From NCBI GenBank assembly GCA_008501765.1, contig QQUE01000015.1, positions 310,001 to 374,000 of the forward strand: a stretch of 64,000 bases of DNA. The letters are read 5' to 3'. The position numbers were made by a program, and so were the translations under genes. Shown here piece by piece: positions 1 to 64,000 of the stretch; positions within the stretch are counted from its first letter, which is position 1, and every line of letters begins with the position of its first letter. The notes below the pieces were generated by a model that searched no databases, had not been told where the DNA came from, and saw only the letters and a list, made by a program, of their open reading frames with translations. This stretch comes from Calditrichota bacterium (GTDB taxonomy: Bacteria > Zhuqueibacterota > Zhuqueibacteria > Zhuqueibacterales > Geothermadaptataceae).

Positions 1-1735
<1,735 letters not shown>

Positions 1736-1819
1736 TTAAAAATTCTTCCAGGCTTTATTTAGAGAATTGTTTGTCTTAATTTATAACCAATTTGCAGTGA
1801 ATGGGCGTACTCAACGAAC

Positions 1820-2458
1820 TCATTTCGGGATTATTTGCACCGATCTTCCATTTATCTCAACAGCATTATTTGCAAAATATGAAACGGCCTTTGGCAAAAT
1901 CTCGTGTTCAATTTTTAAAACACGCGCCGCCAAAGTTTCCGCCGAATCATCATTTAAAACGGGCACACTTTTCTGAATCAAGGGCGGCCCGGTATCGTAA
2001 TCGCTATTTACCAAATGCACCGTTGCGCCGGAGATTTTGCATCCGTAAGCCAGAACAGCTTCATGAACATATTTTCCGTACATGCCCTTGCCGCCAAAAG
2101 ATGGCAACAAGGCCGGGTGAATATTGATAATTTGGCCTGCAAAATCATTAATAAATTCTGCAGGGATCTTTTTAAGAAAACCGGCAAGCACCACCAGCTT
2201 AACTTTATAAGCTCTCATTTTCTGCTGTAAAAGTGCCGCAAGTTCCACATCATTTTTAAAAATATTTCCTGGCGGTGTGAAGTGATCTATCCTGTTTTCT
2301 TTCGCATAATTGAGGCCGCCGGCCTTTTCTGTGCTGCTGACAACACAGGCGATGTGCCCATTAATTTCACCGCGTTGTATCGCCTGGTCGATGGCTATAA
2401 AATTGGAACCGCTGCCGGAAATGAATACAGCAATTGGAAAATTTGAGGATAAATTCAT
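1820..2458 (-). CDS. purN: Phosphoribosylglycinamide formyltransferase PurN
   Basis: Transfers a formyl group from 10-formyl-tetrahydrofolate to glycinamide ribonucleotide, step three of purine synthesis. The 212-residue protein shows the substrate-binding GSGSNF loop near the N-terminus, the catalytic INIHPALLPSF segment (Asn and His) followed by GKGMYGKYVHEAVLAYG, and the conserved Asp in SDYDTGPP. The start codon sits only 3 bases after the stop of the LD-carboxypeptidase gene, so translation is probably coupled. It precedes purH by 84 bases, forming a small purine unit; purF lies about 7 kb away on the same strand. Confidence 0.96.
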   Translation of the reverse strand: MNLSSNFPIAVFISGSGSNFIAIDQAIQRGEINGHIACVVSSTEKAGGLNYAKENRIDHFTPPGNIFKNDVELAALLQQKMRAYKVKLVVLAGFLKKIPAEFINDFAGQIINIHPALLPSFGGKGMYGKYVHEAVLAYGCKISGATVHLVNSDYDTGPPLIQKSVPVLNDDSAETLAARVLKIEHEILPKAVSYFANNAVEINGRSVQIIPK

Positions 2459-2461
2459 TCC

Positions 2462-3403
2462 TTAACTCACGGCTGATTCTAAAATTTCAAATGTAACAGG
2501 ATTGGTTTTCACCCGCGCTGTAACACCGATTGGCATTGTGTATTTTTGTGGGATATGCCCGTAATCAAATTTATTGATGACCGGCCTGCCAAACTTCTGA
2601 AAATAACTATCGAGCAAGTCATTTATCCAGCCATCCGCATTCTCTTCCTCTGTCTCGGAATCCACAAATTGACCGCAGACCACACCTTTGATTTTGCCTA
2701 AAACATCGATGTAATTCAACTGGGCTAAATATCTGTCAATTCGCATGGGGATTTCACCAATATCTTCCAGCAAAAGGATAGCGTCCCGAAAATCCGGGAG
2801 ATATGAAGTTCCAACAATACTATTAATGAGGGCGAGACATCCCCCGAGCAATCGGCCTTCCGCCTCTCCCTGGCAAATTACCGGATACGCTGCCCGAGAC
2901 ATTGCTTGCATCGCACCAAAGGCAACCGGCTCTTGCAGGATTCGCCAAAAGCCGGATTCCGTTGGTTTATGAATTTCTTCGTTCGCAAACTCCACCGCCA
3001 GCATGGGTCCGGAAAAAGTAACCAAGCCTGTCTTGTGAAAAATGGCGAGCTGCAAAGCTGTCAAGTCGCTATAACCGACAAAAATTTTTGGATTTTTTTG
3101 AATCAAATTATAATCAATTTTATCCAGCAAGCGCGGTGTGCCGTAACCACCGCGCGCACAAATTATGGCATCTATTTCAGGCCGGCCAAACATATCGTGC
3201 AAATCGGCAAGGCGCTCTTCGTCAGTTCCGGCAAGGTAGTTATTTGCTTTTAATACATGTTTACCAAGTTCTATTTTATACCCGAGGCTCTCAAAATATC
3301 GAACACCGCGTTCGAGCCGCTCCGGTTTTACCGGACTTGCAGGGCTAATCACACCGATTGTCGCGTTCGGTTTCAGTCGTGGGGGCTTAATTATCTTTTG
3401 CAT
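2462..3403 (-). CDS. LD-carboxypeptidase, peptidase family S66
   Basis: A 313-residue cytoplasmic serine peptidase of the S66 (LdcA / MccF) family, which normally cuts the L-Lys/DAP-D-Ala bond of recycled murein tetrapeptides. Visible motifs are the N-terminal IGVISPASP strand, the ARGGYG turn, the nucleophile elbow GYSDLTAL (Ser), a Glu in LLLEDIGE and the C-terminal GHIPQKYTMPIG carrying the catalytic His. No signal peptide. It is packed tightly against purN (3-base gap). Members of S66 that hydrolyse microcin C-like compounds share the same motifs, so the murein role is inferred from frequency rather than shown. Confidence 0.88.
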   Translation of the reverse strand: MQKIIKPPRLKPNATIGVISPASPVKPERLERGVRYFESLGYKIELGKHVLKANNYLAGTDEERLADLHDMFGRPEIDAIICARGGYGTPRLLDKIDYNLIQKNPKIFVGYSDLTALQLAIFHKTGLVTFSGPMLAVEFANEEIHKPTESGFWRILQEPVAFGAMQAMSRAAYPVICQGEAEGRLLGGCLALINSIVGTSYLPDFRDAILLLEDIGEIPMRIDRYLAQLNYIDVLGKIKGVVCGQFVDSETEEENADGWINDLLDSYFQKFGRPVINKFDYGHIPQKYTMPIGVTARVKTNPVTFEILESAVS

Positions 3404-3465
3404 TGCAAAATTTTAGCTAATCTGTTTTTAATTATTCGAAGGTCAAATTTTTCGGTATTTCCATA

Positions 3466-4779
3466 TTAATATCGGAAAGTATTGCGAAATTCACTTAAAA
3501 CAGCCGGATTATCGAGCCGATAGTCACCAAATCCATTTTCGTCTACAAAAATAAAATAACGGTTTAATGAATGATATTTCCAAATTTGCAGCGCTTTCAC
3601 AGGCCGCGAAGAAAAAGATGAAGTCATATATTGGGGTGACATTTCACGCACGACTTCTTCCGGAGCGCCGAGCAGGATATAAACGGTACCCATATCGGTT
3701 TTCCAGCCTTCACGCAGGCCGCGGAAATTGTCGTTTGCGTATTGAATGCGGCGGTAATATTCGGTCATCAATTCATTTTTATCGGTGCCGGGTGTCGGGT
3801 CATATTGTTTCCAAAAGAGTTTAAAAAACTCCCGCTGCTGTGACTGGGGCGCATCTTTTATCGTTTTCAAATCTTTGTGGTTCGCAATCAAATCCATCTG
3901 ATTTATCGCCGATTTCAGGTCGACTGAAGTGAGCGGCAGGCCCTGCCAGAAAATCTTAAACTCATTTTGCAGTGATGCTGAATGATCGCCTTGTTTAACT
4001 TTGACCTGAAAGTTATAGGTCCCCAGCGAAAGTTTTGCATCCGGAATGGCAATAGCGATGGGAGTTGCGCTGCCCGTACGCTTTATTTTCCTTTTATCTT
4101 TGTAAAGTGTTTTATTGCGCATATTACGAACGATCACTTCAACTTTAAAATTGCCTTTATCTTCCGCATAGATTGTGAAAAATCCATACAAATTGCCTGT
4201 TTTAGTCCGGGGGACCCCTACGAGCGGCTGGGGAACAAGCGTGCCCGTCGAATCGACTTTTACTTTTTCTGAATAAAGAATTGAGCTGATACTCAAATTT
4301 TCATTCGAGTAATCAGGCAGTTCGATTTCTTCCTTTAATATGCCAATTTTGTGGGTATCGAGATCTTCCAATTGGACAAAAAATTTGTATTTTCCGGGTT
4401 TCAGATTAAAGGAACGCTGCACGACATCATATTTGTCCGTCGCATTTGTCTGTTCGTATTTGCTGACGGTAACCATCCGCTCAAAAATAGTTCCATCAAC
4501 CTGAAAATCGTTGTCATCAAAAATCGTGATACTCATTTCATAAACAGCTTTAAATCCCCCTTCTTCAGATTTTAAAAACTGAATTTCATCGAACGGAATT
4601 TTAGAATAAAGCGTAAATTTATTATCACCGTTCTCAGCTCGCCGGCTAATGGCATCGACATAAAAGGAAGGCAGGAAGGATTCTCGAGCACGATCAAATT
4701 CAACCTGTGCATATAGAGAATTCGCCACGAAAACAAGAGAGAAAAGCCATGCAGAAATAATTTTGATAGTTTTAAACAT
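3466..4779 (-). CDS. GWxTD-domain exported protein
   Basis: A 437-residue secreted protein with a signal peptide (hydrophobic run ending at SLYAQ) and a C-terminal GWxTD domain: FWKQYDPTPGTDKNELM, then GWKTDMGTVYILLGAPEEV. The middle has repeated beta-sandwich-like segments. GWxTD proteins are widespread in FCB bacteria and Acidobacteria; their function is not established. The chosen ATG has an excellent GAGGAAAAT ribosome binding site, whereas a longer frame would run 51 codons back into rimO and lacks a signal peptide at its start. The gene begins 7 bases after the rimO stop, so it is in the ftsY-rimO operon. Confidence 0.85.
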   Translation of the reverse strand: MFKTIKIISAWLFSLVFVANSLYAQVEFDRARESFLPSFYVDAISRRAENGDNKFTLYSKIPFDEIQFLKSEEGGFKAVYEMSITIFDDNDFQVDGTIFERMVTVSKYEQTNATDKYDVVQRSFNLKPGKYKFFVQLEDLDTHKIGILKEEIELPDYSNENLSISSILYSEKVKVDSTGTLVPQPLVGVPRTKTGNLYGFFTIYAEDKGNFKVEVIVRNMRNKTLYKDKRKIKRTGSATPIAIAIPDAKLSLGTYNFQVKVKQGDHSASLQNEFKIFWQGLPLTSVDLKSAINQMDLIANHKDLKTIKDAPQSQQREFFKLFWKQYDPTPGTDKNELMTEYYRRIQYANDNFRGLREGWKTDMGTVYILLGAPEEVVREMSPQYMTSSFSSRPVKALQIWKYHSLNRYFIFVDENGFGDYRLDNPAVLSEFRNTFRY

Positions 4780-4786
4780 ATTTTCC

Positions 4787-6136
4787 TCAGCTTTTTTGTG
4801 CGATGGGCAGACGAATTGTTCCATTTGGCGAGCGACTACCTTTGTCATCATTTGAAAGAATATTTCCTGATAATTCAAATGAACTGGTTTCCGTAATTCT
4901 GACTTGATAAAACGAGCCAACTTTACATGCATCCGGTATGAGAACTACATTGTCAATTTCCGGTGCGTCGGCAGCTGTGCGACCAACGTGAACCTGGTTT
5001 TGTTCGTCGAATTCATCAATCAAGACACGTAAATGCTGGTTGTGAAAATTTGTATTTTTTTGTTCAGCAACATCCGCTTGCATCTGATAGAGCAAGTCTT
5101 GCCGCTCCCGTTTTATTTCTGCCGGCACATCATCTTCAAAACGAGCGGCAGGTGTCCCTTCCTCATGTGAATAGGTAAACACCCCCAGCCGATCAAAATG
5201 GCCTTCCGCCACGTAATCATACAATTGTTGAAAATCACTTTCAGTCTCCCCGGGAAAGCCAACAATAAGTGATGTCCGTAAGGTTAACCCGGAAATTCGA
5301 GAACGCATTTTCTGAATCAGATCATGTTGAAACTGGCCACTGACGCGGCGAGCCATGCGTTTGAGCACGCGGTCACTTGTATGCTGTACAGGCATGTCAA
5401 TGTATTTACAGACTTTATCCAGCTCCGCAATACTCGCCAGCATTTCGTCTGTAAGGTGATACGGGTAGGCATACATGAGTCGAATCCACTCGATTCCATC
5501 AATATCGTTTAATGCGTTTAACAGCTCCGGTAGTTTCTTCTCGCCATAGTTATCCAAGCCATAAATTGTGGAATCCTGGGCAATTAACACCAACTCTTTC
5601 ACATTTTGCCGGGCAAGATGTTCCGTTTCCCGCACCAAATCAGGAATATTTTTACTCCTAAATCCACCACGAATTTGCGGAATGGCACAAAATGTACATG
5701 GATGCTCGCACCCTTCTGAAATTTTAAGGTACGCATAATGCCGTGGTGTCAGCAGATGCCGTTCGCCGAGCAATTCGGTGCGCAAATGCAATTGCTGCGC
5801 CATATCGCGCAGGATTTTTTCCATATCCCGGTTGCCAAACAATCCGTCAATTTCCGGGATTTCTTTTTTCAGTTCTGCGCCATAGCGCTCGGACAAACAA
5901 CCTGTGACTAAAACCTGTTTGCAATTCCCATCTTTTTTAAGCGCAACAGCATCTAATATTGTTTCGATAGATTCTTCTTTTGCTGATTCGATAAATCCAC
6001 AAGTATTGATTATTATCGCCTCGGCTTCTTCAGTTTTGCTGGTAAATTCGACGCCGTTTTTTGCCAGCCCACCAGAGATAAATTCCGAATCCACGAGATT
6101 TTTTGGACAACCCAATGTGATTAACCGGACTTTCAT
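4787..6136 (-). CDS. rimO: Ribosomal protein uS12 methylthiotransferase RimO
   Basis: Radical-SAM enzyme that adds a methylthio group to the beta carbon of the conserved Asp of ribosomal protein S12. At 449 residues it has the family architecture: an N-terminal MTTase domain with three cluster cysteines (LGCPKNLVDSE, NTCGFIESAKEE, TGCLSERY), the radical-SAM CEHPCTFCAIP motif around residue 145, and a C-terminal TRAM domain from about residue 365 (VLIDEFDEQNQ onward). RimO rather than MiaB is supported by the start MKVRLITLGCPKNLVDSE. Its first codon overlaps the end of ftsY by 4 bases, which implies translational coupling. Confidence 0.95.
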   Translation of the reverse strand: MKVRLITLGCPKNLVDSEFISGGLAKNGVEFTSKTEEAEAIIINTCGFIESAKEESIETILDAVALKKDGNCKQVLVTGCLSERYGAELKKEIPEIDGLFGNRDMEKILRDMAQQLHLRTELLGERHLLTPRHYAYLKISEGCEHPCTFCAIPQIRGGFRSKNIPDLVRETEHLARQNVKELVLIAQDSTIYGLDNYGEKKLPELLNALNDIDGIEWIRLMYAYPYHLTDEMLASIAELDKVCKYIDMPVQHTSDRVLKRMARRVSGQFQHDLIQKMRSRISGLTLRTSLIVGFPGETESDFQQLYDYVAEGHFDRLGVFTYSHEEGTPAARFEDDVPAEIKRERQDLLYQMQADVAEQKNTNFHNQHLRVLIDEFDEQNQVHVGRTAADAPEIDNVVLIPDACKVGSFYQVRITETSSFELSGNILSNDDKGSRSPNGTIRLPIAQKS

Positions 6137-7056
6137 GCGAGCAAGGCCTCTACATAATCTTGCGGATCGAAACGCTGCAAATCATCCAGGTGCTCACCCA
6201 CACCGATGTATTGCACTGGCACGCCCAATTTTTCCTGTATCGAAAAAACGATTCCACCCTTCGCTGTTCCATCAAGTTTCGTGACAATAATTCCGGTCAA
6301 TCCGATGGCTTTATGAAATTGCTGTGCCTGCGTCAGTCCATTTTGGCCGGTGGTGGCGTCAAGAACGAGCAGGGATTCGTGGGGTGCGTTTGCAATTCTT
6401 TGGCCGATAACACGATGAATTTTGCGCAGTTCTTCCATTAAATTATCGCGTGTATGCAACCGGCCGGCCGTATCGATAATCGCAATATCGGCGTTGCGTT
6501 TTTCAGCGGCCACTATCGTGTCAAATGCAACGGATGCGGCATCAGCGCCAGGCTGATTTCGCACGATCTCCGCTTTGGCGCGCTCTGCCCACACCTCAAG
6601 CTGCTGCGAAGCAGCCGCCCTGAACGTATCTGCAGCCCCAATGATAACTTTTTTTCCCGCCAGAGCGTACATATTGGCCAATTTGCCAATCGAGGTGGTT
6701 TTGCCAACACCGTTCACACCTGTAACGAGAATTATGCGGGGTTTTTCTGTGGCTGATTCGGATTGCGTTTTATGATTAAAATCATGATTTATGCGATCAA
6801 TCAAATCTTCTTTTATTATTGAAATGACGGCATTTAAATCTTGATTATCCGCCCTCTTTAATCGTTTGCGTAACACTTCGGTTACTGCAAAAGTTGTGTC
6901 AATTCCAAGATCAGATTCGATGAGTTTTTCTTCGATCGTGTCCAGAATTGATTCGTCAATCCTGGTTTTTCCGGTCATTGCGGTTGAAATTCCACCAACA
7001 AGGTTGGAGCGTGTTTTTGTCAGACCTGTTTTTAATCTATTAAAAAATTTTGCCAC
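6133..7056 (-). CDS. ftsY: Signal recognition particle receptor FtsY
   Basis: SRP-receptor GTPase that docks ribosome-nascent-chain-SRP complexes at the inner membrane. The 307-residue protein is the short NG form without the acidic A domain. Motifs: P-loop GVNGVGKTTSIGKLA, DTFRAAASQQLEVW, DTAGR, and the guanine-binding TKLDGTAKGG near the end. The start is GTG (MAKFFNRLKTG); no ATG exists upstream in frame before a stop, and the N-terminal basic helix matches other short FtsY proteins. It heads the ftsY-rimO-GWxTD run. Confidence 0.95.
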   Translation of the reverse strand: MAKFFNRLKTGLTKTRSNLVGGISTAMTGKTRIDESILDTIEEKLIESDLGIDTTFAVTEVLRKRLKRADNQDLNAVISIIKEDLIDRINHDFNHKTQSESATEKPRIILVTGVNGVGKTTSIGKLANMYALAGKKVIIGAADTFRAAASQQLEVWAERAKAEIVRNQPGADAASVAFDTIVAAEKRNADIAIIDTAGRLHTRDNLMEELRKIHRVIGQRIANAPHESLLVLDATTGQNGLTQAQQFHKAIGLTGIIVTKLDGTAKGGIVFSIQEKLGVPVQYIGVGEHLDDLQRFDPQDYVEALLA

Positions 7057-7211
7057 TCTGTTTTTCTTTCTTCGAGATGATGTTTTCCCTGAATGATGCT
7101 TAAAGATTCGGCCTGCACGGGTGAATTGTCACCTCGGTTAAACTTCAATTGCTGATTTCATTTTGTAATGTGGTTTCAACGTCGATGCAAAATTGAGCCA
7201 AGACATCTGGT

Positions 7212-7757
7212 TCACGCTTGTTTTTTTTTAAACTCAATATATATTTTAAGATAACTATACATTGAAATCAGCAGCAGCGTGACCGTAATAAAAAGCGCGA
7301 TTTCTCGCCAGGGTGTAAGCGCAAGCGTGTAAAGAATCACGACACAAGCGATGCCACCGACTGCGGTTTTACCAAACCAATTGCTCTCCGGTATTTTATT
7401 TTCACGGGCGATAATTTTAGACCCAAGTAAAAGTATAGCTAAATCCCGCGCTATTATCAAGATTAAAAACCAAACTGGCAAACCGCTTGTTTGTGTTAAA
7501 ATTACCCCGAGAAGTCCGAGCCCAATTTTATCCGCAATCGGATCGATTATTCGGCCAAGATCGCTTTCCTGCTTTAATGCTCGTGCCAGAAATCCATCGA
7601 AAAAGTCAGTTGCCGCACCGATCAGCATCAAAATGAATGCAATAAAATTTCCTTCCGGTGTTCGCAGCAATAAATAATGGGCGATTGGCCATATAATAAT
7701 TATGCGTGAAAAGCTCAACCAGTTTGAGATCGTAAAAATTTTGCCTTGTATTTTCAT
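7212..7757 (-). CDS. pgsA: CDP-alcohol phosphatidyltransferase (PgsA-like)
   Basis: A 181-residue polytopic membrane enzyme of the CDP-alcohol phosphatidyltransferase family. The complete catalytic signature is visible near residues 50-75: DFFDGFLARALKQESDLGR then IIDPIADK, matching D-G-x2-A-R-x8-G-x3-D-x3-D. Four to five further hydrophobic helices follow. The length and the motif fit phosphatidylglycerophosphate synthase, which makes the precursor of phosphatidylglycerol, but other head-group transferases share the motif, so the gene symbol is tentative. It is separated from ftsY by about 155 bases. Confidence 0.82.
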   Translation of the reverse strand: MKIQGKIFTISNWLSFSRIIIIWPIAHYLLLRTPEGNFIAFILMLIGAATDFFDGFLARALKQESDLGRIIDPIADKIGLGLLGVILTQTSGLPVWFLILIIARDLAILLLGSKIIARENKIPESNWFGKTAVGGIACVVILYTLALTPWREIALFITVTLLLISMYSYLKIYIEFKKKQA

Positions 7758-8022
7758 TTTATTCTCCCATTAAGAATCTCACAGGAGCGATTTTATTGAT
7801 GGATGTGAAATTTAAATACACGATTTTTACAATTAAATATAATAACGATTTATCAAGTGAAAACCCATACAATTAAATCGATTCAAAAAATAAAAGCCAC
7901 ATTTGCATGTGTTAATCAATCTGATAGGTTCAATGCATTTTTGCCGGGTCAAGATTACGCTTCGAGTGTATCGCATTGGCAAAATATCGAGATGGGAAAA
8001 AATTATTTTTTTGTGCGATCTA

Positions 8023-9027
8023 TCACTTCGCTTCAAGACTTGGATAATGTAGCCCAAAGCGATAATAATAATACCATTTAGATAAATAATAAGTTACCGC
8101 AAGCAGTAAAAAATAATTCGGCAGCAAAACACAAATAGCGAGAGATAATAATAATATGGGAAATTTGATTGCACGAATGACTTCAGTCATCGATTGTTTT
8201 TTAGCAGCTAAAATAAAAAACGGGAAAGCCAACAAGGCGGGGTAAAAAATCAAGGGGTCATTTAATAACCATGCAGAATACAGCGCCACAAGTTCAAAAC
8301 AAAAGCCAGCCCAAATAACCGCTTTGAATCCATATTTTACGGCAAATGTATTTTTATCGCATTGTGCGTCCCCGGTTTCGTCGACTACGGTTGTAAAAAT
8401 ATAGACAGCCGCCACTGCAGCGGCATAAGGAATAGCATGAATTATTGGCTGCACAAACGAGATATCCTTCACCCACCAACCGGCAGAAAAAATTAAAAAT
8501 GCGCCACCGGCATTGGCAACAATGCCCAGAAGTGGTTTGTCTTTCCATTTGAATAACGGCAAACTGTACAGCAGTCCCGTTACCAGATAAATTGCGACAA
8601 ATATTAACACCATCATCCAGCTGAAAACGGCCACGATGACAAGGGGAACGATTCCCAATAATACCGTTTCAAAAATGGCAATCACCATTGGAATATGCCC
8701 GTCGGCAATGAGGAACAACTTATTGTTTAATTTGTCGGTCGTGACATCGACAATCTGGTTTAAGATGAAAGCACTGCCCATCAGCAGTGAAAGTGCGATC
8801 CCGACAGCCAGCCCCCAGCCGCTGTTGTCAACCTGTAGCGCCAGTGGCAAAAAACGTTTAGCGGAGAAAAAACCGGCGGCGTAAACCGTCCAAACAGGAA
8901 AAAAAAGTGTGGGGCGTAAAACAAATAAGTAGTCGCATATTTTGCTGGTGCGAACCATAATCCCCTGAAATTTATTTAAATTAAAAACCATTTCAGGGAT
9001 ATATTTCTCTACTCTTTCATTCCGCAT
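8023..9027 (-). CDS. UbiA-family prenyltransferase
   Basis: A 334-residue integral membrane prenyltransferase. The first Asp-rich motif is NQIVDVTTDKLNNK and the second is DETGDAQCDKNT, which bind the prenyl diphosphate through magnesium. About nine hydrophobic helices are visible. UbiA enzymes prenylate aromatic or polar acceptors (quinones, haem O, chlorophyll, geranylgeranylglyceryl phosphate); the acceptor here cannot be told from sequence. The ATG at 9027 is preferred because AAGGA lies about 9 bases upstream; a TTG two codons earlier is the alternative, and a later ATG at 8958 has AGGGG directly before it. Confidence 0.85.
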   Translation of the reverse strand: MRNERVEKYIPEMVFNLNKFQGIMVRTSKICDYLFVLRPTLFFPVWTVYAAGFFSAKRFLPLALQVDNSGWGLAVGIALSLLMGSAFILNQIVDVTTDKLNNKLFLIADGHIPMVIAIFETVLLGIVPLVIVAVFSWMMVLIFVAIYLVTGLLYSLPLFKWKDKPLLGIVANAGGAFLIFSAGWWVKDISFVQPIIHAIPYAAAVAAVYIFTTVVDETGDAQCDKNTFAVKYGFKAVIWAGFCFELVALYSAWLLNDPLIFYPALLAFPFFILAAKKQSMTEVIRAIKFPILLLSLAICVLLPNYFLLLAVTYYLSKWYYYYRFGLHYPSLEAK

Positions 9028-9191
9028 TTGCAATTCCTTTGCATTTTTTTCGTGAGTGTGCTATGGGGAAAAATACCAAAATCCGGGGCTTTTCAGCCGG
9101 TTGGAAATGAGGAGATTGAACAGAATGGCGTTCCGAATCAATTCGATCGACACAAAAATGAGTCTATGCTAACTATCGACCGCTTGTGAAA

Positions 9192-10628
9192 TTAATCTTC
9201 TAAATCATTTTTATTTTTAATTTTTTCTGGCGGAATTGGATAGTCTCCGGTAAAACATGCGGTACAATAGCCTCCTTTATCATGCGGTACCGAGTTTAGT
9301 AACCCCTCAGTTGAAAGATATTCAAGGCTGTCTGCACCGAGATATTCACAGATTTTTTCGGTAGACATTTCATTGGCGATTAATTCTTCGCGGGTGGGAA
9401 AATCCATGCCGTAATAACACGGCGAAGTAATCGGGGGAGAAGTCACGCGGATATGCACCTCTTTTGCGCCGGCATTTTTCAGCATGCGTGTCAGCTGACG
9501 CAAGGTTGTCCCACGAACGATTGAATCTTCAACCACGACGACGCGGCGGCCGTCAATCACTCCTTTTACGACGTTAAACTTCACCCGGACTTTAAAATCG
9601 CGCATTTCCTGGCCTGGCTGGATAAATGTGCGGCCAATATAGTGGTTTCGAATAAGTCCGAGCTCAAATTTTATTTCACTGCGGCGGGAATAACCCACAG
9701 CGGCGGTGTTGGAGCTATCCGGCACCGAGATGACGATATCTGCTTCGCAAGGTTTTTCCAGGGCCAAATTTTTACCGAGTTTTCTACGAGCGCGATCGAC
9801 ATTTTCATCAAAAACTTTGCTGTCCGGCCGCGAAAAATACACGTGCTCAAAAATACATGCTGTGCGTTCTTGCGGCGCTCCGAGAATGTGAGAACTGATG
9901 CCCTTCTTATCCAGCACAACGATTTCGCCGGCTTCCACTTCCCGGACATATGTGCCACCGAGGAGGTCGATCGCGCATGTTTCCGAGGCTAAAATCAATG
10001 TTTTATCTTTTTTACCAATGCAAAGCGGCCGGAAGCCTTTCGGATCGCGCAGCCCGTAAACGGCATCTTCTGTTAAAATTGTTAAAGAGTAAGCCCCTTT
10101 TAATATCGTAAAAACTTCCCGCAAGCGATCGACCATATTATCAGCCTGCGTTCGGGCGAGAAGGTGTAAAATCACTTCGGTATCGCTGGTTGTTTGAAAA
10201 ATCGCGCCTTCATTCTCCAGGTTTTTTCGCACTCGTCTGGCATTGACCAAATTGCCATTGTGAGAAATACTGATCATGCCATATTTTGATTTTGCCAACA
10301 GCGGCTGCGCGTTGATAATCCGGGTCGGCCCGGTGGTCGAATAACGATTGTGGCCAATTGCCATCGATCCGCGCAATTTTGTAAATGTCTCATCATCATT
10401 AAAAACATCTGCAACCAGCCCCATACCGGCATGGTGATAGAATTTTTTTCCATCAAAAGAGGAAATTCCAGCGCTTTCCTGCCCACGGTGCTGTAATGAA
10501 TACAGGCTGAGATAAACCAGTCTTGCGGCTTCATCACTGCCATAAATTCCAACCACACCGCAGTTACTTCGCGGTTTATCGACTTCATCCCAATTTATAT
10601 CATTTTTATTCATTGAATCAAATACCAT
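9192..10628 (-). CDS. purF: Amidophosphoribosyltransferase PurF
   Basis: Commits PRPP to purine synthesis by transferring glutamine amide nitrogen to make phosphoribosylamine. The 478-residue protein is the Bacillus-type enzyme: a short propeptide ends before the nucleophile Cys in CGVVGIYG (residue 23), followed by the Ntn glutaminase domain (SLQHRGQESAG, GHNRYSTTG). The C-terminal PRTase domain has the VVVVEDSIVRGTT PRPP loop. Cysteines in TACIFEHVY, PCYYGMDFP and YCTACFTGD match the iron-sulfur ligands of the Bacillus enzyme. The ATG overlaps the TAA of the upstream gene (TAATG), indicating coupled translation. Confidence 0.97.
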   Translation of the reverse strand: MVFDSMNKNDINWDEVDKPRSNCGVVGIYGSDEAARLVYLSLYSLQHRGQESAGISSFDGKKFYHHAGMGLVADVFNDDETFTKLRGSMAIGHNRYSTTGPTRIINAQPLLAKSKYGMISISHNGNLVNARRVRKNLENEGAIFQTTSDTEVILHLLARTQADNMVDRLREVFTILKGAYSLTILTEDAVYGLRDPKGFRPLCIGKKDKTLILASETCAIDLLGGTYVREVEAGEIVVLDKKGISSHILGAPQERTACIFEHVYFSRPDSKVFDENVDRARRKLGKNLALEKPCEADIVISVPDSSNTAAVGYSRRSEIKFELGLIRNHYIGRTFIQPGQEMRDFKVRVKFNVVKGVIDGRRVVVVEDSIVRGTTLRQLTRMLKNAGAKEVHIRVTSPPITSPCYYGMDFPTREELIANEMSTEKICEYLGADSLEYLSTEGLLNSVPHDKGGYCTACFTGDYPIPPEKIKNKNDLED

Positions 10629-11032
10629 TATTTTAAGGAAAAGACGAGAATTCCAATACCGATTCCTATTGAATTCGCGATGAGATCCCGAAAACTGGGA
10701 TGTCCTTTTTTTGAAGTAAAATCATAAAATTCTTTTGTCAAACCCAGAATCATCGTCGTGCCAACTGAAATTTGCGCTGCTTTTTTTTGCTCAAAACCTG
10801 CTTGTTCCTGATAGACAAACATTTGCCCGGCAACCAAAAATGAACTCAAAACCAAATGCTGGTATTTATCCTGCCCCATTCGTAGCGAGACCTGCTTGGC
10901 TCCATGCGTTGTCGTATCTGATTTTGACGCTGCCTCTGGTACAGACGTCACTTTTTGCTGCGATGCCCATGAGACAATTGGACTCATTATAACGAGGACA
11001 GTTACTAATAATCGCCATTTGTGATTATTCAT
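10628..11032 (-). CDS. Small exported protein, YfiM/DUF2279-like
   Basis: A 134-residue protein with an N-terminal signal segment (LLVTVLVIMSPIVSWA). After a polar linker it carries MGQDKYQHLVLSSFLVAG, a second hydrophobic helix, KEFYDFTSKKGHPSFRDLIANSIGIGIG and a hydrophobic end. The D-K-x-x-H, K-E-x-x-D and D-L-xx-N pattern resembles the YfiM / DUF2279 family of small membrane-associated proteins of unknown function. Its stop codon overlaps the purF start. The family assignment rests on remembered motif spacing and is moderate. Confidence 0.6.
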   Translation of the reverse strand: MNNHKWRLLVTVLVIMSPIVSWASQQKVTSVPEAASKSDTTTHGAKQVSLRMGQDKYQHLVLSSFLVAGQMFVYQEQAGFEQKKAAQISVGTTMILGLTKEFYDFTSKKGHPSFRDLIANSIGIGIGILVFSLK

Positions 11033-11421
11033 AAAAACATCTGTAAATTTTTTAATTTTATAGCGTTACCATTTGGATTGTTCAAATAGGACAGTAATCT
11101 TAAAACTATGATTAATGTAAAATTGTCCACTAATTACACAATTTTCGTGAATAAAAATTAATAGAACTTCAACCTTGGTTACTTAACCTGATCGATTTAT
11201 AAACTGATAAAAATGTGCCTGGCACTTCTAAAAATTATGAAAGACCTTAAATGCTACTTTGTTTAGTTAAATTTATAAAAATCAACTAAGTGCCAGGCAC
11301 ATCCACTGCGCTTTATGAATAATTCAGGTTAAAAAAAATATTCGTATAAATTCGTGTGAGTCGTAGTTTGGTTTTATAAAATAACAGGTTATCCGTGCGG
11401 AATTATCGGGATAATCCGACG
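11033..11421. other. Intergenic spacer of about 390 bp with one inverted-repeat element
   Basis: No coding sequence is supported here. The spacer contains a 90-base element bounded by a perfect 15-base inverted repeat (11213-11302, listed separately) and otherwise AT-rich sequence. It presumably holds the promoter for the minus-strand gene starting at 11032. Confidence 0.6.
11213..11302. repeat. Inverted-repeat element with GTGCCTGGCAC ends
   Basis: The left arm 11213-11227 (ATGTGCCTGGCACTT) is the exact reverse complement of the right arm 11288-11302. Each arm also contains an inner near-palindrome GTGCC-N-GGCAC. The 60-base interior is AT-rich and non-coding. GTGCC(T/A)GGCAC palindromes recur in intergenic DNA of many bacteria, commonly as REP-like or MITE-like elements mobilised by HUH transposases. 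That link is inference here; no transposase is adjacent. Confidence 0.7.
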
Positions 11422-11994
11422 TTACCAGTTTATTGCAACTGTTATTTCTGGCTGTAAATTATTTGAACCGTTTACAGGTTTTATTTGCATTCCCACATCC
11501 GGGGATTCATCAAAATTATAGAGGTGAGCATCGACATAGGCATCCAAAATGCTGAGGAGCCGTGTCACCAAAAGCCGCCAAACCTCATCATTTCTTTTGC
11601 GAATGAGCGCTTCTTTTTCGTCACCCGGTTCGCTGTTCTGCTTTTGCTGATTAAAATCGACAGCACGAATAATAAAGAAACTTTCCAAGCTAATAATGAG
11701 CGCACTTTTGAGGTATTTTTCGTTATAAAGCTGGCCCCAGCCCGGAATAAACATAGCTCGCCACAACGCACCACGTGGACTTTTAGTGCGTATTTTTACA
11801 ATGGAAGTCAATGCGGTATCAGCTTCGAAATGAAATTGTCTTTGCTCCAAGCCGGTGCTCAGCTGCTGTTCCGCAAAAAGATGTCCCGTTGCATATCGCT
11901 GTAAAAACGACGGCTGCTTTTCCTGAGCTAAAACAGGGCTGTTTGTAGAGCCTAAAAACACGAGCACATTTATGAGTAGGCCTGATATTTTCAT
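11422..11994 (-). CDS. DUF5683-like exported protein
   Basis: A 190-residue protein with a signal peptide (ending about SPVLAQ) and a central segment RAMFIPGWGQLYNEKYLKSA followed by a hydrophobic stretch. The PGWGQLYN signature is typical of DUF5683 and related small proteins common in FCB bacteria. Their role is unknown; they are usually described as membrane or envelope proteins. It is the last of a minus-strand run beginning at folB, about 80 bases downstream of ridA. A promoterless position suggests co-transcription. Confidence 0.65.
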   Translation of the reverse strand: MKISGLLINVLVFLGSTNSPVLAQEKQPSFLQRYATGHLFAEQQLSTGLEQRQFHFEADTALTSIVKIRTKSPRGALWRAMFIPGWGQLYNEKYLKSALIISLESFFIIRAVDFNQQKQNSEPGDEKEALIRKRNDEVWRLLVTRLLSILDAYVDAHLYNFDESPDVGMQIKPVNGSNNLQPEITVAINW

Positions 11995-12072
11995 ATTTTT
12001 ACATTCAATTTCCCGGGCGATGCGAACGAAAAGTGGGCAAAATCAGCCGGGCTTTAATTTGCTTTTCGATTA

Positions 12073-12456
12073 TTACTTCACCAATGCTACGGCTTCAATT
12101 TCAACGCGCGCCCCGAGCGGCAATGCGCTCACTTGAACTGCTGAACGGGCCGGCAAATTATCTTTAAAAAACTGGCCGTAGACTTCATTCATTTGTGCAA
12201 ATTCGCCAAGATCGGTCATGAAAACAGTGGTTTTAACAACGTTTGCGAGAGAAGTACCAGCCTCTTCCAGGATTGCCTGTACATTTTCGAGAACGCGTTT
12301 AGTGGCTTCCTGAATATTTTCGTTGAGCAAATCGCCGGTTTGCGGATTGAGAGGGATTTGACCGGCGGTGTATACAAGTTTTCCTTGAAATACAACGCCC
12401 TGGCTATAGGGTCCAATGGCAGCGGGTGCATTTTTCGTTTTAATCGTTGTTCGCAT
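12073..12456 (-). CDS. ridA: RidA family enamine/imine deaminase
   Basis: A 127-residue RidA/YjgF protein, the usual length. RidA hydrolyses reactive 2-aminoacrylate and other enamines released by PLP enzymes such as threonine dehydratase. Recognisable segments are APAAIGPYSQG, the AGQIPLNPQTGDL turn, NVVKTTVFMTDL, and the C-terminal GARVEIEAVAL that carries the catalytic Arg. The ATG at 12456 gives the family start MRTTIKTKNAP; a TTG four codons upstream would only add MRKI. Confidence 0.92.
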   Translation of the reverse strand: MRTTIKTKNAPAAIGPYSQGVVFQGKLVYTAGQIPLNPQTGDLLNENIQEATKRVLENVQAILEEAGTSLANVVKTTVFMTDLGEFAQMNEVYGQFFKDNLPARSAVQVSALPLGARVEIEAVALVK

Positions 12457-12532
12457 GATTTTTCTCAATTTGTTTGTAGATTAATGGACTTTGTCTATTG
12501 AATGGGGTATAAATTGCAGGAAAGAGTTTGGC

Positions 12533-12730
12533 CTATTTTTTATCTTTCTTTTTATCCTTAATCTCGCGGAAGGAAATATCTTCAATATCGTTGTCTCCCA
12601 ATTCGATCGGCGGTTCTGCATTTTTTTTACCACGAACGGAATCATTACGGTGTTGTGGATAAAAAAAATTATTAACAGCCCGGTAAATCAGATAAAAAAT
12701 AAATGCCCAAAAAAGGAGTCGAAGTAGCAT
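12533..12730 (-). CDS. Small single-pass membrane protein, function unknown
   Basis: A 65-residue frame sitting neatly between the deoxynucleoside kinase (10-base gap) and ridA. It has one hydrophobic helix at the N-terminus (LLRLLFWAFIFYLIYRAV) followed by a charged, Lys/Asp-rich tail ending KDKKKDKK. Short proteins of this shape are frequent in FCB genomes, but I do not recognise a named family. No clear ribosome binding site precedes the ATG, so coupling to the kinase gene is likely if it is real. Confidence 0.55.
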   Translation of the reverse strand: MLLRLLFWAFIFYLIYRAVNNFFYPQHRNDSVRGKKNAEPPIELGDNDIEDISFREIKDKKKDKK

Positions 12731-12739
12731 AATTTATCG

Positions 12740-13372
12740 TTATTTTTGAGGAGAATAATATTGTACACCCGCCACCGGGCGTGTTAATTGATCCACCAAC
12801 TCATTGAAATCTTTGTCATTGTTTACAAAATCAATCTCGGTAGAATTTACCACGAGCAATGGCGATGCTTTGTAATTAAAAAAGAACTGATTATAGGCTT
12901 CATTCAAGTTGCGAATATAATCTTCCGACATGTCCGTCTCATATTCACGACCCCGTTTTCTGATATTTGTCATCAACCGTCGGGTGCTTGATTGCAGATA
13001 AACCACCAAATCCGGAACTTGAATATCTCGCTCCAGCAAACCGGCAATTTTATCATATAAAACCATCTCTCGGTCATCAAGTGTTATCGCCGCAAATATT
13101 CGGTCTTTGGCAAATACATAATCCGCAACCAGCGTTTGATGAAAAAGATCGCTCTGCGGAATATCCTGTTGCTGGCGGTATCGGCTCAATAGAAAAAATA
13201 ACTGCGTCTGAAATGCATAGCGATGCTGGTCTTTATAAAAATCAGAGAGAAAAGGGTTCGCCTCATGCTCTTCAAGCAATAAACGCGCATCATACTTTTC
13301 GCATAGTTTTCTTGCCAGGCTTGTCTTCCCGGCACCGATTACACCTTCGATGGCAATGTACTGGAGTCTCAA
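12740..13372 (-). CDS. Deoxynucleoside kinase family protein
   Basis: A 210-residue P-loop kinase (deoxyguanosine/deoxyadenosine kinase type) that phosphorylates salvaged deoxynucleosides. Walker A is IEGVIGAGKTSLA at the N-terminus; a DR-type segment appears as FAKDRIF, and the lid Arg-rich motif as NIRKRGREYE. Length and motifs fit the Dgk/Dck family. The start codon is TTG, with AAGGA six bases upstream; no ATG gives the complete P-loop. It lies 26 bases after folK. FolK and a dNK next to each other recur in FCB genomes. Confidence 0.85.
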   Translation of the reverse strand: MRLQYIAIEGVIGAGKTSLARKLCEKYDARLLLEEHEANPFLSDFYKDQHRYAFQTQLFFLLSRYRQQQDIPQSDLFHQTLVADYVFAKDRIFAAITLDDREMVLYDKIAGLLERDIQVPDLVVYLQSSTRRLMTNIRKRGREYETDMSEDYIRNLNEAYNQFFFNYKASPLLVVNSTEIDFVNNDKDFNELVDQLTRPVAGVQYYSPQK

Positions 13373-13398
13373 ATGAATCCTTTTTTAAAACATAAAAA

Positions 13399-13899
13399 TT
13401 ATTCTGGTCTATTCCCGGTTTCATACTTTTGAATAGCTGAATCATCGCCACAATTTTGCAGTATTTTATTAACCGGCAATGAGAAACCCGGTGGAATAAA
13501 ATTGGGAATTAAATCAGACAGTGGCACAAGGACAAACTTCCTTTCAGCAAATCGCGGATGCGGCACAGTTAATTTCTCGGTCTCTATAATTTCTTTTCCA
13601 TAAAATATAATATCGATATCAATGGTGCGGGGTCCCCACTTTATCCGCCGCTTTCGGCCCAGGTCACGTTCGATATCAAGAATTAATGAGAGCAATTGCT
13701 GTGGATCGAGCGCTGTCTTAAAACCAACTGCTGTATTTAAAAAAGAGGGCTGATCTACCATGCCAACGGGTGCTGTTTCATAAATTGGCGCACGCTCAAT
13801 TGCATAAACCGGGTGGTCGTGCAAGGCTGCAACAGCCGAATTCAACCAATGTTCTCTATCCCCCAGATTTGATCCCAGGGAACAAAAAACGTCTTTCAA
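13399..13899 (-). CDS. folK: 2-amino-4-hydroxy-6-hydroxymethyldihydropteridine pyrophosphokinase FolK
   Basis: Transfers pyrophosphate from ATP to 6-hydroxymethyl-dihydropterin in folate synthesis. The 166-residue protein shows the N-terminal CSLGSNLGDRE, NTAVGFKT, and the signature GPRTIDIDIIFYG followed by VPHPRFAERKFVLVPLSDL. The start is TTG, placed directly after the folB stop: the sequence reads TAA-TTG and the two genes share the same reading frame. The ribosome binding site GGAAGGCGAG lies inside the folB end. Confidence 0.95.
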   Translation of the reverse strand: MKDVFCSLGSNLGDREHWLNSAVAALHDHPVYAIERAPIYETAPVGMVDQPSFLNTAVGFKTALDPQQLLSLILDIERDLGRKRRIKWGPRTIDIDIIFYGKEIIETEKLTVPHPRFAERKFVLVPLSDLIPNFIPPGFSLPVNKILQNCGDDSAIQKYETGNRPE

Positions 13900-14265
13900 T
13901 TAACTCGCCTTCCGTACAATTTCAACCTCTAATCCATCAGAAATACCTTTAATCGGTGAATGCGGTTTTCTGATTCGAACCAGCACTTCGGGTATGTTAA
14001 ATTTCTCTATCAATGTGGCAGCAATATATTCTGCCAGGGCTTCTACCAGTTTGTATCGCGTGCCAATTATTACCTCTTTGACAACGTTGTGCACTTCGTA
14101 CATATCCACAGTGTCGCGTAATAAATCCGACTGTCCCTGTGGAAAATTATCCGTAAATACTTCTACATCAACCTCAAACCTTTGCCCGATTTCTCTTTCT
14201 TCGTCATAAACACCGTGGTAGCCGTGAAAAACCATATTTCGCAGGCGGATAACATTGGCAGCCAT
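13900..14265 (-). CDS. folB: Dihydroneopterin aldolase FolB
   Basis: Splits 7,8-dihydroneopterin to 6-hydroxymethyl-dihydropterin and glycolaldehyde, the step before FolK. The 121-residue protein has the family start IRLRNMVFHGYHGVYDEEREIGQRFEVDVE, with the conserved Glu, then YKLVEALAEYIA and a C-terminal IRKPHSPIKG. It heads the folB-folK-dNK-ridA run; a single TAA separates it from folK in the same frame. AGGA lies 9 bases before the ATG. Confidence 0.94.
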   Translation of the reverse strand: MAANVIRLRNMVFHGYHGVYDEEREIGQRFEVDVEVFTDNFPQGQSDLLRDTVDMYEVHNVVKEVIIGTRYKLVEALAEYIAATLIEKFNIPEVLVRIRKPHSPIKGISDGLEVEIVRKAS

Positions 14266-14743
14266 TTCTCTGATTCCTAATAAACGATGCCTTACTTAAA
14301 TGCCAATTATCTGAAAAATTCAATCGGCCTTAATATATCAAAATCGCACTTGTTTGTCAAGCGATGAAACTGGTTGCAAAATCAATCTGCTGTGAGAAAA
14401 AATTACGCGGCAAAACAGGCGATAATATTGGATCCCAATTACAGGATTTTTGATCACTTGCAGTCATCGTGAAACCCGCACTCCCTGTGTTGGCTGTAAT
14501 TGCGATGAATCCTCCCCGGCAACGCCCCTTTCAACACTGGTGATCAAAATAAATATACTCCCGGTGATAAATTTTTAACGCAAACAAGCAAGGCCGCATC
14601 TACATTTTGCGCATTAAAATTGATTACAAAAAATAAATTAGACAATTTGGATATCTCCTTTTATTATTCATGATTTTTCTTCCGATTATAAAATCATCAC
14701 CACTGGACGCAGAAATAATCCACATCATTCGAGAATTGCATTT
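14266..14743. other. Divergent intergenic region, about 480 bp
   Basis: Separates minus-strand folB from the plus-strand flippase-like gene and so must carry promoters in both directions. I see no convincing small gene, RNA or long repeat in it. Assignment of individual -35/-10 boxes is not safe by eye. Confidence 0.5.
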
Positions 14744-15931
14744 ATGACCATCTCACTCCTCATCCGGCGCGCGATCCGAATCACACTTTTCGTCATCCCA
14801 CTCGCAATTTTTGGTAATATAATATACACATTGCTGGCAAGTGAAAAATCCAACCTTCTATCCATAATTGAACTGCATCCCGGCTGGTTAATGCTGGCAA
14901 TTGTACTTTCGCTTTCACCATGGATTTTTTCGCTTATTCGCTTGAGTGTGTGGAATCATTTTTTCGATTTAAAGCTGAAAAAACGAGAGATGGCTGAAGC
15001 CATTCTTGCCAATGAAGTTGCTGCCATCACGACACCAACGGCTGTTGGCGGCGGATACGCAAAAATCGGCATCCTTATTTTGCGTGGAATCAGTCCGGGT
15101 ATGGCAACATCCTTAATGGTCATCGGATCTATCGAAGATTATTTATTATTTCCAATATTAATTCCACTCTGCTGGTATTTTTTTCCGCCGGGCGATATAA
15201 AATTATTGGAGACGCTGGGCGAATATTTGCCCTCCGCGGCCAATTATCAAAATTATCTCCTGGTGATTGGCGCACTGGCCATCCTGGGTTGCTCGGCTTT
15301 GCTTTTTTCTTCAGTGCGTCGATATTTTGCTAATTTTTTTGAATTAAGCTGGTGGCACAACAAAGTATTTTCGACGCTTATGAAGGCACTAATCGATTTC
15401 AAAACCGCTTTTATTCTCATTTCCAAAGGCGGGAAAAGGCGGTTATTATTGAACGCATTTCTCGCAACGACGCAATGGATTCTGCGTTACAGTGTATTTA
15501 CCGCGCTCGCTTTTGGTCTCGGATTTTCCCCGGGAGTGGTGGAGTTTTTTCTGTTGCAATGGCTGGTATTTATGCTACTAAACATTGTGCCTACGCCGGG
15601 CGCCATCGGCGGTGCGGAGATGGTTTTTGTCTATATTTTTGAAGGATTTATACCCGCTGGCTCGCTGGCGATCGCGGCAAGTTACTGGCGATTTGTCAGC
15701 ACCTATTTGCAATTGTTGGTCGCCGCTTTAATTCTGGTATTGTTTGAAAGACCGGAGTTCAATTTGCATAAAAAACAAGTGCAGAGCAAAACAGTTCCCC
15801 GACTGTCACCGGAACGGCTCCAAGTCACTGTCGTTGATATTCCTACCAGTCTCAGTTCAGAACTTGAAGGCAGCCACACTGAAGAAATAGACGAGCCAAA
15901 TCCACAAATACCATCCCGGATTCCGGGTTGA
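14744..15931 (+). CDS. Flippase-like / lysylphosphatidylglycerol synthase transmembrane domain protein
   Basis: A 395-residue polytopic membrane protein of the UPF0104 / LPG-synthase TM family (AglD- and MprF-flippase-like). Characteristic parts are LANEVAAITTPTAVGGGYAKIGIL in the first half and LLNIVPTPGAIGGAEMVFVY in the second, among about eight membrane helices. It lacks the C-terminal aminoacyl-transferase domain of MprF, having instead a 50-residue acidic polar tail. Such stand-alone proteins are thought to move lipids or lipid-linked sugars across membranes. It stands alone between two minus-strand genes. Confidence 0.8.
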   Translation: MTISLLIRRAIRITLFVIPLAIFGNIIYTLLASEKSNLLSIIELHPGWLMLAIVLSLSPWIFSLIRLSVWNHFFDLKLKKREMAEAILANEVAAITTPTAVGGGYAKIGILILRGISPGMATSLMVIGSIEDYLLFPILIPLCWYFFPPGDIKLLETLGEYLPSAANYQNYLLVIGALAILGCSALLFSSVRRYFANFFELSWWHNKVFSTLMKALIDFKTAFILISKGGKRRLLLNAFLATTQWILRYSVFTALAFGLGFSPGVVEFFLLQWLVFMLLNIVPTPGAIGGAEMVFVYIFEGFIPAGSLAIAASYWRFVSTYLQLLVAALILVLFERPEFNLHKKQVQSKTVPRLSPERLQVTVVDIPTSLSSELEGSHTEEIDEPNPQIPSRIPG

Positions 15932-15966
15932 AATAACGATATTTAGCAATAAATTGAGTCGGATAA

Positions 15967-16881
15967 TTATTTGCGGTTTGAGCGAATAACCAAAACCACC
16001 GCAAAAATTATGACCGCCGTTGCCGCAATTATTTTATAATTGATCACTTCGTCGGCGATAAACCATCCTAAAAATACAGCGACAACCGGATTCACGAAAG
16101 CATAAGTCGATGCTTTATCAGGGGTTACCTTTTGCAAAATAAATGCGTATGATGTAATTCCGATAAATGAGCCAAAAAAGATCAAATAAAGAAACGATAA
16201 ACCGGAAACCATAGACACGCTTTCAAACTGAAATTGTGCCCACTCCCCTGTTGCAGTTCCGAGAAGAAAAAGCAGCACCCCGCCGCCGATCATTTCCACG
16301 GCTGAGACCATAAAGATTGAGCTTGAAAGCCGCGCTGTGCGTGCATAAATGGAACCAAATGCCCATGAAAATGCCGACAAAATTATCATGAGCGCCCCTG
16401 TCAGATGAACTTGATCACCACCAAGGTCCATTGGATCAACCAGCAGCACGATTCCCAGCAGACCCAAAATGATGCCGAACATTGCTTGCATTTGCGGGCG
16501 GGGATTTTTCTTCCAGAGCCAGTCTAAAAGAACCATCCACAACGAAACTGTGGCAATCAACAATGATGTCAGGCCCGAGGGGACGAACTGTTCTGCCCAA
16601 ACCACGCCGCCGTTGCCACCGAGAAAAAGAAAGGCTCCGATAATCGACATATCACGCCATTCTGTGCGTGTGGGTGGTGGGATTCCCTTCCAGCGCAGGA
16701 TGAAATACATGACCCCGCCGGCCAATAAAAATCGGATTCCTGCCATTAAAAATGGCGGCAGAGTTTCAATTGCGAAACGAATGGCGAGATATGTGGATCC
16801 CCAAATGATATAAATTGAAATGAACGCGAGAATGAGTTTTATTCGTTCAGACTTGTCTGGTGCAATTTCATATTTGTGCAT
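15967..16881 (-). CDS. EamA/DMT-superfamily transporter
   Basis: A 304-residue inner-membrane transporter with ten predicted helices in two EamA repeats. The family start is clear: AFISIYIIWGSTYLAIRFAIETLPPFLMAGIRF, and the second repeat begins around GALMIILSAFSWAFGSIYAR. This subgroup (YedA-like) exports amino acids or other small metabolites; substrate cannot be read from sequence. It converges with the flippase-like gene, 35 bases apart, with no obvious terminator between them. Confidence 0.85.
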   Translation of the reverse strand: MHKYEIAPDKSERIKLILAFISIYIIWGSTYLAIRFAIETLPPFLMAGIRFLLAGGVMYFILRWKGIPPPTRTEWRDMSIIGAFLFLGGNGGVVWAEQFVPSGLTSLLIATVSLWMVLLDWLWKKNPRPQMQAMFGIILGLLGIVLLVDPMDLGGDQVHLTGALMIILSAFSWAFGSIYARTARLSSSIFMVSAVEMIGGGVLLFLLGTATGEWAQFQFESVSMVSGLSFLYLIFFGSFIGITSYAFILQKVTPDKASTYAFVNPVVAVFLGWFIADEVINYKIIAATAVIIFAVVLVIRSNRK

Positions 16882-17061
16882 TTGGCCAAATTGATTTCTG
16901 TTTTATAGTGAATAACTGCTTGCATACATGATGAGTATTTTGTAAAATGGCATCCCAGAAAATGCATTTTAAAGAAAACAAGCTACGCATTATATTTCTA
17001 GCTGGCAATTCAATTTTCACATTTCACCCATTATTCATCTCAATAGAAAAAGGATCTGCAA

Positions 17062-17586
17062 ATGACCTTTCAAAATACTGTAATCAAAAAATTTTGGCCG
17101 GCTGAAGATAAAAATCCGGATGGAGATTTTATCCCGCAACTTCACCTTCAATGCGAAGTCGAGCTGGATAACAGTTTGCAAGTCGGATTTTTATTCACCA
17201 GCATGGTCAAGGGATTAATGCAGATCAATTTTACCCACGAAGACACCGGAGAATCCATCGCACTGGAAGCAGCCACTCTTAAACCATTCAACGTCAAACA
17301 AAAGAAAATGCGCATCGGCAAAGGCGATGATGCGGCGACGATTATGGCAGAATTTGCGCAGCTCAAAGTTATCACATTACTCGATGAAGAAGGAAAATTA
17401 ATGCAGGAATTATATCCCTTTTTCAATCGCACATTGCTGATGGAAGTCGATGATTTGCCGTCGATGAAATTCGGAAGTAGCGATGCGGCTAAGGACGAAG
17501 ATGATTCACCGCAGGAAGAAAAAACAGCAGAAGTTGGTGGCGGAGAGTTTCTGCCACTTTCAGATGAAGAAGGTGAGAAAGAGTAA
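17062..17586 (+). CDS. Hypothetical protein with acidic C-terminal tail
   Basis: I do not recognise this 174-residue protein. It starts after a good AAGGATCTGCAA ribosome binding site, has no signal peptide or membrane segment, and looks like a compact beta-rich cytoplasmic domain (about 1-135) followed by a very acidic tail (DEDDSPQEEK through SDEEGEKE). It is monocistronic and followed by a strong terminator hairpin, which supports it being a real expressed gene. Confidence 0.65.
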   Translation: MTFQNTVIKKFWPAEDKNPDGDFIPQLHLQCEVELDNSLQVGFLFTSMVKGLMQINFTHEDTGESIALEAATLKPFNVKQKKMRIGKGDDAATIMAEFAQLKVITLLDEEGKLMQELYPFFNRTLLMEVDDLPSMKFGSSDAAKDEDDSPQEEKTAEVGGGEFLPLSDEEGEKE

Positions 17587-17611
17587 TATTTTACTCCTGG
17601 AAAATTACACA

Positions 17612-17640
17612 GAAGCCGATGCTAAATCGGCTTTTTTGTT
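17612..17640 (+). terminator. Rho-independent terminator
   Basis: Inverted repeat AGCCGAT-GCTA-ATCGGCT followed by TTTTTT on the plus strand, directly downstream of the hypothetical gene at 17062-17586 and overlapping the end of the convergent metallophosphoesterase gene. Confidence 0.85.
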
Positions 17641-18488
17641 TCAGGCACGACCAGCATTTCTGGATTTAGAATTATAAACTGCTCCCAGGCACGCCAATCT
17701 TTGGCAATTTTTTCCTTCTCCGCCCAGCGCCAAAATGGATCAAATATGGGGCGGCTGTACTTGAGTTCGGCATGAAAAATAAATCCACTCAATCCACCGT
17801 GCTCAAGAAATCCATTGCTCGAGAATTCGGCCAGAGCTGCTTCTTGATCATATTCCACCGTCCTGAAATCAAAACTCCAATCATTATCCACATCTTCAAG
17901 AATTAAATATTGCGCCAATGGATTGCGATTAAATGGTGTGCCCACCGAACCGGTATTGAGAAATAATTTGCCATGCCTTTCTGCCCGCCACGGACGGTGG
18001 GTATGCGATCCAACATAAATATCTGCCGGAAATTTCTCAACTACCTGGGTAAACATTTCCGGTGGTGCGTAGGGTGCATAGCCGTCACGATAGTGGCGTG
18101 GGCTGCCGTGCGTAATGAGTATCTGCGGTAGTCCCGGCAATTCTATGCGATAATCCATGTCCAACGACGCGAGAAACTCAGCGAAACCGCTATCTACGAT
18201 TTCATTGACAGTGTAATCGATTGCCGCCCAAAATGGGTCGTCAAACCATTGCGCAGGCAGTTGATCATCCCGCGTTGACCATAATCGAATAAAATCGTCA
18301 TGATTTCCCATCACAAATACAAATCCACTGGCCTGCAACCGCTGCAAAACCTCAAGATTTCCCGGACCGCGATTAACCAAATCTCCATTAACGATTATTT
18401 GATCAACAGAACATTTATCAATATCCTGCAAAACAGCATCGAGGGCATATTTATTGGCGTGAATATCAGCGATGATGGCAATTTTCAT
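17622..18488 (-). CDS. Calcineurin-like metallophosphoesterase
   Basis: A 288-residue cytoplasmic metallophosphoesterase with every dimetal motif in order: DIHANKYALDAVL, NGDLVNRGPG, GNHDDFIR, THGSPRHYRDG and GSHTHRPW. The fold acts on phosphomono- or diesters, sometimes nucleotides; the substrate is unknown. ATG at 18488 is preferred over a TTG 14 codons upstream because the family starts MKIAIIADIHAN and the longer form would overlap the preceding gene. Confidence 0.88.
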   Translation of the reverse strand: MKIAIIADIHANKYALDAVLQDIDKCSVDQIIVNGDLVNRGPGNLEVLQRLQASGFVFVMGNHDDFIRLWSTRDDQLPAQWFDDPFWAAIDYTVNEIVDSGFAEFLASLDMDYRIELPGLPQILITHGSPRHYRDGYAPYAPPEMFTQVVEKFPADIYVGSHTHRPWRAERHGKLFLNTGSVGTPFNRNPLAQYLILEDVDNDWSFDFRTVEYDQEAALAEFSSNGFLEHGGLSGFIFHAELKYSRPIFDPFWRWAEKEKIAKDWRAWEQFIILNPEMLVVPETKKPI

Positions 18489-18499
18489 TTTTCCAGATT

Positions 18500-19018
18500 T
18501 CAATCCCGGTTGCTTACTTTTTGATAACAATAATTGTCGATTATTCTCAGTTGCTGGACAAATCCCAAGACAGATTCCGTCGCACCGTTTATCTGCTCCG
18601 GAATTTTTTCCAAGGGTGCACTCAAACTGTACCCAAAACCAGTCTCAATTGAGTCTATTTCTAAATTGATAAATTCCATAAAATTTCCACAGCGCGGATC
18701 CATGGTCACCTTAAACAGTTGCTCAATATTCGTTGTTTTGCGCAAGTCATGCCACATGAATATTGGTAATGCAATAGTATGTTCTTCCGTTACTTTCTGC
18801 AGCTCATAATTAAAACCAATAAAATTGGCGATTCCCTTTTCCAAAATCAGATCGTAGTTAATTTTTTCATTTTGATGGTTATTGCCGGAGTAATAAATCT
18901 TCGGCATCTCATCATCTGTCGGGATTGAGAAATCCTCATTGGGGCCAGAGCTGTTGCGAGTACAACTGAAGTAAACAAAAGCTATGGCTATCATGATTAA
19001 AATACGTGTTTGTGTCAT
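18500..19018 (-). CDS. Putative lipoprotein, function unknown
   Basis: A 172-residue protein beginning with a lipoprotein-like signal (ILIMIAIAFVYFSC, Cys about residue 19), though the lipobox is not canonical. The rest is a soluble domain with no motif I recognise. The ATG is fixed by a GAGGAG ribosome binding site 6 bases upstream. It lies 11 bases before the metallophosphoesterase gene, so the two are probably co-transcribed. Confidence 0.65.
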   Translation of the reverse strand: MTQTRILIMIAIAFVYFSCTRNSSGPNEDFSIPTDDEMPKIYYSGNNHQNEKINYDLILEKGIANFIGFNYELQKVTEEHTIALPIFMWHDLRKTTNIEQLFKVTMDPRCGNFMEFINLEIDSIETGFGYSLSAPLEKIPEQINGATESVLGFVQQLRIIDNYCYQKVSNRD

Positions 19019-19221
19019 GGGATCTCCTCGATATTTAAATAGTAGTCCGCGTTCTTCTTTCCCAAAAGGCAAAACACAGGCCAGATATAAATCTGGAAAA
19101 CGAAGAAATTACAAGCACAAAACGGTAGCAGAATTCGGCGCCTACCTTTGTCCGCATTAAATAATTTGTATATATTACAAATATTTGAACACAAAATTGC
19201 CGGTTTTTCGAGCCACAATTT

Positions 19222-19575
19222 CTAATACTCTTTGTAGACCGCAAATCCATTTTCAACCATCATGTCGTTGACACATTTGTATTCACCATCCATTTCTAAC
19301 CAGATTTCGCCGAGATAGCGGCCGTATTTTCCTTTTTTATCCAGCACTGTCTGTAAAACGATTTCCTCGCCATCAATGAGGCCGCGCAAATAATCGCGCG
19401 ACAGCTTGCCCTGCACCTTTTCGGCACCCCGCATTTCTGGTGCGTTGATACGATGCAATCGAATACTTTCGTTGTGTACCCATGTTCCCAAGCCCAAATC
19501 GATGTCGACGCGGCAGGTATCGCCATCATAAACACTGACGACCTTCGCCCGATAATGAAAAAGTGTCTTTTGCAT
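19222..19575 (-). CDS. Staphylococcal-nuclease-like (SNase) domain protein
   Basis: A 117-residue single SNase domain. It shows VYDGDTCRVDIDLG, the catalytic Arg segment RLHRINAPEMRG, the KGKYGRYLGEIW strand-loop and the VNDMMVENG helix, all in thermonuclease order. No signal peptide is visible, so it is probably cytoplasmic, unlike secreted thermonucleases. The start is supported by GCAGGAGGCAAT. It could act in nucleic acid turnover or repair; the next upstream gene is a 5'-3' exonuclease, which may be meaningful. Confidence 0.85.
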   Translation of the reverse strand: MQKTLFHYRAKVVSVYDGDTCRVDIDLGLGTWVHNESIRLHRINAPEMRGAEKVQGKLSRDYLRGLIDGEEIVLQTVLDKKGKYGRYLGEIWLEMDGEYKCVNDMMVENGFAVYKEY

Positions 19576-19670
19576 ATTGCCTCCTGCTTATACAGTTTGT
19601 TTTTCGAATAAAAAAATTTGCATTGAATTCAATTTTTCAAAGGAAATTTACTTTAATGAAATCTTGACGA

Positions 19671-20558
19671 TTACATACTTTCAAGATGAGAAATTCGCGT
19701 TCGCAATGCACTGCCGAAATTTAAAAAATCAAACATTTTTTCCAACGCCGCGCTCTGCACCGGGCGGCAGGCCAGCGCATCAATTGATACGTCCACAGGT
19801 GCATCGGTGGCAATCATCGCCAGTTTTTGTGATAAAAAAGCCTGGTCTTTGTTATCTTGCAATTTTGTTTTAATACTTTTGGCGCCTCGAATTTTCAGGT
19901 TGGATATTTCATCGATATTTTCAAATGTATTTTCCAACGTATCAAAGTGCTGTAACAAAGCACAGGCAGATTTGGGTCCGATTCCCGGCACCCCGGGAAT
20001 GTTATCAACCTGATCGCCCATCAAAGCCAGGTAATCAACAAATTGATCCGGACGCACGCCAAAATGTTCCTGGACACCAGCTTCGTCCAATTGCCGGTTG
20101 CGTGCAAAATCCCAAAAAGTATCACCTGGCGTGATTAATTGCGCCAAATCTTTATCGCTGGAAACAATCCAGATTTCCTGTTGTTCCGAGCGTAACTTTT
20201 TCGCCAGCGTGCCAATAAGATCATCAGCTTCATAACTTTTTTCCATAAAAACCGGCAATCCCAAAGCTTCAGCGCCGTAAAGACACATTGAAAATTGATC
20301 GGAGAGCGCCTCCGGAACAGGCTCACGATGCTGCTTGTATTCCGGATAAATCTCGTTGCGAAACGAGCTGCTCAATTTATCATCGAATGCGACTGCAATA
20401 AATTCCGGTTTTGCCTGTGTGATGACCTGAAAAAGGAAATTGATGAATCCGTAGATTGCATTGCATGGCTTCCCTTCAGAATCTCGCATCGAATCAGGGA
20501 TTGAATAATAAGCACGAAAAATGTAGGGACTCGCGTCGATCAACAGAAGTTTTGACAT
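19671..20558 (-). CDS. Stand-alone 5'-3' exonuclease / flap endonuclease (Pol I N-domain type)
   Basis: A 295-residue FEN-type nuclease equal to the N-terminal domain of DNA polymerase I without the polymerase. Metal-binding acidic residues appear in DASPYIFRAYY, VAFDDK, YEADDLIGTLA and SSDKDLAQLI; the helix-3-turn-helix DNA-binding element is MGDQVDNIPGVPGIGPKSA. It would remove RNA primers and flaps. It resembles ExoIX/Xni-like paralogues, but those lack some acidic residues that are present here. A GGAGAACGC site precedes the ATG. Confidence 0.88.
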   Translation of the reverse strand: MSKLLLIDASPYIFRAYYSIPDSMRDSEGKPCNAIYGFINFLFQVITQAKPEFIAVAFDDKLSSSFRNEIYPEYKQHREPVPEALSDQFSMCLYGAEALGLPVFMEKSYEADDLIGTLAKKLRSEQQEIWIVSSDKDLAQLITPGDTFWDFARNRQLDEAGVQEHFGVRPDQFVDYLALMGDQVDNIPGVPGIGPKSACALLQHFDTLENTFENIDEISNLKIRGAKSIKTKLQDNKDQAFLSQKLAMIATDAPVDVSIDALACRPVQSAALEKMFDFLNFGSALRTRISHLESM

Positions 20559-20593
20559 GCGTTCTCCGTAAAATTTGAGATTAAACTAAACAT

Positions 20594-20634
20594 ATGCACT
20601 GCAAGTGCATAGGTTTGGCCAGGACTGAAAGTCC
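20594..20634. repeat. Pair of REP-like hairpins with CTGnAAG cores
   Basis: ATGCACT-GCA-AGTGCAT (20594-20610) and GGACT-GAA-AGTCC (20622-20634) are perfect hairpins with three-base loops. They share the frame CT-G-N-A-AG at the loop with a third hairpin at 20882-20896, while stem bases differ in a compensated way. This is typical of REP palindromes. Confidence 0.65.
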
Positions 20635-20740
20635 ATTATTCAAGCATTAAATTTTCATAATTTGTAAGCCATCTTTTTCTATTGGTCATTAAAATGATCT
20701 TTTGCCCAGCGCCTACGCCAAACAGGAAATGCTTTTATTG

Positions 20741-20817
20741 GCCACAGATTAACACCGATGAAACACGGATTTTTTAAACCCGATAAAATCTGTGTTCAAT
20801 CAGTGTAAATCAGTGAC
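20741..20817. repeat. Imperfect long inverted repeat, family R1/R2
   Basis: Left arm begins GCCACAGATTAACACCGATG; right arm ends TGTAAATCAGTGAC and is its imperfect reverse complement over about 33 bases. A second member of the same family lies at 52914-52993. Elements of this CCACAGAT..CACGGAT style are non-coding and occur in many genomes; origin unknown. Confidence 0.65.
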
Positions 20818-20881
20818 TGAAGTTTCTTCAGTTCAATATTTGCATTGCATCTTTATTTTTTATGGTATTAACGGAAAGTCT

Positions 20882-20896
20882 TGCGCTGGAAGCGCA
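20882..20896. repeat. REP-like hairpin TGCGCT-GGA-AGCGCA
   Basis: Perfect 6-base stem with a three-base loop. Aligned with the hairpin at 20594, TGCACTGCAAGTGCATAG versus TGCGCTGGAAGCGCATAG, the A-T pair is replaced by a G-C pair, which is a compensatory change. Confidence 0.65.
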
Positions 20897-20947
20897 TAGT
20901 TTTAAACTAGCGCGCAGAAACAATAAATTGGGCACCAGGATCAGTCA

Positions 20948-23068
20948 TCATCGCAATTTCAGCGTCCCGGCTGCAACCGCCGCGTCAAGCAAACCGGTTA
21001 CCTCATCCAGGCTGACGGTGCCGTAATACCATTTTCCGAAAGTCATGGCTTCCGCTCGAACTGCCTTGTAAATATCATAATAGCTGCGCTTGCCGTCGAC
21101 AAAATTATAGACTTCGGCCCGCATAATCCCGTGCAAGTCGCTGCGAAAACGAACTTTGCGCCGGTTGGTAAAGTAGTCGTCCAATGAACCATTGTTCGCT
21201 GGTATTTTTTTCATCGCTGCTTTTTCTTCCATAGAATATACGAGTTTGGGAGGCTTCTTTCCATAAAGCGATTTATAATGTGCATGCAGGTCGGCGTACA
21301 AATTATCACCCAATTCTGACGTCTGTGCAAGGAAAACCTGCAACGTTTTTTTAGCTGAATCATTCTCATTTGCAAAGACTTCAATAGATTTAATCGCACG
21401 TTTCTCCCGCAGGATGCCTTGTTCGATCAAAGCCATTGCATCCTTCCAGTTCTGTGAATCCGGGCTTTTCTGAATGCTGTGCATGGCAGCACGCAAGTCC
21501 CGATTCAGGCTGCGCTGCCCACGGAGATAAGTTTCACTCGCCAGCAGTGGCACATCAGCCGCCTCGACAGCGCCCAGATATTGTGCCATCGCCGCAACGA
21601 TAAAACTGTTTCTCGCCAGCTGAGTTTGGTCAATTTTATCGAGATCATCATCGGAGGAATGAATATAATAGTCATCCCAATTTATCATTCCAATGGCCGG
21701 CACGCCGATAATTCCTTCGATAAAACACATGTAATCGGATGCCCCGAAATAGGGAACAAAGGCGGCAGTAAATCCCTCGCGGGTGCCTCGTGTCGAATAA
21801 ATCGGTCGTGTGTGCGGTCGCGGCAAAGGTCCGGAACGGCTGGCAGAAAGAAAAGCATTGTTGGTTTGAATGACGTACGTGCCAATATTTTCAAACAGGG
21901 CGTCGAGGTAGCTGGTGATCGAAAGCGGGGCAAAAATCAGGTGCTGCACCCGGCTGCCGAGAGATTGTCGAGCGCCGGTCATATCCTGATGCAAATTGGC
22001 GAGGAACTTTTTCGGTTCTTCGGGATTATCCCGGAAATAGCGGTATTCGGAATAAATTTCATCGGTCCACCAAAATCGAATATCCCGCTTCGGTGGCTCC
22101 ATCTTGCCTTCAGCAATGAGTTTATTAAAGACACGTGCAATTTCGAGTAAATTACCACAGCCACTGCCATCGTCGTTTGCCGAACCTTGCTCCTCCTGCA
22201 AATGAGCTGTCAAAACAATTTGTTGATCATGGAAAGTGCTACCACGGATCCAGCCTTCCACGAATCCGGTGTGCCCTGGTTTTGAACTGACGTCTACATC
22301 AACTTTTGCTTTGAGGATAATTCGCCCACCCGGTGTTTTTTTCCCGGTCGCAAAATAATCCTGGCCGGAATCGGATTGCAATATTTTCCGTAATTTTTCG
22401 CCTTTTCGAGGTGGCAGATTAAATGCAAAAGTGGCCTTTTTCGTGCTGTCATCCGAGTTTGGAATACGTGTCCATGCAATTTGATCAGGAAAATCAAGCA
22501 TAGAACGCCCCTCGGAAGTCGCATAGCTGACGACGCCAAGGGCACCCTTTTCCCAGACTGCGCGCTGAACCGCTGGCCACGGAGAGCCTTGAATCAAGAC
22601 AATTTTACCGGCAACATCGAGGTCTTCCAACGCTTCATCGGATCCATCGGCAATCCAGACCAATTCGGCTGTGACATCGGTGTCCCGGCTGTTATCGGAG
22701 AGATAAAGCGCATGATCGCCAATGTCAGCCAATTTTAATTCCACTGGTTCAATCATCCATAATTCCGCTGAGTTGGCCGTATAGTTGACTCCGGTCCGAG
22801 GCTGCTCGATAAATTGCACATCCTGCAATCCCGCCTCTTTTGCTGCTTTGACGATATAATCTGCGGCTTCAAAATACCCACGCATGCCAGAGTTTCGATG
22901 CCAGTGGGACAACCAACGAATATGTTCAAACGAGCGGTCACCGGAAATTTCATTGGTTAAATTGCGAATCTCCGCATCATTCAAAAAAGGTGTGGATTGG
23001 GATAGCACAGGCTGAGCAAGCAGAATTAGAAGTGCGAAAATTGTAAAAATCAACCGAACATTTTTCAT
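20948..23068 (-). CDS. Exported M28-family metallopeptidase
   Basis: A 706-residue secreted protein with a signal peptide (FTIFALLILLAQPVLSQ). A PA-domain-like insert (about 130-250) precedes the M28 zinc-peptidase core: TAHLQEEQGSANDDGSG (His and bridging Asp), WWTDEIYSEYRYF (Glu), LHQDMTGA (Asp) and YYIHSSDDDLDKID (last His). All five metal ligands seem present, but the usual H-x-D carries Gln instead of Asp (HLQ). About 200 C-terminal residues form a helical extension. The ATG at 23068 with TTGGAGAATGT is preferred over a start 21 codons upstream. Confidence 0.85.
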   Translation of the reverse strand: MKNVRLIFTIFALLILLAQPVLSQSTPFLNDAEIRNLTNEISGDRSFEHIRWLSHWHRNSGMRGYFEAADYIVKAAKEAGLQDVQFIEQPRTGVNYTANSAELWMIEPVELKLADIGDHALYLSDNSRDTDVTAELVWIADGSDEALEDLDVAGKIVLIQGSPWPAVQRAVWEKGALGVVSYATSEGRSMLDFPDQIAWTRIPNSDDSTKKATFAFNLPPRKGEKLRKILQSDSGQDYFATGKKTPGGRIILKAKVDVDVSSKPGHTGFVEGWIRGSTFHDQQIVLTAHLQEEQGSANDDGSGCGNLLEIARVFNKLIAEGKMEPPKRDIRFWWTDEIYSEYRYFRDNPEEPKKFLANLHQDMTGARQSLGSRVQHLIFAPLSITSYLDALFENIGTYVIQTNNAFLSASRSGPLPRPHTRPIYSTRGTREGFTAAFVPYFGASDYMCFIEGIIGVPAIGMINWDDYYIHSSDDDLDKIDQTQLARNSFIVAAMAQYLGAVEAADVPLLASETYLRGQRSLNRDLRAAMHSIQKSPDSQNWKDAMALIEQGILREKRAIKSIEVFANENDSAKKTLQVFLAQTSELGDNLYADLHAHYKSLYGKKPPKLVYSMEEKAAMKKIPANNGSLDDYFTNRRKVRFRSDLHGIMRAEVYNFVDGKRSYYDIYKAVRAEAMTFGKWYYGTVSLDEVTGLLDAAVAAGTLKLR

Positions 23069-23558
23069 ACATTCTCCAAGGTACCGTTTTAGAAAACTAA
23101 ATTTCGTGAGTTCGACATAAGGAAATTTCACTAATCTATCATGTCATTCCGGTTTTTGCAGCGCAAAATTCCGGGATCATATACGATTACTCAAACAAAG
23201 GTTTAAGTGCTTTGCCGGGGAGATCCCGGCATCTCGTTGGCACTCGAGCCGGGATGACTTGCTTCATATTCATTTTTACTTACATCCAACTCACGTTAAA
23301 TTGGAATCGATATGTAAAATAAATAATAGCTAAATCCCATTGCATAAAATATAGAATATTAATTCAGAATATAAAAAGAATTAAATCAGATTGGCACCGA
23401 CATGTTTTACTGCATAAAAAAATTTTGTACATCCGCAAGCTGAGAACAAGGATTGGGAATGAGAAATAGTGTTGCTTCGCATCCAATATTTTAGGAGAAC
23501 GCTTTATTCCTTTTGCGCAATATTTTTACCTGTATTGCGCGTGGTTTAGATGTGAAAT
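23069..23558. other. Intergenic spacer, about 490 bp
   Basis: Contains one inverted-repeat element (23143-23258) and AT-rich sequence that must carry the promoter of the M28 peptidase gene. No small gene or RNA is supported. Confidence 0.5.
23143..23258. repeat. Inverted-repeat element with GTCATTCCGG / CCGGGATGAC ends
   Basis: Outer ends GTCATTCCGG (23143-23152) and CCGGGATGAC (23249-23258) pair with one mismatch; inside, ATCCCGGC and GCCGGGAT form a perfect 8-base stem. GTCAT(T/C)CCGG...GATCCCGG sequences are common dispersed intergenic repeats in bacteria. Non-coding. Confidence 0.65.
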
Positions 23559-24788
23559 TCAATTTTCTTCTTTTAATATAAAACCAATTCGATCCAATCG
23601 CCCATCGATATTTTGCCGCGGCATCACCTCGAAAATGCGACAAATGAGCGGATAAATATCGATATTGTTTAACGTGCCCGTTGTGTATCCCTTTTTAAAT
23701 GCCGGCCCCATGGCATGAAATACAGCATGCATATCCAGATGATGGTTATCGTAACCATGGTTGCCTTTTCCCATATTTCGCACCGGTTCGGTCGTTAAAG
23801 TCCAGCCCATTTCGGCGATAAGTATAAGTGGTGGAATAAAGGGATGATTGGAGTAATGAAACCAGATTGGAACATCTTCCCTTTTATAAACCTTGAAGTG
23901 AAATTCCTGCTTTTTGAGATTGTGATAAACCTGCTCAATCCTGCTTTCCACGGGTCGGATTCCGATCATTGGGCCGTAGCCCATAACTTCATATTTCTCG
24001 TCGGCGAGAAATTTATCCACCCTCACGACCCGTTTCTCGCCGATTGCCGTCATGCCATGATCGGAAACAACAACGATATTGGTTTGCTCAAATTGGTCGA
24101 TTTTTTTCAGGCCAGTAAACAGACGGCCCAGCATCAAATCGAGCCTGGCGATAGCACGGTTGATTTGCGGGCTGGCAGGGCCAAATCCATGCCCGTAGGA
24201 ATCGGTTTCATGGAAATACAGCGTAATGAAATCAGGGCGTGTTCCCACGGGAAGCTGCAACCACTCAATTACACCGTCAATACGTGTTTCGTAGGGCAGA
24301 TTATGGTCATAATGTTCAAATATATCCGGGTGCCTTTCAGCCATTTCGATTTCTGAACCAGGCCAAAAATAGGATGCAGTGCGGACACCCTGCCTGCGCA
24401 AAGTTTCCCAAATAGCTTCCCCCTGATACCACCGGCTATCTCTGTTGGCTGGATCAGACCCAATGCGATATTCTTTACCTGAAAATGGATCGTTAATATC
24501 ATTATAAATGATGCCATGATTTTCGGTATGCATCCCGGTGACGATGCTCAAATGGTTGGGAAATGTCTTTGAGGGGTAGGTTGGTTTTAACGAGCTCGCT
24601 TTGACACCGTTTTGGGCCATAAAATCCAGGTTAGGCGTGAGACCGCGTTCTGTATAGTCCCAACGAAAGCCATCAAATGATATGAGGATGAAGGTTGGTT
24701 TCTCCGCCGGGAACAGGGTGTGCGGTAGTGAAATTAAAATACTAAGGAACAGAAATTTAATTTTAGCCATATGACAACGATTGTTCAT
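23559..24788 (-). CDS. Exported type I phosphodiesterase / nucleotide pyrophosphatase family protein
   Basis: A 409-residue alkaline-phosphatase-superfamily enzyme of the ENPP type, with a signal peptide (FLFLSILISLPHTLFPA). Zinc ligands and nucleophile are visible: ISFDGFRWDY (Asp), KPTYPSKTFPNHLSIVTG (Thr nucleophile and Asn), FHETDSYGHGFGP (Asp, His), VVSDHGM (Asp, His) and GNHGYDNHHLDMHAVF (His). It would hydrolyse phosphodiester or pyrophosphate bonds of nucleotides or lipids in the periplasm. TAGAGGAAAAAA precedes the ATG and fixes the start. Confidence 0.9.
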   Translation of the reverse strand: MNNRCHMAKIKFLFLSILISLPHTLFPAEKPTFILISFDGFRWDYTERGLTPNLDFMAQNGVKASSLKPTYPSKTFPNHLSIVTGMHTENHGIIYNDINDPFSGKEYRIGSDPANRDSRWYQGEAIWETLRRQGVRTASYFWPGSEIEMAERHPDIFEHYDHNLPYETRIDGVIEWLQLPVGTRPDFITLYFHETDSYGHGFGPASPQINRAIARLDLMLGRLFTGLKKIDQFEQTNIVVVSDHGMTAIGEKRVVRVDKFLADEKYEVMGYGPMIGIRPVESRIEQVYHNLKKQEFHFKVYKREDVPIWFHYSNHPFIPPLILIAEMGWTLTTEPVRNMGKGNHGYDNHHLDMHAVFHAMGPAFKKGYTTGTLNNIDIYPLICRIFEVMPRQNIDGRLDRIGFILKEEN

Positions 24789-24869
24789 TTTTTTCCTCTA
24801 TTTGAATTTAACAAATTGCCCCGTTAAAAAATAAGAATACTGTATCTCTAAGGATACCATGTTTGTAGC

Positions 24870-24885
24870 TCAGAACTTGCTCTGA
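24870..24885. repeat. Degenerate REP palindrome (RAYT-associated)
   Basis: TGTAGC-TCAGA-ACTTGC-TCTGA resembles the perfect REP at 25620-25643 but with stem mismatches. It lies about 100 bases outside the transposase gene. Confidence 0.55.
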
Positions 24886-24964
24886 AAATATTCAACAAAA
24901 TGTATAAATTCCGACTTCTTCGACCGATTTAATATAGAGTTCCAATTTAAACTCAAAGGAATAA

Positions 24965-24984
24965 TCAGAGCAAGCTCTGACTAC
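24965..24984. repeat. REP palindrome at the 3' side of the RAYT gene
   Basis: TCAGAGC-AA-GCTCTGA followed by CTAC; the perfect 7-base stem matches the REP on the other side of the transposase. The stop codon of the transposase lies inside this repeat. Confidence 0.75.
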
Positions 24985-25589
24985 GAGCTCCAGTCATCCC
25001 ACCCTTTGCCATAGTTTTTTAAAGGATATTTGAACCAAATTTCTTTCATTTTCTCATATCCGTATTTTTCGAGATAATAATGCACACTCGAGCAGGGCCA
25101 TTCTTGCCATTTTTTTACGTACCCATGTTTCACCGGATTATTATGTATGTAGTTGAAAGTCGTCCAGTAATGTCGTTCACTACGCATAAAACGATCTGAA
25201 TAACTGTGGAAGACCTTGCGTCCTGATCTTTCATCTTCCTTATTCCAGGAAATGGCGTTTATGCTATGAAATGGCTGCACCTTCCTGGAATATTTATCGA
25301 GATCAAGAATGTGGGCAACAAAGTGATAATGATTAGGTAGCACAACCCACAGGTAGAGTTTCTCGCAGCATTCGTTTAAAAATTCCAGCAAAGCCACTGT
25401 AAATTTTTCGAGCCTGTCTGGTGTTGCATTAATGATTTGTTGATGTTCAAAACACGCAGCAGATATCATATAAATTCGATCTTGTTTGATAAATCGAGGA
25501 GGTGAATGCCAAGGCAGACGGTGTGATTTGCGTAGTTCAATCAATGCCTTTCGTTCTCTTTCGCTGAGTTTTCTGCTTTCATACATCAT
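24981..25589 (-). CDS. REP-associated tyrosine transposase (RAYT, TnpA-REP)
   Basis: A Y1 HUH single-strand transposase of the IS200/IS605 superfamily, RAYT branch, about 202 residues. The metal-binding HUH motif is LPNHYHFVAH; the catalytic Tyr lies in TTFNYIHNNPVKHGYV, a RAYT signature, followed by WPCSSVHYY. The frame can extend 20 codons upstream, but that part only translates the flanking REP, so I prefer the ATG at 25589 (GGGGAAT just before it). The gene is boxed by matching REP palindromes at both ends, the textbook arrangement for a domesticated RAYT that scatters REPs. Confidence 0.9.
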   Translation of the reverse strand: MMYESRKLSERERKALIELRKSHRLPWHSPPRFIKQDRIYMISAACFEHQQIINATPDRLEKFTVALLEFLNECCEKLYLWVVLPNHYHFVAHILDLDKYSRKVQPFHSINAISWNKEDERSGRKVFHSYSDRFMRSERHYWTTFNYIHNNPVKHGYVKKWQEWPCSSVHYYLEKYGYEKMKEIWFKYPLKNYGKGWDDWSS

Positions 25590-25619
25590 ATTCCCCATTT
25601 TGAATTTGAAATATTGTTT

Positions 25620-25643
25620 GTAGTCAGAGCTTGCTCTGACTAC
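25620..25643. repeat. Perfect REP palindrome at the 5' side of the RAYT gene
   Basis: GTAGTCAGAGC-TT-GCTCTGACTAC, an 11-base perfect stem with a two-base loop, directly upstream of the transposase and just before the TonB receptor terminator. Confidence 0.85.
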
Positions 25644-25650
25644 GAACAAA

Positions 25651-25674
25651 AAAAGGCGACCGAAGTCGCCTTTT
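25651..25674 (-). terminator. Strong rho-independent terminator with UUCG loop
   Basis: A perfect 10-base stem AAAAGGCGAC / GTCGCCTTTT encloses CGAA on the plus strand, which is UUCG on the minus strand, closed by C-G: the very stable C(UUCG)G tetraloop. A run of eight T follows on the minus strand. It ends the TonB-dependent receptor transcript and also has a T run on the plus strand. Confidence 0.9.
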
Positions 25675-25698
25675 TAAATTCAAACTATTCTAATTTTC

Positions 25699-28386
25699 TT
25701 AGAAATTAAGTTTCACACCTGCATTGATGGTGCGTGGAATACCCATGTAAACTTCTGCATCATCAGCTTGGTGGTTTTTATCACCAAAAGCGTTGAAATC
25801 GCTATTATCAGTTGCATCTTGAATGTACTCAGTATCAAGAATATTGAAAGCATGTGCGAAAAGCTGTACGCCAACACCTGAGAATTTCATCGGTAATCTG
25901 TAGTACGCATGAAAATCAAAGACATTGTAGTTTGGCGCTTTCCAGCTTTGTACACGATCAGTTTCATCAATTCTATCAAATGGGTTCCAATCGGCGTAAT
26001 GATCAATGAAGTTTTTCATTACGACGCGGGCATTCAAACCTTTAATAGGTGTAACAGCAGCTGCGATAGCAACTTGCGTTTGTGGTGCATCGCCGACTTT
26101 GAGGTCTTTTACATAATAGGTATATGGCGTATTAACCTGGCCGGTATCGGTGAATTCTCTGTAGCTGCCATTTACGTCGTCGGTAAGCTTCCAGTTACCT
26201 ACTGAAGCAACACCATCAAAGCGGAACATTTTTGTTGGTTGGTAGGCAGCTTCAAACTCAACACCCTGGTGGAGAGAATTCATACCACTCAAGAAAATCA
26301 AGTTCTCACTACCGTCTTCCAATTGGATTTGACGTGTATTGGCACGGTCTTTCCAGGAAGTATAGTAGAGGCTTGTTTTCAAGGTCAGTTTGTTTGCCAA
26401 TGTATTGAAATTCAGACCAGCTTCATAAGACTGAAACTTTTCATTATCAGGATTATCAGCAACACTACCATCAAAATCGCTGATAACATTATCAAAGATT
26501 GGGGTCTTTTCAACAAATCCAAAGTTACCATAGGCTTCCATGTCTTCGTTGATGCGATACATGGCGCCACCTTTTACCTGAAATGCGCTAATCCAGTCGG
26601 CTTCGCTGTACAATTCATCACCACCGTCATTAGTAAAATGATCGGTAAAAGTATACTTAACTGATGAATATCCTGCCGTACCATAAAGCGTGAAGAGGTT
26701 TTGTGTGTATTCAGCCTGTAAGAATCCACCAATCCAGTCAACCGTATTGGTATTATTATAGGCAAGTTTGTCGCCAAGCGCTTTCCGCTGATCAGCGGCT
26801 GTTATATCAAAATCGTTTCCAGAGTAAACATAGTAGCCGCCACCAAGAAGGTCACGCACTTCACGATAATGTTCGATTTCGGCTGTACGCCAATCAACAC
26901 CAGCGATAAGTTGTGTCGATTCATTCAGCTTATAATTCAGCTTGGAAATGGCACCCAGTGTCCACTGGTTGTTACGGCTATTTCTGAGAATACCAGCCGA
27001 ACTTCCGTCACCAGTAGACTTGTTGTTTGCAATCGTAGCATCCCAGTCAGCTGTCCGTGATGTACCGTTGGAATAATCCCACTTGATTGAACCGTATGTA
27101 CCTGTACCGCCACCTTTTCCACCAGAATAATAGAATATTGAGTACAATCCAAGATCGTCACTCAATTTGGAAAACCAGTTCAGGTTAACCTGTGGTTTGT
27201 GAAAGAAATTTTCACGCTCGTTAATGAAATCGGGATCGTAGCGATTATGATCGCTTTCATTCCAGTTCTGCATACCTACATAGGATGAGCTTACCGGACC
27301 CCAGTTTTCATTATATTCACGGCCTTGCTCAGCAAACTTATCGAGGCCACCTTCGTCGTAATCGTCCAGATCTTTGGCAAAATCATGGCTGTAAGCAGCG
27401 ATGTTTTGTCTGTAAAGATTCTGGCCGTGCAGCTGAGGAGCACCAACAGCATAAAGTTCCAGGCGGTTATTGTCATTGACATTGTAAGTTGCACCAGCAT
27501 AATATGCCCATGCATCTGTCCAGGTTTTATCAATAACACCATCACCAAACTTGCGAACAATAGTTCCATTAAAAGCATAGGTATCATTTACCTGGCCACT
27601 GGCATATTGCGCCGTGCTTTTAATGAAAGAACCGCTACCGAATTCTTGTTTGAAGAGTGCATTTTGATCCAGTGCAGTCGGATCAGTAATGATATTCATG
27701 GTTCCACCGATGGATGGTGTTGCCAAGTTGACAGCGGAGAGGCCACGCTGAACCTGAATTGATTCAGTTGCATCACCAATACCATCCCAGTTTGACCAGT
27801 AAACCCAGCCATTTTCCATATCATTAACCGGAACACCATTAATCATGATAGCCACGTTACGCTGATTAAAACCACGAACATTAATACGGGCATCGCCAGC
27901 GCCACCACCACCTTGAGTTGCGTAAACGCTCGGGGTTACGTCTAATGCAAGTGGAAGATCACGCGAGCCGAGATTGGCTTCAATCATTTCTTTTTTCACA
28001 TCGGTAAAAGCAACTGGTGTTTCACGCTCACGTGCCCGACTTGCTGAAATCATTACACCTTGCGTTATGAGTGCAATTTGTTCCAATGCAAAGTCGGCGT
28101 TTGCCATTGAACCAGCCGAAACATTGATGTTTTGTGTTGCAACTTCGTAACCGATAAAGGTTACTCTCAGATTATAAGTGCCAACAGGGACATTCTCAAT
28201 TTCGTAGTCACCATTCGCATCCGCAGCCGCGCCGTATGTTGTGCCAACAACTATTACATTAGCACCCGGTAAGGCGTCACCACTTTGTGCATCCGTTACA
28301 GTACCAGAAACCGTTCCTTGTGCAAAAACGAAACCTGGGACCAATAAAAGACCCACAACGATCATGAGTTTTTTCATACCTTTCAT
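25699..28386 (-). CDS. TonB-dependent outer-membrane receptor with carboxypeptidase-regulatory-like domain
   Basis: An 895-residue outer-membrane receptor. Signal peptide MKGMKKLMIVVGLLLVPGFVFAQ, then a CarboxypepD-reg-like domain (GTVSGTVTDAQSGDALPGANV to FIGYE, about 24-105), a plug domain (about 115-235, with VNVRGF-like INVRGFNQRNVAIMINGVPV) and a beta-barrel ending in INAGVKLNF, with the terminal Phe typical of barrels. Such receptors import siderophores, cobalamin, glycans or metals with TonB energy; the ligand cannot be read and no SusD partner is adjacent. GAGGAG eight bases before the ATG at 28386 supports this start over one 19 codons upstream. Confidence 0.92.
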   Translation of the reverse strand: MKGMKKLMIVVGLLLVPGFVFAQGTVSGTVTDAQSGDALPGANVIVVGTTYGAAADANGDYEIENVPVGTYNLRVTFIGYEVATQNINVSAGSMANADFALEQIALITQGVMISASRARERETPVAFTDVKKEMIEANLGSRDLPLALDVTPSVYATQGGGGAGDARINVRGFNQRNVAIMINGVPVNDMENGWVYWSNWDGIGDATESIQVQRGLSAVNLATPSIGGTMNIITDPTALDQNALFKQEFGSGSFIKSTAQYASGQVNDTYAFNGTIVRKFGDGVIDKTWTDAWAYYAGATYNVNDNNRLELYAVGAPQLHGQNLYRQNIAAYSHDFAKDLDDYDEGGLDKFAEQGREYNENWGPVSSSYVGMQNWNESDHNRYDPDFINERENFFHKPQVNLNWFSKLSDDLGLYSIFYYSGGKGGGTGTYGSIKWDYSNGTSRTADWDATIANNKSTGDGSSAGILRNSRNNQWTLGAISKLNYKLNESTQLIAGVDWRTAEIEHYREVRDLLGGGYYVYSGNDFDITAADQRKALGDKLAYNNTNTVDWIGGFLQAEYTQNLFTLYGTAGYSSVKYTFTDHFTNDGGDELYSEADWISAFQVKGGAMYRINEDMEAYGNFGFVEKTPIFDNVISDFDGSVADNPDNEKFQSYEAGLNFNTLANKLTLKTSLYYTSWKDRANTRQIQLEDGSENLIFLSGMNSLHQGVEFEAAYQPTKMFRFDGVASVGNWKLTDDVNGSYREFTDTGQVNTPYTYYVKDLKVGDAPQTQVAIAAAVTPIKGLNARVVMKNFIDHYADWNPFDRIDETDRVQSWKAPNYNVFDFHAYYRLPMKFSGVGVQLFAHAFNILDTEYIQDATDNSDFNAFGDKNHQADDAEVYMGIPRTINAGVKLNF

Positions 28387-29086
28387 CCAATACTCTCCTC
28401 TCATGGGTTTTGGAAGATTTTGTTGATTACGAGGCGACTCCAATTGGCCTCAACAAAGTTTGCTGTCTGACTCAAGTTTTAAAAAAGCAAACCGACTTAT
28501 CGTCACAACTCACAAAAACTTGACGATTTTTAAGAATTGTTGCTGAAATTACTTCGAATCCGATAAAAAAGCAAGGGAAAAAACATCTACATATTACATA
28601 TTTTAAATAAAAATTATATCTGTATTGATAATTTTAAAGTTATAATATGAGACATTGGTGTTTATTGTGCTCAAATTATGCCATTTTAATGGTTTTCAAA
28701 GTGACAAAAGTCTACAGAAAACTGTAAGGGCTTAACAATATTGGAACCGCATCCAGTCATTTACTTTCTCTACCCTCATTTCGAAAAAGTACTTAAAATA
28801 AGTGATAAGAAAATTTGTGATAAAAACGCCGGTATTCAAAGCGAATAATCACAAATGAATAAAGTGTTAGTCTGATTTAAACTTTCCATCAGAATGTGGC
28901 CTAATTATCAGGCGCAAAAGGTAGGAAATATATATTAAGAGAGTGTAAAGGCGACATAAAATTTAAATTAATTTGATGCACACATCATTACACTCTTTAC
29001 AATTGGATAAAAATGCAGGCAGCAGCACGGCATAAATAGCATAACACCACGCAATTCAGGCAATTAAAAATTGCCCGGTTCAGCCG
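28387..29086. other. Intergenic region upstream of the TonB receptor, about 700 bp
   Basis: Carries the leader and promoter of the TonB receptor gene. I looked for a cobalamin B12 box and a TPP thi-box in the leader and saw neither. Near the far end are a 9-base inverted repeat AGAGTGTAA / TTACACTCT (about 28942-28995) and the hairpin GGCAATT-AAA-AATTGCC (29059-29075), which may end the cytochrome operon read on the minus strand although its T run is poor. Confidence 0.5.
29059..29075 (-). terminator. Possible weak terminator hairpin of the cytochrome operon
   Basis: Perfect 7-base stem GGCAATT / AATTGCC with a 3-base loop, 12 bases downstream of the 7-haem lipoprotein stop codon. No downstream T run, so termination is uncertain. 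Confidence 0.4.
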
Positions 29087-29977
29087 TTAAAACATGTCAT
29101 ATTCCTGGCCGAATACGTTGACCTTGCCATTTATATGTTTACCATTGTCGATGATTTTTCCCTGGTCATCGACGACACCACTGTGGCAATTTCCACAACC
29201 TGTGAGCTCTGATGCGATATGTCCGGTTGGTGGCAACGCGTGGCAGCTGCCACATTCGGCTGTTGACGCATCAACCCAGCTGGCAGTAGAGAAATTACCT
29301 TCCATTTTATCCGCTAAATAAACAAATGCCGAGTTCGAATTAGATTTTTCCAATACCCAGTTACCATGGCAATACGTGTTCGCGCAGGTAGCATTACTCG
29401 TATTATATTGAACTTGAGGTATTCGACTTCCGCCTTCCGTAACTATTACAGCAAGCGTTCCACCAAAGACAACTTCGGCCCCTGTAGTTGCATCGAGGTG
29501 GCCAGCATCATTAAGAGATTGCGGCAATTTGTGGCATTCGTTGCAGGTTGTTGTTAAATCAGGATAATAAGATAAATGTTGTTGATGTGCGCCAACAGCT
29601 CTTTCTGTCACAGCCGTTTCACCGGCTAAACCACCCGGCGGTGCGACATTCGCCAGATCATCTGCTGATGCAGCAAAAACACCGTGGCACGTATTGCAAG
29701 CCTCTGGTCCGTTGTCCTGGCTGTGGCATGTTAAACAGCTTGATTCAACCAGTCCACCGCCGTAATCTGCGCCGTGGCACTGTTGGCATGATTCCATATT
29801 AAAATTGGACGCTGCAATTTCATCCCCATGAAAATTATCAGATGTTTTATCTGCCCATCCCGGTTGATGAATTTCAATTGTAGAAGGACCCACAGGTATA
29901 TTCTGTTGGTCCGAACATGCAGATATAAATATAATTATTAAAAGAGTAGCGAACACATTTTGATATTTCATCAACAT
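29087..29977 (-). CDS. Seven-haem c-type cytochrome lipoprotein
   Basis: A 296-residue lipoprotein: the signal ends IIIFISAC (Cys 21), so it is probably membrane anchored. Haem motifs in order are CQQCH, CLTCH, CNTCH, CNECH, CANTYCH, CGSCH and CGNCH: six CxxCH and one CxxxxCH. The pair CANTYCHGNW then CGSCHALPPTGH is the Geobacter-type CxxxxCH...CxxCH signature found in metal-reducing bacteria. Its ATG lies 1 base after the stop of the 14-haem cytochrome gene, with GGAG 9 bases upstream, so the two are a translationally linked pair. Role in outer-membrane electron transfer is inferred from haem count and context. Confidence 0.88.
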   Translation of the reverse strand: MLMKYQNVFATLLIIIFISACSDQQNIPVGPSTIEIHQPGWADKTSDNFHGDEIAASNFNMESCQQCHGADYGGGLVESSCLTCHSQDNGPEACNTCHGVFAASADDLANVAPPGGLAGETAVTERAVGAHQQHLSYYPDLTTTCNECHKLPQSLNDAGHLDATTGAEVVFGGTLAVIVTEGGSRIPQVQYNTSNATCANTYCHGNWVLEKSNSNSAFVYLADKMEGNFSTASWVDASTAECGSCHALPPTGHIASELTGCGNCHSGVVDDQGKIIDNGKHINGKVNVFGQEYDMF

Positions 29978-29978
29978 T

Positions 29979-31172
29979 TTATTTTACTCCATGACAGTAA
30001 CCGCAAAAACCAACGCCAGCCGTCTGTGTATCGACATGGCAATTATAACAAGATGCTTCGAGATTATCGTGATAATCCCCTCTATCCGTACGCATAAAAC
30101 GAGCTGTATGCGTTTTGGGATCATTTCCGATTCCCGGTGTTCTATCCGTATGGCAGAGCAAACAGGCCGGGTCGCGCCCTTCGAGGTCGTGGCATGACAT
30201 ACAGGATTCGATATCCTGTTTTGCCTGTTTTGCATGGAGGCCGCCCCCACTTCCCACGCCGATGCGGATAAAATCCAACTGGGAATGACCAGCGGGAATC
30301 GGGGAAGAAAATCCGGCATCCTGATCGCTCGTATGGCACTCATTACAAAACGTCTGTTTATTGTGGCACGTTAAACAATCCGTAGTTTTTGCTTTGTGAT
30401 CAATCGCATGCCAGAACAAATAATTATTATCATGGACTTTCTGACTGGTGAGCAATGTCCGACTGAATTGCATCGGCCGTGCTTCCATAAGTGGTCTTTG
30501 AAGCTGCTCAGCCGTCGTCATTACTTGCGCCGCACTGTGGCATTCCTGGCAGGAATTATCAGAGTGGCATGATAAACAATCATTTTCATGCTGGCCTGAA
30601 ATGACAACACGTTTGTGCTGGCGACCCCAATCAGGCTGCAAATGGTTGGCTGGTGTTAGCATTTCAAGCTGGGAATGGCATGTTTCGCAGGTATTGTCCT
30701 GCTGAAACCCATCGTGGCATGTTTGACAAAGTGCCATTGTTGGTAAATTTGCATTCGACGGCGCTTCAGAAGATTCTATCCCGGCATGGCATTTTGTACA
30801 CTTGAGGTCAGCCTCCACATGTAGATTGTGATTGAACACCAATTCTCTCTCAACCTTTGCAAAAGGCACTTGAATTTCAGGATCGACATGACAAAATCCA
30901 CATTCGCCATCATCAATTTCATCGTGACAATCACCGCAGGTTTCCATTTTTGGAAGCAGGAAATCAGATGACAACATACTTTCTTCGGCGGTGACGTGGC
31001 AATCTGCACATTCGGCTTCGACTTCCTCGTGGTGGTATTTGTGGGAAAATATAATCTGCGCCCATTGGTCAACAGGTTCGTTCCAATATTGGCCCGGGAT
31101 GAATACTTTCCACGCAACAATTTGAGAAAAGAAGACAAGCAGAAGAATGAGAATATATTTTTTTTCTTTCAT
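29979..31172 (-). CDS. Fourteen-haem periplasmic c-type cytochrome
   Basis: A 397-residue protein with an N-terminal hydrophobic signal or anchor (YILILLLVFFSQIVAW) and fourteen CxxCH motifs: CADCH, CGDCH, CGFCH, CTKCH, CQTCH, CETCH, CLSCH, CQECH, CLTCH, CNECH, CMSCH, CLLCH, CYNCH and CGYCH. That is one haem per 28 residues, the density of electron-wire cytochromes such as MtrA/OmaB. Extra His residues (FSHKYHH, FNHNLH, FWHAIDHK, PAGHSQ) could be distal haem ligands. It lies between the beta-barrel gene and the 7-haem lipoprotein gene, all on the minus strand, which fits a porin-cytochrome conduit; this complex is inferred, not shown. Confidence 0.9.
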   Translation of the reverse strand: MKEKKYILILLLVFFSQIVAWKVFIPGQYWNEPVDQWAQIIFSHKYHHEEVEAECADCHVTAEESMLSSDFLLPKMETCGDCHDEIDDGECGFCHVDPEIQVPFAKVERELVFNHNLHVEADLKCTKCHAGIESSEAPSNANLPTMALCQTCHDGFQQDNTCETCHSQLEMLTPANHLQPDWGRQHKRVVISGQHENDCLSCHSDNSCQECHSAAQVMTTAEQLQRPLMEARPMQFSRTLLTSQKVHDNNYLFWHAIDHKAKTTDCLTCHNKQTFCNECHTSDQDAGFSSPIPAGHSQLDFIRIGVGSGGGLHAKQAKQDIESCMSCHDLEGRDPACLLCHTDRTPGIGNDPKTHTARFMRTDRGDYHDNLEASCYNCHVDTQTAGVGFCGYCHGVK

Positions 31173-31239
31173 GCTGTTTTAAACCTTGTCAAATAATTGT
31201 TATTTCAATGTCCATAACTCACAGGGAGTTTCCAAGTCC

Positions 31240-31264
31240 TTCGGCTCTCGCTTGATAAGCCGAA
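31240..31264 (-). terminator. Hairpin downstream of the beta-barrel gene
   Basis: TTCGGCT / AGCCGAA stem with an 11-base loop just after the stop of the outer-membrane barrel gene. The minus-strand side has no T run, so it may attenuate or protect the transcript rather than end it. Confidence 0.4.
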
Positions 31265-31275
31265 AAAGTTCATTT

Positions 31276-32556
31276 CTATTTAACAAAAAACCAGTATTGC
31301 AGGCGCATCAAAAAGCGGTAATCATTATCATAATATTTATTGCTCAACAGGTACAATTGTGTGCTCACGCTTACGGATCGAATCGGTTTGTAAGCTAACC
31401 CGAAACTGCCTGAGAATAAATTGATTCCCTCGTCGACATTTTCATCAATTTTATAAGAAGCCCATGAAATCATGACATTTGGCATCAGTTTGCCACCCAT
31501 CAGCGGGTAATAGCTCGACAAATTAAAACCGTCCATCACACCGGCGTATCCACGGCGTAAAAAGTATTGCACACTGTTATTTCCATGGGTCAATCCGATA
31601 GTTGATCGAATTGATTCGTCAGATTCATAAACGATCGCTGCTGAATTTAAATAGACGCTCATACGTTGGTTCAGGCGGTAATTGATGCCTGCTTCATATT
31701 CGCTGTTGTCAGCAACATTAAAAACCGAAAATATTGAATTGGCTGGTAAAAGTGGTGAGCGGAACAGATATGTCCCTGTTATGGAAATTTTTTCATTGAG
31801 GGCTGCATTGACATTAAATTCTGATCGGGTCAAATTTTCATGATTGAGATCAAAATCATGGCGGGTAAATAAAGTGAGATCTTTTTTTGCAGTCCAGTAA
31901 CCATCCAAAGAAACAAACTGGTATTCCTGCTCTCGCGGTTCAATAAAAGTGGAATAAACGTTACCGAATTCATCGGAGCGCCGGGTATTGTAACCGGGGC
32001 GGTTTTGCCGTTTTAAATTATAACTGGCATTCACCTGAAGATCGGATTTCGGCAGGTAAGAAATTTGCCCGCCGACGAGGAAGTTTTTATCGAGATCGTC
32101 GATAATTTTCATTTCCTGAGTTGCCGGCAGCAATCCACCACCAAATGCTTTAAATTTCAACCATTTTGTAGCTTTGACTTTCACCTGAAATCCATCAAAA
32201 GTGCCGCTGTTGATTCCACCAAAAACAGGTTGACGTCCGAGCTTTAAATCGACGCGTTTTGCGATGTTGCTCCATTGCAAATACAAATTATACATTCGCA
32301 GAACGCCGTCCCCATCAATTGTTGTATTGAAATCTGAATTGACTTGACCGAATGTACGTAAAAGTAAATTTTTTGTACGGTAGTCAAACTGAAATCCCTG
32401 GTAACCCCGCGCGTGGGTCGAAGAAACATCAATTGAATCTGCGCGCTCATAAGCATAAAACGAACTCGTCACCCTGCCGGAAAATGTTTGTGCCGAAATG
32501 AGGCTCGCAAACATGGCGATAAACACAAGAAGATACTTCATAATTGATGATAACAT
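31276..32556 (-). CDS. Outer-membrane beta-barrel protein (candidate porin of a porin-cytochrome complex)
   Basis: A 426-residue protein with a signal peptide ending FASLISAQ and a repeating pattern of alternating hydrophobic beta strands to an aromatic C-terminus (FLMRLQYWFFVK). Strand-turn features such as YLQWSNIAKRVDLKLGRQPVFGG and GLAYKPIRSVSVSTQLYLLSN are typical of outer-membrane barrels. It is shorter than MtrB or OmbB (about 700 residues) and shows no N-terminal CxxC. The same-strand neighbours are the 14-haem and 7-haem cytochromes, 103 bases downstream, which makes a porin-cytochrome conduit the leading idea. A general porin or another barrel is possible. Confidence 0.75.
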   Translation of the reverse strand: MLSSIMKYLLVFIAMFASLISAQTFSGRVTSSFYAYERADSIDVSSTHARGYQGFQFDYRTKNLLLRTFGQVNSDFNTTIDGDGVLRMYNLYLQWSNIAKRVDLKLGRQPVFGGINSGTFDGFQVKVKATKWLKFKAFGGGLLPATQEMKIIDDLDKNFLVGGQISYLPKSDLQVNASYNLKRQNRPGYNTRRSDEFGNVYSTFIEPREQEYQFVSLDGYWTAKKDLTLFTRHDFDLNHENLTRSEFNVNAALNEKISITGTYLFRSPLLPANSIFSVFNVADNSEYEAGINYRLNQRMSVYLNSAAIVYESDESIRSTIGLTHGNNSVQYFLRRGYAGVMDGFNLSSYYPLMGGKLMPNVMISWASYKIDENVDEGINLFSGSFGLAYKPIRSVSVSTQLYLLSNKYYDNDYRFLMRLQYWFFVK

Positions 32557-33532
32557 TTTGACATCGCTCTTAAATTTTTACTCTCCAAACCAACCACATT
32601 TGAAAGAGTTTGAGTTTTTATTAATATTATCTTTTAACTTAAATACGACGTAGCATAACATTAACTAATATTTTTTTAAAAAGCCAATATTTTCCTAAAT
32701 GGTATTAAAAAAATTACATTTAGTCACAAATTGGAACAATTTTACATATTGAAGGCAAATCGTGCCTCAAATCACCTGAAAGACTAAAATTGAAGTTTTA
32801 GGGGATCAATATTTATAGCGATATCATTAAAACAGGCAAAAAAAATTAATTATCGGCATCAACACCAATAATATCAGGATGAAGGAAAATGACTTTTTGC
32901 AAGGAAAATCAAATTAAAATTTAGGTATTCAGAGAATCAAAAGGAGGGCAACAAAAACCACACTTTTGATTATTTTATCTTATCGAAGTTGCATACCGTT
33001 CGAAAAGAAAATTTTATAAGAACTATTTTCTTAACAGCAGAAAATGAAGAGCTCTCGATAGGCTAAAGGCTCATTCCCCTAAAAAAACATTGAAATACCA
33101 TCTCCAAATCATTCAACGGAGCAGCCAATAGTTACATTTGTTTCCACAATTAGGGTGCAAATTTCTGTTGCTAAAAAATATTTGGACCATCTAAAAAAAT
33201 CGATGTCTGTGTATTCGAAATCTGTCAGGGTAGCTGTCAAATTTTCGTCACTTAGTGAAAACAATTTGCAATTTTTAAAGACAACAACAAAAGCTCAATT
33301 ATAAAATACAGTAATGACAGTCTCAGGCTCAAGCTCATAATTAACTATAACTTCAATATATGTTAAAATTTTCTTAATTTATTAGCTCATAAGAAAAAAT
33401 AATTATTGATTGTAAATATAAAAAATAATATATTATTTTTGTAGACAAAGAACTTTAAAAAAAAAGGAAAGCTCAAATTCAGTTTATTTGAGTGACTAAA
33501 ATTATTAACTATTAAAAACTGAGGTGCGTCTT
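32557..33532. other. Divergent intergenic region, about 975 bp
   Basis: Lies between the divergently transcribed barrel and collagen-like cytochrome genes, so it must hold both promoters. It also holds a decayed 3' end of a sorting-domain gene (32936-33060, listed separately). Sequence near 33400-33480 is extremely AT-rich and includes ATATTATTTTTGTAGAC, shared with 38542-38558. No small gene is supported. Confidence 0.55.
32936..33060 (-). pseudogene. Remnant 3' end of a T9SS-sorted (cytochrome-type) gene plus its terminator
   Basis: Read on the minus strand, this stretch encodes SSFSAVKKIVLIK, close to the last residues SGSFSAVKKMVLMK of the intact 9-haem gene, but the stop codon is lost and the frame upstream is broken. 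It is followed, as in the intact copy, by a sequence matching the hairpin region ATCAAAAGGATGG...CCATCCTTTTGAT, here decayed. The alignment to 34800-34930 runs over about 130 bases. This is the scar of an extra gene copy. Confidence 0.7.
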
Positions 33533-34645
33533 ATGAGAAACAGTTCAAAGAAAAACGTATTGCTTAGCTGGTTGGTTGCTCTTGCAGTTTTGCTTGTCAT
33601 GGGATTAGCTGGCTGCGAAGGCCCAAAAGGTCCTGAAGGACCAGAAGGCCCAATGGGCCCGCAAGGTCCAGCTGGTAATGATGGTATTGATGGTGTTGAT
33701 GGCGCTGATGGATCTGATGGCATTGATATGACCGCGTCCGCTTGTACAGGATGCCACAATAACGATATAATAATTGCAAAACGCGCTGAATTGAACCAGC
33801 ATGACCACGCAACGATGGCCAACTCATTGAGCCGCGGCGGCAGTAGTACATGCGGACGCTGCCATTCTCATGAAAATTTCAGGGCCTTTGTCGAAACAGG
33901 GTCCGGTATGGAAATGGAAACAGTTACAGGTTTAACATGTAAATCTTGTCACACCTTGCATGATGATGAGAACGTTGGCAATTTCTCCTATGATGTACTT
34001 GTTACAGATCCTCCTGAGACTTTGACAGGCGTAGATATTTCTTTTGGTGACGCCGCTAATACAAACTTGTGTTTACAGTGCCACCAACCACGCCGTGACT
34101 TTACAGCTTACGACACTACACCGGACGATGGAACTGATTCCGTATATGTAACCAGTAGCCATGCCGGGCCACATTATGGTCAGATGGGTTCCAATCTTTT
34201 CGGACTTGGGGCTGATGACAGAAATGGTTCTGCTGCGTTAGATCAAGGTCCAATGGCCCATGCTACCGGCGCAAGCTGTGTTGTATGCCATATGGGTGCA
34301 AATGCCAACCACAAATTCGAACCAACTGTAGATAACTGCACTACATGCCATGCCGGGGCTGCAGACCTGGATATCAATGGTGCAGCAACTAAAATGCTTG
34401 ACGCGGTCCATGCAATAGAAGCAAAATTGGTTGAACTGGGTTGGTATTCCGAGGATGAGGATGGTCTGAGCAGCAACGCATCAAGTGGTTCTCCACTTGG
34501 AATGACGGGAGCAGAATTTACAGCATTCTGGAACTATAACGTCATTCACGCAGATCATGGCGCTGTTTATCACAATCCACCTTATGCTAAAGCTATGATC
34601 AACAATATCGAAGAAAACCTGGGTATGCCGCTTACTGTCTGGTAA
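33533..34645 (+). CDS. Six-haem c-type cytochrome lipoprotein with collagen-like repeat
   Basis: A 370-residue lipoprotein (lipobox LAGC, Cys 28). Residues 30-65 are twelve perfect Gly-X-Y triplets, Pro-rich then Asp-rich (GPKGPEGPEGPMGPQGPAG, then GNDGIDGVDGADGSD). Six haem motifs follow: CTGCH, CGRCH, CKSCH, CLQCH, CVVCH and CTTCH, with many extra His residues. Collagen-like repeats trimerise and form stiff stalks, so a membrane-anchored trimeric haem stalk is an attractive inference. The ATG at 33533 is chosen because GAGGTG lies 6 bases upstream. It is monocistronic, with a strong terminator. The barrel operon is transcribed divergently. Confidence 0.9.
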   Translation: MRNSSKKNVLLSWLVALAVLLVMGLAGCEGPKGPEGPEGPMGPQGPAGNDGIDGVDGADGSDGIDMTASACTGCHNNDIIIAKRAELNQHDHATMANSLSRGGSSTCGRCHSHENFRAFVETGSGMEMETVTGLTCKSCHTLHDDENVGNFSYDVLVTDPPETLTGVDISFGDAANTNLCLQCHQPRRDFTAYDTTPDDGTDSVYVTSSHAGPHYGQMGSNLFGLGADDRNGSAALDQGPMAHATGASCVVCHMGANANHKFEPTVDNCTTCHAGAADLDINGAATKMLDAVHAIEAKLVELGWYSEDEDGLSSNASSGSPLGMTGAEFTAFWNYNVIHADHGAVYHNPPYAKAMINNIEENLGMPLTVW

Positions 34646-34664
34646 TAACCTAAAGTCGAAACTT

Positions 34665-34694
34665 AAAAAAGGGAACCAGGTGGTTCCCTTTTTT
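34665..34694 (+). terminator. Rho-independent terminator of the collagen-like cytochrome gene
   Basis: A 14-base stem AAAAAAGGGAACCA / TGGTTCCCTTTTTT with a two-base loop, 19 bases after the stop codon; T run on the plus strand. Confidence 0.92.
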
Positions 34695-34804
34695 ATTTTA
34701 TAGACCTTCCATTCCGTAAATTGGACGCAACAGGTCTAAGTTACAAAGGAAGGGAATTGGTAAATTTGGTAGGAGAATTAGATTAAAATGGAGATATTCT
34801 AAGG

Positions 34805-34839
34805 ATCAAAAGGATGGCAACAAGTACCATCCTTTTGAT
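34805..34839 (-). terminator. Hairpin downstream of the nine-haem cytochrome gene
   Basis: ATCAAAAGGATGG / CCATCCTTTTGAT, a 13-base perfect stem with a 9-base loop, about 40 bases after the stop codon on the minus strand. A decayed copy of the same hairpin is present at 32936-32970, and a related one at 40408-40432. Confidence 0.75.
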
Positions 34840-34879
34840 TATTATATCTTATTGAATGTTAATAACTAAACGATCCGAT

Positions 34880-37666
34880 TTACTTCATCAGAACCATTTT
34901 CTTCACAGCGGAGAAAGAACCACTTTCCAAACGATACATGTACATTCCTGATGAAAGTGCATTTCCTGTATCATCACGGCCATCCCAAACAACGGAGTAT
35001 TTTCCAACAGCCTGTGACTCTTCAACGAGTGTGCGAACCTCTGTTCCCAGCATTGAATAGACACGCAGTGTTACATTACCCTGCGTTGGCAATTGATATT
35101 CAATTGTTGTTTCAGGATTAAACGGATTTGGATAGTTATTCATCAGTGCATATTCAGTTGGCAAGGCATCAGAGCCAGCCACACCAGTAATGCTTGCGGT
35201 AAGTTCTGAGGTCAAATCGCCTTGATTTTCGGAGAAATCAAAGGCAGCGATTCTGTAAAAATATTTTGTTCCAATAGTAACATCTGCATCAATATAATCG
35301 AGGCCGGTGAGCGTCGCTAATATATTATCCTCAGATGGTGCAAAACCGCTTTCTTCGCTGCGGTAAATGGCGAAGTAGTTGAAATCAGCATCTTCGGACT
35401 CATCCCACGCCATCAGCACACCATCATCCGTGACTTCAAGAGTAGCGTTGGCTGGAGCCATAGGAACGAGATTATCAACAGAAAATCCGGAAGCGGGAGC
35501 TGTTTCAAATCGTCGGCCACTTATTGTGCCGGCAATTTTAAATGTCGAAATACCTTCGCTCGATGGTGTTTTGTCATACAGTGTTGGGACAACGATGCTG
35601 TATGTTTCATAACCAGCAGCAGGTATCCAGGCTACAAAATCCCATGTTTCACCTTCTTGAATCAGGCGGAATTTTGTACCAACATTACCAGAATTGGATT
35701 GCGCAAGCATTTGATCAAAAGACTCAACCTTTTCAGCCTTACCAACAGCGCCATTTTCCATCATGCGGTAAACGGAATAGCTTTGCAATGGATTGGCTGA
35801 TGGGCCATCACTGGCAAATTTTGACCAGGCTATACGCACTTGTTTACCTTGATCATTTGGAATATCAGTAATGGAAATAATTTCACCAGCACCAATATCA
35901 CCCGTTGTAAGCGATGCAATTGAACGACGCATCAATGCTAACGAGTAACCAGCATTATGAATACCGTGGCTTCCATCCTGATGGACGAACTGGTAGTTAA
36001 AGGTCGCTTTAAGTAATGCTTTGCGATAGGCTATTTCTTTTGGATCTGTCTGATCTCTCCAATCAACAGTTGCAGAATCAATTAATACATCAGGAGAACC
36101 AAAAGGAGGCAACAACGTACCCAGTTTATGCATCATGCTTTCAACTTCGTGGGTTGTTGAAGATATAACGCCATCCTGATCCCAGTCTGCTTTTGCCTTA
36201 ATATCATCCCAGGAATCTATTGGGCCATGGCAAGGCTCACAGACGGAAGTATTTTGAACATCATCAGAAGGATCATCTGGTGTACCATTAAGGTGTCTCA
36301 CGTTAAATGAGTGATTTCCAATCATTTGGAAACCAGGCTCACCTTCGGCAGGACCATCAGCCATGTGGCAGCCAACACATGCTTCAGTAACAGCATATTT
36401 GTGACCGGAAGTTCCAATTGGAATGCCATAATCAATGGCGTTGGAACCATCTAACATATCGGCCTGATTACTATAGTGTGAACCAAAATGACTGCTGATG
36501 TTGTCTGCATTAGCGGCATATTCTATAGCCGGTCTGCGTCCTTGATGGCATTGCATGCAGAGTTTGCCCTGACCACCATAATCGATGACTGTTACTCCAT
36601 CAGCCAGAGTTATATCTGCCATACTACGAACATGGGCAGGATTTTCTTTGCTGTGTGGATCGTGACAAACAGCACAAGTGGTTTCTTTAACACCAAGTTC
36701 AGGACGCTTATCATCATCCATCGGATCAATTTTACGAATAAATCCCCAGCCAGAGTGACAATCCGCACAGCCGCCCCGTGTTGCTCCACGGGCATAACCA
36801 ATCGCGTGTTTGGAGTTTTTCCACTGGATATTATTCGTATGATACGGCTCTTCTTCATGGCAATAACCGCAAACAGCAGCATCGAGGCTCATATCGATAC
36901 CATCTTTTTTCCCGCCGTGCAGGCTTGCGGGGCCATGACACGATTCACATTGGATATTTGCCCGATGGGCCAGTTTTTCAAAATTATCCTTCACATCTGT
37001 CCAGTTTCCTGCTTCCAGTGTATCTGGAAAAAGCCAGCCGAGTTCTGCTTGAACGTCATCAAATCCATCATTTCCATCAGCATCAGCGTCGTAGCCGGTG
37101 GTGTGGCATTCGATGCAATATTCAGCATAATGACTGCTCACTTCGCCATCGATTGCACGGGAAAACATCGTTGCGTGATCTGTCGCAGCCCACTGGTCAA
37201 AATTTGTCGCGTGGCAAAAGGTACATTGCCCAGCGCCCACATCAATTGGCAATCCATCCATACCTCCAACACCAACAAATTTTGCTACAGTAATTATTCT
37301 TGAGGCGGCTTCGCTAGTACCCGTATCATCAGTAACTACCAAATCGATCTGGAATTTACCAACCATATCTGGTATAAATGTTATTTCCTGCAGATCAGTC
37401 GCACCGAGAACAGCGGCGGAGCCATCGGGCGTAGAGACTAATGTCCAGGCATAGGTCGTCATCCCGGCATCTCCTACAAGATAAACCATTTGATTGACGC
37501 CAACCACATCGAGTCCAGTCGCCCGCGGTGTTGTCAGCCCGGCATCATGAATTTCCTGATGGCTATACCCTTTAACAGCGATTTCTGCTGTTGGCTGGGC
37601 GGTTAGAGTCAATGTACAAACGAACATAAGAACGAGGGTGCTGCAGATTAATTGTAAACGATTCAT
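34880..37666 (-). CDS. Nine-haem cytochrome c with PKD-like, FN3-like and T9SS sorting domains
   Basis: A 928-residue secreted protein. Order: signal peptide ending TLTAQ; a PKD/Ig-like domain (about 45-130, VGDAGMTTYAWTLVSTPDG); a haem region (about 145-480) with CTFCH, CIECH, CESCH, CGYCH, CADCH, CAVCH, CMQCH, CVGCH and CEPCH; a helical region with histidines; one or two FN3-like domains (about 600-830); and a C-terminal T9SS sorting domain from NNYPNPFNPETTIEYQLP to the end FSAVKKMVLMK. Known T9SS cargo crosses the outer membrane and is attached to or released from the surface, so this would be a cell-surface cytochrome. AAGGAGAAGAAA precedes the ATG. No T9SS machinery genes lie in the window. 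Confidence 0.92.
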   Translation of the reverse strand: MNRLQLICSTLVLMFVCTLTLTAQPTAEIAVKGYSHQEIHDAGLTTPRATGLDVVGVNQMVYLVGDAGMTTYAWTLVSTPDGSAAVLGATDLQEITFIPDMVGKFQIDLVVTDDTGTSEAASRIITVAKFVGVGGMDGLPIDVGAGQCTFCHATNFDQWAATDHATMFSRAIDGEVSSHYAEYCIECHTTGYDADADGNDGFDDVQAELGWLFPDTLEAGNWTDVKDNFEKLAHRANIQCESCHGPASLHGGKKDGIDMSLDAAVCGYCHEEEPYHTNNIQWKNSKHAIGYARGATRGGCADCHSGWGFIRKIDPMDDDKRPELGVKETTCAVCHDPHSKENPAHVRSMADITLADGVTVIDYGGQGKLCMQCHQGRRPAIEYAANADNISSHFGSHYSNQADMLDGSNAIDYGIPIGTSGHKYAVTEACVGCHMADGPAEGEPGFQMIGNHSFNVRHLNGTPDDPSDDVQNTSVCEPCHGPIDSWDDIKAKADWDQDGVISSTTHEVESMMHKLGTLLPPFGSPDVLIDSATVDWRDQTDPKEIAYRKALLKATFNYQFVHQDGSHGIHNAGYSLALMRRSIASLTTGDIGAGEIISITDIPNDQGKQVRIAWSKFASDGPSANPLQSYSVYRMMENGAVGKAEKVESFDQMLAQSNSGNVGTKFRLIQEGETWDFVAWIPAAGYETYSIVVPTLYDKTPSSEGISTFKIAGTISGRRFETAPASGFSVDNLVPMAPANATLEVTDDGVLMAWDESEDADFNYFAIYRSEESGFAPSEDNILATLTGLDYIDADVTIGTKYFYRIAAFDFSENQGDLTSELTASITGVAGSDALPTEYALMNNYPNPFNPETTIEYQLPTQGNVTLRVYSMLGTEVRTLVEESQAVGKYSVVWDGRDDTGNALSSGMYMYRLESGSFSAVKKMVLMK

Positions 37667-37883
37667 TTTCTTCTCCTTACGAATCGAATTTTAAAAGCAT
37701 TTCAGCAAAAAATCCAATCATCGCATAATAATGAGTTAGGCTCTTTTAAATGGCGTTTAAAAATTTGATATCCCATATTTGTACCATCAAAAATATTTAA
37801 TGCGACTCTGCAGGATTTTTCACAAATAAGTAAGTAAATTTTTTATATTTTGTTTCTCCTCCTTTCGAATGCAACCATTGTGA

Positions 37884-38255
37884 CTACATTGCTTCAAGTG
37901 ATTTCTTTTTAATATTATGGATGATTTCCAGCAAAGGGAATGTACTCAAAGGTTTTTGGGTAATATAAAAAATGCCCAAATCCATTAAACAAGCACCCTT
38001 TTCCCGGCTGATGCATGGGCATGTTGTAATTATGGGAATTCTTGGGCGCAATTTGTGAATGTGTTCCAGCCATTTTAAACAATCATCTTCGTATTTTTCC
38101 CAGTCAAAAAGGATGAGCTTGAAATCGTCATTGTGCAGACGCAGAAGCAGATCAGCCATGTCCCGTTCGACACTCCAGTCGATTTCCGCTTTTCCTGCGA
38201 TTTGAGAACAGACAGTGAGTACCTGCTCGTCATTGGTAATAACTATGGCCTGCAC
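37884..38255 (-). CDS. Stand-alone receiver (CheY-like) domain protein
   Basis: A 123-residue receiver domain with no output domain. The phospho-acceptor is Asp 51 in FKLILFDWEKYEDD; an acidic pair sits in ITNDEQ and the conserved Lys in YITQKPLS. The switch Thr/Ser is seen as IITTCPC. The start is a GTG preceded by GGAGG at the right distance and matches the normal receiver start; an ATG nine codons earlier lacks a ribosome binding site. It sits between the 9-haem cytochrome and an NtrC-type regulator, so it may relay or sink phosphoryl groups for the nearby kinase. Confidence 0.75.
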   Translation of the reverse strand: MQAIVITNDEQVLTVCSQIAGKAEIDWSVERDMADLLLRLHNDDFKLILFDWEKYEDDCLKWLEHIHKLRPRIPIITTCPCISREKGACLMDLGIFYITQKPLSTFPLLEIIHNIKKKSLEAM

Positions 38256-38734
38256 AAGAACCTCCAATTCCTGGACTACCATAAGCAATTTTTATACCCT
38301 TCCAGTAAAAGTTCAATAATATTTAATCTTAATAGATAAACTCCTATAAAACAGTATTTCAGTTTTATTACCACATAATTATAATTTAATAATCTAATCC
38401 CATCAGTGACATAAATGTCCCAGTCTTAATCTATAACTGTGGTTTATCTACGCTCAATTTTTCAATTTAAATCAGGCGGTATATTTTTTTAAGTAGTGAG
38501 AACACCTTGTCTCCAAAAAATATTAAATACCAAAAAAACTAATATTGTTTTTGTAGACTATAATTCATTTATAACATATTTCTACTAACACTGTCATAAA
38601 AGAAGTATTTTTTGTATGAAAACTTTTAAAGGGTGATTAACGTGAAAACGAGATTTTTGTGGGAGGGAGGTCGAGATATAATCTTATGTTTTTTACAAAT
38701 AAAGGATGGATAATTTCAATCGCGGTCTACAACA
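38256..38734. other. Intergenic region, about 480 bp
   Basis: Upstream region of the stand-alone receiver gene and downstream of the NtrC-type gene. Very AT-rich. Contains ATATTGTTTTTGTAGAC at 38542-38558, matching 33430-33446 in front of the collagen-like cytochrome at 16 of 17 positions. I found no -24/-12 sigma-54 promoter and no small gene. Confidence 0.5.
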
Positions 38735-40132
38735 TCAATTCCGCCAAACAACCGGATTAAATTGATACCTGTTTAACAATCGATGCAAATTTCGCCGTGT
38801 CATACCTGACTCTTTGGCGATATTTGTCACATTACCGTGGTGTTGCGTGAGCAGTCGAAGCAAATATTCTTTTTCAATTTTTTCAATGGCCTCCTTTTTC
38901 GCATCAACCAAGCTGAGGTTTTTGCTTTCTACCGATTTTGATTTGGTACTCTTTCTAATTTGTACGGGTATATCATCGAGAGATATTATATCCTCCCGAG
39001 TCAAAGCAACGGCGCGCTCAACCACATTCTCCAACTCGCGAACATTGCCCGGCCACGAATAGGACTCTAAACAAGCCATAACGTCGTTATCAAATCCAAA
39101 AATTTCCTTAGTCGTAGATTTCAAACAGCAATCGAGAAAAGAATAGGCGAGCAACTTGACATCCTCCTGCCGGTCCCGCAGAGGGGGTAAATGGATATTG
39201 ATCACGTTAATGCGGTAATAGAAATCTCTCCGTAAAGCATTCGTTTCCAATGCTTTATCAGGATCAATATTTGAAGCAGAAATAAACCGGATATCGATAT
39301 CTACCAGTTCACTTGAGCATAGGTGTCGCAATTGTTTTTCCTGCAAAACACGTAAAAGTTTTGGTTGCAAATAAATAGGCAGTTGACAAACTTCATCCAT
39401 AAAAAAACTGCCCTTGTGTGCAAATTCCAGCAACCCAAGTTTTTGTTGTGTCGCGCCTGTGAAAGCGCCTTTTTCATAACCAAATAATTCTGATTCAAAG
39501 AGTTGTTCCGGCAAAGCGCTGCAATTTACCGGCACGAACGCTTGATTTTTTCGCAAACTTTGCTTGTGAATGCTGCGAGCCACCAATTCTTTGCCAGTGC
39601 CACTTTCTCCAGATATAAAAATATTGGCGTCCGTTTCAGCAACGTCTGTAATTAATGAAAATATCGACCGCATGGCCTTGCTTTTTCCGACCATTTTATC
39701 AAAACATGGAATTACGATTTCAGGCAAATCTTTATTCTGAATTTTGTAGTGGCGTAATTCTCTAAATTTACTGGCTTTATCTAAAATAGAATAGACCTGC
39801 TTATCGACGAGCGGCTTTTCGATAACTTCAGAAGCACCGAATTTTATTGCTTCGACTCCCAGGGAAATATCATCATTCGAGGTGCTTATTACAACTGGGA
39901 TTCGGAGGGAAAGCCGTTTTACTTTTTTTAGAAAGTTTATACAGGCGATTGGAGAATTTGAAAAACCGCAAAGAATGAGATCATAATCATTATATTGTAA
40001 ATAATCCCAGGCAAGATCAACACTTTTAGCGATATCAAGGGATGCGGGGTAGCCCCGAATTTTATTTAACTGCGCGGAAGGCAGTTCATTTACTTCATCA
40101 ATTGCAAGGATTTTCACATTTGTATTCTGCAT
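38735..40132 (-). CDS. Sigma-54-dependent regulator with degenerate receiver domain
   Basis: A 465-residue NtrC-family activator. The N-terminal domain (1-120) is receiver-like but the phospho-acceptor Asp is replaced by Gly 56 (DLILCGFSNS), while the Lys (VIEKPL) and Ser/Thr (VVISTSND) remain. The AAA+ domain has Walker A GESGTGKE, the sigma-54 contact loop [11 protein letters not shown], Walker B-like GSFFMDEV and the [13 protein letters not shown] sensor region. A Fis-type helix-turn-helix ends the protein (GNVTNIAKESGMTRRNLHRLL). It is likely regulated without phosphorylation. The ATG at 40132 lacks a clear ribosome binding site; a TTG seven codons upstream is the alternative. Confidence 0.92.
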   Translation of the reverse strand: MQNTNVKILAIDEVNELPSAQLNKIRGYPASLDIAKSVDLAWDYLQYNDYDLILCGFSNSPIACINFLKKVKRLSLRIPVVISTSNDDISLGVEAIKFGASEVIEKPLVDKQVYSILDKASKFRELRHYKIQNKDLPEIVIPCFDKMVGKSKAMRSIFSLITDVAETDANIFISGESGTGKELVARSIHKQSLRKNQAFVPVNCSALPEQLFESELFGYEKGAFTGATQQKLGLLEFAHKGSFFMDEVCQLPIYLQPKLLRVLQEKQLRHLCSSELVDIDIRFISASNIDPDKALETNALRRDFYYRINVINIHLPPLRDRQEDVKLLAYSFLDCCLKSTTKEIFGFDNDVMACLESYSWPGNVRELENVVERAVALTREDIISLDDIPVQIRKSTKSKSVESKNLSLVDAKKEAIEKIEKEYLLRLLTQHHGNVTNIAKESGMTRRNLHRLLNRYQFNPVVWRN

Positions 40133-40398
40133 GCTCGGCCCGGTAATATTCAAATTATTAATAAAATTCTGGTAACAAAATGCCGATCATTGATTTAAAT
40201 CAGGCAGTAAATCTTCTTATTGAGCATTTTTTACATTAGAACTCTTAATAAGATAGTTCAACCAACCAGTATAAAGCAAGAAAAAAACAATGAAACATAT
40301 TGATTCCAGTGATTCTATAAAACCTAAAAATACCGTAGGAACAAAAAATTACTGGCGCCTCCTTTTATGCAAAACGATTTGCTAATTGTAAGATGACG

Positions 40399-40432
40399 AA
40401 AAAAAAAGAGGATGGCTACAATCGCCATCCTC
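40399..40432 (-). terminator. Rho-independent terminator of the eight-haem cytochrome gene
   Basis: Stem GAGGATGGC / GCCATCCTC with a 7-base loop followed, on the minus strand, by a run of eight to nine T (40399-40407). It lies about 125 bases beyond the stop codon, after the gene remnant. Confidence 0.88.
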
Positions 40433-40469
40433 ACCACTTACTTATAAAGGAAATAAGATTTTTTTTATT

Positions 40470-40530
40470 CCATCAAAACATTTTCTTCACTGCAGCAATG
40501 GATGTGCTCTCAATGCCAAATCTGTTCACT
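40470..40530 (-). pseudogene. Remnant C-terminus of a T9SS-sorted gene
   Basis: Read on the minus strand it encodes RFGIESTSIAAVKKM, then one missing base shifts the frame; restoring it would give KKMVLME and a stop. This copies the end of the sorting domain (compare SGSFSAVKKMVLMK in the 9-haem protein). It lies between the intact 8-haem gene and its terminator, so a tandem gene was probably lost by deletion. Confidence 0.7.
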
Positions 40531-40557
40531 TTACTTTGAACAGCTAAAAGGTCTAAT

Positions 40558-42516
40558 TTACTTGGTCAACAGCATTTTCTTCGTTTGAACAAAACCGTTC
40601 ACTTCAAGGCGGTAAATGTAAACGCCTGAAGTAAGTCCACTTGCATCAAAATTCAGAGTAAAATGACCTTTGCCCAACGCTTTATTTACCAACACGGCAA
40701 CTTCCTGTCCAATAATATTATAGACTTTCAGTTTTGCAAAACCAGCGTCAATAATATCAAAAGAAATCTTTGTTTCAGGATTAAATGGGTTTGGATAATT
40801 CTGTCCCAGGCTGTAGGTTGCCGGAATTTCTTCATCAAAAGCTTCCACAGACATCGGCGCACCAGTATCCCACCATGATCCGCCAGGGCCATAATAAACC
40901 ATAAGTGCATTGGCCATAGCTACGTCTGTGGCTTCGTTCCAGGTACCAAAATCATCACCAGCCAGGTCAACACCCAAATTTGGAACACCGTCGTTCATGT
41001 GGCAACTTACGGCACATGAATTTGGCATGCCGCCTTCAGGCTGATAAAACGTAGTCAGCTCTGGTGACAATACGTGAAAAGTATGCGCATGAATATCATA
41101 TTTTACAGCAGACTTGGCAATTTTTGGCATATGGCATTTGGAACAACGGCTTGAACCAGTACCCGTTGGATCGTAGGAATGATTAGTGTGTGCTGAAACG
41201 ATAGGTGCAATGTCATCGATATGATTGGCATAATCAGCTATCCACTCAACAGGAATCGCTTCAAAATCACCATGCGTTGCGTGACAAGCCAGACAGAGTG
41301 TATTGTCGTCATTGTCGGTTGCTACCACAATATCAGCCCCGAGAGAATCCGTTTCCACTAATTTTTGACGCACGTGATGTTTCTCAGTATTGTGAACATT
41401 GTGGCATTCATAACAGGTTACATTATGAAATTGGAAAGTCGGCTTATCGCTCTCATAGAAATCGAAGAAATGTTGGTGATGACTGCTGGATGATTTTCCA
41501 TCCGGCCAGTTACCGCCACCGTCGGTATAATAGTCCGCAACTAAATCACCAATTGACCAACGCGCCAAATTTTCGTCGTCATAAGGGTAAGACAGCGTAT
41601 TGTTCGGCAAACTTTTTCCGCGTGAGTGACACATGCCACAAAGATTGTTTGCCTGGTCGGCTGTTAAGTTTGCAGGATTAATAATTTTGGTTTTATCAGT
41701 CGTTGCTGCGTGATCGCTGCCAGGGCCGTGGCATGTTTCACATGATGTATTCATAACATCCAAATCGCCATCGCCATCGAGGTCGTAAACATTATTGTAA
41801 TTGGCATACAACGCTTCATTTTCAACGCCTGCGCCGTGCTGTATCCATTCCCCATTGCCATCTTGTTCAACTTCGAGAGCCGTAACGTGACAACCGGAGC
41901 ACCCCTTGGTCATACTTCTGTTATTGGTTGCTGCCAAAGCAAGCGTTGTATAGTCAATAGGTGCATTGCTGGCGTCATACCATGCTTCAGGATGATAGAG
42001 TACGTACTCAAATGTTTTCTCATTAAACTGGATTGGAGAAATATAATGATCCTTGGATTCACCTTCTGAGGTATTGATTTTTACAGCGTACCGCTGCTTA
42101 TACAATCCACTTCCACCATAAGTCAAATACATGCGGTGCGTGGCACTTCCAATTGTGATGGTGTAGCCATCATCCGCAGAATATGCCAAGATCGGTGCAT
42201 TGGGTTTGTATGGATCAAAAACACTGCTGATTGAATTGAAATCTAATCCGTCATGAAAATCATCAATACCATTTTGGTCGTAATCATTGACAACACCAGT
42301 ATGGGACTGCATTGTGAATTTATCATCGAGCTGGGATGAATAACCGTTGGCATGCATAGAAGTCCGCCAACCGGTCATATCACCAAGGCCGGCATTATTG
42401 TGGCACTGCAAACATTTTTCAGGGCCAACATAGGTTTGAGAAATTAGACTACCGGGAACCGCTACAAATGCAAAAGCAACGATAACTAAAATAACTAAGT
42501 AACAATTTTTCTTCAT
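40558..42516 (-). CDS. Eight-haem cytochrome c with T9SS sorting domain
   Basis: A 652-residue secreted cytochrome. Signal peptide ends SLISQ; haem motifs are CLQCH, CSGCH, CETCH, CGMCH, CYECH, CLACH and CSKCH plus a non-standard CAVSCH (CxxxCH), so eight sites. The first half carries Asp-rich segments (DYDQNGIDDFHDG, DLDGDGDLDV) that look like calcium-binding loops. The C-terminus from LGQNYPNPFNPETKISFDI to QTKKMLLTK is a T9SS sorting domain, so surface location is expected. Part of the haem region resembles cytochrome c554-type octahaem proteins in general layout only. GGAGATTGAA precedes the ATG. Confidence 0.92.
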   Translation of the reverse strand: MKKNCYLVILVIVAFAFVAVPGSLISQTYVGPEKCLQCHNNAGLGDMTGWRTSMHANGYSSQLDDKFTMQSHTGVVNDYDQNGIDDFHDGLDFNSISSVFDPYKPNAPILAYSADDGYTITIGSATHRMYLTYGGSGLYKQRYAVKINTSEGESKDHYISPIQFNEKTFEYVLYHPEAWYDASNAPIDYTTLALAATNNRSMTKGCSGCHVTALEVEQDGNGEWIQHGAGVENEALYANYNNVYDLDGDGDLDVMNTSCETCHGPGSDHAATTDKTKIINPANLTADQANNLCGMCHSRGKSLPNNTLSYPYDDENLARWSIGDLVADYYTDGGGNWPDGKSSSSHHQHFFDFYESDKPTFQFHNVTCYECHNVHNTEKHHVRQKLVETDSLGADIVVATDNDDNTLCLACHATHGDFEAIPVEWIADYANHIDDIAPIVSAHTNHSYDPTGTGSSRCSKCHMPKIAKSAVKYDIHAHTFHVLSPELTTFYQPEGGMPNSCAVSCHMNDGVPNLGVDLAGDDFGTWNEATDVAMANALMVYYGPGGSWWDTGAPMSVEAFDEEIPATYSLGQNYPNPFNPETKISFDIIDAGFAKLKVYNIIGQEVAVLVNKALGKGHFTLNFDASGLTSGVYIYRLEVNGFVQTKKMLLTK

Positions 42517-42875
42517 TTCAATCTCCGCCTTTAATAAGATAAAAAAAACAATACATATTATGATCTGATCGACATGAGAACGGTATTAAGTATTCCGGTT
42601 ACCTCCTTTGTTCGAATTCCAAGGAATGCGTAGTAGAATTAAAGCATGCTCTACTACAAGAAAGATGCCGTAGTTTATTACAATTATTAGTGCAAACTCA
42701 TCCGAAAGAATTTTGGATTTTTGTATATTAGAAACAACAACTTAGGCAGGATATAGATATTTTTGTGAGTGTGGTATTCGGAATGAGATTTTGTTAAAAA
42801 ACACGTTTTTTCGTTAATTGGAGTGAAATATCGTTTTTTTATTGGCAATCAAGTAAAACACGGACTGGTAAAAAA
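42517..42875. other. Intergenic region, about 360 bp
   Basis: Promoter region of the 8-haem cytochrome gene, downstream of the sigma-54 response regulator. It contains a REP-like palindrome at 42630-42657. I searched by eye for GG-N10-GC type -24/-12 elements on the minus strand and found none that convinced me. Confidence 0.5.
42630..42657. repeat. REP-like inverted repeat GTAGTAGA..TCTACTAC
   Basis: Eight-base perfect arms separated by 12 bases that include AGCATGCT. It resembles the GTAGTCAGAGC..GCTCTGACTAC palindromes beside the RAYT gene and could be a distant relative or an operator for the cytochrome gene. Confidence 0.5.
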
Positions 42876-44240
42876 TCACTCAATTTTGCCAACAAGCCCA
42901 TACTTTTCCATTTTTGAGCGCAGCGTAGAAACCGGGATGCCCAAATTTTCAGCAGCTTTTACCTGCTTTCCGTTCGATTTTTGCAATGCCTGACGGATGA
43001 AATTCATTTCCATTTCCGACATAATTTGATCTAAAGAGGCATTGCCATTGGTTTTCCTCCTGGCCGTGTCATCACAGTGTAAAAGTTCCACCGGCAAAAG
43101 CGAAACATCAATCGTCTTTCCCCGTGAGAGCAATAACAAACGTTCGACGATATTTTTCAATTCGCGTACGTTGCCAGGCCAATTATACATTTTCATATAT
43201 TCGACCACTTCAGGCTGCACGACGGGTGTTTTTCCCTGGGAAAATTGATTAATGTAAGTATCGAATAGTAAGGGTATGTCTTCTTTACGTTTGCGGAGAG
43301 GTTGTATATGCAGTGGAAAGATATTGAGGCGATAGTATAAATCTTCGCGAAATTTGCCATCCTTTACCATCTGCAGTAGATCGGCTTTTGTTGAGGCGAT
43401 GACCCGGACATCCACTTTAATCGTATTGTTCCCTCCCACCCGCTCGAATTCCTGTTCCTGCAAGACTCGTAATAATTTAATTTGCAAATCGAGGGGAATA
43501 TCATCGACATCATCCAGATAGAGTGTGCCCCCGTCTGCGGTTTCAAATCGACCAAGCCGCTCTTTGTCTGCTCCGGTAAACGCACCTTTTTCGTGGCCAA
43601 AAAGCTCACTTTCAAATATCTCACGGGAAAGAATAGCACAACTGACTTTGATAAGTGGATTTTTGCTACGGCTGCTGTAATTATGAATTATGTTGGTTAA
43701 CAACTCTTTGCCGGTCCCCGTTTCGCCGGTTATCAAAACGGTGGTGGACGATGAAGCGATCGTTTCCACATGATCAAATATTTTTTTCATGACTGCGCTC
43801 TCACCCACAAAAGCGCTTAATGGATATTTTGATGAAAAGTGAGAACGCAAGCGTTTATTTTCACTTTTAATCTGCTGAATCTCACGAATCCGATCGAGCA
43901 ATATAAAAATCTCCTCCATTTCGAACGGTTTCGTTAAATAATCGTAAGCGCCTTCCTTCATCGCTTTAACAGCCGTATCCACAGATCCGTGCGCGGTAAT
44001 CATGATGACAATAATATCAGGTTGGACAGCTTTAATTTGTTTTAGCAAGTCGATACCATTCATATCAGGCATTTTGATATCAGAAAAAACAATATCCATT
44101 TTTTCGTTTTGAATAAAATCTAAAGCCGCCTGCGGATCGCTGAAGCCCCATACTTGATATCCAGCATCCTGCAATTCGTCGACGAGAGAAATCCGTACTA
44201 TTTCTTCATCATCAACCACAGCAATTTTAATTGGCAACAT
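42876..44240 (-). CDS. Sigma-54-dependent response regulator, NtrC family
   Basis: A 454-residue activator with an intact receiver: acidic pair VVDDEE, phospho-acceptor Asp 54 in [11 protein letters not shown], Lys in LTKPF. The AAA+ domain has GETGTGKE, the [11 protein letters not shown] loop that contacts sigma-54, and [13 protein letters not shown]; a Fis-type helix-turn-helix ends it ([20 protein letters not shown]). It is 28 bases downstream of the histidine kinase gene and is almost certainly its partner. Probable targets are the neighbouring cytochrome genes, but no binding site was found. Confidence 0.95.
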
Positions 44241-44268
44241 ATTGTTCCTATAATCTTTTATGGCTTTA

Positions 44269-45777
44269 TTAATTATCCGGTTTCAAGGGGAGAAAAACAG
44301 AAAAGACGGAACCTCTTCCCTTTTCACTGCTCACCTCGATTCGCCCATGGTGTGCTTGAATTATATTATAGCAAACCGCCAATCCGAGTCCGGTTCCCTG
44401 ACCGATTTGCTTTGTGGTAAAAAACGGATCAAATATCTTTTCTCTGATTTTATAAGGAATACCGGTTCCGTTGTCCGAAACCGATAGTACAAGAAACCAC
44501 TTTTCCTGCACTATTGCAATTTCAATTTTTCTTTCATTCATGGTTCGAATTCGGCCACCCTCATTAATTGCGTCAATACTATTAATTAGTAAATTTACTA
44601 CAACCTGCTCAAGTTGATTAAGACTTCCTTGAATATGAGGCAAGATTGACGGAATATTTTTCTTCACCGATATAGCGGATTTCTGCAACTTGTATTCGAG
44701 CAACAAGAGTGCTTTTTCAATGACCTCTTTACAATCCACATCCTGGAATGTTAACTCATCTTTTCGAGAATAGGCAAGCATATCATGCTCGACTCGAGAA
44801 ATTTTATCCACTGCATCTGCCATCAGCGCAAGATACTTCTGGTTTTGCTCGGTATTTTCAGGATATTTTTGCATCCGCCGGATGCAGTTTTTTAACCCGG
44901 CGATAGGATTATTTATTTCATGGGCAATTCCTGCAGCAAGGGTGCCCAAAGATGCCATTTTTTCGGATTGAATAATCATGGATTGCGCAGCTTCCAGCTC
45001 AGCATAGGCATTTTCAAGCCGGGCGACCATACCCTTAAATTTGTCGAGCAGCAGGTCGAGTTCATCATCCGTGCGGAACGGGGTTCCAAAACGGCCGAGA
45101 AATTTAATTCTATTCTTAATTTGTGTCTGTGAGCGGCGTTTTAATGCGGAAAAATCAAGATGGGCCGCCGCTTCACTTATTTCTTTTATCGGGTGGGTTA
45201 TGATATATGAAAATAGAAAAGCCCCTACAATTCCCGCTACTAAAAACACCGCAATCATTATAAAAAAAACCTGGACGGTGGCCCGGGCATTTTTGCGAAT
45301 TTCGTCTTCCAGAACACCAATTCGGATTGTGCCGAGATTCCCCTGCAGAAGTGGAACTGCAATATCACGCAACGTACCAAATTGCGCATTCAGGGGCTGA
45401 ATAATACGAATACTTTTTTCCTGACCGGCTTTGAGCGGATTTGCATTAATCAGTGCATTGGGGAAACTTTGACCAAAGGTATGGACGAGAACTTCGTTCT
45501 CATTATCGAGGACAAAAATATAGGCAATCGTTTCATCGATTCCGCGTGTATCCTCCAAAATTTGCTGCAATGTGATATAGTCTGAATATAACAACAAATC
45601 GATTGCTTGTTCCGCCAGGCTGAGACCGATAAAATTACCCCGCTTTTCCGATTCTTTCTCCAGCGACGTTGAAACATTTTGCATAATCAGATAAGTGTTT
45701 ATTGAGCCAAACAGGGCTACTATGGCAATAATAGCGATGGAAAACTTCCAAAATAGTGGTAGTGAAAAATGCTTCAT
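44269..45777 (-). CDS. Membrane sensor histidine kinase
   Basis: A 502-residue kinase. TM1 about 8-28, periplasmic region 29-165, TM2 about 168-192, HAMP 193-250, a short coiled coil, then HisKA with the phospho-accepting His about residue 286 in GIAHEINNPIAGLKN, and a HATPase_c domain with N box NLLINSIDAI, G1 SDNGTGIP, F box FDPFFTTK and G2 GQGTGLGLAV. No receiver domain is fused. The upstream binding-protein gene overlaps it by 4 bases, which suggests that protein is its periplasmic sensor, as in AioS. Confidence 0.93.
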   Translation of the reverse strand: MKHFSLPLFWKFSIAIIAIVALFGSINTYLIMQNVSTSLEKESEKRGNFIGLSLAEQAIDLLLYSDYITLQQILEDTRGIDETIAYIFVLDNENEVLVHTFGQSFPNALINANPLKAGQEKSIRIIQPLNAQFGTLRDIAVPLLQGNLGTIRIGVLEDEIRKNARATVQVFFIMIAVFLVAGIVGAFLFSYIITHPIKEISEAAAHLDFSALKRRSQTQIKNRIKFLGRFGTPFRTDDELDLLLDKFKGMVARLENAYAELEAAQSMIIQSEKMASLGTLAAGIAHEINNPIAGLKNCIRRMQKYPENTEQNQKYLALMADAVDKISRVEHDMLAYSRKDELTFQDVDCKEVIEKALLLLEYKLQKSAISVKKNIPSILPHIQGSLNQLEQVVVNLLINSIDAINEGGRIRTMNERKIEIAIVQEKWFLVLSVSDNGTGIPYKIREKIFDPFFTTKQIGQGTGLGLAVCYNIIQAHHGRIEVSSEKGRGSVFSVFLPLKPDN

Positions 45778-46709
45778 CGGCCAATAAAAGATAAATTATT
45801 ACGGATGGTTGAATAATCGACTTTATTTCCGGGCACGTACTTTTCAACCAACAACTGGTCAAGTATTCGTTTGCCTTCCGGATCCTTGTCGAGCGTTAAA
45901 AATATGCGTCGAAGCTCACTTTTAATTTTGGAGTCCAGTTTCGCATGTACCACCACCGGCGGCATGCCAAAATCTTCGGATTTTTCGATGATTCGCAGGT
46001 TTTTGACTTTGTCAGGATTGCGCAATTTCAGGTAATCAAAAATCAGGCTGTGGACTGTGGCAGCTTCGGCTATGCCCTGGGAAACGGCGCGAATGGAATA
46101 GTCGTGGGCGTGTGTATAAATTATTTTCGAGAAAAAATCATTTGGATTGTGTCCTAATTCAACAGCACGTTTTACGGCATAAGAGCGCCCGGTATTCGAG
46201 AGAGGATCGGTAAAAGCAAACGATTTTCCTTGCAGATCTGCAAAATTTTGAATCGAAGATTTTTCATGCACGATAATATAGGCATTATAAGTAGTTTTTC
46301 CATTTACTACCGGTACGGCCAGGATCTCGATGGGGAATTTTTTTTCAGCTTCCACGTAAGCGCCGGAGCAGATAAATGCCACGTCAATATGCATTAATTC
46401 AATGAGGCTGTTCACTTCTTCGTATGTTTTATGTTGTTCTAATTTAATTGGATGTTTGATTTTATTAGAAATATACTTTATTAATTTATCATAATGTGTT
46501 AATGTCTCATGCGGTGAAATCATCGAAGCAACAGCAAGATGCAACGGCATACCTGTTTTGACAGAATCACGAAACACAGCAATCGGTGCTGTATCGGAAA
46601 AATCAACCACAACCGGCTCAGCCTCATCAATTTGATCAGAACATGCCTGAACTGCTATAAATGCAAATGTGACTAAAAGAATTATTTTTGAATATTTCGA
46701 AGTGCGCAT
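45774..46709 (-). CDS. PhnD/AioX-like periplasmic binding lipoprotein, sensor component
   Basis: A 311-residue lipoprotein (Cys 23 after AVQA) of the PhnD-type substrate-binding family: ASMISPHETLTHYDKLIKYIS, IDVAFICSGAYVEA, YIIVHEKSSIQNFADLQGKSFAFTDPLSNTGRSYA. In transport versions the gene neighbours permease and ATPase genes; here none exist, and the gene overlaps a histidine kinase gene by 4 bases followed by a sigma-54 regulator. That arrangement is known for AioX-AioS-AioR, where the AioX protein binds arsenite with a Cys. A Cys (about residue 114) sits in the ligand loop here. The ligand is unknown. Confidence 0.85.
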   Translation of the reverse strand: MRTSKYSKIILLVTFAFIAVQACSDQIDEAEPVVVDFSDTAPIAVFRDSVKTGMPLHLAVASMISPHETLTHYDKLIKYISNKIKHPIKLEQHKTYEEVNSLIELMHIDVAFICSGAYVEAEKKFPIEILAVPVVNGKTTYNAYIIVHEKSSIQNFADLQGKSFAFTDPLSNTGRSYAVKRAVELGHNPNDFFSKIIYTHAHDYSIRAVSQGIAEAATVHSLIFDYLKLRNPDKVKNLRIIEKSEDFGMPPVVVHAKLDSKIKSELRRIFLTLDKDPEGKRILDQLLVEKYVPGNKVDYSTIRNNLSFIGR

Positions 46710-46818
46710 AGAATTTTATAACCTCATTTTTAGCCCATTAAAATAGTCATCAAAGAAAAAGTAATGTTGACTCAGAATCAAGTATTATCTCATAAATAAC
46801 CTTGTTACAGGATAAGGT

Positions 46819-47712
46819 ATGGTGAAATCAAATATTACTACGGCTGTTAAGGATGGAAAAATTCTGATCTCCGATGGTGCCTGGGGCACTTATCTGCAAT
46901 CCAAGGGCTGGAATCCCGGTCAGTGCCCGGAACTTTGGTGTTTGCAAAAGGCTGGCTTAATTCGCACGATTGCTCGAGATTATATCGAATCCGGTGCTGA
47001 CATGATTTCTACGAACAGTTTTGGCGGCAGTCCGTTTAAACTTGCCCATTACGATCTGGATAAGCGAGCAGCCGAAATTAACAAAGCCGCGGCCCAGCTC
47101 TCCCGCCAGGAGGCAGGCGAAAACAAATGGGTGCTTGGTTCTGTTGGTCCCACTGGAAAATTGCTTTTGATGGGTGATGTTACTGCAGAAGAAATGTACG
47201 AGGGATTTAAAATTCAGGTACAGGCTTTGGAAGAAGGCGGCGTTGATGCAATCTGCGTGGAAACAATGAGTGCCTGTGACGAAGCCAAAATTGCTATCAC
47301 CGCAGCAAAGGAAAATACCCATTGCGAAGTAATTTGTACTTTTACATTTGAGCGTGCGGTACGGGGAGAGTACCGCACGATGATGGGTCACACAATTGCG
47401 GAAACCGTGCAGACGGCGTTAGATGCCGGAGCCGACATCGTTGGCACCAATTGTGGGTATGGCATTGCTCAGTTGATTGAAGTAACGAAGAAAATACGCA
47501 AAATAACCGGTCAATCCCCACTGCTTGTTCAAGCCAATGCCGGGCTGCCCGACCTTCAGGATGGCGTCGAACTTTTTCACGAATCGCCCAATGAAATGCA
47601 GGCACAAATTGCTAAACTGGTCAAAGCAGGTGCGAATATCATCGGAGGTTGCTGCGGAACGACACCCGAACATATTCGGGCGGTAAAAAAAGCTGTTGTA
47701 AATTTGAATTAA
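46819..47712 (+). CDS. Homocysteine S-methyltransferase family protein (MetH N-domain / BHMT-like)
   Basis: A 297-residue zinc methyltransferase domain, cytoplasmic. It starts ILISDGAWGTYLQSKG and shows TNSFGGSPFKL, LGSVGPTGKLL, the Cys in VGTNCGYG and the zinc ligands GGCCGTTPEHI. This equals the homocysteine-binding domain of cobalamin-dependent methionine synthase without the folate, cobalamin and reactivation domains. It could use a methyl donor other than methyl-cobalamin, or work with separate corrinoid proteins. It is transcribed alone, divergent from the sensor operon. Confidence 0.88.
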   Translation: MVKSNITTAVKDGKILISDGAWGTYLQSKGWNPGQCPELWCLQKAGLIRTIARDYIESGADMISTNSFGGSPFKLAHYDLDKRAAEINKAAAQLSRQEAGENKWVLGSVGPTGKLLLMGDVTAEEMYEGFKIQVQALEEGGVDAICVETMSACDEAKIAITAAKENTHCEVICTFTFERAVRGEYRTMMGHTIAETVQTALDAGADIVGTNCGYGIAQLIEVTKKIRKITGQSPLLVQANAGLPDLQDGVELFHESPNEMQAQIAKLVKAGANIIGGCCGTTPEHIRAVKKAVVNLN

Positions 47713-47731
47713 CACCCGCAGGTCCATCAAC

Positions 47732-47934
47732 CTAGCCTGGATAATTCGCACACAAGGGCACTAAGTCTACAAAAAATATTTAAATACTTATAAAACATAA
47801 CTTTGTGTACCCCGTGTCTTTGTGAGAGCTAATTTTAATAGATAACTTAGTTTTTCTTCTCGTCTTATCTCAAATATCTAATTATCAACAGGTTAAGAAT
47901 GTTTTAAAAAATATTTGTGAATAAAGCAGGCTAG
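47732..47934. repeat. MITE-like element R3
   Basis: Ends CTAGCCTG (47732-47739) and CAGGCTAG (47927-47934) are perfect 8-base terminal inverted repeats, with weaker pairing to 17 bases (CTAGCCTGGATAATTCG / TGAATAAAGCAGGCTAG). Inside, CACACAAGGGCACTAAG and CCCGTGTCTTTGTGAGA pair imperfectly. A homologous element of similar length lies at 49757-49953. Non-coding; lies between the methyltransferase and xdhC-like genes. Confidence 0.7.
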
Positions 47935-47938
47935 ACTT

Positions 47939-48919
47939 TTACTTGGAACGGTCTTCATTTTGTGCCGCTTTAACTTGTAACAATTCCGCCGCAATACTGA
48001 TCGCTATTTCTTCCGGCAGATGGGATTTCATCGGCACGCCCATCGGTGCGGAAATGCGCTGAATTATTTCTTCAGCAATCCCCTTTTTTCGCAAGCGATT
48101 AAAAAAGCCGTTGGCTTTGGAAGTGCTGGCAAGGAATCCGAGATAACCCAGGTTTTTATCGACGAGCTGTTCCAATACTCGAAAATCATCGCCATGGCTT
48201 GAAGTGATTATCAGGGCAAAATTGTTTTCTCCTTGCGGAATAAGTGCGGCCATATTCGAATAGTCGATTATATCTATTTTATCCACCCATTTATTTTCCA
48301 AAACAAGGGAATATTCCGGGCGGTTATCCAGCAAATGCACATAAAAATCCAGGGGTGCGAGCACACGCGAGACGGCATGCCCCACATGCCCGCCCCCGAT
48401 AATATAAACCGTAACTCCCGGTTTGACAGTTTCCACATAACGCCAGGTTTCAGCATCGCGCATGGTTAACTCGGTCGCCGAAGCGGCATCGGTAGGTATT
48501 TCGTAGGTAAAATGTTCGGGGCCGAAATCAAGTAAAACAGTCTGATCCCGCGTAATTAAATTTGTTATTTCCGCAATCAGGGGCAGATCGGTCGGCTCGC
48601 ACAAGCGCAGAAGAACTTTTTGTCGGCCCGCGCACACCATACCTGATTTGTTGCCCTGCGGCCCGTCGCTGTGTACATATTCAAAAATCTGACAATATCG
48701 CCCTTTTTCCAGCAAAATATGCTGGGCTTTTTGCATTAAATCATGCTCCATTCCGCCACCACCAACGCTGCTAAAAATCTCTCCTTCAGCAGTCAACACC
48801 ATTTTGGTTCCGGTTTTGCGCGGACTGCTGCCTTTTGTTTCCACGATAATAGCGAGTGCGACAGGCTTGTTTTTTTCAAGCTGGTCGTAAATAAATTGCC
48901 AGATTTTTTTATCCTGCAA
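47939..48919 (-). CDS. XdhC/CoxI family protein (molybdenum cofactor maturation of xanthine dehydrogenase type enzymes)
   Basis: A 326-residue protein with an N-terminal XdhC/CoxI domain (AIIVETKGSSPRKTGTKMV, SVGGGGMEH) and a C-terminal Rossmann-type domain (VYIIGGGHVGHAVSRVL, then LDNRPEYS). XdhC binds the molybdenum cofactor, promotes its sulfuration and inserts it into xanthine dehydrogenase. Its presence fits the fused molybdenum hydroxylase at the right end of the window. The start is TTG, with GGAG about 10 bases upstream; no usable ATG lies near. Confidence 0.88.
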   Translation of the reverse strand: MQDKKIWQFIYDQLEKNKPVALAIIVETKGSSPRKTGTKMVLTAEGEIFSSVGGGGMEHDLMQKAQHILLEKGRYCQIFEYVHSDGPQGNKSGMVCAGRQKVLLRLCEPTDLPLIAEITNLITRDQTVLLDFGPEHFTYEIPTDAASATELTMRDAETWRYVETVKPGVTVYIIGGGHVGHAVSRVLAPLDFYVHLLDNRPEYSLVLENKWVDKIDIIDYSNMAALIPQGENNFALIITSSHGDDFRVLEQLVDKNLGYLGFLASTSKANGFFNRLRKKGIAEEIIQRISAPMGVPMKSHLPEEIAISIAAELLQVKAAQNEDRSK

Positions 48920-48961
48920 AAAAATATTCTCCGATTATAATTGAGAAAAATAACATGATGA

Positions 48962-49663
48962 TCATTTACTGAACAAGAACCACAACTCCTCAAATTTTTT
49001 CTGAAAAGCGCGCACCAGGGCGGGATCTTCCGTAACTAACAGATTCTCCTGATTGCGTTCGCTGGCGCTACGTGTCCAATTGAAACTGCCATTGATCAAA
49101 ATTTTACGGTCGATTACGGCAAATTTATGATGCATGTGCTCAGGTGAATTATCCATGCGAACTGCGATTCCCTGATTTCGCAATGTGCCGACATCGCTAC
49201 CGCGATCATGGGATTTATCGTCATCGGTAATAATCCGGATGGGAATTTTGCGGGATTGGACGGTAAAAATAGCCTCGGTCAGCATGTTGTCTGAAATCGT
49301 AAAAACACAAATATCGACGCAAACACGTGCTGAATCAAGACAGGATATAATTTTGTCCCTGCAGGCGTCTCCCGGGCTAAAACAGGCTTCAGACCGGGTA
49401 TGCGGGTGTTTTTCAACAAAGTTTTCCAGAACGCGCATCACGCCTTTTAGCCAGTTGAAAACAACCAATTTGTCATAACCGGTTGCTGCAAATTGCTTCT
49501 CCGCTAACACAAAAGCATTGTGATGAGCAAATCGCAGGGCTTCGACATCACCGGCAAACTCACCCAAAATTCCATCCAGATCACGGCGTTCATCGCGGGA
49601 CAATACAAAATCATCGAGTGTGTTTTTTAAAACTTCTTCGATTGCAGCGTATTTTTTCGACAT
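48962..49663 (-). CDS. Phospholipase D-like (HKD) nuclease family protein
   Basis: A 233-residue protein with an N-terminal helical domain (about 1-105) and one C-terminal PLD-type domain. The HKD motif is MHHKFAVIDRKILINGSFNWT; the upstream strand SARVCVDICVFTISDN is typical of Nuc-like single-HKD enzymes, which dimerise to form the active site. Substrate, DNA or lipid, cannot be told. No signal peptide. The ATG at 49663 is chosen; a GTG two codons upstream is the alternative. Confidence 0.82.
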   Translation of the reverse strand: MSKKYAAIEEVLKNTLDDFVLSRDERRDLDGILGEFAGDVEALRFAHHNAFVLAEKQFAATGYDKLVVFNWLKGVMRVLENFVEKHPHTRSEACFSPGDACRDKIISCLDSARVCVDICVFTISDNMLTEAIFTVQSRKIPIRIITDDDKSHDRGSDVGTLRNQGIAVRMDNSPEHMHHKFAVIDRKILINGSFNWTRSASERNQENLLVTEDPALVRAFQKKFEELWFLFSK

Positions 49664-49669
49664 AGGCAC

Positions 49670-50016
49670 AGCTTTCGTTTGGTGGGCAAGAAATTGCTGA
49701 CAGATAAAAACAAGAGGGCGCTGAACATCAGCAAATTGAATTTGACAAATCGTTGTTAGCCTGAATAATTCTCACGCAGAGTCGCTGAGCTCGCAAAGAA
49801 AAGATTTAAAGATATAAAAAACAAAACTCTGCGAGTTCAGCGACTCTGCGTGCGGTGCTTTTTTAAAAAAACTTTATTTTTTCATCATCAACATTCAACA
49901 GTATAATTATAAATATGTTAAGCATGTTTTATTAAAAAGATTTTGAATAAAGCAAATTTGTTCAAGGAACGCACGGAAAATCAAGTTGCGATTTCCATGC
50001 GTTCTTAGATTTACCA
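49670..50016. other. Intergenic region, about 350 bp, occupied mainly by element R4
   Basis: Holds the MITE-like element listed next and, near its left end, the start region of the PLD-like gene. No other gene or RNA is supported. Confidence 0.55.
49757..49953. repeat. MITE-like element R4 with near-perfect 24-base inverted repeat
   Basis: CACGCAGAGTCGCTGA (49773-49788) pairs exactly with TCAGCGACTCTGCGTG (49837-49852), and pairing continues inward with few mismatches. The outer flanks TTAGCCTGAATAATTC and TTTTGAATAAAGCA match the flanks of element R3 at 47732-47934, so the two are one family with divergent cores. Confidence 0.75.
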
Positions 50017-51000
50017 TCACATCGTTAAAGCCATCAGCGCTTTACAGGTATGCAGTCGATTTTCTGCTTCCTGATAAATCACCGAATGCGGGCCATCGAT
50101 CACTGCATCCGTGACTTCGTTTCCGCGGTCTGCAGGCAAGCAATGCATATAAATAGAATCCTTTTTGGCCAACCCCATGCGCCGTTCATCACAAATCCAG
50201 TCTTTATATTTTTTCGAAATTTCCAAAGCTTCTTCCGGCTTGTGAAAGAGCGACTCGATGCCCCAACTTTTTGGGTAGACGATGTCTGCATCCTCGAATG
50301 CCGCATCCATATTGTCAACTACTTCGAATTTCACCCCGGCTTTGCGCGCATTTTCTTGTGCTGTCTCCATCACACTATCCATCAATTTATACTCGGGCGG
50401 ATGCGCCAAAACAACATCCATTCCGAAACGCGGCATCAACATCGCCAGGCCCTGCGGCACGGACATGGGTTTGGCGTAGGACGGTGCGTAGGCCCACGAT
50501 ACGGCTATTTTACGCCCGCGCACATTGTCTTTGCCATAATTTTCCCGGATGGTCATCAAATCTGCGAGAGTCTGGCAGGGATGATCGATATCGCATTGCA
50601 TATTGATCACCGGTTTATCGGTGTGTTTGGCGATCTCCCGCATGTATGAATTGCCTTCGCCCGGAACCAAATCATGACGGATGGCAATTCCGTGGCCGTA
50701 AGACGATAAAATTATGCCGGTATCCTTCGGGCTTTCACCGTGAGAAATTTGCGAAGTGGTTGAATCGATAAAATGAGCGTGGCCGCCAAGTTGGGTGATT
50801 CCGGCTTCAAACGAATTGCGCGTGCGCGTTGATTTATCAAAAAACAATAGAAAGATAGTTTTGTTCGGCAAATATGGATGCGGGATTTCCTGCTTAAACA
50901 TCGACTTTAGATCATCGGCCGTATCCAGCGCCAATTCCAACTCTTCCACCGACCAGTCCTGCGTCGAAATATAATGTTTACCTTTTAACTTCGATTTCAT
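50017..51000 (-). CDS. YgeW-like / ornithine-type carbamoyltransferase
   Basis: A 327-residue transcarbamoylase. The carbamoyl phosphate site KSTRTRNSFEAGI is intact, followed by DIDHPCQTLADL and HCLPADRGNEVTD. Several stretches (MQCDIDHP, WAYAPSYAKPMSVPQG, PRFGMDVVLAHPPEY, DIVYPKSWG) resemble the E. coli YgeW group more than classical OTC. YgeW-type proteins belong to anaerobic purine-degradation clusters, where their carbamoyl acceptor is uncertain. The neighbouring YgeY-like gene supports that reading over arginine synthesis. GAGGAAACC precedes the ATG. Confidence 0.85.
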   Translation of the reverse strand: MKSKLKGKHYISTQDWSVEELELALDTADDLKSMFKQEIPHPYLPNKTIFLLFFDKSTRTRNSFEAGITQLGGHAHFIDSTTSQISHGESPKDTGIILSSYGHGIAIRHDLVPGEGNSYMREIAKHTDKPVINMQCDIDHPCQTLADLMTIRENYGKDNVRGRKIAVSWAYAPSYAKPMSVPQGLAMLMPRFGMDVVLAHPPEYKLMDSVMETAQENARKAGVKFEVVDNMDAAFEDADIVYPKSWGIESLFHKPEEALEISKKYKDWICDERRMGLAKKDSIYMHCLPADRGNEVTDAVIDGPHSVIYQEAENRLHTCKALMALTM

Positions 51001-51089
51001 GGTTTCCTCAAACTTGATGTGTTACTAATTCTGCAAGAATCTAAATTTTGACAGGATCAATTTTAGATATGTTTATTATGTTTTAATTA

Positions 51090-51539
51090 TTACTGCCCAG
51101 GTTGGTATGTCAGATTATTAATCATAACAGCTTTTTCCATTTCTTCATCAAGTTCGCCATCGAACTTAAAGCTGTGCGTAATCCATTTATCATTGGGTTT
51201 ATAAAATTGAAATGTGAAACGAATCGGTTGCCTGTCGTACCGGACCAGATAGCTTTGAAGGGTGAAATTCTCACCTAATGTTTTTTTAACAATAAGTTCA
51301 TTACCATAGTATTTTCCGACAAAACTTTCATTCAATCCTTCCAGTTGTGATTTTAGATTAGTCATGGCATCTTTTGCGCGCACCATCCATTTATTTGAAG
51401 CATAAAGATTATCAATGGCTTTTGAACTGCCATTTTTAACATAGTCATTAAAAAATTTCGCAACAATTTTATCTGGGGTTTCTTGTGCATTTACATTTGA
51501 CAAAAAGCTGAAGAGAATGATAAAAAATAGATTTCTCAT
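51090..51539 (-). CDS. Small exported protein of unknown function
   Basis: A 149-residue protein with a signal peptide (FFIILFSFLSNVNAQ) and a compact domain starting DKIVAKFFNDYVKNGSSKAI, whose helices and later strands (FTLQSYLVRYDRQPIRFTFQFYKPN) look like an NTF2/SnoaL-type fold; that is an impression, not a match. The ATG at 51539 is preferred because GGAG lies 9-10 bases upstream and the signal peptide starts there. It lies between the YgeW-like and YgeY-like genes on the same strand. Confidence 0.6.
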   Translation of the reverse strand: MRNLFFIILFSFLSNVNAQETPDKIVAKFFNDYVKNGSSKAIDNLYASNKWMVRAKDAMTNLKSQLEGLNESFVGKYYGNELIVKKTLGENFTLQSYLVRYDRQPIRFTFQFYKPNDKWITHSFKFDGELDEEMEKAVMINNLTYQPGQ

Positions 51540-51668
51540 TTTAAAATACTCCATTTAAATTATCGGATTCCACACACTCTTTTTCATAGTACATTGGAAA
51601 TAAAAGGCTTAGCATAATTTCATTATTGCAAAACTGTACATATTCCTAAATGCCCTTTTTATTCTGAG

Positions 51669-52850
51669 TTAAAAATTTAATACAAATTCTGCATAAAAAG
51701 CTGTTGCCTTCGCCAGATGATCCACAGGCATGCATTCGTTTGGCGCATGTGCTTGCACTTCATTTCCCGGGCCAAATCCGAAAGTGGGGATGCCGTACAT
51801 TCCCGCGCTGCCAACTCCATTGGTAGAAAATGTCCACTTATCAACTTTCGGCTCGCTGGCAAACAAATTTTTATAACTCGAAATGGCTGTTTGCAATAAC
51901 GGATGCTCCTCCTCTAAAACCCATGTTGGCATGTAGGCTTGCATCGAATATTTGTTGCCGGTCCAACCGGTATATTCATTTTCCGGCACCCAGGCTTTTG
52001 CGCCCGCTGCCTGAAATGCAGGCAATGCTTCGAGCTCGGCCAACGCACTTTCAATCGTCTCCCCGGCCGTCAATCTTCGATCCAGATGGATTTCGCAGGA
52101 GTCAGCCACAGCACAAAGCGAGGGCGAACCGGAGCGAATATCCGAAATGGTCACACTGCCTTTGCCGAGGAAAGCATCATCTTTTAATCGCTCGTTCAAT
52201 TGCTCGATTTCAGCGACGATCGGCGCCATTTTATAAATTGCGTTTTCCCCGCGCTCCGGCGCTGACCCATGACAGGAGATGCCTTCTGCGCGGATTTTCA
52301 TTTCCAGCCGGCCGCGGTGACCGCGATATAAATTCAGATTCGTTGGCTCTGTTATCAGCACAGCATTTGGCTTTAAGCCGTCTTCTTCAACCATGTAGCG
52401 CCAGGCCAGGCCTTCGATGTCTTCCTCTAAAATTGAAGCGATCACCAATAAAGTCACGTCCTCGGGGATTCCTGCTTCTTTGATAAGTTTGCCTGCCTGA
52501 ATTGCGCAGGAAAGTCCACCTTTTTGATCGACACAACCGCGGCCGTAGAGCTGGCCGTCCCGCACCACCGGGCCGAACGGCTCTGTTTTCCACAGCTTTC
52601 GTTCGCCAACATCGACCACATCACAGTGGCCGTCGATGACCAAAACACGCGGGCCGTTGCCGATGCGCCCCACTAAATTTCCGAGGCCGTCAACCCGCGT
52701 CTCGTCATAGCCGATGGTTTCCATTTCTTCTTTCAAACGCTGAATAACCGCCCCTTCCCTGCCGCTAAGCGAGGGAATTGCGACGACATCACTAAGGAAT
52801 TTGACCAGCTCCTTTTCCATTATCTGGGCTTTTTTCAGCATTTCACTCAT
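51669..52850 (-). CDS. M20 metallohydrolase, YgeY-like
   Basis: A 393-residue dizinc hydrolase of the M20/ArgE/DapE family. Metal and catalytic residues: DGHCDVVDVG (His, Asp), GRGCVDQKGG (bridging Asp), ILEEDIEG (Glu pair), TEPTN, and AHAPNECMP (His). The C-terminal KWTFSTNGVGSAGMYGIPTFGFGPG block is typical of the YgeY (selenium-metabolism-linked hydrolase) group found with xanthine dehydrogenases. It probably deacylates or hydrolyses a purine-breakdown amide. About 160 bases separate it from the upstream PLP enzyme gene. Confidence 0.85.
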   Translation of the reverse strand: MSEMLKKAQIMEKELVKFLSDVVAIPSLSGREGAVIQRLKEEMETIGYDETRVDGLGNLVGRIGNGPRVLVIDGHCDVVDVGERKLWKTEPFGPVVRDGQLYGRGCVDQKGGLSCAIQAGKLIKEAGIPEDVTLLVIASILEEDIEGLAWRYMVEEDGLKPNAVLITEPTNLNLYRGHRGRLEMKIRAEGISCHGSAPERGENAIYKMAPIVAEIEQLNERLKDDAFLGKGSVTISDIRSGSPSLCAVADSCEIHLDRRLTAGETIESALAELEALPAFQAAGAKAWVPENEYTGWTGNKYSMQAYMPTWVLEEEHPLLQTAISSYKNLFASEPKVDKWTFSTNGVGSAGMYGIPTFGFGPGNEVQAHAPNECMPVDHLAKATAFYAEFVLNF

Positions 52851-52913
52851 TGTTCAAACCTTTCAATTCAGAATGTCTGCTTTGTTAGTTAATTTTTATA
52901 AATTGCATTTTTA

Positions 52914-52993
52914 GCCACAGATGGACACGGATTGAACACCGCTTTTTTTTTAATTGAATAATAATTCGTGTTTGATCGGTGAGAATCAGTGGC
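52914..52993. repeat. Imperfect long inverted repeat, family R1/R2
   Basis: GCCACAGATGGACACGGATT at the left pairs imperfectly with TGATCGGTGAGAATCAGTGGC at the right. It is the same family as 20741-20817. Located between the YgeY-like and PLP enzyme genes, just after the latter's stop. Confidence 0.65.
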
Positions 52994-53011
52994 AAAAATA
53001 TATTCTTTCTA

Positions 53012-54475
53012 TTATTCGAGCCCGACTTCTTTGTTAAACGAATCAATCTGCATGTCAATATCTGCAACCATGCCTTGAATTCGTTCCCAATACTGCGGAA
53101 AATCATACCATTGCGCATTCAACTCATCCAGTTCGCTGCCCTGCTGTTCAATCCAGGTAAAATATTTCAAATTGTGAATGCGGCGTTTTTCGGGATAGGT
53201 TAATTCCAACATATTGTCAGTGGTGACGCCTTGCAGATATTGATAATAATCACGCACAGCATTTTCTTTTGTGTATTTTCCGAACTCAATTTCCATTTCC
53301 TGAACCCGGCTGCCGTAAAGCTGCATGGAATCGGTGAAAATTGTAAAGATGCTGTCTTTTTCAGTCAATTCGTAATACCGTGCAAATTTAATAGCGCCAA
53401 TGAGATTAGCAATTCCCGAAATGCCCAACAACGGCAATTGCTCGATTGTAGAATCCGGCACACCCAATTCATTAAGATAATCCTGTCCGATTGGTTCGTT
53501 AAAAAGACGCAGCAGATTCACCGGAAAATTATCATCGATCGCAACGACCATATCGGTGTTGCGCACGTTGTGAATCCACGGCACGTGTTTGTCGCCGATG
53601 CCTTCAATGCGGTGGTCGCCGTAGCCATTGAGCAAAAGCGTCGGGCATTGCAAAGCTTCGGAGGCGACATTTTTCAAATTTGGAAATTTCTGCTTTAAAT
53701 AATCGCCGCACGCGATGGTGCCGCCAGAGCCGGTCGCGGAAACAAGCCCGGCAAACCGCGTTTCAGCGCCCAGATTGGATTGCAAAACTTCTTCGATGGC
53801 ACGACCTGTGACGTGGTAATGCCAGAGATAATTGCCAAATTCATCAAACTGGTTGAAAATCATCACGTCGTCGCGGGTGGCGCGCAGTTCGTGGCATTTG
53901 TCGTAAATTTCTTTAACATTGGATTCGCAGCCAGGCGTGGCGATCACTTCACCGGCGATTTTTTCCAGCCATTCGAAGCGTTCGCGGCTCATTCCCTCAG
54001 GCAAAATTGCAATGGATTCACAGCCCAGCAGCGCTGAATTGTAGGCCCCGCCACGGCAGTAATTGCCAGTCGAAGGCCAGACTGCTTTCATAGTTGTCGG
54101 ATCAAATTGTCCGGTGACCAAACGCGGAACCAGGCAGCCAAAAGCGGCGCCGACTTTGTGTGCGCCCGTTGGAAACCACTTTCCGGCCAACCCGAAAATT
54201 CGTGCTTTTACACCGGTGAGTGAAGACGGGAGTTCGATATAATTCACACCACCAAACCCACCGCCAGATTCCTGTGGTTGGTTTTTCCAGGAGATACGAA
54301 ACAAGTTCAGCGGATCAACCTCCCACAAACCAACGTTTTTCAGTTCATCTTTTATCGATGTATCGATTTTATCTGGGTTGATCATCTGTTCAAAAGTGGG
54401 GATTCGTATTCCTTTCTCTCGTGCTAAAACGATAGAATTCTGCCGTTGTTTTTCGTGGATGTCAAGGTTGATCAT
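53012..54475 (-). CDS. PLP-dependent fold-type II lyase/synthase family protein
   Basis: A 487-residue pyridoxal-phosphate enzyme of the tryptophan synthase beta / cysteine synthase fold. The PLP Lys is probably in FPTGAHKVGAAFG, the phosphate-binding Gly-rich loop is ATGSGGTIACG, and WPSTGNYCRGGAYNSALLG resembles the asparagine loop. About 110 extra C-terminal residues form a helical extension. It is not similar by eye to YgeX/diaminopropionate lyase, yet occupies the same kind of locus next to YgeW/YgeY. Exact reaction unknown; ammonia-lyase chemistry on a diamino acid is one possibility. GGAGATACA precedes the ATG. Confidence 0.8.
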   Translation of the reverse strand: MINLDIHEKQRQNSIVLAREKGIRIPTFEQMINPDKIDTSIKDELKNVGLWEVDPLNLFRISWKNQPQESGGGFGGVNYIELPSSLTGVKARIFGLAGKWFPTGAHKVGAAFGCLVPRLVTGQFDPTTMKAVWPSTGNYCRGGAYNSALLGCESIAILPEGMSRERFEWLEKIAGEVIATPGCESNVKEIYDKCHELRATRDDVMIFNQFDEFGNYLWHYHVTGRAIEEVLQSNLGAETRFAGLVSATGSGGTIACGDYLKQKFPNLKNVASEALQCPTLLLNGYGDHRIEGIGDKHVPWIHNVRNTDMVVAIDDNFPVNLLRLFNEPIGQDYLNELGVPDSTIEQLPLLGISGIANLIGAIKFARYYELTEKDSIFTIFTDSMQLYGSRVQEMEIEFGKYTKENAVRDYYQYLQGVTTDNMLELTYPEKRRIHNLKYFTWIEQQGSELDELNAQWYDFPQYWERIQGMVADIDMQIDSFNKEVGLE

Positions 54476-54529
54476 TGTATCTCCTGTTTATTTCAGTTTT
54501 ATTTATTTCAATTTATCGTTGAATCATCG

Positions 54530-54725
54530 AACCCACCCCGGATATGCTCAAAAACGCTCCGCTTTTTTCGCATATCGTCCCCTCCCAGGATGGGATTTTT
54601 TTACTCACTTGCACTTTTAAAGTCCCACCCCGGAGGGAATTTTTTACTCATTTTCGCGCTTGAAGTCCCATCCCGGGAGGGGACAGCTTAAAAATTCGTC
54701 CAGAATTTTAAAGCAGGGGTGGGTT
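54530..54725. repeat. Left copy of a large repeat flanking the DUF559 gene
   Basis: Starts ACCCACCCCGG and ends CAGGGGTGGGTT, so the unit is itself an inverted repeat; inside are GTCCCCTCCCAGGATGGGAT and CATCCCGGGAGGGGACAG, which pair with each other. The same order of blocks recurs in direct orientation at 55145-55300 on the other side of the gene. Confidence 0.8.
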
Positions 54726-54740
54726 GTCGGCTCAAGCAGT

Positions 54741-55151
54741 TCACTCCATTTCCAGCATTCCCTTAACCACCCGGTTCAACTCCCACAAAACACCTTCCAT
54801 ATTTGTCTTCACATCACTATCCAGAAAACGCAGAAGCTGAACACCCAATGATTCTAAGCGAACCTGCCGTTTCCGGTCGTATTCTTCCTTATCCTGATGA
54901 CTCTCCCCGTCAATTTCAATAGCCAACATTAACCGCTTACAATAAAAATCCACAATGTATTTATCAATGGGTTTCTGCCGATCGAAATCGCAGCCGTGGA
55001 TTTGCTTGCCTTTGATGCGTTGCCACAAAAGTACCTCAGCAAGGGTGCTGTTCTTGCGCAAAAACCGAGCACGATCCTTAAGAACCGGATCATATGGGAT
55101 GATTTTGTGACGAATTATATGTCTCCGGGTTTTTTTCAGGCATAGACCCAC
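54741..55151 (-). CDS. DUF559 endonuclease-like protein
   Basis: A 136-residue PD-(D/E)XK-type protein related to very-short-patch-repair endonucleases. Family motifs: RARFLRKNSTLAEVLLWQ, KQIHGCDFDRQKPIDKYIVDFYC (catalytic Asp) and AIEIDGESH (Glu-x-Asp). Function is unsettled. The frame opens at a GTG inside the right-hand repeat and no ATG is well placed, so the true start is uncertain by up to about 15 codons. The gene lies exactly between two direct copies of a complex repeat, so it is probably part of a mobile unit. Confidence 0.82.
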   Translation of the reverse strand: MGLCLKKTRRHIIRHKIIPYDPVLKDRARFLRKNSTLAEVLLWQRIKGKQIHGCDFDRQKPIDKYIVDFYCKRLMLAIEIDGESHQDKEEYDRKRQVRLESLGVQLLRFLDSDVKTNMEGVLWELNRVVKGMLEME

Positions 55152-55300
55152 CCCTGATACTTATAAAAAGGCTGCGCTTTTTATAAGTATCGTCCCCTCC
55201 CAGGATGGGATTTTTTGAGCGTGCAAAGCGCGCAATGAATTTTCATCCCGGGAGGGGACAGACCAAAAATTCGTTCAGATTTTTTAGCCAGGGGTGGGTT
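55145..55300. repeat. Right copy of the large repeat flanking the DUF559 gene
   Basis: Blocks in order: ACCCACCCCTGATACTTATA, GTATCGTCCCCTCCCAGGAT, CATCCCGGGAGGGGACAG, AAAAATTCGTTCAGATTTTT and CAGGGGTGGGTT. They match the left copy in order and orientation; the left copy has about 40 extra bases in its middle. Confidence 0.8.
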
Positions 55301-55339
55301 CGATAGTCCTTGCACTCAAGGTACACCATCATAAAAATC

Positions 55340-57658
55340 CTACCAAAACTCCGGCCGTGGTTCGCCTTTGTAGGGCTTGGCGCCAAACTGCTGTCCTGTC
55401 CGTGGTTTTACAGAAATCAGGTCAGGATCATCGGTCTTCGGTGCGTCGATCATGCCATGGTAACGTGCCATCCAGTAATCACGCAAGAAGCTCGTGGGCT
55501 CCATTACCCGCCGGCTCCCGGCACCACCATCGTAGCGCAGTGAATTACGACTGCCGCGCATCACCGCTGTCTCCCGCGGCGAAATTCCACGCGTGCCGCC
55601 TTCGTAAGCAACATATCCCGGTTTGGTGAACAAATCAGCCCGGTGGGAATTGCGATAAGTGTGTTCGACACAATCCAGCGTCCATTCACGCAAATGTTTG
55701 ACAGCCTCATCCACCTCACAGTCATTGCCGGACAGCGCACCGTAGGCAAAATTAAACCAGGAAATATGTTCCATGCGTTTCACTTCCCAGGTGCGCGCTA
55801 TACTGCGCAGATAAACCGACCGCAATTGTGGATCATCGGTATATCGAAGCATCGTGTAATAACTTCTGAATGCCAGATTATCATCCCAGGGAGCGAGAGC
55901 CTCCGGTGGAAATATATTTTTTTGCCGCACAGTGTAATTGAGATATCCCCAATCGAGTAGCTGCTGAAAGCCGTCTTTGTATTTTTGATCGCCAGTGAGC
56001 GCCGCAGCAGTCAACATAAATGCTTGCGCTTCGAGGCCGTTAACTCCTTTATCTACATATCCATACGGTCGTAAAAGATACTGCGGATCCCAACGGCCCC
56101 AGCGCGTCGGTTTTTCATCCATGTCGCGCATTACCCAACCGTTATCAATAATATGAGAAGCGATGCGTGCCAGATGTTCCTTGGCCAATTCTTTCTCTCG
56201 CCCTTGTGCGACCAAATCGTGGAAAATTGAAACCGCATAAAAATGAGCAATCACTTCGTCACTGGAAGTGTCCCCTTTCCAGTACCATTTTCCATCATCT
56301 GTGGCATACCATTTTGCAGGTAAACCACCGGAACCGTGGCGGCCACGCTCATCCAAATCACCCGTTGCAGACCAGATGGCCCGGGCGATAAATCCATCTT
56401 TCGGCGTGATTCGATCCAGCCACAACATGGCTTTAAACGACTCAACTGCGGCCTGCCGCGCTGTTTCGTCACCGGTGACAACATATTTGTGGCACATAGC
56501 GGCAAGATACGGCGCCGTGTGTCCACCGTCATTATCACTCACTTCCCGCACCCATTCGTCACCGCGCTTGTAAATCGTATGGATAAATCCCAGTCGTTTA
56601 TGGCCCCACTCGTCGATGTGCCTTTCATAAAATGCAGCCTTTTTAAGCAATGTATAGGGTTCATAATGAATTATACCAATCCCGGCATCCGTCGCGATAT
56701 AAACATTCTTATCGCCGACTGCAATATCGCGAACATTATTGCCGGGCAGCCAATGATCGGCCCCGAAATAATGCCAATCATCTTTTAGCATACGAACAGC
56801 GCCCATCGTCGTGCCAATCCACAGATCACCATCAAATCCTTGTGCCAGGCAGGTTGTATTTTCGTACGGCAGGCCATCTTTTCCTTTGAGCGTGGTGAGA
56901 GCAGCGCCCCGTAAAACTGCCAGTCCGCGATCGGTGCTGATAAATAAACGGCTGCCAAATCTCAAAAAATCATTCGTTTTGTAAGAGGGAATTCTGCCCC
57001 AATCGATAAAATCCCGGTTAAATATCTTTCCATCAAACAGGGCCAGCTCGCCGGGACGGAGAATATAAAGTGTGCCACAGTAGGATTCGATTCCAGCGAC
57101 AGGACCAATTTTTACCGGATCAGCCAAAATTTGTGTGCCATCTTCCATCATCATCGTTGTATTGCTGGTGTAGTATCCACCTTCCGGTTTAATGTCGATG
57201 AATTTATCATTTTCAAGGCGATAAATGGCATCTCGCGTTGCAGCGTGCAAAACGTCGAAATGCATTGTTAAATCAACAAATTTCTCTTCACTGAGTTTTT
57301 GCCATTTTTTACCTTGCAACCGAAACAGACCATCGTCTGAAAGCGCCCACAAAGCGTTGCCCGCAGTAATCAGTTTTTTTACCGCATTCGGCGCCGATTT
57401 CATCCGGCTCAGCGATCCTTTTTGTACCATATGGATTTGATTATTAATTACTGAATAACACGTTCCATCAAATACGGCAATTGCAGTAACTGGATTTTCC
57501 GTTGGAATTTTTTCCGATACCTCTTGCAAATAAACGGGATCCGAGGCTTTCTTCCACAAATGATCTGGTTTTTCAGTAGCAATTCCAGCAGAAATTGAGA
57601 TAGAAATTCCAAGAACCACCCAAGATATTTTACTCAAAATCTTCATGCAGGATTTCAT
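55340..57658 (-). CDS. Exported propeller plus alpha-barrel fusion protein, function unknown
   Basis: A 772-residue secreted protein with a signal peptide ending GISISISAGIA. Residues about 50-330 are repeated propeller-type blades (LWALSDDGLFRL, LFISTDRGLAVLRG, LWIGTTMGAVRML, VYIATDAGIGII) like the sensor propellers of hybrid two-component proteins. Residues about 345-740 form a helical-pair domain (GHTAPYLAAMCHKYVVTG, YVDKGVNGLEAQAFMLTAAA) recalling (alpha/alpha)6 glycosidases or lyases. No active site can be named. It lies between the DUF559 element and the threonine-synthase-like gene. AAGGA stands about 10 bases before the ATG. Confidence 0.65.
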   Translation of the reverse strand: MKSCMKILSKISWVVLGISISISAGIATEKPDHLWKKASDPVYLQEVSEKIPTENPVTAIAVFDGTCYSVINNQIHMVQKGSLSRMKSAPNAVKKLITAGNALWALSDDGLFRLQGKKWQKLSEEKFVDLTMHFDVLHAATRDAIYRLENDKFIDIKPEGGYYTSNTTMMMEDGTQILADPVKIGPVAGIESYCGTLYILRPGELALFDGKIFNRDFIDWGRIPSYKTNDFLRFGSRLFISTDRGLAVLRGAALTTLKGKDGLPYENTTCLAQGFDGDLWIGTTMGAVRMLKDDWHYFGADHWLPGNNVRDIAVGDKNVYIATDAGIGIIHYEPYTLLKKAAFYERHIDEWGHKRLGFIHTIYKRGDEWVREVSDNDGGHTAPYLAAMCHKYVVTGDETARQAAVESFKAMLWLDRITPKDGFIARAIWSATGDLDERGRHGSGGLPAKWYATDDGKWYWKGDTSSDEVIAHFYAVSIFHDLVAQGREKELAKEHLARIASHIIDNGWVMRDMDEKPTRWGRWDPQYLLRPYGYVDKGVNGLEAQAFMLTAAALTGDQKYKDGFQQLLDWGYLNYTVRQKNIFPPEALAPWDDNLAFRSYYTMLRYTDDPQLRSVYLRSIARTWEVKRMEHISWFNFAYGALSGNDCEVDEAVKHLREWTLDCVEHTYRNSHRADLFTKPGYVAYEGGTRGISPRETAVMRGSRNSLRYDGGAGSRRVMEPTSFLRDYWMARYHGMIDAPKTDDPDLISVKPRTGQQFGAKPYKGEPRPEFW

Positions 57659-57813
57659 TTTATAGATCCTTTTCGATTTAATGAATCATTTTAGATTGTG
57701 ATAAATGCATTATTTGAGCGCAAAGTTCACGCGGTACAAACGACACCAGCCAAATATTCAAGCGTAAAAAAAATGTGATAAACATAACATCAAAATCTGA
57801 AAGTTTTCTCAAT

Positions 57814-59064
57814 TCAGTGAATCAAATCCCGACAAATCTCACCTATATTTTCAATATCATTTTTCACCAAAACAGCCTGACTTGTGCTGGCTTTCATCAC
57901 GCCGTCGATGTCTTTCAGGCCGTTACCAGTCACCAGAACAACTGCAGTCTCATAGGATTTAATTTCAGAATTATTTGCCATTTTTGTGAGTCCTGCCATT
58001 CCGGTGGCTCCAGCCGGTTCAGCCAACACACCTGCATTTCCTGCTAGTTCAGAAATAGCATTTTTGATCTCAGCATCGCTGACAGCGATAAATTTCCCGC
58101 CCGACTCACGCACGGCTTTCAACGCTTTCACCTGATCCCGTGGCACGCCGACCGCGATGCTGTCGGCAAAAGTATTGGTTTCAACTGGTTCCGTTATCTC
58201 TTTTCCAGCAATAAAAGCCTGCACAAGCGGAGCTGCCCCCTCAGCCTGCACTCCGATAATTTTCGGCGTGCGGTCAATGAGTCCAATTTGATGGAATTCC
58301 TTAAATCCTTTCCACAGACTTTGATAAATGCAGCCATCTCCTACAGCGACGAAAACATAGTCGGGAACCTGCCAATTGAGTTGTTCGCAAATCTCAAATG
58401 CGCCGGTTTTTTTGCCTTCGCCCAAGTAGGGATTGATGGCTGTGCTGCGGTTGTACCAGCCCCATTTTTCCGCAGCTACGCAGCACAAATCGAAGGCGTC
58501 ATCGTAGGTGCCATTGACCCGCAGAACTTTGGCGCCGAAAAGCAGGAGCTGGGTCAACTTGGCTTTGGGCGCATCGTGGGGTACGAAAATAATGGTTTTG
58601 AGTCCGGCCAGCGCCGTGAAAGCAGCCAGTGATGAGGCCGCGTTTCCGGTGGAGGCCGCCGTGATAATCAGGGCTGATTTTTCCAGCGCTTTCACCACTG
58701 CGACTGAGCTTGCCCGGTCTTTGTAGGATGCCGAGGGATTGCGGCCATCATCTTTAACCCACAAATTTTTGAGGCCAAGTTTTTCTGCCATTGTAGAATT
58801 TTCATATGTTGGCGTCCAGCCGACGGCGAGTGGCTGGATGAATCGCTCATTTTCAATTGGCAAAACCGGCAAATAACGCCAGTGGGAAAAATCACGATTG
58901 CTGGTCAAAGCATCCCGGGTTAATTCTTTCGCAACACGATCATAATCGTACAAAACCTCCAGCGTACCACGCATCGGGCCACAGTCCGGGCAGGTGTAAT
59001 CAAGTTCCTGTGGGCTGAATTCTTTTGTACAGGAGATGCATTTTAGGATCGTGATTTTATTCAT
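57814..59064 (-). CDS. Threonine synthase-like PLP enzyme
   Basis: A 416-residue fold-type II PLP enzyme. The N-terminus is a zinc ribbon (CISCTKEF then CPDCG), the PLP Lys is in NPSASYKDRASSVA, and the phosphate cradle is AVGDGCIYQ. This domain order is that of archaeal-type threonine synthase (homoserine phosphate to threonine). Position inside a YgeW/YgeY/XDH-type cluster hints that it may instead act on a related substrate. Its ATG overlaps the end of the upstream lipoprotein gene by 8 bases, implying coupled translation. Confidence 0.82.
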   Translation of the reverse strand: MNKITILKCISCTKEFSPQELDYTCPDCGPMRGTLEVLYDYDRVAKELTRDALTSNRDFSHWRYLPVLPIENERFIQPLAVGWTPTYENSTMAEKLGLKNLWVKDDGRNPSASYKDRASSVAVVKALEKSALIITAASTGNAASSLAAFTALAGLKTIIFVPHDAPKAKLTQLLLFGAKVLRVNGTYDDAFDLCCVAAEKWGWYNRSTAINPYLGEGKKTGAFEICEQLNWQVPDYVFVAVGDGCIYQSLWKGFKEFHQIGLIDRTPKIIGVQAEGAAPLVQAFIAGKEITEPVETNTFADSIAVGVPRDQVKALKAVRESGGKFIAVSDAEIKNAISELAGNAGVLAEPAGATGMAGLTKMANNSEIKSYETAVVLVTGNGLKDIDGVMKASTSQAVLVKNDIENIGEICRDLIH

Positions 59065-60013
59065 CCTGTTTCTTTTGCTTTAAAATAAGCGCATTCAGAT
59101 CTACATTTTTAGTTTCTTTGATACTCCAGTCAGACATTTTTTTATTTGTCTTGTCAAATTTTCTCTTTAAAATCGTGTAATCAAGGAGCAAAGAATCTTT
59201 ATTAAAAATATATTCTATTTTTTCCTCATCATATTCAGGCCAAGAGTGTGCAGAAAAATGTATCACCTTATTAAATGATAGTGGTTTTTTCCAATGATAA
59301 AAAATAAAACTCTGGTCGAATTCCCCACCATCTCCAAAGTTAAACTCGGAAATTACTATATATTCGTCTTTACCTACGGCAACAACTTCATTTAATTTTT
59401 CTATGCCAACAATTGTTGGAATGGTATTCACAAGGTGTAAATTACAACCATCTTCTCGAAAAAGTGTATAAAATTGTCGAATAAACTCAAAGCCTTCGAA
59501 ACTTATAAAAGAAATTAAAAATTCATTAGTGTCTTCAATTCGCAGCGTGTCACCAACATAAAAACACTCTTGTTTGTAACCTGGTGAAAGATTTAATTCT
59601 TTGGATGATAAAGAGTGAATTAAGGCTCCCTTGGATTCCCTTGTATTTTCATCAGAAAAATTAAAATTATAAAACGATTTATGAACAATCCCTGCATCAT
59701 TCCAAACGCTTTTATCAACATAATAAATTACCGGAGATACTAAATTATAAATCTGCTTTTTGGGAATTATCACAGGTCTATGGCTTATCTCAAATTCCAT
59801 ACCTCTTTTAGCGTAACCTTGTTTAAATCCTCTTTCCCGCCCCTTTTCAAATCCTTCTTGAAATTTACGATTCTCCGCACCTTTTTTTCCAGCTTCGAAT
59901 CCACGGTTATACCCTTCTTTGAACTTTCTTTCTAATTTCTGTTCATTTCCACAAGAAAAAATAAATACCGACACCCACAAAATCATCACAACTTTTAAAC
60001 CCATCTTCAACAT
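59057..60013 (-). CDS. Lipoprotein with GFxxG-repeat stalk, function unknown
   Basis: A 318-residue lipoprotein (signal MILWVSVFIFSC, Cys about 21). Right after the lipid anchor it has a charged, repeated segment, GYNRGFEAGKKGAENRKF and EGFEKGRERGFKQGYAKRG, in which aromatic-Gly pairs recur about every four to eight residues. The rest (about 75-318) is a soluble domain I do not recognise. GGAGGGATT before the ATG is a strong ribosome binding site. Low-GC codon use compared with neighbours may indicate a different origin. Confidence 0.68.
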   Translation of the reverse strand: MLKMGLKVVMILWVSVFIFSCGNEQKLERKFKEGYNRGFEAGKKGAENRKFQEGFEKGRERGFKQGYAKRGMEFEISHRPVIIPKKQIYNLVSPVIYYVDKSVWNDAGIVHKSFYNFNFSDENTRESKGALIHSLSSKELNLSPGYKQECFYVGDTLRIEDTNEFLISFISFEGFEFIRQFYTLFREDGCNLHLVNTIPTIVGIEKLNEVVAVGKDEYIVISEFNFGDGGEFDQSFIFYHWKKPLSFNKVIHFSAHSWPEYDEEKIEYIFNKDSLLLDYTILKRKFDKTNKKMSDWSIKETKNVDLNALILKQKKQDE

Positions 60014-60134
60014 AATCCCTCCAGATAATTCTCCATTAAACGGTAAGAAAACAATTTAATTATCATACTTTTCACTTCTGTCGCAACGACAGGCTCATCC
60101 GCCGCAAACCAATGCAGATTAAAAACAAAAACGA

Positions 60135-60147
60135 ACTCCGAAGGAGT
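60135..60147. repeat. Short hairpin ACTCC-GAA-GGAGT
   Basis: Five-base stem, followed by GACA. It lies 10 bases downstream of the IS200-like gene on its 3' side and matches the hairpin at 61181-61193. Confidence 0.6.
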
Positions 60148-60156
60148 GACACAAGA

Positions 60157-60618
60157 CTAATCCACCCATTTAAACAAATATCGCTCTTCATGTGGGACTT
60201 CAAATCTTTTTAAAAATTCCAGATACTCATCCCGGAATGTCCGTTTCTGATGATGTTCTTCCTGATTTAGAATGTATTGATAAACGTGGTCCATCTGAGA
60301 ATGGGCATAAGAAAAGGCGCCGTAGCCTTCCTGCCATGAAAACTTGCCGCTGACCCAGTTCTTCGCATTGATAAAATTACTGGTATTATTCTTAATGTCG
60401 CGTAGCAAATCAGAAATAGCTATCGATGGTTTTAAACCGATAAAAAGATGCACATGATCTGCTACCCCATTTATGATAATTGGTTTTTGCCCTTTATTTT
60501 TGACTATGCCAGCCATGTATTTAAACACTTCATCCCGCCATGTTTTTTGCAGTAAATTGGCGCGGCCTTCCACCACAATCACAGCCTGGATATAGATTTG
60601 TGTAAATGTACCAGCCAT
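60157..60618 (-). CDS. IS200/IS605-family TnpA transposase
   Basis: A 153-residue Y1 single-strand transposase. HUH motif VADHVHLFIGL; catalytic Tyr in DHVYQYILNQEEHH; GYGAFSYAHSQ precedes it. Length is normal for IS200-type TnpA, so it looks intact. No TnpB accompanies it. GGAGAAATATTG precedes the ATG. Short hairpins with GAA or TCC loops flank the gene, as subterminal hairpins of IS200 elements do. Confidence 0.9.
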   Translation of the reverse strand: MAGTFTQIYIQAVIVVEGRANLLQKTWRDEVFKYMAGIVKNKGQKPIIINGVADHVHLFIGLKPSIAISDLLRDIKNNTSNFINAKNWVSGKFSWQEGYGAFSYAHSQMDHVYQYILNQEEHHQKRTFRDEYLEFLKRFEVPHEERYLFKWVD

Positions 60619-60636
60619 CAATATTTCTCCTATATC

Positions 60637-60698
60637 ATCCCTCCGGGATTTAGTGATTGGTTGGCTTCCGGATTATAATCCTACTACCCCTCCGGGGT
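60637..60698. repeat. Two hairpins ATCCC-TCC-GGGAT and ACCCC-TCC-GGGGT
   Basis: At 60637-60649 and 60686-60698. Both have TCC loops, the complement of the GAA loops at 60135, 61132 and 61181. Stem bases differ but pair, a compensatory pattern typical of REP hairpins. Confidence 0.65.
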
Positions 60699-60908
60699 TG
60701 AGATTGGTTCTTCGTGTTTTTTTTATTATAATCATTTTAGTTCATCTGACTTGTTAAGCTTTATAGGCAAATTCAAAATCATATAATTTCGTAACATACT
60801 GAAAACTATATTTTTATATTAACAGAGAATCTCGATTGTAAACTCTGCCAGTGAATTCCGGGTCGATAGCAAGTTATAAAACCAACAATGAATCTTATTT
60901 AAAATCCG

Positions 60909-61126
60909 GTAGTGTCAAAAGTTTCATGAAAAAATTCGAGTAGAATAGCAAACCAAGTCTTTTTGGAAGGCTGTATAAATTTAGGTTTTCTTTAGGCATA
61001 GCAACAATGATTCTCCGTATCCCCTGCAGGCAATTTCGCTAAAACAGGGGGAGGAGAAGGGAATGCTAATGAAAAAATGAAAACATTAAATTTAGCTCGT
61101 TGACAATTCAAAACTTTTGATACTAC
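60909..61126. repeat. Possible MITE with GTAGTGTCAAAAGTTT ends
   Basis: GTAGTGTCAAAAGTTT at 60909-60924 is the reverse complement of AAACTTTTGATACTAC at 61111-61126 with one mismatch. The 186 bases between hold no gene. It looks like a non-autonomous element or a remnant of an insertion sequence. Confidence 0.55.
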
Positions 61127-61131
61127 GTAAA

Positions 61132-61193
61132 ATCCCGAAGGGATGACAGGATTATATAAGTCTGCTTATTGGGCAATTAAACTCCGAAGGAGT
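61132..61193. repeat. Two hairpins ATCCC-GAA-GGGAT and ACTCC-GAA-GGAGT, each followed by GACA
   Basis: At 61132-61144 and 61181-61193. Both continue GACA(G/T) after the stem, as does the one at 60135. They lie just downstream of the XDH-type gene. Confidence 0.65.
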
Positions 61194-61216
61194 GACATAG
61201 ATGATTCTAATTCAAC

Positions 61217-63781
61217 CTATTTTCTCCGCAACGGCAGGCTCACTCGCCTCACCCCATCAAACTGATAAAACGCATTCGCCACCGCCGCGGCTGTCGGCAC
61301 CAGCCCGATTTCGCCAACACCTTTGGCGCCGAACGGCCCGTGTGGGTCTGCTACTTCAACGCCGATGACTTCAATTTCCGGCGTTTCTTTAGCACGCAGA
61401 ACACCACATTTGCGCAGCCGCATGTTTTTCGGCACGCTATTTTCCAGCTCTAAATCCTCGCTAAGTGCGTAGCCAAGTCCCATGTGTACCGCGCCCTGAA
61501 TCTGGCCTTCGAAAAGGTTGGGATTGATGATTTTCCCGGCATCGTGGGCAGCGATGACTTTTTCAATCTGGCCAGCGTCATCTAAAATAACAACTTGCGT
61601 GGCGTAGCTGTAAGAATAATGCGTAATAATTTCGTCCACATCGGCGCCGGGTTTGGTAGTCCAGTCACACACCCATTCGCCGTGGTACGTTTTGCCAACA
61701 AGGTCGGCCAGCGTACAATTTTCGAGGTCGTTCTTTAATTTTTCCGCTGCGTCGATGGTTGCATTTCCAATGAGCGATGTAGCTCGTGACGCCGTCGTCA
61801 TGCCTGCTTCAGCGCCGGAGGCTGTCTCAACTTTCACCTCAACAATTTTCGGATCAATCCCAGCAACCTGAGACAAAAACTGAATGGCCATCGTGTGCAC
61901 GCCCTGCCCCATTTCGGTCCAGCCGTGATGTAAAACAACGTGATCAGCTGAAATGATTTCGATTTTCACTTTGCTCTCGTCGGGCATGCCATTGCCGATG
62001 CCGGTGTTTTTCAACCCGCAGGCAATGCCGGCGTATTTGGCATTTTTGAACGTGTCTTTTACGGCGAGCAAAGTCTCGTGTGCGCCGCATCCGCCAGTTA
62101 TTACTTGCCCGGTTGATGTCATATCGCCGTCTTTCAGCGCATTGTCATAGCGAAATTGCCAGCGATCAAATCCACCCTGCTCACACAAATCATCAATACA
62201 ACTTTCCAGCGCAAAGGCAACCTGGTTCACCCCGAATCCGCGCATGGCGCCGCAGGGCAAATTATTGGTGTAAACGGCCTTGCTGTCGATTTCCACCGCC
62301 GGAATATGATAGGCGCCGGTGGCATGTCCGGCTGCCCGCTCCAATACTTTCATGCCCACGGATGCATAGGCTCCGGTATCGCCGATGATATCGGCTTTGA
62401 GTGCGGTCAGTTTTCCACTGCTATCGCACGTGAGCGTGTAATGCATCTCAACCGGGTGTCGCTTCGGGTGCATGCGAATTGATTCTTCCCGGTTCAGCTC
62501 TATTTTTACCGGCTTCTGCAAAATTTGTGCGGCGATGGCGGCATGTCCCTGCACCGTTAAATCTTCTTTCCCGCCAAATCCGCCGCCATTGGGCACCAGC
62601 GTCACCAGCACATCTTCTTCATTCTGACCTAAAATCCGGGCAATTGATTTTCGATCTTCATAGATGCCCTGCCCCTGCGAATACACCTGTAATTGGCCGT
62701 TTTCCGGCATTGCGATACAGCATTCGGGTTCCATAAATGCGTGCTCGATGCGTTGCGTATTGTAGACGCCAGCAGAGACGAAAGCTGCATTTTTAAGCCC
62801 ATTTTCAACATCCCCGCGGTTGATTGTGGTTTGTGAAAGTAGATTTCCTTTTGGATGGATGCGCGGTGCCTGTTTTGTCAGGGCAAAATGGGTATCGGAT
62901 ATCGGTTCGAAAATTTCATATTCCACTTCGATAGCTGCAACGGCTTCCCGTGCGATGGCGTCGTTCGTGGCCACAACGCAGGCCAAAACATCACCAATGT
63001 AGCGCGTTTCTTCGCCCACGGCGATCATCACTGGCCAATCTTGCACAATGAGTCCGGTGAGTCGATCGCCGGGAATATCGTCGGCCGTGAAGATTTGCAC
63101 AACGCCGGGCAGTGCTTTGGCTTTGTCAAAATTCATCGTGACCACTTTCGCGCGCGGATGGTCGCTAAATTTCAAAGCACCGTGCAGCATGCTCTCGAAA
63201 AACATATCAGCAACAAATGGCCGCTGGCCCAAAGCCAGTTTTTTGGCCTCATATTTTGGCTCCCGTTCGCCGATCCCGCCCGAGGAGACCAACTCGGCAA
63301 CAGGTTTATTGTCTCGCAGCGATTCAGCGGCTATCAAAATAGCATCTTCAATTTTTTTATAGCCGGTGCAGCGGCATAAATTGGGCGTCAGCGCTTTGCG
63401 AATTTCCTGCAAATCTGGCTCAGGATTTTTATCGATGATCGCCTTGGCACGCATGACGAAGCCCGGAGTACAAAATCCACATTGCACACCACCGGCAGCA
63501 ACAAACGCATCGCCGAGGGCATCTTTCGTTTTTTGCTCCAGCCCTTCGATTGTATAAACTTCACCATCAGCAACTTTTTCCATTTTGATGGCACAGGCAA
63601 GTACGGCTTTGCCATTGAGTTCAACTGTGCAGCAACCGCACGATGCTTGCGGTGCACAGCCGTCTTTCAGCGAAGTGATTTTCTCAAACTCGCGTAAATA
63701 TTTGAGCAAAGATAAATCGGATGCGCCGGTGTATTCTTTTTTCTGTCCGTTGAGTATGAAGTGCATAAATTTTTCTTTCAT
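61217..63781 (-). CDS. Fused 2Fe-2S / molybdopterin xanthine dehydrogenase-type hydroxylase
   Basis: An 854-residue xanthine dehydrogenase/oxidase-family protein. Residues 1-80: plant-type 2Fe-2S ferredoxin (CAPQASCGCCTVELNG); 85-155: second 2Fe-2S domain (GGVQCGFCTPGFVMRA, NLCRCTGYKKIEDA). From about 180 on: the molybdopterin domain with GGGFGGKEDL, GAMRGFGVNQ, WTEMGQGVHTMA and GAKGVGEIGLVP, whose Glu is the proposed catalytic base. No FAD domain is fused, so a separate flavoprotein should exist. This fusion is typical of selenium-linked (Se-dependent) XDH. ATG at 63781 is chosen over a TTG seven codons upstream. Confidence 0.9.
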   Translation of the reverse strand: MKEKFMHFILNGQKKEYTGASDLSLLKYLREFEKITSLKDGCAPQASCGCCTVELNGKAVLACAIKMEKVADGEVYTIEGLEQKTKDALGDAFVAAGGVQCGFCTPGFVMRAKAIIDKNPEPDLQEIRKALTPNLCRCTGYKKIEDAILIAAESLRDNKPVAELVSSGGIGEREPKYEAKKLALGQRPFVADMFFESMLHGALKFSDHPRAKVVTMNFDKAKALPGVVQIFTADDIPGDRLTGLIVQDWPVMIAVGEETRYIGDVLACVVATNDAIAREAVAAIEVEYEIFEPISDTHFALTKQAPRIHPKGNLLSQTTINRGDVENGLKNAAFVSAGVYNTQRIEHAFMEPECCIAMPENGQLQVYSQGQGIYEDRKSIARILGQNEEDVLVTLVPNGGGFGGKEDLTVQGHAAIAAQILQKPVKIELNREESIRMHPKRHPVEMHYTLTCDSSGKLTALKADIIGDTGAYASVGMKVLERAAGHATGAYHIPAVEIDSKAVYTNNLPCGAMRGFGVNQVAFALESCIDDLCEQGGFDRWQFRYDNALKDGDMTSTGQVITGGCGAHETLLAVKDTFKNAKYAGIACGLKNTGIGNGMPDESKVKIEIISADHVVLHHGWTEMGQGVHTMAIQFLSQVAGIDPKIVEVKVETASGAEAGMTTASRATSLIGNATIDAAEKLKNDLENCTLADLVGKTYHGEWVCDWTTKPGADVDEIITHYSYSYATQVVILDDAGQIEKVIAAHDAGKIINPNLFEGQIQGAVHMGLGYALSEDLELENSVPKNMRLRKCGVLRAKETPEIEVIGVEVADPHGPFGAKGVGEIGLVPTAAAVANAFYQFDGVRRVSLPLRRK

Positions 63782-63846
63782 TTTAACCGTAGGGAACCAC
63801 AACTAATACATTTAATAAACCGAGAATTTTAATCATGAGAACAAGA

Positions 63847-64000
63847 TCACGTAACAACAACATTAGCACCGAAGTGGTTCTGGCTCTGCCGCATTCCATC
63901 GAAAATTAATCGCATTTGATGAAAATCCTGCATGTTGACATCCTCACCATTATCCAATTTTTCGTAGTCAGCCACTGAAACCAAGTCATTTTTAGCATCA
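63847..64000 (-). CDS. C-terminal fragment of an unidentified gene
   Basis: An open frame enters from the right edge and stops at TGA 63847-63849, giving about 50 residues including MQDFHQMRLIFDGMRQSQN. It has normal codon character and is on the strand of the XDH-type gene, 65 bases upstream of it, so it is likely a co-transcribed gene of the same cluster. I cannot name the family from this piece. Confidence 0.5.
   Translation of the reverse strand, partial: DAKNDLVSVADYEKLDNGEDVNMQDFHQMRLIFDGMRQSQNHFGANVVVT

Follow-up and report, generated by a model that had tools for sequence, protein, structure and literature searches.

A lipid-anchored hexahaem cytochrome with a collagen-like tether, encoded beside a porin-cytochrome conduit in a Calditrichota bacterium

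A gene at positions 33533 to 34645 (plus strand) of a 64,000-nucleotide stretch of Calditrichota bacterium DNA (contig QQUE01000015.1; the whole stretch is termed the window) encodes a 370-amino-acid hexahaem lipoprotein with a collagen-like tether, as identified by translation and a Pfam scan. The product is probably (probability of about 0.7) exposed on the cell surface, where it would act as the last cytochrome of a porin-cytochrome conduit, attached by its lipid anchor and with a Gly-X-Y tether holding the haem domain off the membrane. This reading is favoured because of the OcwA/NrfA-like fold of the haem domain and because of a conduit neighbourhood that recurs in 11 loci from three phyla. 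We conclude that the protein is exchangeable, in the terminal position of an extracellular electron-transfer system, with a nine-haem form carrying a type IX secretion system (T9SS) sorting tail.

The gene is a normal single-gene unit: the ATG at 33533 has a Shine-Dalgarno-like GAGGTG upstream (33521 to 33526, plus strand), and beyond the stop codon there is a strong intrinsic terminator with a 14-bp stem and a T-rich tail (34664 to 34695, plus strand). No RNA element or tRNA was found near the gene. Translation and homologue alignment place a signal peptide and an LAGC lipobox, diagnostic of a lipoprotein, at 33533 to 33616 (plus strand), with the lipid-modified Cys28 at 33614 to 33616; a Cys28-Glu-Gly-Pro motif is invariant in 31 aligned homologues. 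The tether (33620 to 33727, plus strand) is followed by six haem motifs on the same strand: CTGCH (residues 71-75; 33743 to 33757), CGRCH (107-111; 33851 to 33865), CKSCH (136-140; 33938 to 33952), CLQCH (180-184; 34070 to 34084), CVVCH (249-253; 34277 to 34291) and CTTCH (269-273; 34337 to 34351). Of the 31 aligned members, 30 had six motifs and one, L003, is truncated at the end of its contig. The sixth motif is CxxCH in 16 members and is lengthened in 14 homologues, to CxxxCH in 9 and to CxxxxCH in 5.

The tether consists of the uninterrupted triplets GPK GPE GPE GPM GPQ GPA GND GID GVD GAD GSD GID. A sequence-only reading had described twelve unbroken Gly-X-Y triplets at residues 30-65, located between a lipid anchor and a six-haem domain and divided into Pro-rich and Asp-rich halves; translation and a Pfam Collagen match bore out the repeat, the LAGC Cys28 and six CxxCH motifs flank it as proposed, and the halves carry six Pro at X and six Asp at Y, respectively. 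The match to PF01391 (Pfam Collagen) scored 29.9 bits against a cut-off of 27.2 and was the only one in the 5.9-Mb genome, such that a general collagen habit of the genome was rejected. A chance origin was also rejected, as an in-register run of 12 at the protein's own Gly content of 11.6% has a probability of ~2e-9. Other PF01391 matches examined in the window's phylum lacked haem motifs, except for the copy of this gene in a congener. An uninterrupted Gly-X-Y tract scoring above the Pfam cut-off is shared with bacterial collagen-like proteins of the Scl1/Scl2 type, but the window tract is much shorter, has a lipid anchor at its N end and a haem domain as passenger, and forms, at most, a putative triple helix.

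Across the 31 homologues, the in-register position was Gly in 266/266 triplets. Other residues occurred at register only among the final five positions ahead of the first haem, and each of the four Gly codons was in use. Comparisons of similar tract pairs detected 130 synonymous and 0 non-synonymous differences in Gly codons and 106 synonymous and 220 non-synonymous differences in X/Y codons, in a test that is partly circular, the tract being delimited by its own Gly run, and whose pairs are not independent. The codon pattern, hence, supports but does not prove selection on the glycine period of the tether. Every third residue stays Gly even though X, Y and the codons for Gly vary, which speaks against a random spacer. 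Asp occupies Y in about half of the triplets, the net charge of the spacer is negative (−3 to −10 among homologues) and tether length changes by whole triplets.

The sequence-only reading had named homologues without the repeat at the same position as counter-evidence and had proposed to see whether the triplet number varies among homologues. All of the six-haem relatives examined (50/50, from the window genus, Fidelibacterota and Bacteroidota) carried the repeat there, and the number of triplets after the lipobox Cys varied from 4 to 15, being 6 to 14 in 31 Fidelibacterota and window-genus members and 4 to 15 in 19 six-haem Bacteroidota members; these two sets make up the sequences read, with some hits of 500 to 600 amino acids left out. 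L085, L155 and L161 were among the few members with several other residues between the lipobox Cys and the tract. Inclusion of the tract in the family query favours tethered hits, yet untethered nine-haem forms were easily recovered. In L164, a span of about 8 kb contains three tethered paralogues with six haems each, which have 15, 5 and 5 triplets and are suggestive of fast change of tether length.

A profile built from three sequences matched 17 of 82 genomes of the window's phylum. The tethered form was present in the window and in congener G001 alone (13 triplets, 85% identity) and was absent from 80 of the 82 genomes, several of which are incomplete or fragmented. The remaining matches were nearly all proteins of ~750 to 950 amino acids, a type represented in the window by the nine-haem gene at 34880 to 37666, and the match in L023 was a short lipobox-plus-GXY stretch only. 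About 28 full-length members were detected in 245 genomes of Neomarinimicrobiota/Fidelibacterota, and a match was present in 73 of 395 Bacteroidota genomes. In trees, the window genus and two Fidelibacterota sequences formed a group (100/100), which was nested in a larger clade of mostly Fidelibacterota members. This placement and the absence from most genomes of the phylum suggest that the gene was acquired horizontally by the window genus from a Fidelibacterota-like lineage, a suggestion on which our reading of the protein does not depend. A mobile, phage or plasmid origin was rejected: there were no plasmid or viral-contig relatives, and the single phage hit was a 56-base stretch over the Gly-rich tract. 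An open reading frame at 24981 to 25649 resembles, by eye, a REP-associated tyrosine transposase.

An AlphaFold2 model of the protein (pLDDT of 73) was compared with known structures. Residues 64-365 share a fold, including a C-terminal helix bundle, with OcwA/NrfA-type cytochromes; the matches were 6i5b (OcwA, the outer cell wall nonahaem cytochrome of Thermincola potens) and 6qvm (an S-layer undecahaem cytochrome of Carboxydothermus), both with a Z of 14.9 over ~230 residues, followed by NrfA with a Z of about 13. A PDB sequence search with only three homologues gave no match; a 31-sequence profile detected 6i5b (E of 9e-13), 6qvm (8e-12) and NrfA (1e-9). The order of the haem motifs is also shared with OcwA and 6qvm. 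Both are cell-surface multihaem cytochromes, a location that we infer for the window protein too, and OcwA, described as a terminal reductase (PMC6703420), occurs as a monomer or dimer. The window protein differs from these in having six haems (against nine in OcwA), a lipid anchor, a collagen-like tether and a Gram-negative-type envelope with a porin conduit. The CxxCK catalytic haem of NrfA is absent, all motifs being CxxCH with CxxxCH or CxxxxCH at haem 6 only. Membership of the MtrC/OmcA family was rejected, with TIGR03507 scoring 15 bits against a cut-off of 209. In addition to the six proximal His residues, six further His (92, 143, 214, 243, 260 and 347) are invariant or nearly so. His214 is invariant and is followed by His in most homologues and by Tyr in the window protein. 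By homology to OcwA, five of the haems are suggested to be bis-His, and the one located under the His214 motif may be open; the candidate for a five-coordinate haem is haem 2, as the counterpart of OcwA haem 5.

The conduit genes lie on the minus strand. A 426-amino-acid outer-membrane beta-barrel (31276 to 32556), the porin of the conduit, is conserved through the window's order; its model has 24 predicted strands, a pLDDT of 83.6 and the form of a single-domain outer-membrane barrel. The adjacent gene (29979 to 31172) encodes an exported, presumed periplasmic, cytochrome of 397 amino acids with 14 CxxCH motifs, whose homologues adjoin the barrel in three phyla. A second multihaem lipoprotein of 296 amino acids (29087 to 29977) was assigned to the conduit from its sequence, Pfam matches and neighbourhood comparison. 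Barrel and multihaem cytochrome are encoded together, as is characteristic of porin-cytochrome systems. The tethered gene adjoins genes for a barrel and a 12-14-haem cytochrome in the window, in G001, in two Fidelibacterota genomes and in seven Bacteroidota genomes. No conduit was found in the fetched flanks of about 25 Fidelibacterota members or in nine examined Bacteroidota loci, and so the gene is without a constant linkage to the conduit. Nor is it essential to the conduit, as congener G002 has the conduit and lacks the tethered gene; about 800 bp are present there, and the contig ends soon after.

Several other genes were observed near the cytochromes. The region from 37884 to 46709 encodes a response-regulator-like receiver, two sigma-54 activators, a histidine kinase and a phosphonate-type binding protein, and homologues of one sigma-54 activator and of the histidine kinase adjoin the tethered gene in L084. 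The gene at 40558 to 42516 encodes another multihaem cytochrome with a T9SS tail, whose 51% identical homologue in L086 has seven CxxCH motifs. In L184, L192 and L193, the genes located less than 3 kb from the tethered gene include one for a 13-haem cytochrome and one for a six-haem protein of ~735 amino acids with a membrane cytochrome-b-like start.

The gene at 34880 to 37666 (minus strand) encodes an untethered paralogue, a nine-haem OcwA-like cytochrome with a T9SS sorting tail (Por_Secre_tail). It aligned with the six-haem family by hhalign with an E of 1e-35 over 300 columns, the homology spanning its last six haems. This paralogue occupies the same place beside the conduit but has three extra haems and a type IX tail and lacks both lipobox and tether. 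None of the nine-haem relatives examined had a tether and most had the sorting tail. In the window's order, most genomes have the nine-haem gene next to the conduit genes in place of the tethered gene, while in the window genus the tethered gene is located between the nine-haem gene and the conduit set, on the opposite strand. Between 29087 and 37666 lies a set of four genes (for a T9SS-tailed nine-haem cytochrome, a barrel, a 12-14-haem cytochrome and a multihaem lipoprotein) that is conserved in most of the order and recurs in other phyla with an exchangeable outermost cytochrome.

The tether may be a single polyproline-like chain or a triple helix within a trimer. A true triple helix of the kind envisaged in the sequence-only reading, in which three lipid-anchored chains would form an outer-membrane stalk bearing a trimer of six-haem domains with 18 haems, is doubtful. 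The unbroken in-register Gly, the contrast between the Gly codons (130 to 0) and X/Y codons (106 to 220) and the whole-triplet changes in length are consistent with such a stalk, as are oligomers above dimers in the superfamily: 2ot4 is titled hexameric and hydroxylamine oxidoreductase (HAO) forms trimers. Asp at Y is, however, unfavourable for a stable triple helix, according to host-guest peptide work, and half of the window's triplets have this residue; moreover, hydroxyproline is not expected, OcwA as the closest structural relative is a monomer or dimer and the codon test is partly circular. Many members have just 4 to 7 triplets and are unlikely to form a stable stalk from their own tract. 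The tether was also modelled at low confidence in the monomer (pLDDT mostly 38 to 57), as is expected for a lone chain. The alternative of a generic low-complexity lipoprotein spacer, demanding only length and hydrophilicity, is conceivable, with the odds somewhat against it. Tether lengths vary widely, even among the three paralogues of one genome, and MtrC of the Shewanella MtrCAB conduit has, in the sequence of PDB 7o7g, a short, four-triplet Gly-X-X stretch, GSDGNNGNDGSD, directly behind the lipid Cys. Furthermore, Fidelibacterota lipoproteins with unrelated domains (EB_dh-type and small proteins) carry the same tether as the six-haem family in front of those domains, and it hence looks like a reusable module; in L111, L116 and L118 it is followed by an ethylbenzene-dehydrogenase-like domain, with PF09459 found in the L111 protein. 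A spacer of this kind does not readily account for strict Gly periodicity with varied X and Y and use of all four Gly codons. The earlier remark on an unusual electron-transfer design was, therefore, right in part, the haem passenger being set behind a tether that also serves other domains and has a short counterpart in MtrC.

A further alternative would place the protein in the periplasm, as an enzyme-like reductase of the nitrite or hydroxylamine type attached to the inner face of the outer membrane. The NrfA/OcwA fold, the solitary position of many members and the invariant His214 in a His-His/His-Tyr motif, similar to the distal His pair of the open haems of OcwA, are compatible with this role, but the missing CxxCK motif, the recurrent linkage to outer-membrane conduits and the exchange with sorting-tail paralogues make it quite improbable. 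Assignment as the terminal cytochrome of the conduit has its own difficulties: the other lipoprotein cytochrome (29087 to 29977) could be the exit, many loci have no conduit nearby while G002 has one without the gene, and the best Foldseek matches of the barrel were other barrels and not MtrB-type conduit porins. The terminal-cytochrome reading nevertheless remains the preferred one. Electrons would cross the outer membrane via the barrel and its 12-14-haem cytochrome and would then reach the six-haem OcwA/NrfA-like domain, which would give them to an external acceptor or draw them from an external donor. The protein would stay attached by the acyl chains of Cys28 and the Gly-X-Y tether would keep the haem domain away from the membrane, a part equivalent to that of the type IX sorting tail in the nine-haem paralogues. 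In its way of working the protein would resemble MtrC, also a multihaem cytochrome of the cell surface with a lipid anchor and with a barrel and a cytochrome at its side, although MtrC has ten haems, beta-barrel domains, a staggered-cross haem layout and a tether of only four triplets.

The protein connects collagen-like repeats with extracellular electron transfer, and a literature search found no paper discussing both together. A more elaborate picture is unlikely, in which a widespread FCB-group family of outer-membrane cytochromes would form trimers, each raising ~18 haems off the membrane on a lipid-anchored triple-helical stalk of tunable length, and would swap with T9SS-secreted nine-haem cytochromes at the outer end of porin-cytochrome conduits. 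In the case of a triple helix, tether length would determine how far out the haems meet minerals, electrodes or partner cells. For uncultured FCB-group bacteria, these analyses provide a candidate rule: six-haem OcwA-like cytochromes would depend for attachment on a lipid with a Gly-X-Y tether and nine-haem forms on the type IX system.
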